The translations under genes and the position numbers were made by a program. This document shows positions 1-64,000 of a stretch of DNA of 64,000 nucleotides, one piece after another; the stretch's first letter is position 1, and each line of letters opens with the position of its first letter. The notes under the pieces are model-generated. The model was not told the DNA's origin. It was given only the letters and a program-made list of their open reading frames with translations, and did no database searches. Origin of the DNA: Lamellibrachia columna (lineage: Eukaryota > Annelida > Polychaeta > Sabellida > Siboglinidae); assembly GCA_963662155.1 (NCBI GenBank), contig OY759270.1, positions 14,725,008-14,789,007 of the forward strand. Direction: 5' to 3'.

Positions 1-75
1 TCTGCTTTGATGTAACTTATCAGAGGGAGGCTGCACTAGAGTGAAGATGTCCCCACCCCCCCCCCTAATATACTG
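1..75 (+). mobile_element. MULE left-end fragment joined to LINE repeat
   Basis: These bases match the 5' untranslated part of MULE copies A (from about 11208) and B (from about 44878), including the C-tract followed by taatatactgg. At about position 75 the match stops and the sequence becomes the 1.8-kb LINE-derived repeat at the point equivalent to about 1927. The rest of the MULE lies outside the window to the left. Identity is seen directly; the insertion or deletion event behind the junction is inferred. Confidence 0.8.
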
Positions 76-1119
76 GATGCAGACATACTAGTAAAGAGAG
101 TGGAAGAGAAAGGTGAAAAAACATAAAAGATGCAAGAAAAGGGGAACGAACAGCTAAGATCGAAGGACTGCGTGAGGTGGGATATGAGAAGATCGGGGGA
201 AGATGAATGATGGAGAGGGGCAAGATGAAAGATGGAGAGGGGCAAGATGAAAGATGGAGAGGGGGCAGCCGATAGAAAAGTATGGAAAGATAAAACAGAA
301 AGAGTGACTCGACAATATTTTACCTGAACCTAACCCATGAACATAAGTGAAAAAAGAGGAAAAGCACCGATAGTTTGGTAAAAAAAAGTTAGGTTTAATA
401 AATCCAATAATATGGTCAACATTTTCATAAGCAGTGTATAAATTGCTTAAGAGAAAAAACATTATTTCAATAGAATATTTGCTAAATATTTACAAAATCA
501 ATCTCTCATATGTATCTCTGTTTGAGCAATACGCATTTTACCATATGGTTGTACTCATATAAACGACGTAATCTTCTTGACTACAGCATGCTCATAAAAA
601 TCAAATATCCTTTGTCAAGAAGGATGTACAGTGAAAGTATAAATAAAAACATTAAACAAATCAATCTGGTTACCAAATCATAAGCCATTACTACTCAGCG
701 CAAATACTGATTTATTAGAACAACTGTAAAAGTTAGTTTCTCAATCTAATGTGACATTCTCCCCTCCCCCACAATTCATTGTTACAGTTTTTACAATGTC
801 TGTTTCACTCATAATCCAATGAATTTGCAAGAGCACCATCAATGGCCTGCTTCCAAGGCGGTTATGTCTACTTATGACACCAACCTGTACCAACACACAA
901 AGTGGGGATAGGCAAGCGCGATCCAATTGAAGTGACCCTTGATATTGTTTACTCTCCGTCCACCAAAATTGTTTCTGGCTGCCGCAGCACCTGCAAAAAC
1001 ACCTAAAGTAAAGGCATGTTTATGTTTACACAGCACTGTATCCACTCCTTGGGATTGTTCAACGTGCTTGACAGTTCATTCCCTGGCTGACCTGTTCATT
1101 TCAACACCTTTTGTACTTA

Positions 1120-2160
1120 TCTGGGAGTCTGACTTTGTAATGAGTTGGTTGTATTTAGTAAGTTCTGTGTCATGGCGAGCAACACCCAGAACAGTCATGT
1201 TCCTGAGAACAAAAAGAAGAGTTGTGGTTGGATGTGGGTTGTCGGAAGAGTTTAAAGTTAACATCGGTTAGAGGCAAGGAAATGACCCTTTACTCTTTAT
1301 CATGGTGGTGGCACTAATCAGCAGGAATATCAGCATGAAGGATGTTCTTAGGAAGGGGATGTATGCAAACGATCTGGCCATGATAGCAGACAAAAAACAA
1401 GAACTACAGGAAGTGTTGGAGCAATGGAAGGGGATGTTCGAAAAGCACGGACCGATAATGAGCCGGGAGAAGACAGAAGAGATGTGGGTTTGACATCAGA
1501 GAGAGGACTTGAACATTAGTTTGGATGATAAGGAGTTCAACCAAGTGGATGGCTTTGTGTAACTTGGAGGAATGGTTAATGAGGATGAGCATTCAGAGGT
1601 AGAAATGCGATGCCGGATACAACAGGGAGCGAATGCTTGGGGAAAGGTTGAGGGAGTCATGTTGGACAGAAACATTTTGAAAAAGCTGAAAAGGAAAGTC
1701 CTGAGAGCTTGTGTTACACAAGCATGCCTTAATCTGTATCTGGAGACAGTGGCGTTGACAGAACAACAACAGCAGCTGCAAGTTGGTTCTGGTTTTGTCG
1801 AATAACACGAACAAAGAGGGTTGACGAAAGAAAGATGAACGACCTGACGAAATATGTGATGCAACAAAACAGTTCAACCGGAAGATTGGTGAGAAGCAAG
1901 TTGAAATGGGCAGGCCACATGGTAAGGATGGATGCAGACATACTAGTGAAGAGAGTGGAAGAGAAAGGTGAAAAAACATCAAGGATGCAAGAAAAGGGGA
2001 ACGAACAGCTAAGATCGAAGGACTGCGTGAGGTGGGATATGAGAAGATCGGGGGAAGATGAAAGATGGAGAGAGGGCAGCCGATAAAAAAGTATGGAAAG
2101 AAAAGAATAAAGAATGACTGGACAATATTTTACCTGAACCTAACCCATGAACATCAGTGA
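1120..2160 (+). pseudogene. Non-LTR retrotransposon reverse transcriptase fragment, unit 1
   Basis: Conceptual translation with several stops and shifts shows the C-terminal half of a LINE reverse transcriptase. In order: a GLRQG-like stretch (here interrupted by a stop after VNIG), the catalytic box as YANDLAMIA in place of the usual YADD, an ELQEVLEQWK helix, a KTEEM motif, a degraded YLGG motif (the codon before LGG is a stop), and a tail with RLVRSKLKWAGHMVRM. The second catalytic Asp of YADD is intact but the first is Asn, so the copy would be inactive even without the stops. The clade was not determined. Confidence 0.8.
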
Positions 2161-2929
2161 AAAAAGAGGAAAAGCACCGTTAGTTTGGTAAAAAAAGTTA
2201 TGTTTAATAAATCCAATAATATGGTCAACATTTTCATAAGCAGTGTATAAATTGCTTATGAGAAAAAACATTATTTCAATAGAATATTTGCTAAATATTT
2301 ACAAAATCAATCTCTCATATGTATCTCTGTTTGAGCAATATGCATTTTACCATATGGTTGTACTTATATAAACGACGTACTTTTCTTGACTACAACATGC
2401 TCATAAAAATCAAATATCCTTTGACAAGAAGGATGTACAGTGAAAGTATAAATAAAAACATTAAACAAATCAATCTGGTTACCAAAACATAAGCCATTAC
2501 TACTCAGCGCAAATACTGATTTATTAGAACAAGTGTAAAAGTTAGTTTCTCAATCTAATGTGACATTCTCCCCTTCCCCACAATTCATTGTTACAGTTTT
2601 TGCAATGTCTGTTTCACTCTTAATCCAATGAATTTGCAAGAGCACCATGAATGGCCTGCTTCCAAGGCGGTTATGTCTACTTATGACACCAACTTGTACC
2701 AACACACAAAGTGGGGATAGGCAAGCGCGATCCGATTGGAGTGACCCTTGATATTGTTCATTCTCGGTCCACCAAAATTGTTCCTGGCTGCCGCAGCACC
2801 TGTAAAAATACCTAAAGTAAAGACATGTTTATGTTTACACAGCACTGTATCCACTCCTTGGGATTGTTCAACGTGCTTAACAGTTCACTCCCTGGCTGAC
2901 CTGTTCATTCCAACACCTTTTGTACTTAT

Positions 2930-3970
2930 CTGGGAGTCTGACTTTGTAATGAGTTGGTTGTATTTAGTCAGTTCTGTGTCATGTCGTGCAACACCCAGAA
3001 CTGTCATGTTCCTGAGAACAAAAAGAAGAGTTGTGGTTGGATATGGGTTGTCGGAAGAGTTTAAAGTTAACATCGGTTAGAGGCAAGGAAATTACCCTTT
3101 ACTCTTTATCATGGTGGTGGCACTAATCAGCAGGAAGTTCAGCAAGAAGGATGTTCTCAGGAAGGGGATGTATGCAAACGATCTGGCCATGATAGCAGAC
3201 AAAAAACAAGAACTACAGGAAGTGTTGGAGAAATGGAAAGGTGTGTTCAAGAAGGAAGGACCAATAATGAGCCGGGAGAAGACAGAAGAGATGCGGGTTT
3301 TACATCAGAGAGAGGACTTGAACATTAATTTGGATGATAAGAGTTCAACCAAGTGGATGGCTTTGTGTAACTTGGAGGAATGGTTAATGAGGATGAGCAT
3401 TCAGAGGTAGAAATGCGGTGCCGGATACAACAGGGAGCGAATCCTCGGGGAAAGGTAGAGGGAGTCATGTTGGACAGAAACATTTTGAAAAAGCTGAAAA
3501 GGAAAGTCCTGAGAGCTTGTGTTACACAAGCATGCCTTAATCTGTATCTGGTGACAGTGGCGTTGACAGAACAACAACAGCAGCTGCATGGTTGGTTTTG
3601 GTTTGTCGAATAACACGAACAAAGAGGTTTGACGAAAGAAGGATGAACGACCTGAGGAAATATGTGATGCAACAAAACAGTTCAACAGGAAGATTGGTGA
3701 GAAGCAAGGTGAAATGGGTAGGCCACATGGTAAGGATGGATGCAGATATACTAGTGAAGAGAGTGGAAGAGAAAGGTGAAAAAACATCAAGGATGCAAGA
3801 AAAGGGGAACGAACAGCTAAGATCGTAGGACTGCGTGAGGTGGGATATGAGAAGATCGGGGGAAGATGAAAGATGGAGAGGGGGCAGCCGATAAAAAAGT
3901 ATGGAAAGAAAGAAGAAAGAATGACTGGACAATATTTTACCTGAACCTAACCCATGAACATCAGTGAAAA
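2930..3970 (+). pseudogene. Non-LTR retrotransposon reverse transcriptase fragment, unit 2
   Basis: Second tandem copy of the fragment at 1120-2160, colinear and very similar. It carries the same YAND box (3111-3410 reading frame), which shows that the mutated catalytic box predates the tandem duplication. Its own differences include a one-base loss before the FNQVDG-equivalent region, seen as DDKSSTKW in place of DDKEFNQ. Confidence 0.8.
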
Positions 3971-4399
3971 AAGAGGAAAAGCACCGTTAGTTTGGTAAAA
4001 AAAAGTTATGTTTAATAAATACAATAATATGGTCAACATTTTCATAAGCAGTGTATAAATTGCTTATGAGAAAAAACATTATTTCAATAGAATATTTGCT
4101 AAATATTTACAAAATCAATCTCTCATATGTATCTTTGTTTGAGCAATATGCATTTTACCATATTGTTGTACTCATATAAACGACGTACTTTTCTTGACTA
4201 CAGCATGCTCATAAAAAATCAAATATCCTTTGACAAGAAGGATGTACAGTGAAAGTATAAATAAAAACATTAAACAAATCAATCTGGTTACCAAAACATA
4301 AGCCATTACTACTCAGCGCAAATACTGATTTATTAGAACAACTGTGAGCTCACTGTAAATCCAACACGCCGCTAACTTTGTCTATTGCCAGGGCGGCTT

Positions 4400-4707
4400 C
4401 GCGATAATCTCGCGCTAAGTTTGCAGTCAAACACGTCGAAAACGAGTGGGGATTGCGTCTCTACGTCGGTGATCGCGACGACGTCGGCGCCTCGAAAATA
4501 GGAGGCTTCGACAACGGCGACAATGTGGTCGTATGTTTGATGCGACAGTTCATCGACGACAGCGAACTCATGACGACGGCGCTCGGCAGCATCAAACCGC
4601 TGCCCAAATACATATTTGTCTTGCTCGACGTCACCCAATCTTCATCCATTCGCCCACGTCTACGGCAACTGCTCTTACAAGACTCTGCCTCCATCCAGGT
4701 CAAGTGA
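4400..4707 (+). CDS. GC-rich possible exon, function unknown
   Basis: A plus-strand frame with strong G/C preference at third codon positions, unlike the AT-rich flanks. It reads through LYVGDRDDVGASKIGG and PLPKYIFVLLDV and ends in a stop after SIQVK. A plausible 3' splice site (tttgcag) lies near 4422 and a possible donor (CAG/GTCAAG) near 4699. It begins right after the end of the 1.8-kb array. The beta-strand-like pattern recalls a receptor ligand-binding lobe, but I cannot name a family. A minus-strand frame over the same bases is also open; third-position bias favours the plus strand. Confidence 0.35.
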
Positions 4708-5223
4708 AGCACGGATGCACGAATCCGACGTCTCTTTGATGCGATACCAAAGCTAGTTTCGTTCCAGGACACACGTTAGATGATGTAAACATTATAGCAA
4801 ACAATCAATCATCTTTGATATAGCATTCAACGCTCCCCATCAAAGACACCGCGTGCGACACAAGTGTTGACTTTGTACCAGGATACACGTGTGTAACAAA
4901 CACTGATACGCAGACACGCTTCCCTGCCGACGTTTAATAAAAGCCACATGCCGTGATATGAGCTGGTATGCGCATTGAGCTATACAGGCCTATGTTGCAA
5001 CATTTGTTTTTGCGCGGTTTATTATTTTACTTTTCGTACTAGTGTTAGCAGTGAGATGCGCGCATGAGTAAGCTACAGCGTGGTGCGAACCATGGCTATA
5101 TTAAATATTGCTAAACACTTGTACATGTCTGCATTAACAAACAAACGGCATATCTCCCTCCCGCGCTGCCTCCTCTCCTTTCCTCGCTTCTTCTCTGACC
5201 CTTCTCCTTCTCTCCCATCGAAT
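4708..5223. other. No gene seen
   Basis: Mixed-composition sequence without a convincing frame. The part from 5150 to 5220 is a pyrimidine-rich tract (ctcc/cttc). Confidence 0.5.
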
Positions 5224-5512
5224 GGGGCGTGACAACGTTCCAGATAGAACGTCAGGCTCCCAGTCGTGAAAACCCTAGCTTGAACCGTCTTGCTGCCGTT
5301 TCGAAGCTTTGGCAATTTGTTTCACCGAACGTTGCCACAGCTCATTCGTTTGTATGAATGAGTATCTGGCTATATGCAGTGGTGATTATACGTACGAATG
5401 GTCTTCGAGCAGTAACTGCATCATGACTGAGTGCTTCCCAGAGAAGTCGAGATGGAGTTGGAATGAACAGGTGTGCTAGTGGTGAAGTGTAAAACACGTT
5501 GAACACTGAACG
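5224..5512 (+). mobile_element. Degenerate tRNA-derived SINE
   Basis: Alignable end to end with the reverse complement of the SINE at 10395-10726: a tRNA-like head (ggggcgtgacaacg..., decayed A and B boxes), then a body containing cgttgccaca, gaatgagtatctgg and cagtggtg, then a tail with gaagtcgagatgg, gaatgaacaggt and gtgaagtgtaaa. Divergence is much higher than between the LINE repeat units, so this is an older insertion. Confidence 0.65.
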
Positions 5513-7635
5513 TACACTAACTGATGCGTAGTATTATTTTTTGGTGTAACCATGTTGAGAAAATTGCTGTAAACAGAACGATTACGTATCCTCAATAGAA
5601 CAACACGCATGTGTCGATACAATTAGGATATCAGAATAATTGCGACATAGAAATTGCGCTTCTAAGTGAGGATTACAACATCATTCAGGGCGTTGACAGG
5701 TGTCAAGGCGTAGTGCTGCAATAGATTATGTTATGCAAACAGGACAACGCCGTCCGAGCGCATGGACAATGCGTGTCGTAGTTCGTTGATTACTTCCGCC
5801 AGCACAGACAACAGACCACAATGGTTCATTCCTGTTTACCAGCCAGCATGCGGGGAGTTCTTGCATTTAGCGTGTCTTATATAGCAATCCATGCGAAGTT
5901 GGTGATTCTTCTTCCAAAAATTGGTATACGGTGTACGGCCTACCATGACCGAAGAATGATCAATTGGAGAAATATGGAGGAGTGTGCAAGATAGCATTTC
6001 GTGAGCTACATCCGTGTTGGAGTGCATGTTATCTGCTTCAACATACGTTGTATATCAATAGCACACGCTGCGTGCTTCCTGTGGTGTTCTCTGTAAAAGC
6101 TGATCTCATCTAGATAGGTAGAAATGCATTGCGTTGACAGCCAGTCGGACGAAATTGGTGAAGAAAGAGATGATTCGAGACAGCTACTAACAAAAGGAGC
6201 ATTATAAACAGGGACTTTGTGACCTACCAGAATGCGGAAGGTTTGTGTATAAACATTATTTGGCTTTGTAGATAAATAATATCTATACTACGGAGTACAC
6301 ATATTTGATATGGTTTTAATTCTGATACATATTTTATTCATTCTACAAACGATTGATCATTTCATATGGAGTTTTGGTTAATTTATTGGGACAGATTACT
6401 TATTAGTGACCACTATGTTTTTCTGCTTCTGATGAAACTCATGACTGTGTATTAGTCGCACCAAAATGTTGCTAGACTGTTGCTGGCAAGGAGACGAGAC
6501 ACTTTCTATGCGTTTTGGCTTATTGTTGGCTAACGTAACAGTTAACAAAGTAACGGCGGTGGGAATTGCTAGATGCATAGATAATAAACGGACATACCAG
6601 TTATCACAACTGTTCGATGATACTATTGCCAATATAATAAACCTTTTCCACTTGGAGTGTGTTGTATTCCTAAGACAGGGTTTTGTAGGGTTGTTGATAT
6701 CAATTACACGGCCAACGTTCTAGTAGACGCCATCTTAGAGTGATAACTTCCGGCGCATGCGCATAATTCCACCACTAGATCTGCATAATTCAATATCAAT
6801 AACATAGACTAGTAATATTATTTATGCATGTTATACACTTTGCAGCATTACAACATGAACTATGCCATATAAGAAACATTCTAATTAACTAAATTGTTTA
6901 ATTAGTAGTTGTTATATCAGTTAAATGTAAAGTTAACCTGTTTCAAGAGTTCACACCACAAATTCAGCTAAATAGGTTTACCTACTATATAAACGGGTTG
7001 TCGTGTTGTCATAGGAGGTTACAAGTTCAACATATAGGGATTGTCAGTAGTTTGGCTGGAGAACTACAGGAAGGTCTGGGGGCCGACAAATCTCTCCCCT
7101 GAGAGCTGCTCGATATGTAACCATAAGAGACCCGGTGACTGTGGATTGGTCTCTCCAGCGACCGATAGGAGGTGCAACCAAATAGCAGATAATGCTAAGT
7201 GTCACTCACGTCATTGGACTCTTATTTTTTAAACAAAAGTACATCGATCATTACATATTCAGATTCAGGTTATTATTCTCGATTCGCATTAGTTGGTCAA
7301 TCGGCATCAGTTTTATTGTTATCGTAGCAAACGTCTGTCAATCCGTAATCAATTACATGTAAATTATTACGTTGATGTCCTTCCTTGCATTTTAGTAAAT
7401 CAATGCTTTCATTATATCACTCTACGTCACTCCCTAAACAAAAAGGCTATATAATATTAGTGTTTTATGGCACTCCAGCAAACATGCAAATTTGTTCTCA
7501 TCGAAGAACAGCCAGGCGACACTGTTAAGCTAATGCTTTCCACACGTTTTGATTTTACTGTGCTTCTCTACATGCAATCTAAAGTCTGACACATAAGGAA
7601 ACGTCTTGCAACATATTGTGTGCACCTAATCGATT
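5513..7635. other. No gene seen
   Basis: About 2.1 kb with only short frames. No domain, splice-phased exon pair or repeat could be supported. Confidence 0.45.
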
Positions 7636-8090
7636 CAAATAGACATGCAAAATTTACCCCACCAATAATAACTAACTCGGATTTACTTGCATTTAACTTT
7701 AATGTGGTCTCTGTCATCCAATGGAAGATTTTGTGGAGACAATCCCTGAGCTAGTTTTGGAAGTGATTTGTATCTCATGTAGCCAAAATAGCATAGGTCT
7801 GTGATTTATTAGCATACACTTGGTGATCCAAGTTGTGACGTTGGATAACTGAGCCAAGTAGAGTAGCGTAGAGAGTGAAACACCCTGAGGAACATTACGT
7901 GAAGTAGGGAGCGTAGCTGAGAAACAATTCGCTATCTTCATTCTTTTGCATCTATCAGTTAAATATTATGAGAACCAGCTCTGTTCCAGATATGCCACAC
8001 CACATTGACACACTTTTAATAAGTTGTCCTGTGACCAATGGTATCAAATGCGGCAGATAGCTTCAGCAAGAAAATGGTCTCCTTCCATAC
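7636..8090 (-). pseudogene. Decayed LINE reverse transcriptase
   Basis: Read on the minus strand in shifting frames, recognisable RT blocks appear in the right order: SAAFDTIGHR (usual SAAFDTIDH) near 8070-8035, VPQGVSLSTLLYLAQL (usual GVPQGSVLGPLLF) near 7890-7848, HQVYANKSQTYA (usual H.VYADDTQ.Y, both Asp lost) near 7820-7785, and FHWMTETTLKLNASKSELVIIG near 7730-7668. The block order and loop sequences fit a CR1/L2/Rex-like LINE. Many stops show it is long dead. Confidence 0.75.
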
Positions 8091-8503
8091 ACTTCCTGGA
8101 CCCACTACCCAGTGTGTAGATCCGCTCAAGTCTGGTCAATAACAGATTTAACACCTACACATGGTTCACTGAATGGTATTAATTCAGTCAACACTTGATC
8201 ATTTGCTGTGTCGCCAGAACAGTCTGCATTGATTGTCCTTAAACACTTCCAGGAGAAACCATATGGCAATATCTTCATTATGTTGGACCGTCGACTGCAA
8301 CGGTATTTTTTTTAATAATACAATAAGTTATAACATTTATATAAATTAAATTTAACAAAGGTAATAATAAATACATTTGTATGTGGGCGTTTTTTTTTAC
8401 GTACAGGGTACACTTTTGCCAAAATGAACTTTCCCGCATAGTATTGAAATAATTAATGGTGTAATATTAATTCAGTCTAAATATATATTCCTTGCTCACT
8501 TAC
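8091..8503. other. AT-rich stretch, no gene
   Basis: Mostly upstream remnants too decayed to place, plus AT-rich sequence from 8300 to 8460. Confidence 0.45.
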
Positions 8504-8735
8504 CATATGCTTCTGGGAAAATCTCAGCTGATTGATGCACAACAACCAACTCACTTCTTCGTGGTGACGTACTACTCACGAGAGATGGAGTAAAGAGCTG
8601 ACCCATTGTGTCTGCAATGATATTAACATATGTCGTCATTTCATCATCCCAAAAGCCAATAAATGAATGGGTCAAATTTTCTACAGTTTCTTTTAATGCA
8701 GGCCATGTGAATATGTTACACATTTTTTTTACAAA
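8504..8735 (-). CDS. Candidate internal exon, unknown protein
   Basis: Open minus-strand frame reading FTWPALKETVENLTHSF, then FWDDEMTTYVNIIADTMG, ending SAEIFPEAYG at a strong donor (ATATG/GTAAGTGAG, boundary at about 8505). The left edge is uncertain: the best acceptor (aacaag) is weak. It may belong to one gene with the candidate exon at 9666-9858, whose phase 0 end would suit a phase 0 start here. No family recognised. Confidence 0.4.
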
Positions 8736-8739
8736 TATC

Positions 8740-9050
8740 TTGTTACACATAGGTGTAAGAAAACCTGTCTACTTAAATGCTTCCTTTTCTGTCTGAATCA
8801 ACCAATGGTTCCATTCCAAAAATATATATAATTCGACCAAATATTACATCTATATTACACATCTGTTGAATACTAGTGGAATGATAGGATGAACATTTGA
8901 AGCAGTGTGCCGACGACCATAAAAGGATCAACATTTGCAGCAGTAAAAATACCCCAAAAAGCCATCTTGGTGCCCCCTGGGGAAAGACAGCTACCCATAT
9001 ACCTGGGGCAGTTCGGTCTACAACTCCTTCCCACGTGTTTTTAATGCAAG
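8740..9050. other. No gene seen
   Basis: Intron-like sequence between two candidate exons; nothing recognisable. Confidence 0.4.
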
Positions 9051-9054
9051 AGCA

Positions 9055-9655
9055 AGAGAGCTCTTTACACTTCTAGTAAGCTGTAATGTCCGTGAAAGAC
9101 TAACCGGGTTGCGAGTGCAAAAATCACTTTACACTACAAGTCAGCTGTTATATCTGTATAGAGACTCACTGGTATGTAAGTGCAATAATTATTTGACACT
9201 TTGAGTCAGTTGTATGGCCTATATAAAGACTCACTGGTATGTGAGTTGAAGAATAATTTTTCAATTCGAGTCAGCTGTAATGTCGGAATAAAGACTGACT
9301 GGGCTGTGAGTACAACAATCACTTGACACTTCAACTAAGCTGTAATATCTGTGTAAAGACTGACTTGGCTGTGAGTACAACAATCACTTTACACTTCAAG
9401 TAAGCTGTAATAGCTGTGTAAAGACTGACTGGGCTGTGAGTACAACAATCACTTTACACTTCAAGTAAGCTGTAATGTATGCGTAAAGACTGACTTGGCT
9501 GTGAGTACAACAATCACTTTACACTTCAAGTAAGCTGTAATATCTGTGTAAAGACTGACTGGGCTGTGAGTACAACAATCACTTTACACTTCAAGTAAGC
9601 TGTAATGTCTGCGTAAAGACTGACTTGGCTGTGAGTGCAATAATCAGCATGAGCC
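9055..9655. repeat. 65-bp minisatellite, about nine units
   Basis: Tandem units of 65 bp, for example those beginning ctttacacttcaagtaagct at 9387 and 9452. The left units (9055-9300) are diverged; the right ones are nearly identical. The array begins within about 10 bases of the donor of the candidate exon at 9666-9858, inside its intron. On the minus strand every unit contains gtactcacag preceded by a T-rich run, which resembles a 3' splice site. Confidence 0.9.
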
Positions 9656-9665
9656 AAGAACTTAC

Positions 9666-9858
9666 GCTGTCGATGTTCTCATCCTTGTGTGGTTTGTCCC
9701 AGGTGACACCGACGCCGTCCTGTCGTGACGTCTTTACTGCTGGTACGTCAATTGTTGTGTAATCGAATGGCTCTGTGTCGTCCACTGATGTAGTCATGTT
9801 GTGTACTGACTTTTGTGACTGAGGTTTGATGGTGGCACCTGGAATGATGACATCAAGT
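9666..9858 (-). CDS. Candidate internal exon, unknown protein
   Basis: Minus-strand open frame between an acceptor (gcctgtatag, boundary 9859) and a donor (GACAGC/GTAAGT, boundary 9665), 193 nt. It encodes LDVIIPGATIKPQSQKS, then DDTEPFDYTTIDVPAVKTS, then VGVTWDKPHKDENIDS. It starts with one base completing a codon and ends in phase 0. Codon content looks like real protein (few rare or stop-adjacent codons) but I recognise no domain. Confidence 0.45.
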
Positions 9859-9930
9859 CTATACAGGCAATACATATCAGTCAGTGTTGTAGTTTGATCA
9901 TTATAATAGTTTACAGAAATTACAAAATAA

Positions 9931-10394
9931 CTTATCTGGGAGTCCGACTTATCTGGGAGTCTGACTGTGTAATGAGTTGGTTGTATTTAGTCAGTTCTGT
10001 GTCATGGCGTGCAACACCCATAACTGTCATGTTCCTGAGAACAAAAACAAGAGTTGTGGTTGGATATGGGTTGTCGGAAGAGTTTAAAGTTAACATCGGT
10101 TAGAGGCAAGGAAATGACCCTTTACTCTTTATCATGGTGGTGGCACTAATCAGCAGGAAGATCAGCATGAAAGATGTTCTCATGAAGGGGATGTATGCAA
10201 ACGATCTGGCCAAGATAGCAGACAAAAAACAAGAACTACAGGAAGTGTTGGAGCAATGGAAGGGGATGTTCAAGAAGCACGGACCGATAATGAGCCGGGA
10301 GAAGACAGAAGAGATGTGTGTTTGACATAAGAGAGAGGACTTGAACATTAGTTTGGATGATGAGGAGTTCAACCAAGTGGATGGCTTTGTGTAA
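9931..10394 (+). pseudogene. LINE-repeat fragment, left half
   Basis: Matches the 1.8-kb unit from its position about 1117 to 1565, including the YANDLA box and KTEEM motif. A short local duplication of tatctgggagtc(c/t)gact occurs at its start. It is interrupted at 10394 by a SINE and resumes at 10727. Confidence 0.8.
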
Positions 10395-10726
10395 AAAGTA
10401 AAGGTATGTTCTTATATAGCGCGGTATCCGGTCCATAGGACTGCTCAAAGCGCTTTACACTTCACCCCCTGGCAGACCTGTTCATTCCAAAGCCATCTCA
10501 ACTTCTTTGGGAAGTATTCAGCCACGCTGCAATTGCTGCGCAAAGGCTATTCGTTCACATATCCACCACTGTCTGTATTTCCAGGTACTCATTTATACAG
10601 CTGAGTGAATTGTGGCAACGTGGGGTGATCAAACTTGCCAAAGGTTCGAAGCGACCGCAGTGGGATTTGAAACTGGGTTCTCTCGACTGAGAGTCCGGCC
10701 TTCTAACCGGTATGCTATCGCACCCC
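10395..10726 (-). mobile_element. tRNA-derived SINE, inserted into LINE repeat
   Basis: On the minus strand it starts with a tRNA-like head: ggggtgcgatagcataccgg carries an A-box-like segment (tagcataccggttagaag) and about 35 bases on, a B-box-like segment (cagtttcaaatccc). It ends in a tail with gtgtaaagcgctttgagcag and gcgctatataagaac, a tail type shared by many metazoan SINE/LINE families. It interrupts the LINE-repeat between tttgtgtaa and ggtaacttgg; the intact unit reads gctttgtgtaacttgg, giving a short imperfect target duplication (ttgtgtaa / ttggtaa). Confidence 0.85.
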
Positions 10727-10870
10727 TTGGTAACTTGGAGGAATGGTTAATGAGGATGAGCATTCAGAGGTAGAAATGCGATGCCGGATACAACAGGGAG
10801 CGAATGCTCGGGGAAAGGTAGAGGGAGTCATGTTGGACAGAAACATTTTGAAAAATCTGAAAAGGAAAGT
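10727..10870 (+). pseudogene. LINE-repeat fragment, right half
   Basis: Continues the unit after the SINE (taacttggaggaatgg...) up to ctgaaaaggaaagt, where MULE copy A begins. The unit does not visibly resume to the right of the MULE, so the far flank was lost or rearranged. Confidence 0.8.
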
Positions 10871-11390
10871 ATATTTTTTTACCTGGTGCCACAATACACC
10901 TATGTAAACAGACCCAAATATCACCTTTGAGTGTGGATTACTGAAAAGCCAGACACAGCAACTTGTCGAATTGCATAACATTACATAACCTACTTAGTGG
11001 AGTCCTCAGAAACAACTCACCTTCCCTGTGAAACAGTTACGCCAGCTCACTAGGCCATATCAGATAACAGCTGGGCCTGTCCTGGATTTTCTCATCTCCC
11101 AATAGATGTGTGCTCTTCACATGGACTTGAGTAAAGGTGACTGTGTCTAATTAACCGAAATAAACAAAAGTTGACTGCTAAGTAATTATATTATAATGTG
11201 ACTTGTTCTGCTTTGATGTAACTTATCAGAGGGAGGCTGCACTAGTTTGAATATGTCCCCACCCCCCCTAATATACTGGTCTCCTGTCACTGTCATCTGT
11301 TTTCTCAGGCGGATTAGACGTCTTTGCATTCAGATAACGGTTTTGTCACTTTCATTAGTAATTTTACTTGGATTTACCTGGGATTTTACA

Positions 11391-13726
11391 ATGGAGGAGA
11401 CAACACATGATAGTAGTAGTAGTAGTAGAAAGAGTGAGGAGAAATGTCCACCTGCTGGTGGAATTAAGATGAAAATTGGTGGCTTCAAGACCGGTCACTG
11501 TTACCACAAACCATCAGATGCAGCCATCCAACAGGAACCCAGTGGGGTTAACAGTGGGGTTTGGTTGCCACGGCTAAGCCAGGATGACTTTGACAGAGTG
11601 GTGCAAACCACTCCTTCAGGATTGCTGGCAGTTTCAGACGCAGAGGGTCGGCCAGGCACGAGCAAAATTCTACGGCCACAGCTTGATCAATGCCCTGACC
11701 TAACAGACATCTATCTTCAAGCTGACGTACATACAGATACTCATGCAGTTTCTGAAATGCGTCTACTTAGTGTGGACAAAAATGCAGCAATGTGGAATGA
11801 TTGCTTTAAAGAGCATGCTAGCAGAGAGGACACATGTATTCTTCCACACTTCGAAGTACATGAGAAAAAATTTGGTTTGTGTTGGCAACAGTCATTGTCC
11901 TGTACAGCCTGTCACTACAAGTCACGTATGTATAAACTGTATTCCGAAGTAAACACGGGCAGTCGTGGTCAGAAACCGTGTGCTCCAAATGTAGCCATCC
12001 ATGTAGGACTACAAGATACAACGATGGGAAACACAAAGTTGCGACACATTCTGCCCACAACAAACACACCTCCCCCAAGTCGAAGCGGGATGCAAAGGAC
12101 ATCCAACCGGGTTGCCACAATTACTTCTCAGTCCACGACTGATGACCTACAGTAGAAGAGGGAAAAAACCAGAGATAAATGTTCTGCGTGGTCTTCCAGC
12201 AAATGCACCAATCAATATAAGCATGGATGTGAGGTACAACTCAACGTCCCTGAAAAACAGCTACGGTTGTGGACAGAGTGCAAGTCAAGCAGTGGGAACC
12301 GCGATTGAATGGCAGACGGACAAGCATAAGATTCTAGGTTTTCACATGGAAAACAAGCTATGCAAACTAGGCTCATCACTTCGCAATCAAGGTCAAAATG
12401 TGTCGTGCACAGGCCATCAAGGATGTACAGCCACGATTCGTGTGGTCGATCCAATGTCAGAATATGAAATAGGCCGCCAAATCGGAGTGAGCTTTGCCCA
12501 GCAACAGGTCGGACTAAAATTCGTTGCAACAGACGGTGATGCGAAAGCATTTCATGGGTTACAGGATGCCATGCCAACAGTCGCGGCAGAACGGCAGGCT
12601 GACACAACACATCTCGGTCAGACACAGTTCTGACATATCATGAGAGCATATTTCTCACCCAGAATGTTCCCGGGAGAGAATGCCATGGTGTGAGCTGAAA
12701 ACAAGAACATTTTTGCAGAGGATGTAAGAACACGGTGCCAGAAAATCTACACTTTATGCTGGTGACATTAGAATGATAACTACTAAGATGCCAAAGATAA
12801 TCCAAGCAACACTGGACTGTTATTCTGGCTCATGTCAGAACTGTCACCCACCGACATGGAATTGTCTGTCGTGGAGGCAAGCGAAACAACTGGTGGAAAA
12901 GGTCACACTTTATGCTGGTGACATTAGAATGATAACTACTAAGATGCCAAAGATAATCCAAGCAACACTGGACTGTTATTCTGGCTCATGTCAGAACTGT
13001 CACCCATCGACATGGAATTGTCTGTCGTGGAGGCAAGCGAAACAACTGGTGGAAAAGGTCACAGCATTTGAAGGCATGTGGCCTGACACGACTCAATATG
13101 ACAGATGAAGACCGAGCAACACTTAAAGGATTAATAGAAATGCGACTTGGAAATTCAGCACTCCAGATGACATGACACAGACTTACAACTGACAAGAATG
13201 AATCCATTAACCGTTCATTCAGTGCTTCATTGCCGAAGAATGTTAAATTCAGTAGAAATGCACATGGACGAGTGAGTTCAGTGATCGATCGCATAAATTA
13301 TGGAGCGGGGAATTCAATGCTGCGCAAGTTGGAGAATGTACATTGTCCTATTACGAGAGGTGGACAGGTCGCTGAGCTGTCAAGCAAATCTAGCATGAGG
13401 TGGAATACCAGAGACAATACAAACGTCGATCATCAGTGCGTCTGCATATCCGTCATACCAAGTTAAAGCGCATGCAGAACTACTTCGATTCAAACAGAAA
13501 CCGCCGTCCAGAAGATCGATACCTGAAGTGTCAGCTTGATCCAAAACCATCTACTCGTAAAGGGAAGAAAAGGCCAGCTTCAGAAACGCCAGCAGCAGTA
13601 GTTAAGCCAGTGGTCACAAGGAGTCGCCGCAGAAAGACAACACTGCCAACTGCAAACAGGGAAGATCATCCTTATTCATTGCGATCACGAAAGTCTGCTG
13701 ATCACAGTTATGCCAGCAGAAAGTAG
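11391..13726 (+). pseudogene. Mutator-like transposase, copy A
   Basis: The start is taken at the ATG of MEETTHD. The N-terminal part is open to a TAG at 12153 (CAG in copy B) and is followed by a 2-base loss. In order: a serine run, a CTACHYKS-type Cys/His segment, a helix with PPPSRSGMQR, then INISMDVRYNS with the first candidate catalytic Asp (12226-12228), NKLCKLG, a CTGHQGCTAT zinc-like motif, VATDGDAKAFHG with the second Asp (12532-12534), a CYSGSCQNC motif, and the C-terminal block INRSFSASLPKNVKFSRN. A stop at 12631-12633, a local 156-bp in-frame duplication (12751-13062) and later shifts break the gene. The motif set matches the animal Mutator-like transposase family; the assignment is from memory of that family. 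Confidence 0.8.
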
Positions 13727-13950
13727 AGGGTAGATTATGAAAGAAACAGAAAACAGAACACTTCTTACAAATGTGAACTTTCTACTTTCTCCCAGTTTCA
13801 TCACTCATAGACCTGCAACAACAATACAAGAAACCACCAACAGACAATGGACCATGACTGACACATGGTGCCATCTTGTGAGCTATACATCAATCGACAT
13901 TCGAAGACATCACTCAGCATGGGCTGACAGACACAACTGCATAAGATTGA

Positions 13951-14430
13951 CTACAGCAGACGACATTTTGAAAAAACTGAAGGATTCAACACATCTAGAA
14001 AAATGTAAGTTTTACTATTGCATTGCCATTGAAATACCTTGAATTGCAACATACACTTTGGATATGGTGCATGAACAAAGCATACATTTTGACTAACACA
14101 ATATTGCCTGTTGTTATTTATGGAATGTGGCTCCATAGAGATATGACTTGCTGTCAGACACAGACTGTTATGACAAAGATGACTGGCATCTAAGCCAGGT
14201 TCAACACGTGTCATTTTGTGTTCAAGTATATAACTTAAACGATGCACTGTAACCTTTCTGTAGCCACACTCAAAACGGCAATTAATCACACCATAGTCAC
14301 TGAATTTCCCTTTTTTGCACCCTGTCCACAACTGACACTGCCCACTGGCAGACAATACCACCTTTTCTTGTAATTTTGCAGTGTACTTTTTACAAAAATC
14401 AACATCCATGTTTTCTGTTTCCGTTGCCAT
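13951..14430 (-). CDS. His-Cys box endonuclease, I-PpoI-like
   Basis: Intact 159-residue ORF facing the transposase tail to tail. Upstream zinc ligand Cys32 lies in GQCQLWTG; DYGVIN and VHRLSYILEH follow. The His-Cys box has H84, C86, C91, H96, N105, C111, C117, H120 and C126. Spacing from H84 to C111 equals that of I-PpoI from H98 to C125: known catalytic H98 and N119 correspond to H84 and N105, and known zinc ligands C100, C105, H110, C125, C132, H134 and C138 all have counterparts, with one-residue adjustments near C117. Such enzymes (His-Me finger nucleases) cut specific DNA sites using one metal ion. The ATG at 14430 aligns with the natural start of the domain. Whether it cuts the element ends, a genomic target or nothing is unknown. 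A truncated copy of its 3' part lies in MULE copy B and a diverged homologue in every unit of the 52-64 kb array. Confidence 0.85.
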   Translation of the reverse strand: MATETENMDVDFCKKYTAKLQEKVVLSASGQCQLWTGCKKGKFSDYGVINCRFECGYRKVTVHRLSYILEHKMTRVEPGLDASHLCHNSLCLTASHISMEPHSINNNRQYCVSQNVCFVHAPYPKCMLQFKVFQWQCNSKTYIFLDVLNPSVFSKCRLL

Positions 14431-14651
14431 GACACTCTATTTGGAGTCAGACCACAGTTGGGAATTGCATTGGTGGCCATGTTAACGTTTTGTCTGATTA
14501 TAAGAAAACCTGACCATCAAAAATTCTGAAATAAATGTGCAGCAACTGCCATCATCTCATTGACATGCTCACCAACGTTTATCAAAATCACATGGCTCCA
14601 GCTCTTTTAAAATGCCCCCATGTGCGATGCCCGTCAATATTTACAAAAAAT

Positions 14652-15528
14652 AGCTGTGTATTCATGCGCCCACGATTTTGTAAGTTAAGGGAATTTGTTA
14701 GAAAAAAATTTGTTTAGTAATCAATAAACAACTATTGCTTATAGTAAGATCATGATAATATAATAAGCACACAGGTCAATGGAAATATACTTACTTGAGA
14801 CCACTTTGCACAGCAGATGGTCTCGAATGGGTAGTTTTCCCTTTTGCCCCATAACACTGAACAAACTCATAAGGCCATGAGTCATCAGTGACCGCATAAT
14901 GGCCCTGCAGGATCTAGCAAGGCTTGCACCCTCTAGTGACGAAAGAATTTGAATCTGTGTAAAATAAATATATATTTTATATAAAATGACAACTTTATTT
15001 TAAAGGAACAAAGTTTGATCATTTCTATATTATAAAATTGTTTGCATGCATGCATGCACGCACGCGCGCACGCACGCGCGCACACACGTACATATGTATG
15101 TATGCACTTGCAGAAACTCATTATTGTCACTCACAAGCAAATTTTTATTCCTAAACCAAAAATAATAAATAGGTAATTTATTTTCTTTTGGATTATTTTA
15201 ACCTTTTTCTTCCCATGTTATAATGTTGGACCAACAATCAGTTACAGTCAGAGTATCTGTAGCTATATGAAGTGAACTTGTCTTGAAGGAACACAAACAT
15301 TATTGACTAAACAATTATGAAGCTGGACCATTTTGATATTCATACATTCATGAAATAATTTATATTTCACACCTTTAAGCATAATTTGAAATGTCACAAT
15401 AATTCCTAGAAATAGGTTCTGTATAGAAAGCTTTCCAAATTAATTTAGACTCTAAGGTTTCTTCAAAAATACAGTAAAAAAGCAATGCCACTTTATAATT
15501 GACTCAAACATATCTTAAACATACTAAA
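14652..15528. other. No gene; contains microsatellite
   Basis: Right flank of MULE copy A and downstream sequence of the DUF4806-like gene. Apart from the dinucleotide-rich tract at 15042-15105, nothing recognisable. Confidence 0.45.
15042..15105. repeat. Alternating purine-pyrimidine microsatellite
   Basis: gcatgcatgcacgcacgcgc-type repeat running into cacacgtacatatgtatgtatgc. Uninterrupted alternation of purine and pyrimidine over about 60 bases could adopt Z-DNA. Confidence 0.9.
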
Positions 15529-17233
15529 TCAATTCCTTATGTCATCATCTTCACCCAACTGTTTTTCAAAATTGCTCAGTTCATTGAGTGTGTTCAGTTT
15601 CTTGCCATTAGGCAGAATGGTGTCTAATGTCAAGTCATCATCTGGCTGTGAAGTGACGAGAGATAATTTTATCTCCTGCATTGTTTTCTCCAGTTTCTCT
15701 AGCTTGGCCAGAACTGAAAAATTGAGACAACTATATCCGCTTGAATCGATGCAAGCAATTTTAGGTGGGTCTTCCCCCTGCAAGCAATCCCCAAAGGGTG
15801 AGAAAGAAGTACATTTATTTATGGGAATTGTGCCAAGGCTAAAAAGAGTGTCAAATCTTCATTTGGGGTTCCCTGATTATGGAATGACCAATGCCAGCAA
15901 TTTTAGTTGGGTCCTCCCCCTGCCAGCAACCCCCAAATGGTAAGAAAAGGGGCATTTATTTAATTGAATGATGCTTATTTAATGGGGTGACAAGGAGGAT
16001 AAAAACAGTGTCAAGTTTTCCCATGGGGTCCCCTGAGTAGGGAAAGACCAATGGTATATTAGCACTTAAAACGGCCTACGTGTAAAGAAGCATAAAGGAG
16101 TACCTTGAATGCAGAAGGAGCTCGACATCATCTGTGATCTGCCAGGACTCTCCATTTGCAGTCCATCACCCTGTGGACGTTGTTGTTTGCCGAGAACTTG
16201 CGGCAGCTTAAGTTGGGCCTGGGATGAACTGCAACTAGGTCGAAGTGGTGGCTCTGTACGCTTAGAAGATTTACCTCTGGGCAAATCACTGCCACTTTCA
16301 GTATCCAGTGCTGTATTGAACATAAATGTTACAATTATATATTATTATCTATTAGTTTATTTGACATGAAAGTCACAGTGACATGAAATATTTAGGATAT
16401 ACATTTGGACAGAGACATCACATTCTTACAATAGTAGATATAGAGAAACCAAGCAGACAAAACTCAGACTTCTTCAATAAATAGCCATTAGACCTGTACA
16501 AGTGAATCAGATGACATTTAATGTCCACATTATGTTATAGTATTCAACAAGTGTGATAGACATGTGTATAGTAAATGCACGATACTTTTGATATTAAAAT
16601 CATAGCTCGTTAATCCAGACACATACAGTGGGTATCAAGGTGTCAGGATTAACCAAGTTCCACTGTCCTTTGTTGTACATTAACTATATGTTATGTATAT
16701 TTGTATAATTGTTACCTGAGAAACTGAAAGGAGGTGGAAGGAGTGCAACTGTTTCCACAGTATCTGGAGTTTCCTCAACTTCTGAATCTGAAACTATTTT
16801 CAGGGTTGTACAGAGTTTGTCTTGGTAGAATACCGATATGTTCTTGAAGTTAAACCTACAATCAAATTGATATTTGTCCAGAATCAGACACCAAAGTTTG
16901 TATTTGTAGATGTATTTAAGTATACATATTGAGAGACAAAAAGTTTGGCTATTTGATATTTTGGCTGCGTTTTCTGTCACGGGTTTTCTCAAAATATAAC
17001 CCAAATGTTTTTACACGAACCCTCCCCCTCTCCACTAAAACAAATTCTTACGTAGTCAGCCTGGGTAATGTCTGCAAATAACCAATTAAGCCATAATTAG
17101 TATTCCACACAAAAATTGCATTTTTATTACTTACCCCATCTCCTCTTTTTTCTATCCATGATGTTGGTACGCATTCCACTTCCACAGCATCACCTTCTTT
17201 GAAAAGAACCACAGAGTATGGCATGGCTATACT
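15529..17233 (-). CDS. DUF4806-like gene, five-exon model
   Basis: Phase-consistent exons: 17224 (ATG) to 17135; a 20-nt exon 17071-17052; 16855-16716; 16310-16104; 15777-15529. Every boundary has AG and GT (for example GATGGG/GTAAGT and TTCTCAG/GTAACA) and phases 0, 2, 1 and 1 join correctly. The start reads MPYSVVLFKEGDAVEVEC then VPTSWIEKRG, like the N-terminal module found in many invertebrate DUF4806 proteins; the middle has VSDSEVEETPD; the end has a coiled segment LAKLEKLEKTMQEIK and ILPNGKKLNTLNELSNFEKQL, the opening of a DUF4806 domain. It then stops after EDDDIRN, so the domain is truncated or a further exon uses the GGTGAAG donor just before. The usual CFWPP segment after exon 1 is missing. 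An acceptor (ggtttcag) before the ATG implies a 5' noncoding exon. Confidence 0.55.
15763..16050. repeat. Tandem duplication spanning an intron-exon boundary
   Basis: Sequence around the acceptor of the last DUF4806-like exon (tcttccccctgcaagcaatccccaaa... to accaatg) recurs about 134 bases away (gtcctccccctgccagcaacccccaaa...). The duplicate also carries an acceptor-like gctggcag and a copy of the exon start. Confidence 0.75.
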
Positions 17234-17647
17234 GAAACCAAGGAGATGTGAAATCAAAACTGTTTACAAATCAGCTTGTACAGTTTTACACAGGCAAAGC
17301 TTATATTTTCTCTATGCTTTAAAATAATTGAAAAATTTAATATTAATTACACTGACATTCAACGAATTCCACAGTTTTGTCCCATACTAATACATAATCA
17401 ATGACATAGCCCAAGCTTCTATCAGTTGATACATAGGTTCTGGAAAACTGATTTTGTTTTCATGTGCAGCATGCATTTCTATGCCTTACAAATTACATAT
17501 GAATGTTTTATTCATCTCTATATTTTAATGTTTGTAATATGTTAGCTATAACAGGTGGCTCAAATATCATGGCTATTAACATAATACAATATAATTTTTT
17601 ACAAAGGACATTAACAAAGTAAGCATGTGTGTGTGTGCGTGTGTACC
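17234..17647. other. No gene seen
   Basis: AT-rich spacer, likely intron or 5' region of the DUF4806-like gene, with a short (tg)n tract at 17628-17643. Confidence 0.4.
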
Positions 17648-18506
17648 TCAGTAGTCATGAAGGAGCTGAATAAACACAATGTCACTGCCAGAGTCCATCC
17701 TTATACATCTCTTAGTTAGGACTTTTCCTTCCACAATTTTCATTTCATAGTTTGTTCTCCGCACTTTGCAGCCACCAATAGTCCGAGAATCACAGGGGTG
17801 CATAAATAAAGCCCCTGGTGAATGGTAAATCCCGCATTTGTATGTGTCTTCTTGTCTATTCTCCACACAAACCACTTCACAGTACTAGATCTGTATGCAT
17901 TATCTGGCCGTCTATGATAAATATGTCTTTGTAGAGTTGTATACTCCTCTTCATGTTGTATTTCTTCGAAGAGTCTTTTCACAATTTGGGCGGCAGGATT
18001 TCTGCCAGACCTCACCTTTCTGATGATTCACTCTCACTGTATGATTCTACTTCCCTGTCAGTAGGGATGTCATCAGTAATAGTATCACTGTATGCATTGT
18101 CATCATAATCATCATTAGTAACATTGTCACTATGGTGGTCATGTTCATCACTGTGGTCATGTTCAACACTGTGGTCATGTTCATCACTGTGGTCATGTTC
18201 AACACTGTGGTCATGTTCAACACTGTGGTCATGTTCATCACTGTGGTCATGTTCAACACTGTGGTCATGTTCATCACTGTGGTCATGTTCAGCATTTGTG
18301 TTATGCTCAACTTGGTCATTATTGCTTTCTTGAAATTCTGTCACATCTTCTGATGTTTCATTTTCGGAAGTGTTTCCAATTAATTCACGTGTATCTGCAT
18401 CTATTTTGGACTTTATTCTCTTTTCCGACATCCATCTTCTGCAATATTCCCTTTTCCGTGCTCTTTTCATATGGGCACTCAACGCGTCTATATCCTGCTC
18501 AAACAA
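17648..18506 (-). CDS. Acidic HDHS-repeat protein, unrecognised
   Basis: The first exon-like ORF (18506-18012) starts MFEQDIDALSAHMKRARK, has a basic patch KREYCRRWMSEKRIKSK, then an Asp/His-rich six-residue repeat (HDHSDE/HDHSVE) and an acidic Ser-rich end YSESESSER at a strong donor-like AG/GTGAGG. Beyond it other frames stay open: NPAAQIVKRLFEEIQHEEEY (to about 17885) and, after an acceptor-like catacag, CEVVCVENRQEDTYKCG to IQLLHDY. How these join is uncertain (intron or frameshift). Basic plus acidic regions suggest a nuclear protein; no known family identified. Confidence 0.45.
18131..18296. repeat. 18-bp coding minisatellite
   Basis: Tandem 18-bp units in two alternating versions (gttcatcactgtggtcat and gttcaacactgtggtcat). 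On the minus strand they encode the HDHS(D/V)E hexapeptide and keep the frame open. Confidence 0.9.
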
Positions 18507-19740
18507 ATTTCCTCTATAACTAATGATGCAGAAGATAAGTCATGGCAGATGTTATATGTTGGCCAATCCCCTACTAAATGGACAGTTGTACAACAGTACC
18601 CCTAGCTGGCAGATAACCCTGTTGAAACTTGGAACTTAATTAGTGTTGCTGCTAGGGGTAGTGTAGTACTACTATACCACCCCTTGCTATAGTGATGATT
18701 ACACAAAATAAGTAATGTCACTGGACACAACTGTCTCAGATCTACACAGTGTTAAGTTGGTAGATTAGCCTTATATTTGACAAGGATAACATTTGGGAAA
18801 GTACATGTGACAGCGTGCTGCATTTTGAGATTGATCTTGACATCAAGTTTAACAATGAAAAACAATACATTTGTAATACTAATACATTCTAAGTGACTTT
18901 TGGTTATTCATCAGTTAGCTACATACCTCGTTGCATCTAGTCGAGCCTTGTTATAACGCGGTAGTCGGGGTCCACGACTTCGGACCGCGCTGTAAGCGAG
19001 GCGCGTTAGGTGTTCTCATATCTGCCACCAGGGAGCTACGAAACAACAGCGACCCCCGCCCGCTGCACCAAGCCCAAGAACGCTGTCGAAGCCCCGTGTG
19101 CTTGCACCATTATCTTATACGGCAATATGCAGTTTATGGAACTTATTAAACGAGTATACTAGCATCAACGTGTATTATTTTTAAATGTCACACCCTCTTG
19201 ACTCTTGAACTGAATAAAACACACGTACGTATTTTGTTATGGAATAGATCTACTACGATGATGATGTACTGGACCAACAGGCCTACGAATCGAAAATAAT
19301 AACCTGGACCTGAGCAGCCGAAAACGTATATGATTTGACAAACGTAGTATGTAAGCTGATAAAACGCAGAAAAATACAATAGGTAGAATTAATAATTGTT
19401 TCACCTCGTCTTTCAACCGATCTCGACCGAAGCATACATTTATTACGCACCACTTAACATCGTTTCATATGCGGATGACGAATTCGTATTTTCGTTGGTT
19501 TCGCGTCTCGAAAACGATTAAATTTACGATGTAATGTAATATTACGCGGATTCGGATATAACGCGGTCGGTCGTGGATCCCGAATTTCTGCCGCCAGGGG
19601 AAAATGCCAACTAGGCCTGCTTAAACCTACTTAGAATTGCTTTGACAATTCTCAAGAAACATTAGGTGAACAATGTCAATGAACGAGTATCAACGTGTTG
19701 TTTGTTTTGCGCTGCCGCCGACATCAATCGCTGTCGCTGG
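18507..19740. other. No gene; two short GC-rich dispersed repeats
   Basis: Two related segments, 18948-19025 (gttataacgcggtagtcgg...) and 19555-19610 (atataacgcggtcggtcgtgg...), share the start tataacgcggt followed by a GC-rich block and ccgccaggg/ctgccaccaggg. They look like ends or copies of a short mobile repeat. Otherwise nothing. Confidence 0.45.
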
Positions 19741-19789
19741 CTTCGCTTCGCACATTTTGATATTATATATTATTATTTTATTACATTTT

Positions 19790-20845
19790 TGAAAATTTGT
19801 CTGATGTTTTTAAAACAGTATTGTGTTTGCTGGGCTCAGCCATAAAATTAAAGCTTTTCTAATACCTTTCAAAGTAAAATGTTTTAATAAAACATTAAAA
19901 TAATTTTTTTTTGATGTTATGTTCCTTTGTCAAAAATGTTTTTATGATGTTATATATACGTTTTAATAAAACATTGTTCAACAATGTTTTTCAAATGTTT
20001 CCAAGATGGCAAATTTTTATATCATTATAGCATATACAAAAACATTTTTATGACATTTTAGAAAACATTTTTCTGATGTTTTTTTAAACAGTATTGTGCT
20101 TGCTGGGCTCAGCCATAAAATCAAAGCTTTTCTGATACCTTTCAAAGTGAAATGTTTTAATAAAACATTAAAATAACATTTTTGTGATGTTTATGTTCCT
20201 TTGTCAAACATGTTTTTATGATGTTATATATATGTTTTAATAAAACATTGTTCAAACAGGTTTTTCAAATGTTTCCAAGTCGACACATTTTGATATCATT
20301 ATAACATTAAAAAAACATTATTATGACATTTGAGGAAACATTTTTCTGATGTTTTTAAAACAGTATTGTGTTTGCTGGGCTCAGCCATAAAATCAAAGCT
20401 TTTCTTATACCTTTCAAAGTGAAATTTTTAATACAACATTAAAATAAAATTTTTGTGATGTTTAGGTTCCTTTGTCAAACATGTTTTCATGATGTTATAT
20501 ATATATTTTAAAAAAACATTGTTCAAAAATGTTTTTCAAATGTTTCCAAGATGGCACATTTTGATATCATTATAAAATTAAAAAAACATTATTATGACAT
20601 TTGAGGAAACATTTTTCTGATGTTTTTAAAACATTATTGTGTTTGATGGGAATGTTTTAATGATGTTTTAAAAACATCACTGAAAAATGTAAAATTACGT
20701 TATCTTAAAAACATATGTATGATGTTTCTGAAATTTTACATAACATTTTATTTACATTTACGAAATGTTATTGAAAAATGTTTTCGTTATAACATGTATA
20801 TAACCTTTATCAAATGTTATAAAAATGTTATGTGTTTGCTGGGCG
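19790..20845. repeat. 273-bp tandem repeat with many aaaacatt/aatgtttt motifs
   Basis: The landmark tgctgggctcagccataaaa occurs at 19828, 20101 and 20373, a period of 272-273 bp. Units are packed with short inverted aatgttttaat...aaaacatt motifs. After three units the array decays (20640-20845) and ends with the same gtgtttgctggg phrase that starts each unit. Confidence 0.85.
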
Positions 20846-20869
20846 GTCACATAATCTCACCGGCAGCAG

Positions 20870-21215
20870 AATACGTTCGACCGCAGTGATGTCGAGGTTG
20901 TTGTCGGCTGGACGATAGTAAGCCAGATGTCAATAGATCGTGGAGACGGCGATGTTTCATGACGACGGCTGACGCGGACGCTCTGGTGTCACACACGGGG
21001 AAGACAGTTGAACGGTCAGCTGGACGTACAGTATGTCAGCCGACAATATGTCGTGGAGACGGCTAACGTGTCGTGACGACGGCTAACGTGTCGTGACGAT
21101 AGCTCGTGCGGACGCACTGGTGTCGCGCGCGCGGGGAAGGCAGTTGAACAGTCGGCTGAACGCTCTGTAGGTCGGCCGTCAACATGACTTGGAGACGACG
21201 AACGTGTCGTGGACG
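20870..21215. repeat. GC-rich imperfect tandem duplication
   Basis: A block with gacgctctggtgtcacacacgg and gaagacagttgaacggtcagctgg (from about 20955) recurs from about 21108, and a 19-20 bp piece gctaacgtgtcgtgacgac is doubled between them. Composition contrasts with the AT-rich neighbours. Confidence 0.7.
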
Positions 21216-21464
21216 GTCCCATTACGTTGATACCCCTTTTAATATAATGTACCACGCCAAAAGCGAAAACATCATGGGTACAATTATTGCATAACCTGGC
21301 CATGCCCCATGCCTAACAATAAACTTCCAATGTGGGCTCCCACACCACACTTGGATACTATTATTGCATAACTTGTCGATGCAATTCGTCTATATACACT
21401 CTAACATTTACCTCACCATATTCAGGAAAATAGTTCATATAATAGCAATTCGCAGAAATTCGAC

Positions 21465-21665
21465 ATTATGACACCTACTTGTGTAAACACACAAAATGGG
21501 GATAGGCAACAACGATCCGATTGAAGTGATCCTTTATACTATTTACTCTCGGTCCACCAAAAAAACTACCCCAACACCTGTAAGAAAACCTCAAGTAAAG
21601 GTACGTTGTTATACAGCACGATATCCAGTCCTTGGGATTGTTCAACGTGCTTACCATCGAGGTAC
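21465..21665 (+). repeat. Fragment of the 1.8-kb LINE-derived unit
   Basis: Aligns with unit positions about 875-1072: acacaaaatggggataggca, gatccgattgaagtgatcc, ctcggtccaccaaaa and, after a gap, agtaaaggtacgttgttatacagcac to gattgttcaacgtgctta (the SINE-tail portion). Well diverged. Confidence 0.7.
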
Positions 21666-22396
21666 CGAGAGTAATGGTGATAATACAAGTCACAATACAA
21701 TGGTGAGATAGGTCTGCCAATCATTAATAATCTCACGTGCCCATTAAATGATATGCGCACATAGGCTTAGGTGGTTATATTCTTGATATCGAAAAATTGT
21801 TTTTAAAACAAAAACAATAGTAATAAATTATATTAACCTACTGCCTTGATTTGGCATGTACCAACTACAAATCAGCATAACTAAATAGTACTGTAATTGT
21901 ATTTAGTCTGAAAAATAAAATGATACTCTGTAATAAATCATCTATCCGTATAACATGGATAGGTTATATTAATTGAAGGTGTGCAAGTGTGCAAGTGCCA
22001 GACAATGCTTACGTCATTTGACGCAGCTGTGTCTCGGGAATGTTCACAGGAGTTACGTAACGCAGGCGTCAAACACTGCGCACCTTGAAACATGCGTCCT
22101 GTTTACTTCGTACTTGATGGACAACACCCTGAGTGTCTGTGTACAAGATATTCCTATTGAAAGACCAACAGTCAGAAATCAGTTCATTTTTTTTCCAAGT
22201 TCATACAGAAGTTCAGAACGAGTTTTCGTGAGGTGTTCATTAACAAATAAACGAAGGTTTAGACCCGAGGCTGTATTGTGATGTTTTAGGTTGATTCGAG
22301 CTGTGTATGTCCCTCCGACGTTCGCTATTTAGTGTAAAAATCTTAGTGCGTGGTCGCCCGCCATCCGTTTTAGGGCGGCCAATTCTGTGCGCTCGC
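21666..22396. other. No gene seen
   Basis: No domain or repeat recognised; GC-rich from 22290 to 22396 just beyond the LINE ORF1 remnant. Confidence 0.4.
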
Positions 22397-22814
22397 TCAA
22401 TCTCTCTGAGACTGCAGGACTGAGGTTAACTTCATATGACCATTGACAATGTCTAGGATTGCATTTTCAATTTCACAAATACCTACAGATTCGGGTATTC
22501 CTGCTATTCTCAAACTGGATCTTCTAGAATATTGCTCGATGCTGTCGTTGGCCGATTCTAACAAGTCGACTCTACTTTCAAGTTGTTTGATTTTCTCGTC
22601 CTTCTCTTTCACAGTTTGTTTTAGTTGCTCAGTCTGAGCTGCTAAGTAGTCTATTTTGTCAGCAATCTCTTGCGGGAACAGAGCTCGTTTCAATTGTTTT
22701 ATAACATCACTGTCACTCAGAGTTGCAATAAAGGTAAGTTTTAGTAGTTCATTGTCAGTACCTTCAAAGCGAGTAGCCTCTGACGAGCTTTTTTTGGCGA
22801 TGCTTGGGCGGCAT
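22397..22814 (-). pseudogene. LINE ORF1 (coiled-coil RNA-binding protein) fragment
   Basis: Starts MPPKHRQKK (ATG at 22814), shifts frame, then reads EATRFEGTDNELLKLTFIATL, ALFPQEIADKIDYLAAQ, a coiled coil TVKEKDEKIKQLESRVDLLE, and IEQYSRRSSLRIAGIPES. Coiled coil followed by an EQYSRR..LRI.GIPE motif is the classic junction to the RRM domain of L1/CR1-type ORF1 proteins. Truncated soon after the motif. Confidence 0.8.
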
Positions 22815-23800
22815 GATGTCTTATTGTCGTTGGTTACACGTCAGATAGGTGTGTCAAATGTGGCATGTCCAAGATGGACGTTCAATATGGCAGCACGCTG
22901 AATCTGACAGACCCATAGATTATGTGCAAATCCACCCCCATCTTAGGGTATTGTGAATGTTTATCTTACCAGATTCATCGTACGGATCGTTGGAAGTTCG
23001 ATGCCATTAGATAACTTCATTATTTTCCGTCGCATTTGTAACAAGAGAACATCGTCACACGAGAGCTCAACGAAACGCGGCCTGCTCCGTCCGACGTCAT
23101 GAGTCGGACCATATATAAGTTAACGATTCCGCCTGATTGTATCCCTACCAATATTATCTGGACAATATCCTATCTTTAAATACATGGACTCTATTCCGGA
23201 AATACTGTTTATTAGACAAAATATATCCTGGATATTGTTCTTCTACTGCTTTATATATACAGAATGTCTGCAAATTGTCCAGTTACTGAGGTTTATTTTG
23301 ACTGTCTTTGGAGACGTACAATGAATTACAGTTAGTAATTTATTATTTAAGCAGTCACATCAGTCAAAAATGCAAATTGCTGGCCCAGTAATTTGAGTTA
23401 ATAAAAAAATTAAGGTGGCTCCTCGAATTTTACTTATGCTCCTATTGCATGCCATGATTTTGTCTATCCATTATACACTTTTGATTGGTCGATGTATGTA
23501 TAATTATTATAATTTGTATTTATGGATGTAAGAATTATTAGGAGTTGTTATTTTTTCTTAAATAAAAGCATTCCTCTTCACATAACAGGCGGGTCCACAC
23601 TAACAACAAAGAGGTGCCCAGTTTCCCAATAAAACACCAAGAATAGCAACTATAGTTATCCATATTTCCACACAGACAGCACTTTCTAGAAAACAGCACA
23701 ATGGAAGGTATATAAAAAAAAATTATTACGTAACATTATATATACTAATTTACTTAAATATATAATGCTTGTAATTCAAGATCCTCTCAATGTGACTTAC
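22815..23800. other. No gene seen
   Basis: 5' flank of the LINE ORF1 and AT-rich sequence. Nothing supported. Confidence 0.4.
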
Positions 23801-23924
23801 CAAAGCCGTTACTGTGGATATACTGAAGGTGTGGTTCCACGTTCTCTATGGAGATGACCTTGAATGATGCCAAGGGCATCAAGCCAGGCTGTGTGCTGAT
23901 CATGTCATGGAAATTAGCTGTGTC
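23801..23924 (-). CDS. Candidate exon, unknown protein
   Basis: Minus-strand frame DTANFHDMISTQPGLMPL then ASFKVISIENVEPHLQYIHS ending NGF at a strong donor (CTTTG/GTAAGTCAC). The acceptor (acggttag) lacks a good pyrimidine tract. It could be a distal exon of the minus-strand gene upstream at 29-34 kb, but 5 kb separates them and the phase link was not tested. Confidence 0.4.
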
Positions 23925-24555
23925 CTAACCGTATCCATCCAGACTAATATGACTTTAGCTGTAATCATAATCAATGCTTCAATTTGGATTAATTGAAAAG
24001 AAAATCAAGCTTTCTCTTGTATATTTTATCTTAAATTACACAACTGTGGATTAAGAGTGCATAAACGTTATATAAAAGTGACCTGGTTATCATCATTAAA
24101 AAAATAGCAACAACACGTTTTTCAATGCCCCTACTAATATTTTCTTATTTTCTAGCATAAAAAACATGCACACTGTGTTTTATTTATCTGTTTTGTCACG
24201 GTTATAACGCAAAGCATGTTAATCGTGATGACAAGTAAATATAAAGCTTCAGTTATTTTTAATTATTACAACGAATATGGGTATATCAAGGACACATTAG
24301 CTATACTTTAATACTTTTTACCTTAATACACAAATCTCAAAAACTGCTGTATTTGCAAGATATTTATGAAATACACATCACAGTTTCATTCAAAAGATGA
24401 CAATTAAAATATGATGAAACAACATCCTCATAGAAATAGCGAATTGCTGGTGCAATTTTGCTCATTTGCATAACATTTCATTTGTCCATATACTTATACA
24501 AAACTATCTCCGCTGCGACCCCCTAGAGACCACTGATTGGCCGTCACGAGGAGCC
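23925..24555. other. No gene seen
   Basis: AT-rich, nothing recognised. Confidence 0.4.
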
Positions 24556-24560
24556 TTACC

Positions 24561-24876
24561 TGCCAGTTCTGTGTCGTGTCGTGGCATGGCACACCCCGAC
24601 CTTGCCTACCCTGTTGAGTGCAGCCACCGTATGATTTGCCTGCCAGTTCTGTGCCATGGCATGCCATACCCCGACATTGCCTGTCATATTGAATGGAGCC
24701 AATGTGAGCGAAAAATCTTCCACGGTGAGAGATTTACCTGCAAGTTCTTTCATTGTATGCCACACCCCGACCTTGCATGTCATACTGAGTGCAGCAATCA
24801 TGAGATATTTAACTGCCAGTTCAGTGTCATGGCGTGCCACACCCTGACCTTGCCTGTCCTACTGAGTGCTGCGAGT
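24561..24876. repeat. Four-copy degenerate tandem repeat
   Basis: Copies of a core of about 60 bp begin near 24561, 24645, 24740 and 24814: ccagttctgtgtcatgg, catgccacaccccgaccttgcc, then ctactgagtgcagc. Spacers differ, giving spacing of 74-95 bp. The first phrase also resembles cagttctgtgtcatggcgtg in the LINE-derived unit (about 1160), which may be the source. Confidence 0.75.
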
Positions 24877-24879
24877 TGA

Positions 24880-27800
24880 TTGCCAATGAAGAACAGGTTG
24901 TTCATGACAACATACATTTGGAATTTGCCTGCAAAGGGGAGAGAACACTTTTATTCAGTGAAGTAGCACGACGTTTTCACCTTACACTAAGCACAAATTT
25001 GAATAAAACAGTTGTTTATGGACCTGCTAAATGGATATATTTAATCCACATAAAAGTACCTCTGTCTGAATGAATCAGTTTAGTCGACTGTACTAAAAAA
25101 TTCAATTCAAATTTATTGTAACTCTATACAATAAGAACAAATACAAAGCAGAGCGAAGTCCTATCTAATCGCATAAAGTGAACAATAGGGGAAGAATAAT
25201 GTATAATGTTGTACTCCCTTTTAGTTTCATCAACTACAGTTTTGAGCTATGGGTGGTTTGGAACATTTGTGTTTGGCGAAATAGATTTGTACTTAGCAGA
25301 GACTAAAAACCATATAAAACTGCACGTGCAGTAATGTTACAGGAACTAGTTGCCCACCCAACCGAATTACGTAGTCGTTGTCCACACGCTCTCTTCATTA
25401 TAAGGGGCATTGTTAGCATACATTGTTAGCATACTTCAATATAGGGGCTGCCTCTGTGAAGGTACAGAGGCAGTATGCGAAAAGAAGGAAGCCTGGAAAG
25501 AAATAGAGAAGACCAAGGAGAGAGGAAATCAACCGGATTCAAGGATATACACACATACGCTTTTTTCAATCGTTATATACTATTTAAGACTAACATGACG
25601 GACACAATAATAAGGGTGAAGGACATGGAGTCCGCCAGTTAACCCGTATGACAAGCGGTAATTAGTATACACGGTAATTAACGTCAACCCCACAAAGAAT
25701 AATATAATGTGACTACGCAACAGGATGATGAACAAATCAAAATGGCAGGCCTAACTTAATTTCCAGGTCTATGGCCGTGAATGAAAACCGGTCACATGCA
25801 TAAACATAACAAACCGCTATCGCCGTATTTAAATTTACCCATGTTATGGGTGGTCGCATAAGTTTGCAAAGTCAAAAACACGTATAGTGTTTAGGACTTT
25901 GCGAACTTATACTACCATCCCTTATTTGTCTGATGTCTAAGGACATCTTTAAAACAACGATGCAATTATAATACATGATTAATACAATTTCATAAACATA
26001 ATGCACGTAATATAATTCTGAAGTTCTGAGTAATATCCCAAACAATCACAAATGTACATAGACATGAACGTTGTTTAGACACAAACGTCAACAATTATGT
26101 CCAAACCAACGTGTTATTTTATGACTATTCTGAACTGACGTACGTCGCCTCTAAACAACATACTAACAGAGGTTCAGCACGTGAAACATGTAAGTGTACG
26201 TGGACGTGTACATGTAGCTAGCGGCCCGTACGCTTACATTTTAATATCTACACATTCGCCCGTATTTAATTCCTTAGACCTTGATATAATCCCATTCCTT
26301 CTACGAGAGAAGAAGGAACATTCCAGAAATGTTCCTGCATTATCAAACAGCACAATTGAAACACAGTTTCGTCACAGGGATGGAACTTTTGCATACACAT
26401 TCTTCTTGGTAGGCGGCGATGCGTTGCTGGTTGACTTCTCAGAGTTCGTTATGAACACCGTAAACATGTGGTAGGTGAAACATAACTATTGGCTTTCCAC
26501 TTGGAGACACTTGCTTTCTTGACGGTCTAATAATGTGGATATACCAAATATGGACCATGCTATCAAGTTCTTCTTAGAAGAGAGAGAAAGATAGAGAAAG
26601 TGGAAAAAATAACAATAAATGAAGATACTATTATAACGTACCATAGGCCTGCAAACTAAAATAAATAACGTGCAAAAGTATGATTTCTGATAAGCGGTGT
26701 GGTGATCGGTGTGGTGGAATCTTGGAATCACACACACGCACACGCACACACACATTTTGCAGAAGTCATCCCAGAAAACCATGTCTATTAATGCTAAAGA
26801 TATGACAATACTGTTATTGACATTTGTTTATTTCATAGCTACAAACCAACTATCCCAGTAGCGAAAAAACTTTGAGAAGGGAAATACGGAGTTGAGTACG
26901 TAAACCGTGTCTTTCCGTTGTCCCATAATTAATAATGTCTTATGATACAAGCAACCTAAATAATACAAGTGGTCTTAAATTACGACCGTTCATACAAATT
27001 TAAATTATTCTATTGGGTCACACCCTCATGAGAAAATGTGACTTCCACATTTTAAAACCAACATTATTATGATAGGTATCATGCCTAATGTATGGAACAA
27101 TAATTTTTTAACAGTGTTACGTAGTGGACAAAGGTTAATCGTGGATATAAATCTATAGCGTTGGTAATTATTTTGACAAAGATGTTTACAACAATGAATT
27201 CTGTAGGTCTGCCCAAGATGGGAGGAACATCGACATTTGGTAGTTTTTGACCTATAACCTGTGCTGTGTTGAAATGCAAGAGAGGAAACAAATAAACCAA
27301 AATTAATATTTCAGTAGGCGATATATCCAGTAGGCTACATAAACAAAACGTTTGGTCTGAATTATTTGACTGTTATATGTTGCTAGTTGAATGTAAAGCT
27401 TGCTTTTGATACTAATTTATTATATAATTACCACATGTATACATGAATGCATTAAATTGTATTAATAAAAAAAAAACATACGACTATTTTCACATCTTAA
27501 AATGTTTTTTACATGATATATATATATTAGATTTTTTTGAGCTGTAAAATAACTATCCTTTTAGGACAATGAAGTGAATTGGTTGATTGATTTTTTTATG
27601 CATAAATAGTTGGGGCTAATGTCACTGCAATTAGCCTACATTTAAGAATATGGGAATGACTGTTATTTCCTGTTGTATAGTTCGTGGTCATTATAAGTTG
27701 ATAACTGTTATTATACACATGATTGTGCAAAGTTAAGTTCAATTAAACGTTGTATGTTGTATGCATCAGATAATTAATTTACTAAGGATATAATTAGTGT

Positions 27801-29115
27801 ATAATTACTATACTGGGTGAAATCTATAGATTCACCATGCAATTGTGCTTGTTAATTTTTTAGTTGTCCTTGTATTTTTGATTGACTGGATAAAATTTGT
27901 AAAACATGCTAATGGGTATTGTATGGTATTGGCATTCAGCGTTATGGTGTTGTGTACTGCATATTTTGTACACAGAAATTGTGTTGCCACATAGTTGTAT
28001 ATTAAAAATGCCATGGCAGCTGCATATTCAGTTCAGAGTGAGTAGACCAACAGGCTTGGGATCCTAAATACTGACAATGCCCCATTTATATCACACAGTA
28101 ATGAATTGGGAGAGAATATGTGTATGTATGAGTCATGAATGAATGGGTACAATTTATTAAAATGGCTTTCATAAATATAATAGTAATAATTGTATTATTA
28201 TGCCCAATGATACATGTTTAGCATTGATCATATTTATCCTAGATTGTGAGTGCATTATTTGAGTAGAAGTAAACGTCAAATCAATTGTCACACAGTTTAT
28301 TCATGCACACCAGTGCAACAATTTGAAGTCTTACATAACATTACTTATAAGACGATTCAATCAAAGAGTGGGTCTGCTAAGTCAGCACAATCGGCAGCGA
28401 ATACAAATGACAACAAATTAACATAACGAGGCTTAGTGCAATCGATAGTGTCACATCTGGCTAACCAACAATTGCATTGGCGTGTTCTTCTTTCAGGCCA
28501 AGGGCTTGAACTGTTTGACCAAACAGAAATGGTTCGACAACAAGCCTCTTGTACGATGCGCTGCAATGGAATGAATTACACATATAATGCAACTGTAAAG
28601 CTCTGTGAACAATATTGGATGTGGCGCTGAACAAAATAAATGTTATTATTATTATGATGAGAAATCCTGCACAGCCTAATACAGAAGAAACATACAATTG
28701 ACCCAGTAGTCTTCAAGGAATACTGTTAGAATAACACCTCTATTATAAGTGTGTTGCTTTGTGAATTTGTCATTTGAAGTTAGCAATGTGTCAATGACAT
28801 GCAGATTTTTTAATCCATTCGTGGACCTTCATTATTCTGAATATGAAATTCAAATAGGCCATAGTAGAGAGTTTGAAGTAAAATAATGTCAGATTTGACG
28901 AGCCATTATATTGAGAAGCACTTTTAAAAGACTGCAGTGGTGTTACATCTAGTGAGCATATATCATTAGATTATTCCTACTTACACCTTAAGAGCTTCAT
29001 AATCCAGGTGTTCATAACACATGATGTAGAGTTAAAAAAAGTAGCGACTGCCATATCTTGTACATAAATGTATCCGCGTATAATTAGATAAATTACCCTT
29101 ATTCTTGTAACTTAC
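24880..29115. other. Long stretch without recognisable genes
   Basis: About 4.2 kb of AT-rich DNA. It holds a (ca)n tract at 26729-26755 and small open frames with no splice or domain support. It may be intron if the candidate exon at 23801 belongs to the minus-strand gene above 29 kb. Confidence 0.45.
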
Positions 29116-32100
29116 AGAGATGACAATTTCCTCAAATTGTCTGGCACCAGATACAGGGTTTCGGTGGAGTACAACCCTGTTATGATTGTTGTCTCACATG
29201 CCCTCTTTGCCTGTATGAGCAGTGTTTCCACAACCTAAAACGTGAAATGTGTCAACAATAAATTATTTAATAAATACCATCTATAAGCAATGCATCAAAA
29301 CCGAAAGGTTATTAAAAAGAAAGGAAGGTATAGATAGCACAAATAAAGCACAACGATTTGCATTGTAACGAAACTTAAATGTTTTCAAAACCTAACTTCA
29401 AAATAGTGTTTTCCATTGAAGTTAGAAGGAAACTGAAATAAAAACTTTACAATTTGTCCATTTGTCAACCTCACTTTTGTTCTGACCCTTCAAAGTGCAT
29501 GATGTCCATGGCAAGCCCATAGACACATATATTGGATAAGGTATCTAATGCATACACGACCTGCTATTTACTTTAGTGATGCTTTCACAACTTTTTTTAT
29601 TTGTTAATTTATTTTTAATAAACAGAAAAAATATGAGCACAAGAAATAGCTGTGAGGTGGCAATTTTGGCAAATACTGGACGAGGTGGGTGACAAAGACA
29701 GCGAGGTGGCCCACCTGCATAAGTGAAAATCTACCATATATTTCAAGAGCAAATGTTTCACTATAACATACCTCAATACCATTGTTTGGTATCTTACCCC
29801 AGGACATGCAGAGGCAAGGGCAGCATAGTCGGTCAATAGTCTAAGGCGTTGTCCCCTCAGTGCTACACAATGTCGTGCATACTTCGCTGGAACGCGGCCT
29901 GCCCTAAAAACAGATCAAATATCATTTGTAGAGATACGTAGCACTTAGTTTGATGTATAAATATAAATGTGACTGCAATTCCTACAATGTATACGTAAAA
30001 GCAAATGTTACCATGGATTGCTCCCACTAAGAGCGATGAAAATCAGGCATGACTTTAAGTAACAGTTACAACAAAAATAATGCATATTAAACTTGAACAC
30101 TTGATGGAAAATATCTCCCTATGCATACAATAACAAAATATTACTTAACATTTTTTTCTCGGACCTCCAAAAATCCATTTCTACACTTTTTTGGACATTG
30201 GTCCTATAGGTGCTACATGGTGATGGCTTGTTTTGAAATTTAAAGCCAGAAGATTCTAATTATAATATATATTATAATAGCTAACTTGGAATGTGAACAT
30301 GTCCTGAAGGTCGCTGAGCATAATGTCCCTCACCTGTAAACACATATAAAATTTAACATCTTATAATTTCAAACCCTGCAAAATTCCATTAATAGGTGAC
30401 TACTGTATAATAGAGTGACATTGGCAGACATGTATTTTAATAGTCACATTTCTACATTTGGATATGAAAATGAGGGATATGCAAATGAATTAGGGATGAT
30501 AGAATACATAATTTGCATGATAGATGTCCATACTAAAATTGATGGAAAGTTCATCAAAATCCATAAAATATTAGCCAAGTTATGAAGTGTTTGAATTTGC
30601 CATTTTACGTTTACCATTATTGTCTTAAGTGTTGCTACCTTATCAGCAAACTGTCTCTTTGTGCATGTTGTAATGAGAGCGTAGGCCTCTCGTACATGTG
30701 GGGCAACTTTGTCAGGATTCCACTCCACCAAGTCATCATCCAGTGAAAGGAAATCTGAAACAAAATCATGTAAAAAATATTTAAAACAAACAGCTTTAAA
30801 GAAATCATTTGCACACTGTATTAGATAATTCACTACAATCGCTGGGCTCTAAATTAATGATACCAGTTGTCAGAAAATGTTTTTTTTTTATTATAACTGC
30901 CTGCGGACAAGTAGATTATTTGATGTATTTCTAGCCCTTGACAAGTGTAGACTTACAATAAACCTCACATAAGTCGGAATCAAGCGACCAAGCGATTTAA
31001 TCCGAGTTAGGTGAAGATCCGACTTAGACATAGATTTCGTATGGGAAATAAATACATTACAAGTGAAATGTTAGTCGGAATTCTGTCCAAGCTGAGCGAA
31101 GATACGACTTAGGTGAGTCCGACGTATGCAAGGTTGACTGTATTTATAGTTATAAAGAAGAATGTTGGATAGTACTTACCTATCTGTCAAAAATATACTA
31201 TAAAAATCTGTGATCTTAAACTAAACATGCAACAGAATGAACGTTAAAGTGACCCGTCACAACAAAAGGTTAGATGAACATAAACTTAAGTCTAATTTGC
31301 AACAACAAAGCAACAATTTGTCTGCAAACAAAAACAATAGGTGCTGCATCAACTCGTTATCAGATTTATTGGCGCAAAAATTATCACTTTCACCAAAGTG
31401 TGTTATCGCGGCATGTCAAAAGCCCGATATTTATTCCTGTTGTTGAATTGGACAAAAATGCATCAAAACAAATTGATTAAGCACTTTTAATTAGGATACG
31501 TACCTAAGCAGATGTGATCTGTTTGTTTGGAAATTGCCTGCATAATGATGCACAAAGACATTTTAGTCATAATGACAAGAAAAATAATATCTCACTATTG
31601 TTATGAAAAAAATAAAACATCAAACTACAAAACAGACATTTACCTTAACATAGCACTTTTTCTGTGAGAAGTCACAGTCATCCTTTTCACAATCGTGACT
31701 CCGATGTGCACACGTGTCTGCAGGCCTATCCAAACAAAGTGAAACATTTGCTGAGTATGTATAAAATCAGAGAATGTGGTTTTTATTATATTTTGGTGAA
31801 AATATTACAGCCTATCCAACCAAAAGAATCAGCAGAAATTGTCAACAATTTCCTACATGAAAATATTTCAACTATACCAGTATCTTTCAATATATTTCAA
31901 CCACATTGAATATATAAGTACACATGTATAATTTTCACATGCATATATTTTACATCTACTGTTTACGCCAAGGGAAATTAAAGATCCCACTCGCGTTATA
32001 TAAATGCATCCTGGTGTGAACTAACACCCGTACTCTTCAATATCATGGCATAAATGCGTACTCTTCAATATCATGGCAATTATTAAGTTACACATTAAGT

Positions 32101-33910
32101 CTAACCTCATGCTGCTTGGGAAGTGTGTCATGACAGCACGTTCAATGCAGGTTCGCATTGCAACCTGATCGTACTCGCCACTGGGGAATTCCTCATAACA
32201 CACAGATGTTGCTGCTGCAATGGCGTAGAGCCCACAATCAATGACCCCACTCTGTCGCTGACTGGTGTCAACAACACACCTGATTCTTGAGGGTGTTGTT
32301 CACAGCAGTGAAGCAATCTGCATTTTGCAGTGCATGTTGACACTTCTGTTGAGCGAGTCATAAACGATGACATCTGCATCCACATGGGGTGGTGGAGTGG
32401 CGACAGTTACCCTGTGCAGTTCTCCATCATGCAGTACCTGCACAAACGGTCCACTCGCAACAGCGACCTGCAGAACGGCACCGAGAACTGGGTTTTGCAA
32501 GCCGGCCATTCCAGGAAATTGCTTGGTCGTTTATCAGCAGCTGGGCGGGTGGTAGTCATCACGATTGCAGCAGCTGGGCGGGTGGTAGTCGTCACGATTG
32601 CAGTAGCTGGCGGGTGGTAGTCGTCACGATTGCAGCAGGTGGGCGGGTGGGTGGTAGTCGTCACGATTGCAGCAGCTGGGCGGGTGCTAGTCGTCACGAT
32701 TGCAGCAGCTGGGCGGGTGGTAGTCGAAACGAGTGCAGCAGCTGGGCGGGTGGTAGTCATCATGATTGCAGCAGCTGGGCGGGTGGTAGTCGTCACGATT
32801 GCAGTAGCTGGGCGGGTGGTAGTCGTCACGATTGCAGCAGGTGGGCGGGTGGGTGATAGTCGTCACGATTGCAGCAGCTGGGCGGGTGGTAGTCGTCACG
32901 ATTGCTGCAGCTGGGTGGGTGGTAGTCGTCATGATTGCTGCAGCTGGGCGGGTGCTAGTCGTCACGTTTGCAGCAGCTGGGCGGGTGGTAGTCGTCACGA
33001 TTGCAGCAGCTGGGCGGGTGGTAGTTGAAACGAGTGCAGCAGCTGGGCAGGCAGTACTCATTAATTATTAAGTTAATGATTAGGTGAAGTTAATCACCTC
33101 ATGCCTGTTATTTGATACAATGGGAAGAAATATGCAGCCCCCAACCAAGACAAAAACAATAAAAAAACATTACTAAAAATACATATAAAAAACAGATAAG
33201 TTTACTATACCTTCATGAAACGTGCGATCTAAATATGGCTTGAGCTGGCCAAAGTTCACTTTGCGCTTCAACAGCACCCCGTCCTTCTCTAAGTATGGAC
33301 CGAGCCAGTTGGCCTCCAGCTTACCACCTGCATCAGACAAGCATAATGTGATATAGTTCATTAAAATGAGACAACTGACATGCATCCTAACATCACCAAA
33401 ATATGCATATTATTATTTTAATGCTAATAGTAATATGTAAAATAATAATAAGCAGCCAAGTGAGAAGTATTTTTGTCAAGAGGTGTGACTATAAAAAGAG
33501 GCATTTGTTTGATGAGTTGTCAATCATCAGCTTGCTCAGTTACCATCAATATTGTAGAATGTCTCGTCTTCACATTCTTGCATCTCGCTTTTAATAGATC
33601 TGGTGACAGTGCTCTGGGATAGACTCCGCTGTACGGTATCTGCTCCCATTAACTCTCCGAGCAAGCATTGTGATAAAAAAAAATTATAATTTACAAAATA
33701 ATTATATTTTACGTCTGGTGTGTGAACCACTGGTTTCCATCTCATTAAAAAGTAATTTTTACAATTATTACCCTTAGTGTTCGCCTTCACCATGTTGCGA
33801 CGCAACACGTGATCACCCTCCTTGAAATTAAACACCTGTACTCCTTTCGCCATTTTCCTGCTGTATACACGCTTTTGTTTGGACTGGGCACAGGTGATGT
33901 TTTCTTGAAT
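29116..33910 (-). CDS. Gypsy-integrase-derived gene with Ulp1-like protease domain
   Basis: Exons in order: 33910-33772, 33327-33211, (gap), about 32528-32106, 31725-31644, 31537-31504, 30754-30615, 30333-30286, (gap), 29903-29798, 29234-29116. The first two join in phase to give FKEGDHVLRRNMVKANTKGG then KLEANWLGPYLEKDGV and VNFGQLKPYLD, the integrase C-terminal GPY/F module. The third is a C48-like cysteine protease fold: QFPGMAGLQ, His in HRVTVAT, Asp in VIVYDSLNRS, Gln in QRQSG and Cys in VIDCGLYAIAAA. One in-frame TGA lies after MQIASLL (about 32302). The next exon adds a Cys/His cluster, ADTCAHRSHDCEKDDCDF. Phases match from the protease exon through the 30333 exon. Later exons (VAPHVREAYALITTCTKRQF; VPAKYARHCVALRGQRLRLL; VVETLLIQAKRACETT) are unrecognised. 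Ginger DNA transposons and host GIN genes share this ancestry, and some Ginger elements are reported to carry Ulp1 domains. The integrase core was not found upstream. Confidence 0.65.
32106..32528 (-). pseudogene. Ulp1/C48-like protease exon with in-frame stop
   Basis: Sub-feature of the gene above. His, Asp, Gln and Cys of the catalytic set are all present and in order, and the exon ends FPSSM(R) at a donor (CATGAG/GTTAGA). The single TGA occurs where the frame is otherwise continuous on both sides, so it is a point change (CGA or TGG to TGA would suffice) or a sequencing error. Confidence 0.7.
32540..33058. repeat. 33-bp minisatellite, about 15 units
   Basis: Units of 33 bp (gattgcagcagctgggcggg then tggtagtcgtcac) with some units lengthened by a gtgggtgg insertion. 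It lies between the integrase-tail exon and the protease exon. 33 is a multiple of three; on the minus strand units read TTTRPAAAIVT and on the plus strand one frame reads SSWAGGSRHDC. Confidence 0.9.
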
Positions 33911-35314
33911 CTGTAAAGGCAGAAAAAAATTAATACAATTTACAAATAGGATATCTCTGGGAATAATAATGCCATCCAAACAAGGTTTGGAAAGTTGCAT
34001 TCAGCATACATATTCTGTGCAAATTACCAGACTTTAAATAAAAAAAAAATCATCTATACTTTTAAAGATAAACCAATATTTGTAGCTAAAACCAAGTTTT
34101 TTTATTCAAATATGGCGGCCTTTCTTTTGTTACGATGGAAACAGGCTGTGGCTGGAAAACGTCAACATATATTTTTACTCACCAAGACCCATTCCATACC
34201 ATGTAAAATTGGACTATTTGCATAAATGAAAAAATAACCCTATCTACCTGTGTCTGGCCTTAAAGAAGTGATGTATTAACCTGATAAGCCCTGAATTTCT
34301 GGGGGAGTTGATTTTGTTTCAACCCATGGGATTATGAAATGCACTGTAAGACGTAAAGTCTTCATCAAAACCCTTACAATATATATACATATTCTGAATC
34401 ACAGAATATTTATCTTACCAATGGTAATAACACTATCAATGTTATGATTAACTGTGGCTAATTAGCATATAATTAGCATATGTAAACAATCGCGAAGTGA
34501 AAAATTAAATACGAAATCTAGTTTGATTTCGTCACTCATGGACACAATAAAGCACAAAATGAGACAAGTTTGGTACTGCAAGGTAGGCCTACATGTCCTC
34601 TATGAGCAGCAAGAGAAATTATAATAATATCTGCATTTACCTGTGAAATATTACAATTAGCATGCAAGTACTATGATTTTGGTTGATCACATATATACAT
34701 ATAAAGCACACAAAACTGTTCACAAAATGCATAATAATGAATGTTTCATAGGTACATGTAATCTATTGACATATATATCAAAGCACACCATGTATTGTAG
34801 TATAATAACTGATGGAAAAGAAAAGAAAAATTCAAGGAATATAAATACAGTAATTCTGCAAATGTGAGTCAAATGTTACGTCAAAAGACAATGAATACAG
34901 TAAAAACTCATCATTGACACATCGATGTTGTTGTCTTGGCCGCTACTACTGTCATTTACATCCGAATTATCGGATGTAAAACCCAACAGATGCAATGCCC
35001 GCTAATAGTCTTCATAACCATGAATCGTAAAACGTTGACGAAATATCGGTAACTTTCAAAAAATTCGCAAAAATACTAATAATCAACGGATCGATTCGAG
35101 AAACGGCTCAAAACGTCCGCACATGTGTTGTTTTCATCCGGGCACCAACAGCATAACCAAAGCGAATGAGTGTGGCGTCACATAGCGATCAATATGAACA
35201 CTACGTCCCAACACCGAAATTTCGGTGTTCAGGGTGCATCAGGTTAATCAAAGTTGTTAATCTATTTATGCTGTGCAAAGGGTGTTAATTAACATGCTAC
35301 TATATAAAAGTGAC
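33911..35314. other. No gene seen
   Basis: AT-rich sequence upstream of the integrase-tail exon. A search by eye for integrase core (DDE) or H2C2 zinc-finger motifs on the minus strand found none. Confidence 0.4.
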
Positions 35315-36850
35315 ATGAGAACATGAAGTTTTTCATTCGCATATTTAAAATGTTCGTTACTTACACTATCATAACCCGGGGCTTTGCCTACAGGCATTGC
35401 ATGTATTATATCTTGAATTTCCTTAACATTAACAATCATTTGAACATTAAGCTGTACATTGCTACAGTATTCATTAATCTTCTTGATGTTGACTGGAGAG
35501 CCAGGTAGAGTTAAGTAGGGATTGGTAATGATGAAGCCACATATTCTTTACATTTTCGACACCTGAAGCACCACCAACATTGCTAGGATTTGGCAACCTG
35601 GCGTTATTCATATGTTTTATGTCCTTCCAGAAGTTTTTGAAGTCATTATTACATAGTTTAGAAGCAAGTCTTTCAGCTTTAAGAATTTCAGCATTTTTTT
35701 CACATAGTCTTTTGTTGCGTTTAAAATGAGCATGTCTAACTTTCATTATATCATACAAGGGACCATGGCGAGGACTCCCAGCAGACCGCCAGAAGAGAAA
35801 GGATTCTCTAGCAGCTTGATGGGAGTCTCTGACTAGGTCATTCCAGCCTAGAACAGTATACTTAGAAGATGTGTTGTTAGCCTTAGTAGGGATTACCTCG
35901 GCAGATTTTATAATATCATTGTAAAGATTGCTTAGCAAAGTGCGATGGGCTTCATCATTACAATTAGGGTTAGTACATCTTAAAACCTCATGAGGTACAT
36001 CAATAGCAGATAAAAGCAAAACGGTTTGTGTATGATAGTTATAGAGATCCTGGGGGGAGGCAGCATTCCACACAGGATGAGGTGCGTGAATTTGCTCCTG
36101 TATGGTGGCTTCAGGGGAAGGTAATAACTTGACATATAGGGAAAAGCATAGAGGTAAGTGGTCGGAAGAGACACAATCATATTTAACTTCCATATCAGAT
36201 ATTGATGAGTGACTAGAGTGGGCGGTGAACACGTGGTCGAGCCAGCTCCTTGAGCCGTGCGCATCACTAACATATGTAAAAGCATCAGAGGGGAGAAGCA
36301 ATGTGTCACTTGCGATAAGGTGACAGTCATTTATAAAAGCATTGAGAAATGGAGTAAAAAGACTGGGGTTCTTAATATCCGCATTAAAATCACCAATGAT
36401 GAATATATTGGTTGATTCAAATTAATCGCTTATGGCCTGGATTTTGCCAAAAATGTCTAGATATTCATCAGCATTGTCATCAGTCTGATAGATAGATAGA
36501 CATTAAGAAGTAGAATAGTGGCGTTAGAGCTGGTAATTTTTAGACCCAGGAGTCTCTTCTCGTCAGCATAAATCAACGATAAAGGGGTCGAGTGAACGCC
36601 TCCATAAAAAGCAGAGTCCACCATGAGGACGTCCACTCAAACCATCACCATAATCAATGGATGTAATTCCTCTGGCGTTAAAGTCAGAGTGAACAGAATT
36701 AAGGAAAGAAAGGCTCTGTTTAGAGAGCCAGTGTTCCTGGACAGCAAGTATATCTAAAGAGTTTAAGATGCCAACCACGTCAAAAGAACTGTTCCGTATA
36801 CTTCTGGAGTTAAAGGAAGCAATATGGAGGGGAAAGTCTATAAGTGTGTT
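35315..36850 (-). pseudogene. Non-LTR retrotransposon, endonuclease to start of RT
   Basis: Minus-strand LINE body. From 36837: FPLHIASFNSRSIRNSS, then SLDILAVQEHWLS, IIGDFNADI, SRSWLDHVFTAHS and SDHLPLCFSLYV, the motifs of an AP-like (exonuclease-endonuclease-phosphatase) endonuclease, followed by a linker with WNDLVRDSHQAARESFLFW (35474-36301 open). A shift near 35500 leads to VNVKEIQDIIHAMPVGKAPG, the beginning of the RT domain, cut at about 35315. At least two stops in the endonuclease. It is a different LINE from the one at 51-52 kb. Confidence 0.8.
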
Positions 36851-37063
36851 GAATCTGTTAGTGTGTGTTTCCTAGGTGGGAAATACCGTCCAATCTTTGT
36901 TCCAGTAGGCCAGAGATCAGCGTCATAGAGCAAGTTAGGTTTAGGAATGTCAACACACAGCTTGAAAGAAGAATATGAGTTATGTTGGGTTGGTAATCGC
37001 TCACATGAGCATTTCAAACTCAAAGTTGATGACACGTATGTATATAATTCAGTGCTTGGACTA

Positions 37064-37165
37064 CTCGGCCCATGGACAACTCGGCCTGGGACAACTCGGC
37101 CCAGTTCGAGACAGCTCGGAGTTCCGAGACAGCTCGGCTCCGATTTTGAGACAACTCGGACCAAA
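37064..37165. repeat. Short-period repeat of gacaactcgg(cc)
   Basis: Six copies of a(a/g)ctcgg preceded by gaca or gg, spaced about 13-24 bases, in a GC-rich island within AT-rich DNA. Confidence 0.75.
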
Positions 37166-37380
37166 GATAAAAGATATGATGGCGCTTAGTTAGAGATAGG
37201 TCGGCCCAGGTGTCGAGACAGCTAAAAGATTACATTGCCCCCAGTAGGTAGGTGTACTATAATTATGGAGTCCACTCTATAATGAATTTATACACTTGTA
37301 TACGAAGATAAAAAAGTTTACCTTAAATAATCTCTAGAAAGTCAAAATTAAAACACACACGAAGCATTTTATATCTTTAT

Positions 37381-37460
37381 TAATGATAATAATATTTTAT
37401 TAATAATAATATAGATACATTATTTAATTATTATTATTAATAAAAATATTATTATCATTA
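37381..37460. repeat. AT-rich inverted repeat
   Basis: Left arm 37381-37407 (taatgataataatattttat...) is the reverse complement of 37433-37460 except for one extra A. The loop is about 25 bases. Next to the broken end of the SGNH fragment. Confidence 0.8.
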
Positions 37461-37489
37461 ATAAATATATATATAATTTAATTAGGGTA

Positions 37490-37822
37490 TTGACTATTGT
37501 AAGCAGTTCGCGTGCGAATGCTACAATACGCTCTGCCAGGTCCTCAGGTACACAACCATTACCTAAATCATTTGTTCCGATGTCAACCAGAATGACAGTT
37601 GGTGCAATTACCCACACCGCTCTCAGTTCACGAAAAAGGCGATCCACGGTAAGTCCCCCTTTCCCTCGGAAAACGACCTTTCCAAACATATCAGCAAGGT
37701 CAAGATCTCGTCGATAGTACCTGTGCCGCTCCCCACCTACCTCACCGACTTGGCACACGTGGTGCATCCTACGCACAAAACTGTGCCCTATCACCAGCAA
37801 TATCGGCTTTTCCATATTCTGG
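37490..37822 (-). pseudogene. SGNH/GDSL-type hydrolase fragment
   Basis: Minus-strand frame starting NMEKPILLVIGHSFVRR directly after a good acceptor (gcaatctttccag, 37823). GHSF corresponds to block I with the catalytic Ser, GKGGLTVDRLFREL to block II, and ILVDIGTNDLGNG to block III with the GTND Asn. The block V DxxH is absent: the frame runs into AT-rich sequence. SGNH hydrolases occur both as host esterases and in ORF1 of some CR1-like LINEs, so the origin is open. Confidence 0.65.
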
Positions 37823-38394
37823 AAAGATTGCACAAATTGTTAAGTTTGCGTGCCTATTCCCTACATTTTTAGAAGTGCAGTATTACCACACTGTTCTTAG
37901 TGCACACAGCACCGATGTTTTATCAGTGTTGTGATTCACGACAGAAACCACGAGGAGGTGACAATGTGAACCTTCTGCCTATGTATGTGAGTATGCGAGG
38001 ATGTTTGTATGAGTGTACGTTTGAGTACATCATCATAAATAGTATGTATATATTATGCTATACGTATATATTATATGCTGACCTTCTATACTTATATAAA
38101 TATTATACATTTATGCTATACATCGTACATTATATATATATATGCTATATCCATGTCACTATTAATAAACAATCAACCTACGTAAATAAATATTATATAT
38201 TATGCTATATATTAAGCTATATATTGTACATATATATATATATAAGATAAATAGCATTTGCCCTAACGTTTAATTATAATTTATTTACTCTGTCACATGC
38301 TGTTTGAACCAGGATCGCTCTGGTACAGACAGAGTTAAATATATATATGTATATACATATACATGTATATGTATATACATATTAGAACTGACAC
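37823..38394. other. AT-rich, microsatellite-bearing spacer
   Basis: Long tata/atat-rich stretch (38040-38260) and a near-palindromic tatatgtatatacatatacatg tract at 38339-38382. No gene. Confidence 0.6.
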
Positions 38395-38930
38395 AGCTTG
38401 ATGCTGAAGTGGCTGACCTTCCATCCATGAACTTCCATCCCTAATGAACTCATGAATCTTGTCCTTCGTTTTGTTCCACATAGTACAGGACACAGGTGGA
38501 GGCATGTTCATCTCTCCGAGGAGACGCACAGCTTGTTGTCGGTTGCGGCCAATGCTAAACATGGCCATCTCAAATCTGGTGTTGACACTTTCACCATCAG
38601 GCTAAGAGTTCAGTTTGTAAGTGTGGCCACAGTCATGATTCATGCACTCAAATGACAGAGAACTTCGGAGTCCAGCAATGTCCTCTGTGACAGTATACCC
38701 ATGACCACCGCAGTTAGGACAAGTGAAAGCACTGACAAAGTTCACCAGATTTCGCACATCTATCAGTCTGTAGCCATCAAGTTCAGTGACAACACTTCTC
38801 TTCTTGGTGTACTGTAGTTTCTCTTCAGAAGCACACGGCTTGGCAGTTTCTTTCAATGGCCGTGTATACTTGTTGCCATCAAATTTCCGCTTCTTTGTGG
38901 GCTTTGCCCGTGGCATGATGACACTCGAGT
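38395..38930 (-). pseudogene. Second Mutator-like transposase type, N-terminal part
   Basis: Starts MPRAKPTKKRKFDGN (ATG at 38916) soon after an acceptor (tttccag, about 38943). Then DGYRLIDVRNLVNFV, a zinc-binding pair CPNCGGHGY and FECMNHDCGH, one in-frame TAG after TYKLNS (about 38602), and ESVNTRFEMAMFSIGRNRQQ, LLGEMNMPPP and NKTKDKIHEFI. The order (recognition helix, Cys-rich module, N.R.......G.....L....+.MP) is that of the animal Mutator-like transposase N-terminus. Truncated before any DDE residues at about 38395, next to an AT microsatellite. Not the same family as copies A and B. Confidence 0.7.
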
Positions 38931-38943
38931 AGTGACGAACCTG

Positions 38944-41130
38944 GAAAGTAAACAGTGTGATAAATTATTCAGTTATGCCAAAAGTAATCAAAAGGTAGTG
39001 AAATTAGCTTGTATTTATTACATACTAACATCTAAAATAATAAAGTTGAGCAAATGAAGTTGATTGGTCGTGGGTGATACTGTTATTGTAAGTAAACAGA
39101 ATGAAAATACTAAAATACTGCAGTTGGCTTCGTATGTGGCCTCAGCTAAATTATCTGAATAATAACACTACTTTGACAACATTTTGCAGTAAAAACACCA
39201 TCAATTAAATGTATTGGAACTATTACAACATGGTCACAGGCCTAGACCCCCTAGACAGCCCCAGTCAGGATACTAGTTAGTCACTTGTTTGACTTAGTGA
39301 CCTGCCCCGTCTAGGCTAGTTAGACTGGCAGTAGGCAAAAAGTTTCGCCCTGCTCTTCGTCTCTGGGGCATTTGCTAAAGCCCCATTTTGGCAGTTCCGT
39401 AGCCATTTGGCTACGGAACTAATAACTTAAGTTTTAAAACCGATACGCACTAACCGTTTCACATGTGTATTCTGTGACATACCAGCGACAATTGGGCGTC
39501 AAGAAACTGAAGAAATGTGCTCCAAATAATTACTTATGAGTACTTTTATCGGTGACATAGAAAACATTTCACAATTAGCCGCCATACTGTGCACGAGATG
39601 TTTCCTTTGGTCACATGATCAAACGCGATTTCGTGTAGAATGAGGCCAGAAGCACAGACATAAATAAAACACCCGTTAGTAAGTTAGTAGTTTATAGGGG
39701 CATTATTAATGATGTAACTCTATGGCCAGCAGACGGCAATTCTTAGCGTGACCTTATATAGATCTATGGAAATCCCGCGTGCTATTCTCGCTCACAACAA
39801 CATCCGGTTATGTACAAACCTTGACAAGCACATGCATTCTGACAAAAAGGTAATAATTTCACACTTTTACATGGTTATTGTCAGGTAACTTTAGTGATAT
39901 ACATATAAGAATGCATACAGACACGAAAGACGTGTTTATTGCTCTGTTTATGGCGTTTTTGTAAGGTTTCACGTTTCATGAAAATACTTACGTTTCGGCC
40001 GAGCGAGATCTTCGCCGTACTAGTAGCAACAGCCAGATAGAAAAACATTGTAGGGCGATTGACTTTGCCTAGACTGGCAGTGCCATGCCGTGACATTTTT
40101 CGTTGCTAATTGAACAAAATATTCATATTTATAATAATTACATCACTCTATACATACCTGAGTCCTGGTGGTTCTTGGTGAAGTGTGGTTGAATGTTCAC
40201 AACATGTAAATATAGGCAAAAATGAACTTATATCACAACAATTTCTCCAGTAGATGCTCACACGCGGTTTCTGAACAGGAACTGAGATCCAGCCAAAGTG
40301 CAGTTCTAAGCTTCTCTGTGATTGGCTAATCCAGGAGCGCTGCCTATGTTGCTGTACAACTAACAACCAATAAAAACCAAGCTTTCACAACATCTTGCCA
40401 ACTTTATTAAGGATGCTCTAGGGTCGGTTCTGTACAGTTTGGTAAAAACCAGGTGTAAATTGGTGGAGTAGATCGCAAAAATCTTAATTTTTAAATTATG
40501 CATATTTAATTAGGTAAATATTACACAACAGGCTATGGATAAAATGCTACTTTTCTAGTATTTATTTACTTTATTCAAGTTTGATACTCTGTGGGTGCTT
40601 AGAATGATAATGTCAGGTAAAATAAATGAATTAAAAAAAATGTATTTTATTCAATTTTTGGGGTTTAGCCTGGCCTTAATTAATTTGTCTGTGATGTTAC
40701 ACCCAGCATTTATATAAATATTTAGTTGCTCAAATAAAAAATAGCATCAAATAAAAAAAAATTCAGTAATCACATCTTTTCTTATGTTGCCAAACCTACT
40801 TGTTTTTCCTTTAGTGTGCTGTTATGTGTTATCCTCTTTGTTATTTTATATATGTCTTGTACATATGTAAAAAAAATTACTGAATAAAATAAAAAATCAA
40901 TCATTGTGCATAATCACAATGTATTAAATGATGCAATTTTTTCCATTTCCACATTTATTCATGGACTGTGATATATGTGTACATCATAAAATAACACAGC
41001 AATGGTTTAATGGTAACACTTAAATAGAGATTGACAAGGTTTGAGGATAATAATGATAAACTTAATTCTATAGCCCCTAAATCATCAGTAACCCGAACTC
41101 AGAAGCACTACAAACCAGAAACATGAAGAA
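38944..41130. other. No gene; contains a perfect short hairpin
   Basis: About 2.2 kb. The notable element is 39393-39420, agttccgtagcca with a 2-base loop and its exact complement, preceded by a weaker ggggcattt...aaagcccc hairpin (39365-39384). Otherwise AT-rich and unannotated. Confidence 0.5.
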
Positions 41131-41310
41131 TTATATCATGAACGGGTACGCACAGAAGTCATCATCAGAACGAGGGATCGACGAGGATTTACGGTGTAAA
41201 TGCGATTTAAAAAAGGTGTTTTCTGTTTTGAGTTTGTTCCAGATTTTGGGTGTAGTAGAAAAAACACACTTGCCCAGCTTAGGCTTTGTTTTAGGAACAA
41301 AACTTGTTAT
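41131..41310 (-). pseudogene. LINE C-terminal fragment
   Basis: Minus-strand frame TSFVPKTKPKLGKCVFS then PKIWNKLKTENTFFKSHL. LGkR.FS...P..WN.LP......s...FK..L is the conserved C-terminal end of many LINE RT proteins. It ends only a few bases before the UBE4A-like exon. Confidence 0.6.
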
Positions 41311-41317
41311 GAGATAG

Positions 41318-42073
41318 ATAATGACAGACAGTGATGATGGTTTGTCACAGACACTGTCCGTGCAGCAACAGTCGGAGGATGATCTCATGGCAGATGCACC
41401 GGAGGAGTTCCTCAGTGCAATCATGGGCACACTGATGAGAGACCCGGTCACACTGCACAGCTCTGGACAAACGGTTGACCGCAGCACTATAGCCAGACAC
41501 ATTCTCAGGTAGGACCACTTCCCTAGCTGTGTCACAGATATACACGTGTTGAGGGTTCATACTTTGTGGTATTAACGACCAATAAAAACCAGAGGGTGAC
41601 AAACAGTACACTAAACTATCGAATCTGAGCAGCTACAAAGTGAATAAAATAAAATCGAATAGACATGAAACTTGATAAGCACAAATATCAAGCCCAACTT
41701 TTTGTATTTGTTTGTGTTCCTAAATTTGATGTATGCAATTATTTTTTTGTTGGTGTTGCTGTTTATATACAAAATGTAGGCATGTTTTATATGGAATATC
41801 CATTGTTTGCATACACTCTGACACTAACAAAATTATAGCCTTTTATCAGTCTTCTTAAATACAAGTAAAAAGTGTAAGTTAAAACACATAACTGTGTTCA
41901 ACTCATCTCAGAAATAACATTTCCACGTTACTACTGTACTTTTCAGTGACCAGACTGATCCATTCAACCCCCAGCATCTAACACTGGACATGGTAATCCC
42001 AGCTACTGACCTCCGTCTACACATGGAACAGTGGCTGCAGGAGAAGAAGCAACAGAAGCAGCAGCAGCACTAA
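41318..42073 (+). CDS. UBE4A: UBE4A-like ubiquitin conjugation factor E4, last two exons
   Basis: Exons 41318-41508 and 41947-42073 join in phase (AG/T gives Ser) with donor ATTCTCAG/GTAGGA and acceptor tttcag. They encode the C-terminal U-box: [53 protein letters not shown], then a helix [16 protein letters not shown] and TAA. U-box proteins bind E2 enzymes and extend ubiquitin chains. [16 protein letters not shown] favours the UBE4A over the UBE4B branch. The upstream acceptor (gagatag) is weak, the first residues IMTDSDDG may not be the true exon start, and no other UBE4A exons are visible upstream, so this is either the end of a gene with a large intron or a partial duplicate. Confidence 0.75.
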
Positions 42074-42640
42074 CAACTACTGACCACTAGACTGACCAAT
42101 GCTGCCACCAAGCACTGATTGACCAGCCGTGCGGTATCGTGTTGCAAGAACCGGTCATGTAAACACCCCTACAATAACAGTTAGTTTGGCCAATTTGTCA
42201 CTATGATTGTGTCGTTCGAATTACGGTTGAGTCCACTTTGACTGACCTATGCTGTGGCCAATCAGCGAACGCCACGGCCGACAGCTGGTGTAACCGTCAT
42301 GACCTTTCATCAAAGCTTAATTCGGGATTGGCGCTAGTCAGTGGGTCGCACACGCAGTGTCACCCGACCGATTGGAGCACAAATCGATCATGTAAGCCAG
42401 CCTTTACTTCAGACACTGATCTACCATTCGCACACACAAGGAACTAACAATATTCAGTTATTGCTATTTCCCTTGTTGATTTAACGTCATATCACACATT
42501 CGCACAATATTGATAATTTAACAGACATGGACTATGTCATTGATACATAAATTAGTCTGGAGGAAGTTCATTGTTTGAACACAGCATGAGTCATGCTCTG
42601 TATTCAGTGGTCACTTTCATCTTTTAGGTTCACTTTGTAC

Positions 42641-42643
42641 ATG

Positions 42644-42677
<34 letters not shown>

Positions 42678-42684
42678 TGTATGC
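42641..42684. repeat. (atgt)n microsatellite
   Basis: Uninterrupted tetranucleotide repeat, about ten copies. Confidence 0.95.
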
Positions 42685-43123
42685 ATTTAGTTGATTTTGC
42701 ACATGTGATAGGTGTGAAAAAATCTTTGTGGGTTTTATTTCTGTGTACTGTTATTAGCCCAGAGAGGATTTGACATTGTTCAAAGGTTAAATGGTTGCCT
42801 GTAATTACTACCAAGGTGACACTGACCTCCAGGGATGTCCTCTGTAAATGCTGTTATCATGAAGATGTTTGTATATACCAGCATATTTATGAGGGATACC
42901 ATTTTAATTGTTCTACGTGAACAATGTGGTATATCAAATGAGCAATTTTGGTTTGTTATTATCATAAAGCAAATTTTATACTCGAGAATGTTTGTTAATG
43001 GGATACATGTAAAAATCTGCATGTGCATTCATTTCTTAGAAGTCGAGCAGGATATAAACAATTGGTTCAAAACCAGAAACCTATTAGTGGAAAACGTTGA
43101 TGTATGGTGTTACCAATGTTGTA

Positions 43124-43129
43124 AATAAA
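43124..43129 (+). terminator. Polyadenylation signal AATAAA
   Basis: Canonical hexamer about 1.05 kb after the UBE4A-like stop codon; it may end that transcript. Confidence 0.4.
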
Positions 43130-43184
43130 GCATTGGTATGATCTATTTTCTTCAGTAATGCATAAAATTGCTATTATTTCAAGG

Positions 43185-43388
43185 CCGTCCTCACGGGATT
43201 CATGACATTTTCAGCTGGTAAACCCCCTGTATGGGAATGTCTGAAAAACTTGGGTTAAATGCATGACTGATTTGATGAGGTTTTGTGGCTGATAGTTTCG
43301 AAACAGCAGTAAGAGGATTCGAACCTGGGTTCTCGATTTCTCAATCGAGAGAGAGCCCAACATTCTAACCACTATGCTACCGTGCCCC
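43185..43388 (-). mobile_element. tRNA-derived SINE
   Basis: On the minus strand it begins ggggcacggtagcatagtgg: A-box-like tagcatagtggttagaatg and, further on, a well-preserved B box ggttcgaatcc. The body differs from the SINE at 10395, though the head is of the same type. It is not a tRNA gene because no acceptor stem closes and the body continues into an unrelated sequence. Confidence 0.75.
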
Positions 43389-43812
43389 ACGTTTCATTAA
43401 TCACACTATGAGGCAACTAGGAGGCTGCATTATTCTCTAGAGACCAGTTCATTAACCACATGGGGCTGTTAGGTTCAGCACATAATCTTCGTTGTTGCTA
43501 GGATTGTAAATTTTATGATGACTTAGAAACTAATAAAGAGTATATCTGACAAAGTTTCCTTACAGTGGTCCATGCTTAATTTGGCCATAAGCTTACCGCT
43601 TACAAACTCTTGAGTGCCGAACAAGCGTCCCTATACGCGTATTAATTTTATGAAAAATACCACCCTATACGTACATTATTTGGCACTATACTATTATTAA
43701 ATTTAAACATTCTCCAAGAATTGTGGCAAATTATGCAGGGTATAATTTTTAAGAGACCAATCACTCTCACTCCCTAATGCTAGCGCTAATCAATCATCCA
43801 CGCTGCGGTTTA
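43389..43812. other. No gene seen
   Basis: Nothing recognised between the SINE and the MULE right-end fragment. Confidence 0.4.
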
Positions 43813-44011
43813 GGAGTCAGACCACAGTTGGGAATTGCATTGGTGGCCATGTTAACGTTTTGTCGGATTATAAGAAAACCTGACCATCAAAAATTCTGAA
43901 ATAAATATGCAGCAACTGCCATCATCTCATTGACATGCTCACCAACTTTTATCAAAATCACGTACCTCCAGCTCTTTTAAAATGTGCGATGCCCATCAAT
44001 ATTTACAAAAA
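43813..44011 (+). mobile_element. MULE right-end fragment
   Basis: Matches copy A 14443-14651 (ggagtcagaccacagttggg to tcaatatttacaaaaa) with a few substitutions and a 9-10 base gap. It lies just upstream of where the endonuclease start would be and defines the common right end of the element. Confidence 0.85.
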
Positions 44012-44544
44012 TTCCCATAAATCCCTCCGCCAGTTAAACTCTCCAAAAAATGCGCTATTTCACAGCCAATAGCTTCTATAAACAAACCTGTGAATATTCA
44101 TGCTCAAAGGCAATCATGTCACATAATATGAATTTATTAAGTTCACAATTTCACGTGCCCTACATTCGTGTGAAACAGTAAACAGGAAGGTCAACTGTGG
44201 TCTTACCCCTATTAAATAAAAATGGTAATTGTGCAGACAAAAATTTAATTTAGCCTGTTGATAAAGGTAAATGAAAATCATGCATTCATGCAAAAAATCT
44301 ATGTCCTACCTAGTTGTTGGAGTTGCTTACATACACAAGGAACCACCACCTGTGGTGGGCAGAACACACATATATGAGCTACTTCAGCTTGAGACAGTCT
44401 GTATTCTAGTACGATACTCGAATACACTCACTTTTTCAGCTCACTCGAATGAACTTGTAACATAATTTTTGGAATAGTCCAGCATGTGTTCTGTAATCAA
44501 ATTCTATATAGCCAGTTGTTATTGCATACTGAAAATTATAATAA
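44012..44544. other. Spacer between two MULE pieces
   Basis: Unique sequence; nothing recognised. Confidence 0.45.
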
Positions 44545-45060
44545 TTTTTTTTACCTGGTGCCACAATACACCTATGTAAACAGACCCAACTATCACTTTT
44601 GAGTGTGGATTACTGAAAAGCCAGACACCGCAACTTGTCGAATTGCACAACATTACATAACCTACTTAGTGGAGTCCTTAGAAACAACTCACCTTCCCTG
44701 TGGAACAGTTAGGTCATATCACTAGGCCATATCAGATAACAGCTGGGCCTGTCCAGGATTTTCTCAACTCCCAATAGATGTGTGCTCTTCACATGGACTT
44801 CGGTAAAGGTGACTGTGTCTAATTAACTGAAATAAACAAAAGTTGACTGCTAAGTAATTATATTATAATGTGACTTGTTCTGCTTTGATGTAACTTATCA
44901 GAGGGAGGCTGCACTAGTTTGAATATGTCCCCCCCCCCCTAATATACTGGTCTCCTGTCACTGTCATCTGGGTTCTCAGGCAGATTAGACGTCTTTGCAT
45001 TCAGATAACGGTTTTGTCACTTTCATTAGTAATTTTACTTGGATTTACCTGGGATTTTAC

Positions 45061-47240
45061 AATGGAGGAGACCACACATGATAGTAGTAGTAGTAGTAGT
45101 AGAAAGAGTGAGGAGAAATGTCCACCTGCTGGTGGAATTAAGATGAAAATTGGTGGCTTCAAGACCGGCCACTGTTACCACAAACCATCAGATGCAGCAA
45201 TCCAACAGGAACCTAGTGGGGTTAACAGTGGGGTTTGGTTGCCACGGCTAAGCCAGGATGACTTTGACAGAGTGGTGCAAACCACTCCTTCAGGATTGCT
45301 GGCAGTTTCAGACGCAGAGGGTCGGCCAGGCACGAGCAAAATTCTACGGCCACAGCTTGATCAATGCCCTGACCTAACAGACATCTATCTTCAAGCTGAC
45401 GAACAGGCAGATACTCATGCAGTTTCTAAAATGCGTCTACTTAGTGTAGACAAAAGTGCAGCAATGTGGAATGATTGCTTTAAAGAGCATGCTAGCAGAG
45501 AGGACACATGTATTCTTCCACACTTCGAAGTACATGAGAAAAAATTTGGTTTGTGTTGGCAACAGTCATTGTCCTGTACAGCCTGTCACTACAAGTCACG
45601 TATGTACAAACTGTATTCCGAAGTAAACACTGGCAGTCGTGGTCAGAAACCGTGTGCTCCAAATGTAGCCATCCATGTAGGACTACAAGATACAACGATG
45701 GGAAACACAAAGTTGCGACACATTCTGACAACAACAAACACACCTCCCCCAAGTCGAAGCGGGATGCAAAGGAAATCTAACCGGGTTGCCACAATTACCT
45801 CTCAGTCCACGACTGATGACCTACAGCAGAAGACGGAAAAAACCAGAGAGATAAATGTTCTGCGTGGTCTTCCAGCAAATGTACCAATCAATATAAGCAT
45901 GGATGTGAGGTACAACTCAACATCCCTGAAAAAGCTACGGTTGTGGACAGAGTGCAAGTCAAGCAGTGGGAACCACGATTGAATGGCAGATGGACAAGCA
46001 TGAGATTCTAGGTTTTCACATGGAGAACAAGCTATGCAGACTAGGCTCATCACTTCACAATTAAGGTCAAAATGTGTCGTGCCCAGGACATCAAGGATGT
46101 ACAGCCACGATTTGTGTGGTCGATCCAATATCAGAATATGAAATAGGCCGTCAAATCGGAGTGAGCTTTGCCCAGCAACAAGTCGTACTAAAATTCGTTG
46201 CAACATATGGTGATGTGAAAGCATTTCATGGGTTACAGGATGCCATGCCAACAATCGAGGCAGAACGGCAGGCTGACACAACACATCTCGGTCAGACACA
46301 GTTCCGACATATCATGAGAGCATTTTTTTCATCCAGAATGTTCCTGGGAGAGAATCCCATGGTGAGAGCTGAAAACAAGAAAATGTTTGTAAAGGATGTA
46401 AGAACACGATGCCAGAAAATCTACACAGATATGCACACACTTTATGCTGGTGATATTATAATGATAACTACTAAGATGCCAAAGATAATCCAAGCAATAC
46501 TGGACTGTTATTCTGGCTCATGTCAGAACTGTCAGTGACATGGAATTGTCTGTCATGGAGGTAAACGAAACAACTGGTGGAAAATGTCACAGCATTTGAA
46601 GGCATGTGGCCTGACTCGACTCAATATGACAGATGAAGACCGAGCAACACTTGAAGGATTAATAGAAATGCGACTTGGAAATTCAGCACTCCAGATGACA
46701 CGACACCGACTTACAACTGACAAGAATGAATCCATTAACCGATCATTCAGTGCTTCATTGCCAAAGAATGTTAAATTCAGTAGAAATGCACATGGACGAG
46801 TGAGTTGAGTGATCGATCGCATAAATTATGGAGCGGGGAATTCAATGCTGCGCAAGTTGGAGAATGTATATTGTCCTATTACGAGAGGTGAACAGGTCGC
46901 TAGAGCTGTCAAGCAAATCCAGCATGAGGTGGAATACCAGAGACAATACAAACGTCGATCATCAGTGCATCTGCATATCCATCATACCAAGTTAAAGCGC
47001 ATGCAGAACTACTTCGATTCAAACAGAAACCGCGGTCCAGAAGATCGATACCTGAAGTGTCAGCTTGAACCAAAACCATCTACTCGTAAAGGGAAGAAAA
47101 GGCCAGCAGCAGTAGTTAAGCCAGTGGTCACAAGGAGTCGCCGCAGAAAGACAACACTGCCAACTGCAAACAGGGAAGATCATCCTTATTCATTGCAATC
47201 ACGAAAGTCTGCTGATCACAGTTATGCCAGCAGAAAGTAG
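45061..47240 (+). pseudogene. Mutator-like transposase, copy B
   Basis: Same protein as copy A but broken at different places: open from the ATG at 45061 through the former stop of copy A (CAG here) to a 2-base loss near 45928, which follows INISMDVRYNS (first Asp at 45902-45904). Frame is recovered for IEWQMDKHEILGFHMENKLC, a TAA after SSLHN, CPGHQGCTAT, then VATYGDVKAFHG in which the second catalytic Asp is Tyr (46206-46208). CYSGSCQNC, NWWKMSQHLKACGLTRLN, SASLPKNVKFSRN and a basic C-terminal tail RSRRRKTTLPTANRE follow, with a TGA at about 46806. It lacks the 156-bp duplication of copy A, so that duplication is private to A. Confidence 0.8.
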
Positions 47241-47626
47241 AGGGTAGATTTTTAAACAAACAGAAAACAGAACACTTCTAACAAATGTGAACTTTCTACT
47301 TTCTCCCAGTTTCATCACTCATAGACCTGCAACCACAATACAAGAAACCACCAACAGACAATGGACCATGACTGGCACATGGTGCCACCTTGTGAGCTAT
47401 ACATCAATCGACATTCGAAGACCTCACTCAGCATGGGCTGACAGACACAACTGCATAAGATTGACTACAGCAGACGACACTTTGAAAAAACTGAAGGATT
47501 CAACACATCTCGAAAAATGTAAGTTTTACTATTGCATGGAAATACCTTGAATTGCAACATGCACTTTGGTATGGTGCATGACCAAAGCATACATTTTGAC
47601 TAACACAATATTGCCTGTTGTCATTT

Positions 47627-47637
47627 ATTGAATGTGG
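47627..47637. other. Copy B truncation point in the endonuclease gene
   Basis: Similarity to copy A ends abruptly within the antisense endonuclease at the codons just downstream of its N105-C111 segment; the host sequence that follows contains the promoter of the next gene. Confidence 0.6.
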
Positions 47638-47681
47638 TGGAGTTTGTGTTAGCTGCTTGGGCTCGACAATTTGTATTGTTT

Positions 47682-47689
47682 ACTTCCGG
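47682..47689 (+). promoter_or_regulatory. ETS-type motif ACTTCCGG before a start codon
   Basis: ACTTCCGG 15 bases before an ATG, in a short GC-rich island between MULE copy B and the four-exon gene. ETS sites close to the transcription start are common in TATA-less housekeeping promoters. Functional use is inferred. Confidence 0.4.
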
Positions 47690-47703
47690 TCTCACTTCGC
47701 AAC

Positions 47704-49134
47704 ATGGAGCTTGACATCGGTGCGATTCTTGCGGTAAGTTAAATGTTGATTTTGTTGTACAGTTTACATTTTAAGTGAAAGCACCTCTAGGCATGGACTA
47801 TATCTTTCTTTCAAGAAAATAATGTGCGAATTTATTAAATGATATGCCTTCGAGGCGGCTGGATTTTTAGCAGGGGACATCTCAGGCTCAGCCTCAGCCA
47901 GCGTTTGAGTATATGCTAATATGCTATAGTAGCTTAGGAATTGAATGACTCATTCCTTAATATATGACAATTTAGCTTCTGTGTGTGTGCAGGAACATTT
48001 TTCTCAAATGAATGATCAACTTGATGTGAAGGTCTTAAGAGCAAAGGAAATAAACAAACCCCATGTGTCCAAGGTGAGTGTAAATACAATACTGAATAAT
48101 AACAGTAGAATTAATAATCGTGTTTTTTTTACCAATGGCAATGGCATTTTAGCCACACCTGTGTGTGAAATGATCACGCATGTTTTAATGCAATATTATT
48201 AATAGCTATAGCTGTTCGAACTTGCTCTAATCTCTTAGAACATATTGAAGAATTAAGGTGGATGTGTATCCCAAGAATTGGATTGCATGTTCTGTATTAA
48301 CGGTTGTTTGTGTCAGGACAGCAGGGAGTAGAGAGACAGTAGTTATGGCAACATTTTTCTCCGCCTCTGTGTAATATGATTTTATCTGCTTCTGGGTAAT
48401 CTGAACATGCATGTCTACCTTTTGTAAGATAACTGATTGATTCTGTCCATAGGCCACATCAAGTGCAGCTATAAATCTGATGGCCGAGCATAGCCATAGG
48501 CTATCGTACCGTAAAAGACGTTCCTTCAAGCCAGATGTCATCCCAACAACATTTTCTGCGTCGAATGTTCGACGTACACCCAAGACCAAGTCCAAGAAGC
48601 GACAAACAACAGTCATCTCCAAGACAAAGAGAGCAGGTAGGCCTAACTATCTGACTGATTGATATCAAGGGGAAACGTATATGGCTTATTTCAGTGAAAG
48701 TTTAGCAAAACACAAAATTGCTACCCTTAGGCGAACGACTTTTTAAAAACCACCAACCCTATTCTCATGCCTGATGGATACTACTACTTTTAATATTTGC
48801 ATGTGTGCGTGCGAATGTTCTAACAACCATCATCACATGGTACATAATCTCTTCATTAATAAAGTAATGTAAGATTTAACTCAAAATATATAATTAAGAT
48901 TTAACTCAAAATATATAATTATGTAATGTTTTATTACAAAGCGTATTATATATTTTATTTTATTGCACAAATACTGTTGAGTAATGTTGAACATTGAATA
49001 CTTAATTCCTGATGTTGAATACCTTATTTGTTTAAGCTTCCATAGCTGCAGTCACACTCGAGAAGCTGGTGAGGGACAATACCCTGTGCAGACATCAGGA
49101 AGCCGTCCACCCAGTACCAGACCTCCAGCATTGA
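47704..49134 (+). CDS. Compact four-exon gene, 130-residue basic protein
   Basis: Exons 47704-47733, 47993-48073, 48453-48636 and 49037-49134. All junctions are GT/AG (GCG/GTAAGT, tgtgtgcag, AAG/GTGAGT, gtccatag, GAGCAG/GTAGGC, gtttaag) and phases 0, 0 and 1 match, total 393 nt including TGA. The protein starts MELDIGAILAEHFSQMNDQL, continues LRAKEINKPHVSK, then LMAEHSHRLSYRKRRSFKP, a basic RRTPKTKSKKRQTT patch and a C-terminal helix AAVTLEKLVRDNTL. The basic patch suggests nuclear localisation or nucleic acid binding. I do not recognise the family. The complete, phase-perfect model and promoter motif argue for a living gene. Confidence 0.7.
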
Positions 49135-49365
49135 GCCTTCGACGGCTTCCATAGCTTTGTTATCCACTTTGCTTCAAAGGTGTATGCCTTTTTGCATTAT
49201 GGCATGCGTGCGTGGTAATAATGCAAATTCTAGACCACAATTTGTGTGTGGGGGGTCACTAATGAGTGTTTTGTTTGTATACCCATGTGTGAGCATGATA
49301 CAGGAACTGTATCATGACAAATCACAACTTCAAATACATATTGCTAAATAACAGTTGTGGTTAAA

Positions 49366-49371
49366 AATAAA
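49366..49371 (+). terminator. Polyadenylation signal AATAAA
   Basis: Canonical hexamer 232 bases after the TGA of the four-exon gene, just before the convergent THAP-type gene ends. Confidence 0.5.
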
Positions 49372-49376
49372 CCGTT

Positions 49377-50995
49377 TTATGTAATTGCCAGGTAGAGGTT
49401 TCTTGATTCAACACGTGTTTTTATCACTGCGAGAAACGTGTCATAGAAGACTTCTTTCATTTGATGTCCTGTCACACTATGAAGTGGGTCATTTGATTTG
49501 ATGGTGTCATGTTGAAGGCTTTTCTGTTCTTGTCTTTGGTACCGAGCATTGTGAGTCTTTTCTACATGCGAACAATTGCTGCACATATTGTGACTGTCCT
49601 GAGTGGTGGGGAGCAGAAGTTGCCATGAGTTTGACATAATGCAGGACATATGGAAAAACATGACATTGGCTGGTAGGTTTATAATGTATCGAAAATACTG
49701 TTTTGAACCAGTACCATCTGGCAGACTGGCAAAATTCTGCAGAACATCTGCAGTTATTCCAGTACACACTGACTTTTCACGCAAGTCAAGAAAGGTATTT
49801 ACCCTTATGTGTTCAAGGTCAGTGGAAAGGTGTGGAGCAGGTACCCCAAACACATGGGCTGAAGCTGCCATACCAGTGCCACTTTCAAGAATAACTTGCG
49901 GCTTGACAACACTGTCCAAAACAACTGCAAGTTTAATAGTTTTTGCAGAGTTTCTGTGATGCACCATGGAAGCCGAACTTTGCCAATGTCTTCAAAGTTG
50001 AACTATGCAACATGATCAAACTCTGGCGGTGGCTCTCTGTATGACTGAAACATAAAAACGACAAAACTACTGTCTTAGGATTGGTTTATGAAAAAAATAC
50101 CTTCCTTAGGAATTAATTAATAGACTAGGTAGTGTGGTTGTCCTCAGAGGAATTGCCTGATTTTCCCAAAGGAAAATCACAGATTAGACAATCAAATATA
50201 CCAAATTCAAAAAAAGGACAAGAAAAGATAAATAGTCAAAGCAGAAAGAAGTAAAAGAAAACACATTTGATTAAGACAGGATACCTTCAATATGCAAACA
50301 GTAATTGAGCAACACTTACAGGCTCCTGTCGGGTTGTTTCTGGTGTTTCTACAGACTTTGGAGGCATCCATAGGGTTGGCAAACTTCCAAGTATCAATGT
50401 TCTTCGAGTTCCACTTGGACCTGTACAAAAAAAATATATAGTTATTTTTTGTGTTATGTAAATATATATATAATACACTTATTACTATTCTTACTGCTAT
50501 TGTTTCATTGTTGCCATTGTCATTTTGTATTGTTTTTGGTATTTAATATTTCAGTTTCTTCAGCACTGTGTATTATTAACAGCTGAGCTACTACCCCCCC
50601 CCACCCCACCCCCGAAACTGTGCCTGTGAAGAATCGTGATTGTGAAAATAATTTCATATAGTTATCTGCAGCTAGAGTAAGCGAAGACAGACACTTTTTT
50701 ATATTATTATACCTATAAAACAGACATACATGTTGGGCCTACTTAGCTTAGCCTTTAGTCTTTACAGAACTTTACACACAGTGACACAGTTACTCACTGA
50801 TTCAGGCTCTTTAACCGGTATATATGTAAATCTGCAACATCACTGAGCAGTTATTAACCATTTAATTACAATACCAAGAAACTTACCATGTTTGAAACAA
50901 TCATCTGTGAAATGCCTGGAGCAGATCTTGGCATTGTCAGCATCGAAGCTGCTGTCCACTCTTATTGATGCCAATCACGGGCAACTGAATCAGCT
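49377..50995 (-). pseudogene. THAP-domain gene, transposase-derived, interrupted
   Basis: Exon about 50990-50887 carries the end of a THAP zinc finger: DSVARDWHQ, then after a 2-base shift DSSFDADNAKICSRHFTDDCFKH at a donor (CATG/GTAAGT). Exon 50420-50320 joins in phase (G/GT) and gives PSGTRRTLILGSLPTLWMPP, the THAP terminal signature (usual AVPTLF). A third exon starts after an acceptor at about 50055 (SYREPPPEFDHVA, stop, FEDIGKVRLPW) and shifts into the 196-residue frame (49967-49377), which contains a CSNCSHVEKTHNARYQRQ motif. THAP proteins bind DNA through a C2CH finger; many are relics of P-type transposases. The 5' half of the finger is gone: a LINE sits at the break. Confidence 0.6.
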
Positions 50996-51009
50996 TGAGC
51001 CCTTGTAAC

Positions 51010-52199
51010 TCATCGTCATCATGCTGTCAGTCGCTATGCGACAAAGACTGCTTTCATTTCTTGACCGCCGCACTCCATTTAGTTCTCTGCTGTGAGAGTG
51101 ATGTCCATGAGTCGGTCTTTATGTCTCTCAGCTTGAGGTTTCTCTTGATGGTATCCTTGAACTGGAGATGAGGGCGTCCTCTCTGTCTGTGACCAGAAGA
51201 CAATTGAGAATAGAGGATCTGCTTTGGTAGCCTGTCTGATGACATCCTCATGAGGTGTCCAGTCCACAGGAGATTCTTTTTGATCAGAAGATCTTCCATA
51301 GAGGGCAGCCCTATCCGACCGAGTATTTCCTTGTTTGTCACTTTGTTCTTCCAGGTTAGCCTCATGATCGAACACAGATGTCGCATCATGAAGGCATGCA
51401 GCTTTTTCACCTGTCGTCTGTACACTGTCCAGGCCTCGGCTCCGTATAGTAAGGTGGATAGCACAACTGCGCGGTAGATCTTGCCTTTGACCCGCGTGGA
51501 AACATGGTGGTTGTTCCAGAGTCTCTGGCGTAATCGGCCGAAAGATGCACTAGCCTTAGCCATCCTCCTCTGTATTTCAGCATCAATGCGTCCATCACTT
51601 GATATAGCGCTTCCGAGGTAGGTGAATTCCGGAACAGAGTTCAGCTTGTTTCCATCAACCATGATATCCTCCTCTCGGGTTCTTGTATAGTTGGGTTGGT
51701 ACAGCACTTCCGTCTTCTTGATGTTAATCTTCAGGCCGAACTTTTTTGATGCATTGGAGAAAGCATCCACTATTCTCTGGATCTCTTCAGCAGAGTGGGC
51801 AACCAGTGCACTGTTATCTGCGTATAGCAGCTCTCTCACAAGTATCTGGGTAGTCTTGGTCTTCGCTCTGAAGTGTGCGACGTTGAATAGGTCAGCGCTC
51901 TGTCTAGACTGTATATAGACGCCATTTCCCATGCCTCGGAAAGCCTCGACGAGCATTGCTGATAGGAAGATGGAGAAGAGCGTGGGGGCCAGTACACAGC
52001 CTTGCTTGACACCATTGGTAACACCGAACGTTTCCGAGACTTCCCCTCCAACACTCACATTCGCCATCATTCCCGTATGTAGACCCTCGATCATGGTTGT
52101 GAATTTCTCTGGGCATCCATATTTCCTCAGTAGCTGCCATAGCCCAGCCCTTCCGACTGTATCAAACGCCTTCGTGAAGTCGACAAATACCATGTAGGG
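51010..52199 (-). mobile_element. 5'-truncated LINE (RTE-like tail)
   Basis: Minus-strand element with a 382-residue open frame (52202-51054) beginning inside the RT domain at MPYMVFVDFTKAFDTVGRAG and ending KWSAAVKK. Its 3' tail reads cgcatagcgactgacagcat followed by gatgacgatgag, a short-repeat end typical of RTE-like LINEs. It separates the THAP gene from the 2.5-kb array; the 5' truncation falls exactly at the array border. Confidence 0.8.
51054..52199 (-). pseudogene. LINE reverse transcriptase, mutated catalytic box
   Basis: RT motifs in order: VDFTKAFDTV, NGVKQGCVLAPTLFSIF, LLYADNSALVAHSAEE (YADN replaces YADD), KKTEVLYQPN, FTYLGSAISSD, then the thumb LLYGAEAWTVY and the C-terminal domain TGHLMRMSSDRLPKQILYS. 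No stop over about 380 codons, so the insertion is fairly recent, but the active-site Asp to Asn change should abolish polymerisation. Confidence 0.85.
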
Positions 52200-52255
52200 C
52201 ACGGACCACAGTCACTTTTCCCATAGACGACCATTATAACATTCTTGCGCCTACA

Positions 52256-52618
52256 TTGAAAATTTATCCTACAATTTTTTTTTTAAATTCACAGAAAATG
52301 ACAGACCCACTAAGACACCTGGTGTGCGAAATTCGTGAAAATGACACCTCCTTTTCGTACAAATTGCTTCAAAGCATGAGGCCCGTGCATTTCTGCCATG
52401 AAATTCCCCGGTTTCTCAAATATGAGTACATCCTGCCTAACAGCCACTGTGTCATTACGCAACTGGTATACCTACTGACAAATGGCATCATTTCAAAGCT
52501 TAGATGCTACTGTGCACAAAAACATCACTTCTACTCACTCATACACACAATTTCTGCTCTCACAAATAAACCCTATCTGCACAATGAATTTTTTCCTTGG
52601 GACTCTTTATGTATGTAA
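52256..52618 (+). CDS. Unit-1 ORF, unrecognised
   Basis: 120-residue frame open only in the first unit: MTDPLRHLVCEIRENDTS continues to VHFCHEIPRFLKYEYILPNS and YSLIHTISALTNKPYLHNE. In units 2-5 two extra bases (gacatacctcc against gacacctcc) split it. An acceptor-like ttcacag precedes the ATG. It may be an exon of the original transposon or chance; no domain recognised. Confidence 0.3.
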   Translation: MKIYPTIFFLNSQKMTDPLRHLVCEIRENDTSFSYKLLQSMRPVHFCHEIPRFLKYEYILPNSHCVITQLVYLLTNGIISKLRCYCAQKHHFYSLIHTISALTNKPYLHNEFFPWDSLCM

Positions 52619-53572
52619 TGGCGGATGGATTCTGACTGTGGTCCGTACCCTAATTAATTTCCGACATATCACAAACCGTCACGAAGGTTATACCAAATCG
52701 AAGAAAAACCTTTATCTCGATAAACCACAGAAGGAAATCCACATCGCAATGCAACACATTAATTGATATGTCACCGAGACATGCCCCCGTATGTGATGGT
52801 AAGAATTTCAAGTGGGCTGAGTTGCACATATGCACTTTCGTCATAAAGCCCACAATGCTTGCTGTGCCAGAGATATAGAAAATCTTACAAGTGTTTCACA
52901 AAATATGGGGTATTTTCATCAATACAACACTAAAATTGTCAACTAATTTTTTATTAAAATATTTTTTTTATTTTTTTTTAATATGCACTGTTTTTGGGCA
53001 AAAAGCAGGCATTTCTGTGTATTTCACAACATTAATAGGTAATATTGAGTGTTCAAACTACAACGAATTATGGTATGTGTGAAAACAAGCTATATATCTG
53101 ACAAGTTTTCATGTGAACATTTGGCATTTCTGACACGGATGACCCAATTTCAAGTCACTGAAGGTGCCAACTGCCTGTCAACGAGACAGAATGGAATGCT
53201 GCCTGTTTGGGGCTTTTGGGTGTCTCCTGTTGCAACTACAGTGACGACAAGCCTACTTTTTGCTCAGATTTCAACTACAGGGGGTTGTAAATTCTATTCA
53301 GAATCTACATTGGGGTATTTTCTCAGCCAATACCTGTGCAGCATGACAGACAAGTGGTCTACCCCACTAAAATTATGGCCATTGCTTAAATGTCAGTTGG
53401 ACAGATTGCTCCCAGATCAGTCAGATAGGAAAAGTTTTTGACTCTGATACAGATATCGGCATGGAGAAGAAAAGTGAAGGTGTGGCGAAGTTCCAAATAG
53501 TCAAAAATGAGAGGAGATGTGGCTTTCAGAAGGGGCACACTGTGCCAGGATATTGTGGTTCTACACATACAG

Positions 53573-54084
53573 AATAAATTGTGCTCCTTGGGAGCTTCAC
53601 TTTGAAGGAGAGGATTTTATGTCACCTGTCCAAGGCATGATAACTGCACAGCAACATTGACATTGGATTGCTATGGAGGTGACTGCAAGATATGCAGGTA
53701 CTCCTCTATAGCCTGCTCAGGTGGGAAAGGAAACTGGTGGAAAAAATCAATGTACCTGCAGACAGGTACTCTCCACTATCTCAACATGACCAGTAGAGAC
53801 AGGATTACACTGAGAAAGATTCTGCAACTAAGATAAGGGGGGAACGCACAAGCGTTAACAAAACTGTGGCTTAACACAAACCGAAATGATGGCCTGAACA
53901 GAGGGTTGAGTGCTTCTCTACCAAAAAATGTGAACTTCAGTCGCAATGTCAAGGGATGTGCCTGTGCAGCCATTGACAGGCTGAATTATGGAGAGGAGGA
54001 CTCTCTACTGTGGAAATTGGAGACAAGCAAAGGTTCTATTAGTAAAGGTGGAAGTGTGCCACACACTCCCCCCACATGTATGTG
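53573..54084 (+). pseudogene. MULE-type transposase C-terminal fragment, unit 1
   Basis: One frame, with two stops, reads NKLCSLGASL, then FYVTCPRHDNCTATLTLDCY, YGGDCKICRYSSIACSGG, NWWKKSMYLQTGTLHYLN, and after a TAA, LNRGLSASLPKNVNFSRN and AAIDRLNYGEEDSLLWKLE. Blocks line up with copies A/B (NKLCKLGSSL, CPGHQGCTAT, CYSGSCQNC, NWWK.SQHL, INRSFSASLPKNV, AAIDR/VIDRINYG). In A/B about 110 residues, including the second catalytic Asp, lie between the CTAT and CYSGSC motifs; here they are directly adjacent, so the region is deleted. The clear but modest similarity shows a separate MULE family. Confidence 0.75.
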
Positions 54085-54256
54085 AGGGGAGTTCAAGAGA
54101 GGATTACCTCATAGCCCTGCGAGCACAACGAAGCATGGACACACAGACAGACAGGCAAGCAGCTGAGCATGCAAAAACACACAAACTGGTGAGTAATGAT
54201 AAGACTGGCTTAATTAATTCTTTGATTTGTCTCTCACCTGTTCAACTGCACAATTT

Positions 54257-54631
54257 CTAAATACACTGAGGGTAATGACCATGACCAAAACAATGCTGCT
54301 CTCTCACACACTGTCTTCTATTGTTGTTTACATGCAGTGGCTCCAGTATCATATGCTGTGGATTAACACACAAGCTGACATTGCAAATATGGCTACAACT
54401 TAGATGTCTAGGAATCTTTGATAAATTATGGTGTAGCATATACATTAATCTATGTACAAGAACTGTCTTCCATTTCCCAGCTGGAAATTTCACACATATG
54501 ACACCATACTGGGCTAGCTAGCCTATACAATATGCTTTAAAACACCCAGTCCATAACATGCAACTGTCATTTCTTGACAAGACAGTGTTAAACTTGATTC
54601 TCCACCTATATTTTCTCACAAAAAATGTCAT
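54257..54631 (-). pseudogene. His-Cys box endonuclease, unit 1, one TAG
   Basis: Reads MTFFVRKYRWRIKFNTV, CMLWTGCFKAYCIG, TAG, then in the same frame LAQYGVICVKFPAGKW, VHRLMYMLHHNL and the box SHICNVSLCVNPQHM, EPLHVNNNRRQC, CFGHGHYPQC. Compared with the copy A enzyme, the catalytic His, the Asn nine residues after the third zinc ligand, and all eight Cys/His zinc ligands are kept with identical spacing. The stop lies in a variable loop between the first ligand and the YGVI segment. It faces the transposase fragment, ending 173 bases from it. Confidence 0.8.
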
Positions 54632-56068
54632 CCATGCTTGTTTTACCACGATGCGTTGCCTTGGTAACAAGCCAGTCAAAATTTCATACTGGGCAAGGAC
54701 CACAGTCACTTTTCCCATAGACGACCATTATAACATTCTTGCGCCTACATTGAAAATTTATCCTACAATTTTTTTTTTAAATTCACAGAAAATGACAGAC
54801 CCACTAAGACACCTGGTGTGCGAAATTCGTGAAAATGACATACCTCCTTTTCGCACAAATTGCTTCAAAGCATGAGGCCCGTGCATTTCTGCCATGAAAT
54901 TCCCCGGTTTCTCAAATATGAGTACATCCTGCCTAACAGCCACTGTGTCATTATGCAACTGGTATACCTACTGACAAATGGCATCATTTCAAAGCTTAGA
55001 TGCTACTGTGCACAAAAACATCACTTCTACTCACTCATACACACAATTTCTGCTCTCACAAATAAACCCTATCTGCACAATGAATTTTTTCCTTGGGACT
55101 CTTTATGTATGTAATGGCGGATGGATTCTGACTGTGGTCCGTGCCCTAATTAATTTCCGACATATCACAAACCGTCACGTAGGTTATACCAAATCGAAGA
55201 AAAACCTTTATCTCGATAAACCACAGAAGGAAATCCACATCGCAATGCAACACATTAATTGATATGTCACCGAGACATGCCCCCGTATGTGATGGTAAGA
55301 ATTTCAAGTGGGCTGAGTTGCACATATGCACTTTCGTCATAAAGCCCCCAATGCTTGCTGTGCCAGAGATATAGAAAATCTTACAAGTGTTTCACAAAAT
55401 ATGGGGTATTTTCATCAATACAACACTAAAATTGTCAACTAATTTTTTATTAAAATATTTTTTTTATTTTTTTTTAATATGCACTGTTTTTGGGCAAAAA
55501 GCAGGCATTTCTGTGTATTTCACAACATTGATAGGTAATATTGAGTGTTCAAACTACAACGAATTATGGTATGTGTGAAAACAAGCTATATATCTGACAA
55601 GTTTTCATGTGAACATTTGGCATTTCTGACACGGATGACCCAATTTCAAGTCACTGAAGGTGCCAACTGCCTGTCAACGAGACAGAATGGAATGCTGCCT
55701 GTTTGGGGCTTTTGGGTGTCTCCTGTTGCAACTACAGTGACGACAAGCCTACTTTTTGCTCAGATTTCAACTACAGGGGGTTGTAAATTCTATTCAGAAT
55801 CTACATTGGGGTATTTTCTCAGCCAATAGCTGTGCAGCATGACAGACAAGTGGTCTACCCCACTAAAATTATGGCCATTGCTTAAATGTCAGTTGGACAG
55901 ATTGCTCCCAGATCAGTCAGATAGGAAAAGTTTTTGACTCTGATACAGATATCGGCATGGAGAAGAAAAGTGAAGGTGTGGCGAAGTTCCAAATAGTCAA
56001 AAATGAGAGGAGATGTGGCTTTCAGAAGGGGCACACTGTGCCAGGATATTGTGGTTCTACACATACAG

Positions 56069-56580
56069 AATAAATTGTGCTCCTTGGGAGCTTCACTTTG
56101 AAGGAGAGGATTTTATGTCACCTGTCCAAGGCATGATAACTGCACAGCAACATTGACATTGGATTGCTATGGAGGTGACTGCAAGATATGCAGGTACTCC
56201 TCTATAGCCTGCTCAGGTGGGAAAGGAAACTGGTGGAAAAAATCAATGTACCTGCAGACAGGTACTCTCCACTATCTCAACATGACCAGTAGAGACAGGA
56301 TTACACTGAGAAAGATTCTGCAACTAAGATAAGGGGGGAACGCACAAGCGTTAACAAAACTGTGGCTTAACACAAACCGAAATGATGGCCTGAACAGAGG
56401 GTTGAGTGCTTCTCTACCAAAAAATGTGAACTTCAGTCGCAATGTCAAGGGATGTGCCTGTGCAGCCATTGACAGGCTGAATTATGGAGAGGAGGACTCT
56501 CTACTGTGGAAATTGGAGACAAGCAAAGGTTCTATTAGTAAAGGTGGAAGTGTGCCACACACTCCCCCCACATGTATGTG
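56069..56580 (+). pseudogene. MULE-type transposase fragment, unit 2
   Basis: Same as unit 1, with the same TAA and the same internal deletion. Confidence 0.75.
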
Positions 56581-56752
56581 AGGGGAGTTCAAGAGAGGAT
56601 TACCTCATAGCCCTGCGAGCACAACGAAGCATGGACACACAGACAGACAGGCAAGCAGCTGAGCATGCAAAAACACACAAACTGGTGAGTAATGATAAGA
56701 CTGGCTTAATTAATTCTTTGATTTGTCTCTCACCTGTTCAACTGCACAATTT

Positions 56753-57127
56753 CTAAATACACTGAGGGTAATGACCATGACCAAAACAATGCTGCTCTCT
56801 CACACACTGTCTTCTATTGTTGTTTACATGCAGTGGCTCCAGTATCATATGCTGTGGATTAACACACAAGCTGACATTGCAAATATGGCTACAACTTAGA
56901 TGTCTAGGAATCTTTGATAAATTATGGTGTAGCATATACATTAATCTATGTACAAGAACTGTCTTCCATTTCCAAGCTGGAAATTTCACACATATGACAC
57001 CATACTGGGCTAGCTAGCCTATACAATATGCTTTAAAACACCCAGTCCATAACATGCAACTGTCATTTCTTGACAAGACAGTGTTAAACTTGATTCTCCA
57101 CCTATATTTTCTCACAAAAAATGTCAT
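56753..57127 (-). pseudogene. His-Cys box endonuclease, unit 2
   Basis: Same as unit 1, TAG included; differs at Gly to Trp (FPAWKW). Confidence 0.8.
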
Positions 57128-58560
57128 CCATGCTTGTTTTACCACGATGCGTTGCCTTGGTAACAAGCCAGTCAAAATTTCATACTGGGCACGGACCACA
57201 GTCACTTTCCCCATAGACGACCATTATAACATTCTTGCGCCTACATTGAAAATTTATCCTACAATTTTTTTTTTAAATTCACAGAAAATGACAGACCCAC
57301 TAAGACACCTGGTGTGCGAAATTCGTGAAAATGACATACCTCCTTTTCGCACAAATTGCTTCAAAGCATGAGGCCCGTGCATTTCTGCCATGAAATTCCC
57401 CGGTTTCTCAAATATGAGTACATCCTGCCTAACAGCCACTGTGTCATTACGCCACTTGTATACCTACTGACAAATGGCATCATTTCAAAGCTTAGATGCT
57501 ACTGTGCACAAAAACATCACTTCTACTCACTCATACACACAATTTCTGCTCTCACAAATAAACCCTATCTGCACAATGAATTTTTTCCTTGGGACTCTTT
57601 ATGTATGTAATGGCGGATGGATTCTGACTGTGGTCCGTGCCCTAATTAATTTCCGACATATCACAAACCGTCACGAAGGTTATACCAAATCGAAGAAAAA
57701 CCTTTATCTCGATAAACCACAGGAAATCCACATCGCAATGCAACACATTAATTGATATGTCACCGAGACATGCCCCCGTATGTGATGGTAAGAATTTCAA
57801 GTGGGCTGAGTTGCACATATGCACTTTCGTCATAAAGCCCACAATGCTTGCTGTGCCAGAGATATAGAAAATCTTACAAGTGTTTCACAAAATATGGGGT
57901 ATTTTCATCAATACAACACTAAAATTGTCAACTAATTTTTTATTAAAATATTTTTTTAATTTTTTTTAATATGCACTGTTTTTGGGCAAAAAGCAGACAT
58001 TTCTGTGTATTTCACAACATTCATAGGTAATATTGAGTGTTCAAACTACAACGAATTATGGTATGTGTGAAAACAAGCTATATATCTGACAAGTTTTCAT
58101 GTGAACATTTGGCATTTCTGACACGGATGACCCAATTTCAAGTCACTGAAGGTGCCAACTGCCTGTCAACGAGACAGAATGGAATGCTGCCTGTTTGGGG
58201 CTTTTGGGTGTCTCCTGTTGCAACTACAGTGACGACAAGCCTACTTTTTGCTCAGATTTCAACTACAGGGGGTTGTAAATTCTATTGAGAATCTACATTG
58301 GGGTATTTTCTCAGCCAATAGCTGTGCAGCATGATAGACAAGTGGTCTACCCCACTAAAATTATGGCCATTGCTTAAATGTCAGTTGGACAGATTGCTCC
58401 CAGATCAGTCAGATAGGAAAAGTTTTTGACTCTGATACAGATATCGGCATGGAGAAGAAAAGTGAAGGTGTGGCGAAGTTCCAAATAGTCAAAAATGAGA
58501 GGAGATGTGGCTTTCAGAAGGGGCACACTGTGCCAGGATATTGTGGTTCTACACATACAG

Positions 58561-59072
58561 AATAAATTGTGCTCCTTGGGAGCTTCACTTTGAAGGAGAG
58601 GATTTTATGTCACCTGTCCAAGGCATGATAACTGCACAGCAACATTGACATTGGATTGCTATGGAGGTGACTGCAAGATATGCAGGTACTCCTCTATAGC
58701 CTGCTCAGGTGGGAAAGGAAACTGGTGGAAAAAATCAATGTACCTGCAGACAGGTACTCTCCACTATCTCAACATGACCAGTAGAGACAGGATTACACTG
58801 AGAAAGATTCTGCAACTAAGATAAGGGGGGAACGCACAAGCGTTAACAAAACTGTGGCTTAACACAAACCGAAATGATGGCCTGAACAGAGGGTTGAGTG
58901 CTTCTCTACCAAAAAATGTGAACTTCAGTCGCAATGTCAAGGGATGTGCCTGTGCAGCCATTGACAGGCTGAATTATGGAGAGGAGGACTCTCTACTGTG
59001 GAAATTGGAGACAAGCAAAGGTTCTATTAGTAAAGGTGGAAGTGTGCCACACACTCCCCCCACATGTATGTG
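58561..59072 (+). pseudogene. MULE-type transposase fragment, unit 3
   Basis: As units 1 and 2. Confidence 0.75.
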
Positions 59073-59244
59073 AGGGGAGTTCAAGAGAGGATTACCTCAT
59101 AGCCCTGCGAGCACAACGAAGCATGGACACACAGACAGACAGGCAAGCAGCTGAGCATGCAAAAACACACAAACTGGTGAGTAATGATAAGACTGGCTTA
59201 ATTAATTCTTTGATTTGTCTCTCACCTGTTCAACTGCACAATTT

Positions 59245-59619
59245 CTAAATACACTGAGGGTAATGACCATGACCAAAACAATGCTGCTCTCTCACACACT
59301 GTCTTCTATTGTTGTTTACATGCAGTGGCTCCAGTATCATATGCTGTGGATTAACACACAAGCTGACATTGCAAATATGGCTACAACTTAGATGTCTAGG
59401 AATCTTTGATAAATTATGGTGTAGCATATACATTAATCTATGTACAAGAACTGTCTTCCATTTCCAAGCTGGAAATTTCACACATATGACACCATACTGG
59501 GCTAGCTAGCCTATACAATATGCTTTAAAACACCCAGTCCATAACATGCAACTGTCATTTCTTGACAAGACAGTGTTAAACTTGATTCTCCACCTATATT
59601 TTCTCACAAAAAATGTCAT
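59245..59619 (-). pseudogene. His-Cys box endonuclease, unit 3
   Basis: As unit 2 (FPAWKW, TAG). Confidence 0.8.
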
Positions 59620-61055
59620 CCATGCTTGTTTTACCACGATGCGTTGCCTTGGTAACAAGCCAGTCAAAATTTCATACTGGGCAAGGACCACAGTCACTTT
59701 TCCCATAGACGACCATTATAACATTCTTGCGCCTACATTGAAAATTTATCCTACAATTTTTTTTTTAAATTCACAGAAAATGACAGACCCACTAAGACAC
59801 CTGGTGTGCGAAATTCGTGAAAATGACATACCTCCTTTTCGCACAAATTGCTTCAAAGCATGAGGCCCGTGCATTTCTGCCATGAAATTCCCCGGTTTCT
59901 CAAATATGAGTACATCCTGCCTAACAGCCACTGTGTCATTATGCAACTGGTATACCTACTGACAAATGGCATCATTTCAAAGCTTAGATGCTACTGTGCA
60001 CAAAAACATCACTTCTACTCACTCATACACACAATTTCTGCTCTCACAAATAAACCCTATCTGCACAATGAATTTTTTCCTTGGGACTCTTTATGTATGT
60101 AATGGCGGATGGATTCTGACTGTGGTCCGTGCCCTAATTAATTTCCGACATATCACAAACCGTCACGAAGGTTATACCAAATCGAAGAAAAACCTTTATC
60201 TCGATAAACCACAGAAGGAAATCCACATCGCAATGCAACACATTAATTGATATGTCACCGAGGCATGCCCCCGTATGTGATGGTAAGAATTTCAAGTGGG
60301 CTGAGTTGCACATATGCACTTTCGTCATAAAGCCCACAATGCTTGCTGTGCCAGAGATATAGAAAATCTTACAAGTGTTTCACAAAATATGGGGTATTTT
60401 CATCAATACAACACTAAAATTGTCAACTAATTTTTTATTAAAATATTTTTTTTTTTTTTTTTAATATGCACTGTTTTTGGGCAAAAAGCAGGCATTTCTG
60501 TGTATTTCACAACATTGATAGGTAATATTGAGTGTTCAAACTACAACGAATTATGGTATGTGTGAAAACAAGCTATATATCTGACAAGTTTTCATGTGAA
60601 CATTTGGCATTTCTGACACGGATGACCCAATTTCAAGTCACTGAAGGTGCCAACTGCCTGTCAACGAGACAGAATGGAATGCTGCCTGTTTGGGGCTTTT
60701 GGGTGTCTCCTGTTGCAACTACAGTGACGATAAGCCTACTTTTTGCTCAGATTTCAACTACAGGGGGTTGTAAATTCTATTCAGAATCTACATTGGGGTA
60801 TTTTCTCAGCCAATAGCTGTGCAGCATAACAGACAAGTGGTCTAATCCACTAAAATTATGGCCATTGCTTAAATGTCAGTTGGACAGATTGCTCCCAGAT
60901 CAGTCAGATAGGAAAAGTTTTTGACTCTGATACAGATATCGGCATGGAGAAGAAAAGTGAAGGTGTGGCGAAGTTCCAAATAGTCAAAAATGAGAGGAGA
61001 TGTGGCTTTCAGAAGGGGCACACTGTGCCAGGATATTGTGGTTCTACACATACAG

Positions 61056-61567
61056 AATAAATTGTGCTCCTTGGGAGCTTCACTTTGAAGGAGAGGATTT
61101 TATGTCACCTGTCCAAGGCATGATAACTGCACAGCAACATTGACATTGGATTGCTATGGAGGTGACTGCAAGATATGCAGGTACTCCTCTATAGCCTGCT
61201 CAGGTGGGAAAGAAAACTGGTGGAAAAAATCAATGTACCTGCAGACAGGTACTCTCCACTATCTCAACATGACCAGTAGAGACAGGATTACACTGAGAAA
61301 GATTCTGCAACTAAGATAAGGGGGGAACGCACAAGCGTTAACAAAACTGTGGCTTAACACAAACCGAAATGATGGCCTGAACAGAGGGTTGAGTGCTTCT
61401 CTACCAAAAAATGTGAACTTCAGTCGCAATGTCAAGGGATGTGCCTGTGCAGCCATTGACAGGCTGAATTATGGAGAGGAGGACTCTCTACTGTGGAAAT
61501 TGGAGACAAGCAAAGGTTCTATTAGTAAAGGTGGAAGTGTGCCACACACTCCCCCCACATGTATGTG
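61056..61567 (+). pseudogene. MULE-type transposase fragment, unit 4
   Basis: As above, with one Gly to Glu codon change in the GGKGNWW segment (gggaaagaaaac). Confidence 0.75.
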
Positions 61568-61739
61568 AGGGGAGTTCAAGAGAGGATTACCTCATAGCCC
61601 TGCGAGCACAACGAAGCATGGACACACAGACAGACAGGCAAGCAGCTGAGCATGCAAAAACACACAAACTGGTGAGTAATGATAAGACTGGCTTAATTAA
61701 TTCTTTGATTTGTCTCTCACCTGTTCAACTGCACAATTT

Positions 61740-62114
61740 CTAAATACACTGAGGGTAATGACCATGACCAAAACAATGCTGCTCTCTCACACACTGTCTT
61801 CTATTGTTGTTTACATGCAGTGGCTCCAGTATCATATGCTGTGGATTAACACACAAGCTGACATTGCAAATATGGCTACAACTTAGATGTCTAGGAATCT
61901 TTGATAAATTATGGTGTAGCATATACATTAATCTATGTACAAGAACTGTCTTCCATTTCCAAGCTGGAAATTTCACACATATGACACCATACTGGGCTAG
62001 CTAGCCTATACAATATGCTTTAAAACACCCAGTCCATAACATGCAACTGTCATTTCTTGACAAGACAGTGTTAAACTTGATTCTCCACCTATATTTTCTC
62101 ACAAAAAATGTCAT
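61740..62114 (-). pseudogene. His-Cys box endonuclease, unit 4
   Basis: As unit 2 (FPAWKW, TAG). Confidence 0.8.
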
Positions 62115-63551
62115 CCATGCTTGTTTTACCACGATGCGTTGCCTTGGTAACAAGCCAGTCAAAATTTCATACTGGGCACGGACCACAGTCACTTTCCCCA
62201 TAGACGACCATTATAACATTCTTGCGCCTACATTGAAAATTTATCCTACAATTTTTTTTTTAAATTCACAGAAAATGACAGACCCACTAAGACACCTGGT
62301 GTGCGAAATTCGTGAAAATGACATACCTCCTTTTCGCACAAATTGCTTCAAAGCATGAGGCCCGTGCATTTCTGCCATGAAATTCCCCGGTTTCTCAAAT
62401 ATGAGTACATCCTGCCTAACAGCCACTGTGTCATTACGCCACTTGTATACCTACTGACAAATGGCATCATTTCAAAGCTTAGATGCTACTGTGCACAAAA
62501 ACATCACTTCTACTCACTCATACACACAATTTCTGCTCTCACAAATAAACCCTATCTGCACAATGAATTTTTTCCTTGGGACTCTTTATGTATGTAATGA
62601 CGGATGGATTCTGACTGTGGTCCGTGCCCTAATTAATTTCCGACATATCACAAACCGTCACGAAGGTTATACCAAATCGAAGAAAAACCTTTATCTCGAT
62701 AAACCACAGAAGGAAATCCACATCGCAATGCAACACATTAATTGATATGTCACCGAGACATGCCCCCGTATGTGATGGTAAGAATTTCAAGTGGACTGAG
62801 TTGCACATATGCACTTTCGTCATAAAGCCCCCAATGCTTGCTGTGCCAGAGATATAGAAAATCTTACAAGTGTTTCACAAAATATGGGGTATTTTCATCA
62901 ATACAACACTAAAATTGTCAACTAATTTTTTATTAAAATATTTTTTTTATTTTTTTTTAATATGCACTGTTTTTGGGCAAAAAGCAGGCATTTCTGTGTA
63001 TTTCACAACATTGATAGGTAATATTGAGTGTTCAAACTACAACGAATTATGGTATGTGTGAAAACAAGCTATATATCTGACAAGTTTTCATGTGAACATT
63101 TGGCATTTCTGACACGGATGACCCAATTTCAAGTCACTGAAGGTGCCAACTGCCTGTCAACGAGACAGAATGGAATGCTGCCTGTTTGGGGCTTTTGGGT
63201 GTCTCCTGTTGCAACTACAGTGACGATAAGCCTACTTTTTGCTCAGATTTCAACTACAGGGGGTTGTAAATTCTATTCAGAATCTACATTGGGGTATTTT
63301 CTCAGCCAATAGCTGTGCAGCATGACAGACAAGTGGTCTACCCCACTAAAATTATGGCCATTGCTTAAATGTCAGTTGGACAGATTGCTCCCAGATCAGT
63401 CAGATAGGAAAAGTTTTTGACTCTGATACAGATATCGGCATGGAGAAGAAAAGTGAAGGTGTGGCGAAGTTCCAAATAGCCAAAAATGAGAGGAGATGTG
63501 ACTTTCAGAAGGGGCACACTGTGCCAGGATATTGTGGTTCTACACATACAG

Positions 63552-64000
63552 AATAAATTGTGCACCTTGGGGGCTTCACTTTGAAGGAGAGGATTTTATG
63601 TCACCTGTCCAAGGCATGATAACTGCACAGCAACATTGACATTGGATTGCTATGGAGGTGACTGCAAGATATGCAGGTACTCCTCTATAGCCTGCTCAGG
63701 TGGGAAAGGAAACTGGTGGAAAAAATCAATGTACCTGCAGACAGGTACTCTCCACTATCTCAACATGACCAGTAGAGACAGGATTACACTGAGAAAGATT
63801 CTGCAACTAAGATAAGGGGGGAACGCACAAGCGTTAACAAAACTGTGGCTTAACACAAACCGAAATGATGGCCTGAACAGAGGGTTGAGTGCTTCTCTAC
63901 CAAAAAATGTGAACTTCAGTCGCAATGTCAAGGGATGTGCCTGTGCAGCCATTGACAGGCTGAATTATGGAGAGGGGGACTCTCTACTGTGGAAATTGGA
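63552..64000 (+). pseudogene. MULE-type transposase fragment, unit 5, cut by window end
   Basis: As above up to DRLNYGEGDSLLWKLE; the endonuclease of this unit would lie just beyond the window. Confidence 0.75.

Follow-up and report, generated by a model that had tools for sequence, protein, structure and literature searches.

Introduction

I-PpoI is a His-Cys box homing endonuclease from a Physarum group I intron, and MuDR elements, or MULEs, are marked by terminal inverted repeats and target duplications of 8–11 bp. A DNA transposon that carries a nuclease of the I-PpoI type beside its transposase, KolobokP, has been described in a study covering 228 families (Kojima and Bao, 2022, Mobile DNA 13:24, PMC9587614). 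By that account, KolobokP is built of long terminal direct repeats (LTDRs), either about 450 or about 660 bp in length, a transposase gene on the direct strand and a nuclease gene downstream on the complementary strand, and it forms multimers; the LTDRs have inverted repeats of their own of up to 18 bp and end in 5'-RR and YY-3', and target-site duplications of 3–5 bp are made, which usually flank the multimers as well (PMC9587614). The transposase is described there as a DDD/E enzyme with a C/DxxH motif and two fingers: a CCHC finger follows the first D, and another zinc finger lies in the stretch from DxxH to E. The latter finger is given for almost all Kolobok transposases and as absent from MuDR, P and hAT, and the CCHC finger as a mark of KolobokP, E, D, Kolobok5 and a few others (PMC9587614). 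Transposon-derived satellites, which consist of tandemised transposon pieces, form a second point of comparison, and unequal exchange between repeats is proposed for them (PMC12628747).

Here, we analyse a stretch of 64,000 nucleotides from Lamellibrachia columna, called the window, in which an earlier note had read a MULE with a convergent nuclease gene at 11391–14430. We put the probability at about 0.9 that this feature belongs to KolobokP, as a truncated and dead copy of such a DNA transposon in an 880-Mb genome. The earlier note had thought the combination undescribed, but the transposase–nuclease pair was published by Kojima and Bao in 2022 (PMC9587614), and the kind of element is thus a described one.

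Results

Two KolobokP copies lie in the window, together with the end of a further array (Table 1). The boundary repeat that the earlier note had seen, with 14443–14651 recurring at 43813, is the start of an LTDR, which in copy 1 continues to 14674 and stops short within a GCCCACGTGGGC-like palindromic site. The complete LTDR at locus L060 measures 455 bp, from GGAGTCACACCACAGTTG to CAACTGTGGTCTTACCCC, with the ends GGAGTCACACCACAGTTG / GGGGTAAGACCACAGTTG; abutted, the 18-bp LTDR ends would give a near-palindrome. Relative to this complete LTDR, that of copy 2 lacks 8, 43 and 7 bases at three places, the 43-base gap surrounding the palindrome site and showing runs of A at the junction. Alignment from end to end was seen in just 2 of 73 LTDR instances among the DNA read, and no complete LTDR-INT-LTDR monomer was found among the copies read. 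Only four inverted pairs, of 22–27 bases, occur in 9800–16000, none joining the ends of copy 1, which is truncated, and Rfam gave nothing at the gathering threshold in the window. The feature 11391–14430 is not a chance assembly, since 39 further full-length copies, 98–99% identical, were scored elsewhere (of 1164 candidates).

The window also contains other repeats. The stretch 52197–64000 is filled by a tandem array whose units, each of about 2.49 kb, are about 99% identical and which runs off the window end; the minus-strand ORF 51054–52202 beside it matches reverse transcriptase (PF00078). Shorter tandem arrays lie at 9063–9646 (65-base unit), 18135–18291 (18), 19791–20650 (271) and 32535–33048 (33).

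Table 1. Coordinates of KolobokP features in the window.
Feature	Position	Strand	Remarks
End of another KolobokP-derived tandem array	1–76	+	enters window from left
KolobokP copy 1, truncated	10871–14674	+	without left LTDR and first 326 internal bases
Kolobok-type transposase remnant	11391–13726	+	at least four ORFs: 11247–12155, 12112–12633, 12773–13108, 13400–13726
Transposase motif D1	12226–12243	+	
Transposase CCHC zinc finger	12358–12426	+	
Transposase motif D2	12529–12540	+	
Transposase motif DxxH	12601–12618	+	
156-base tandem duplication within transposase region	12749–13063	+	
Second zinc finger of transposase	12818–12844	+	repeated at 12974–13000
Transposase motif E	13194–13214	+	
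His-Me finger (I-PpoI-type) endonuclease ORF	13951–14430	−	159 residues; core about 130 residues
Copy 1 right LTDR, start	14443–14674	+	first 232 of about 455 bases; begins GGAGTCAGACCACAGTTG
Copy 2 left LTDR	43813–44209	+	397 bases; 18-base imperfect inverted repeats at ends
Copy 2 internal region	44210–47637	+	stops inside nuclease gene

Where the earlier note had a Mutator-like transposase reading right, there is indeed a rightward remnant with matches to PF20700 (E 2.1e-21 for the piece 11247–12155 and 2.5e-19 for the piece 12112–12633), but the gene is not intact, because its motifs are spread over three frames. They follow in the order first D, CCHC zinc finger, TDGD, DTTHLG, second zinc finger and E of KNESINR, the same order as in the homologues (23 aligned, one of them partial, of 49 found), which are mostly 636–721 residues long. 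The transposase is dead in the window copy and broken in every one of the 17 copies read, with a longest stop-to-stop forward frame of at most 469 codons (one copy being cut by the end of its stretch); in copy 2 of the window TYGD stands in place of TDGD. The 156-base duplication is shared by all 16 other copies read across the region and absent from window copy 2, the 17th. An IMG/VR scan with the transposase gave no match.

The last transposase ORF ends at 13726, 225 bases before the stop codon of the nuclease, and both this distance and the uninterrupted minus-strand frame are as the earlier note had them. The ORF encodes an I-PpoI-type His-Me finger nuclease, for which site-specific double-strand cleavage would be expected: it matches PF05551 above the cut-off (E 5.9e-9, 36.7 bits against 27) and I-PpoI itself at E 0.0011, in agreement with the family first proposed. 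All eight zinc ligands (C32, C86, C91, H96, C111, C117, H120, C126) and the catalytic pair (H84, N105) were found, in columns that are invariant or at least 90% conserved among 80 aligned nuclease homologues. The spacing said to match I-PpoI does so at the first zinc site and the catalytic pair, whereas the second zinc site reads C-x5-C-xx-H-x5-C here and C-x6-C-x-H in I-PpoI. For the relative P0012, predicted with 80 sequences at 94.5 pLDDT, the best fold match of the model (mb298b187f05a) is I-PpoI, with 16–20% identity in the fold alignment, although Foldseek with this model gave zero matches at E 0.001 or better; the window ORF, predicted with 25 sequences, gave a pLDDT of 44 and was discarded. 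A profile built from 25 nucleases reached I-PpoI at E 0.12 only.

Two further families follow the homing endonucleases among the fold matches of P0012, the SMAD MH1 and NFI DNA-binding domains. MH1 was reportedly called a degraded homing endonuclease by Grishin in 2001 (cited in PMC4999995), and animal transposons bearing such a nuclease are conceivable as a source. A 39-residue stretch of an IMG/VR contig (L029:2454-2570), 44% identical to the nuclease, is the sole and weak locus in the nuclease scan.

Four of the features described for KolobokP recur here. The transposases have the C/DxxH motif, a CCHC finger that follows the first D and another zinc finger before E, the I-PpoI-type His-Me finger gene lies downstream on the complementary strand, and the LTDR of L060 has 455 bp with 18-bp inverted ends. 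Arrays of the form (LTDR-INT)n were read directly, and three transposase loci on C9 are spaced exactly 4187 bases apart, as expected of a multimer, by positions alone.

PF05551 gave 150 scored matches of 620 candidates in the L. columna genome and none in 14 control genomes. When all 150 nuclease matches were compared with 62 scored transposase loci (of 3359 candidates), a transposase end lay 351–1508 bases from the nuclease in 17, all 17 convergent and none on the same strand, and the other 133 had no scored transposase within 5 kb (62 of 3359 candidates scored). Isolated nucleases, defined as having no other nuclease match within 1 Mb, numbered 21; at 13 of these a transposase lies within 1 kb in convergent orientation, and at none is there one on the same strand, which makes a chance linkage untenable, and for the remaining eight no scored transposase lies within 5 kb (again 62 of 3359 scored). 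Thus, the proximity within 5 kb that the earlier note had proposed to look for was found at isolated loci, with a Kolobok-type transposase, and the nuclease does appear as a convergent second gene of a DNA transposon; for the clustered copies, the same point was settled by reading their DNA. None of the 13 isolated pairs is among the best 150 (of 1384) nuclease copies of the window subfamily, and several isolated transposase loci have stop-free frames. In a protein database, six contig sizes are common to the 49 transposase and 120 nuclease entries, which suggests, without proving, that these share contigs.

The longest contig measures 3.4–4.75 kb, about one element, in 34 of the 120 nuclease and 14 of the 49 transposase entries of this database; such contigs could be collapsed repeat assembly or circular copies. 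Fourteen scored transposase loci, 45–48% identical to P0034, are clustered on C2 (26.28–26.60 and 36.33–36.50 Mb) and C10 (15.78–15.79 Mb), 12 of them with one stop codon.

The window subfamily has a different distribution. The genome search with the nuclease gave 1384 candidates. Of these, the best 150 were scored, none of which falls below 93% identity; no internal stop is listed for 138 of the 150, and 149 fall into 18 clusters, defined by neighbours no farther than 1 Mb apart and together extending over 14 Mb, or 1.6% of the genome. At the sampled loci, copies are units of tandem arrays or parts of larger duplicated repeats, and the arrays include a 1.3-kb derivative in which internal position 1088 is joined to LTDR position 214. 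Window positions 4707–19276 recur piecewise on C7 at 92–98%. Since KolobokP was found in four of 20 probes of 1.5 kb placed on C7 and C10, within and beside two clusters, and not in the other 16, the clustered blocks are mixed rather than solid arrays. Near-identical copies of copy 1 have truncation points and flanks in common, and we therefore infer that most of their spread was due to duplication and not to transposition of their own. Window-type copies seem to owe their numbers mainly to multiplication inside repeat blocks and not to jumping, probably as passive passengers of unequal exchange and segmental duplication. The clusters, one to three per chromosome, lie partly near contig starts (C9, C11, C12) and partly inside the contigs, and they may mark heterochromatin or centromeres.

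A dN/dS-type comparison, proposed by the earlier note, was run as pN/pS on 36 subfamily copies. The nuclease core holds 27 non-synonymous and nine synonymous variants, giving, without a significance test, a pN/pS of 0.71 unweighted and of 1.12 with transitions weighted 4:1, a weighting not favoured by the observed 36% transitions. Strong constraint was not found within these 36 copies, so they say little for an active role of the nuclease; the uninterrupted frame in 27 of 36 is explained by recent copying. Residues K59, I68 and V119 of the window nuclease are absent from all others among the 36 copies read, and two more copies on C10 match its protein at 100%.

The LTDR has a perfect 12-bp palindrome, GCCCACGTGGGC, in its middle, at LTDR positions 226–237. 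In 455-base coordinates, the 73 instances, some perhaps cut by locus ends, fall mainly into the classes 214–455 (26), 1–232 (22) and 1–412 (12), followed by 214–258 plus 333–455 (four), 219–455 (four) and 1–455 (two), with 333–455, 1–82 plus 327–455, and 1–84 seen once each. The palindrome is surrounded by breakpoints at about 203, 214, 219, 232, 246 and 258; an end at 232, inside it, is common to copy 1 and 21 other instances, and the 1.3-kb unit begins at 214. Other breakpoints lie elsewhere in the LTDR, including both small gaps of copy 2.

Discussion

What could the nuclease do for the element? In the published proposal, its cuts fall inside LTDRs or at their ends and drive 'induced unequal crossover' into multimers, a role termed speculative by the same paper (PMC9587614). 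Here, a working transposase would have moved the element, the nuclease would have cut LTDRs internally or at their ends, and tandem units would have been added when such breaks were repaired against an LTDR nearby. We hold such a role in array growth tentatively, at slightly less than even odds. The nuclease might instead serve transposition, by acting on a circular intermediate, whose abutted inverted repeats it would open, or by cutting the target, a possibility raised in PMC9587614 and in keeping with the near-palindrome that two abutted LTDR ends would form; as the same paper reports no strong target preference, we consider this unlikely. Classical homing, in which the nuclease would cut the other chromosome at an empty site or a solo LTDR and repair would copy the element in, is the mode of canonical homing endonucleases (PMC9587614), but transposase copies occur at many separate places, which makes a single home site improbable and leaves this reading distinctly doubtful.

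Returning to array growth, the breakpoints offer a candidate cutting site. That the nuclease cuts the GCCCACGTGGGC palindrome in mid-LTDR is a weak lead and no more, because breakpoint zone and palindrome were chosen after seeing the data, most instances share their breakpoints by descent, and there are other imperfect palindromes. It is a long shot that cutting at GCCCACGTGGGC and repair of the break gave rise to tandem expansion, truncation, microhomology deletions and megabase-scale satellite-like blocks, even after the transposase had died.

The identity of the element stands more firmly. A Mutator-like (MuDR) transposon freshly joined to a homing endonuclease, as the earlier note proposed, is very improbable: the transposase does match a Pfam family named 'Mutator-like transposase', but PF20700 is the sole transposase family matched by the three full-length homologues scanned, and the MULE label is at odds with LTDRs that have short inverted repeats and with a Kolobok zinc-finger signature, including a finger between DxxH and E that MuDR lacks (PMC9587614). 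A stray nuclease beside an unrelated transposase, co-copied by segmental duplication, has a negligible chance, for although the window subfamily is indeed duplicated inside larger repeats, the convergent pair recurs at 13 of 21 isolated loci on other chromosomes, and the common contig sizes point, suggestively, the same way.

With a nuclease of the homing type, KolobokP is an unusual DNA transposon, and this genome is a test bed for it: there are isolated loci at which transposase frames are open and the nuclease is convergent, a subfamily with a dead transposase has grown into clustered repeat blocks, and the breakpoint pattern supplies one concrete, albeit weak, candidate for the cutting site. 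Caution is due with the Pfam name 'Mutator-like transposase', as PF20700 is also matched by Kolobok-type transposases.

In conclusion, the locus can be placed among known systems as follows. With I-PpoI, the nuclease shares eight zinc ligands, the catalytic His and Asn and, by prediction, the fold; it differs in the spacing of the second zinc site, and its carrier is a DNA transposon instead of a group I intron. MuDR elements likewise have a DDE transposase with a C/DxxH motif, and PF20700 carries the Mutator name, but they differ in having no zinc finger between the second D and E (PMC9587614), which the transposases here do have, and the ends here are LTDRs. The tandem transposon pieces resemble transposon-derived satellites (PMC12628747), although the founding element here carries its own homing-type nuclease; this degree of satellitisation of KolobokP is possibly new, in a modest way, as is the weak lead on cutting at the mid-LTDR palindrome. 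KolobokP itself is the closest match, with the convergent transposase and I-PpoI-like nuclease, the class of LTDRs of about 450 bp, short inverted repeats, GG..CC ends, multimers and the zinc-finger signature, and it is set apart from the window copy by the truncation of the latter, the broken transposase in 17 of 17 copies read, the clustering of the best 150 copies and the 1.3-kb deletion derivative in tandem.
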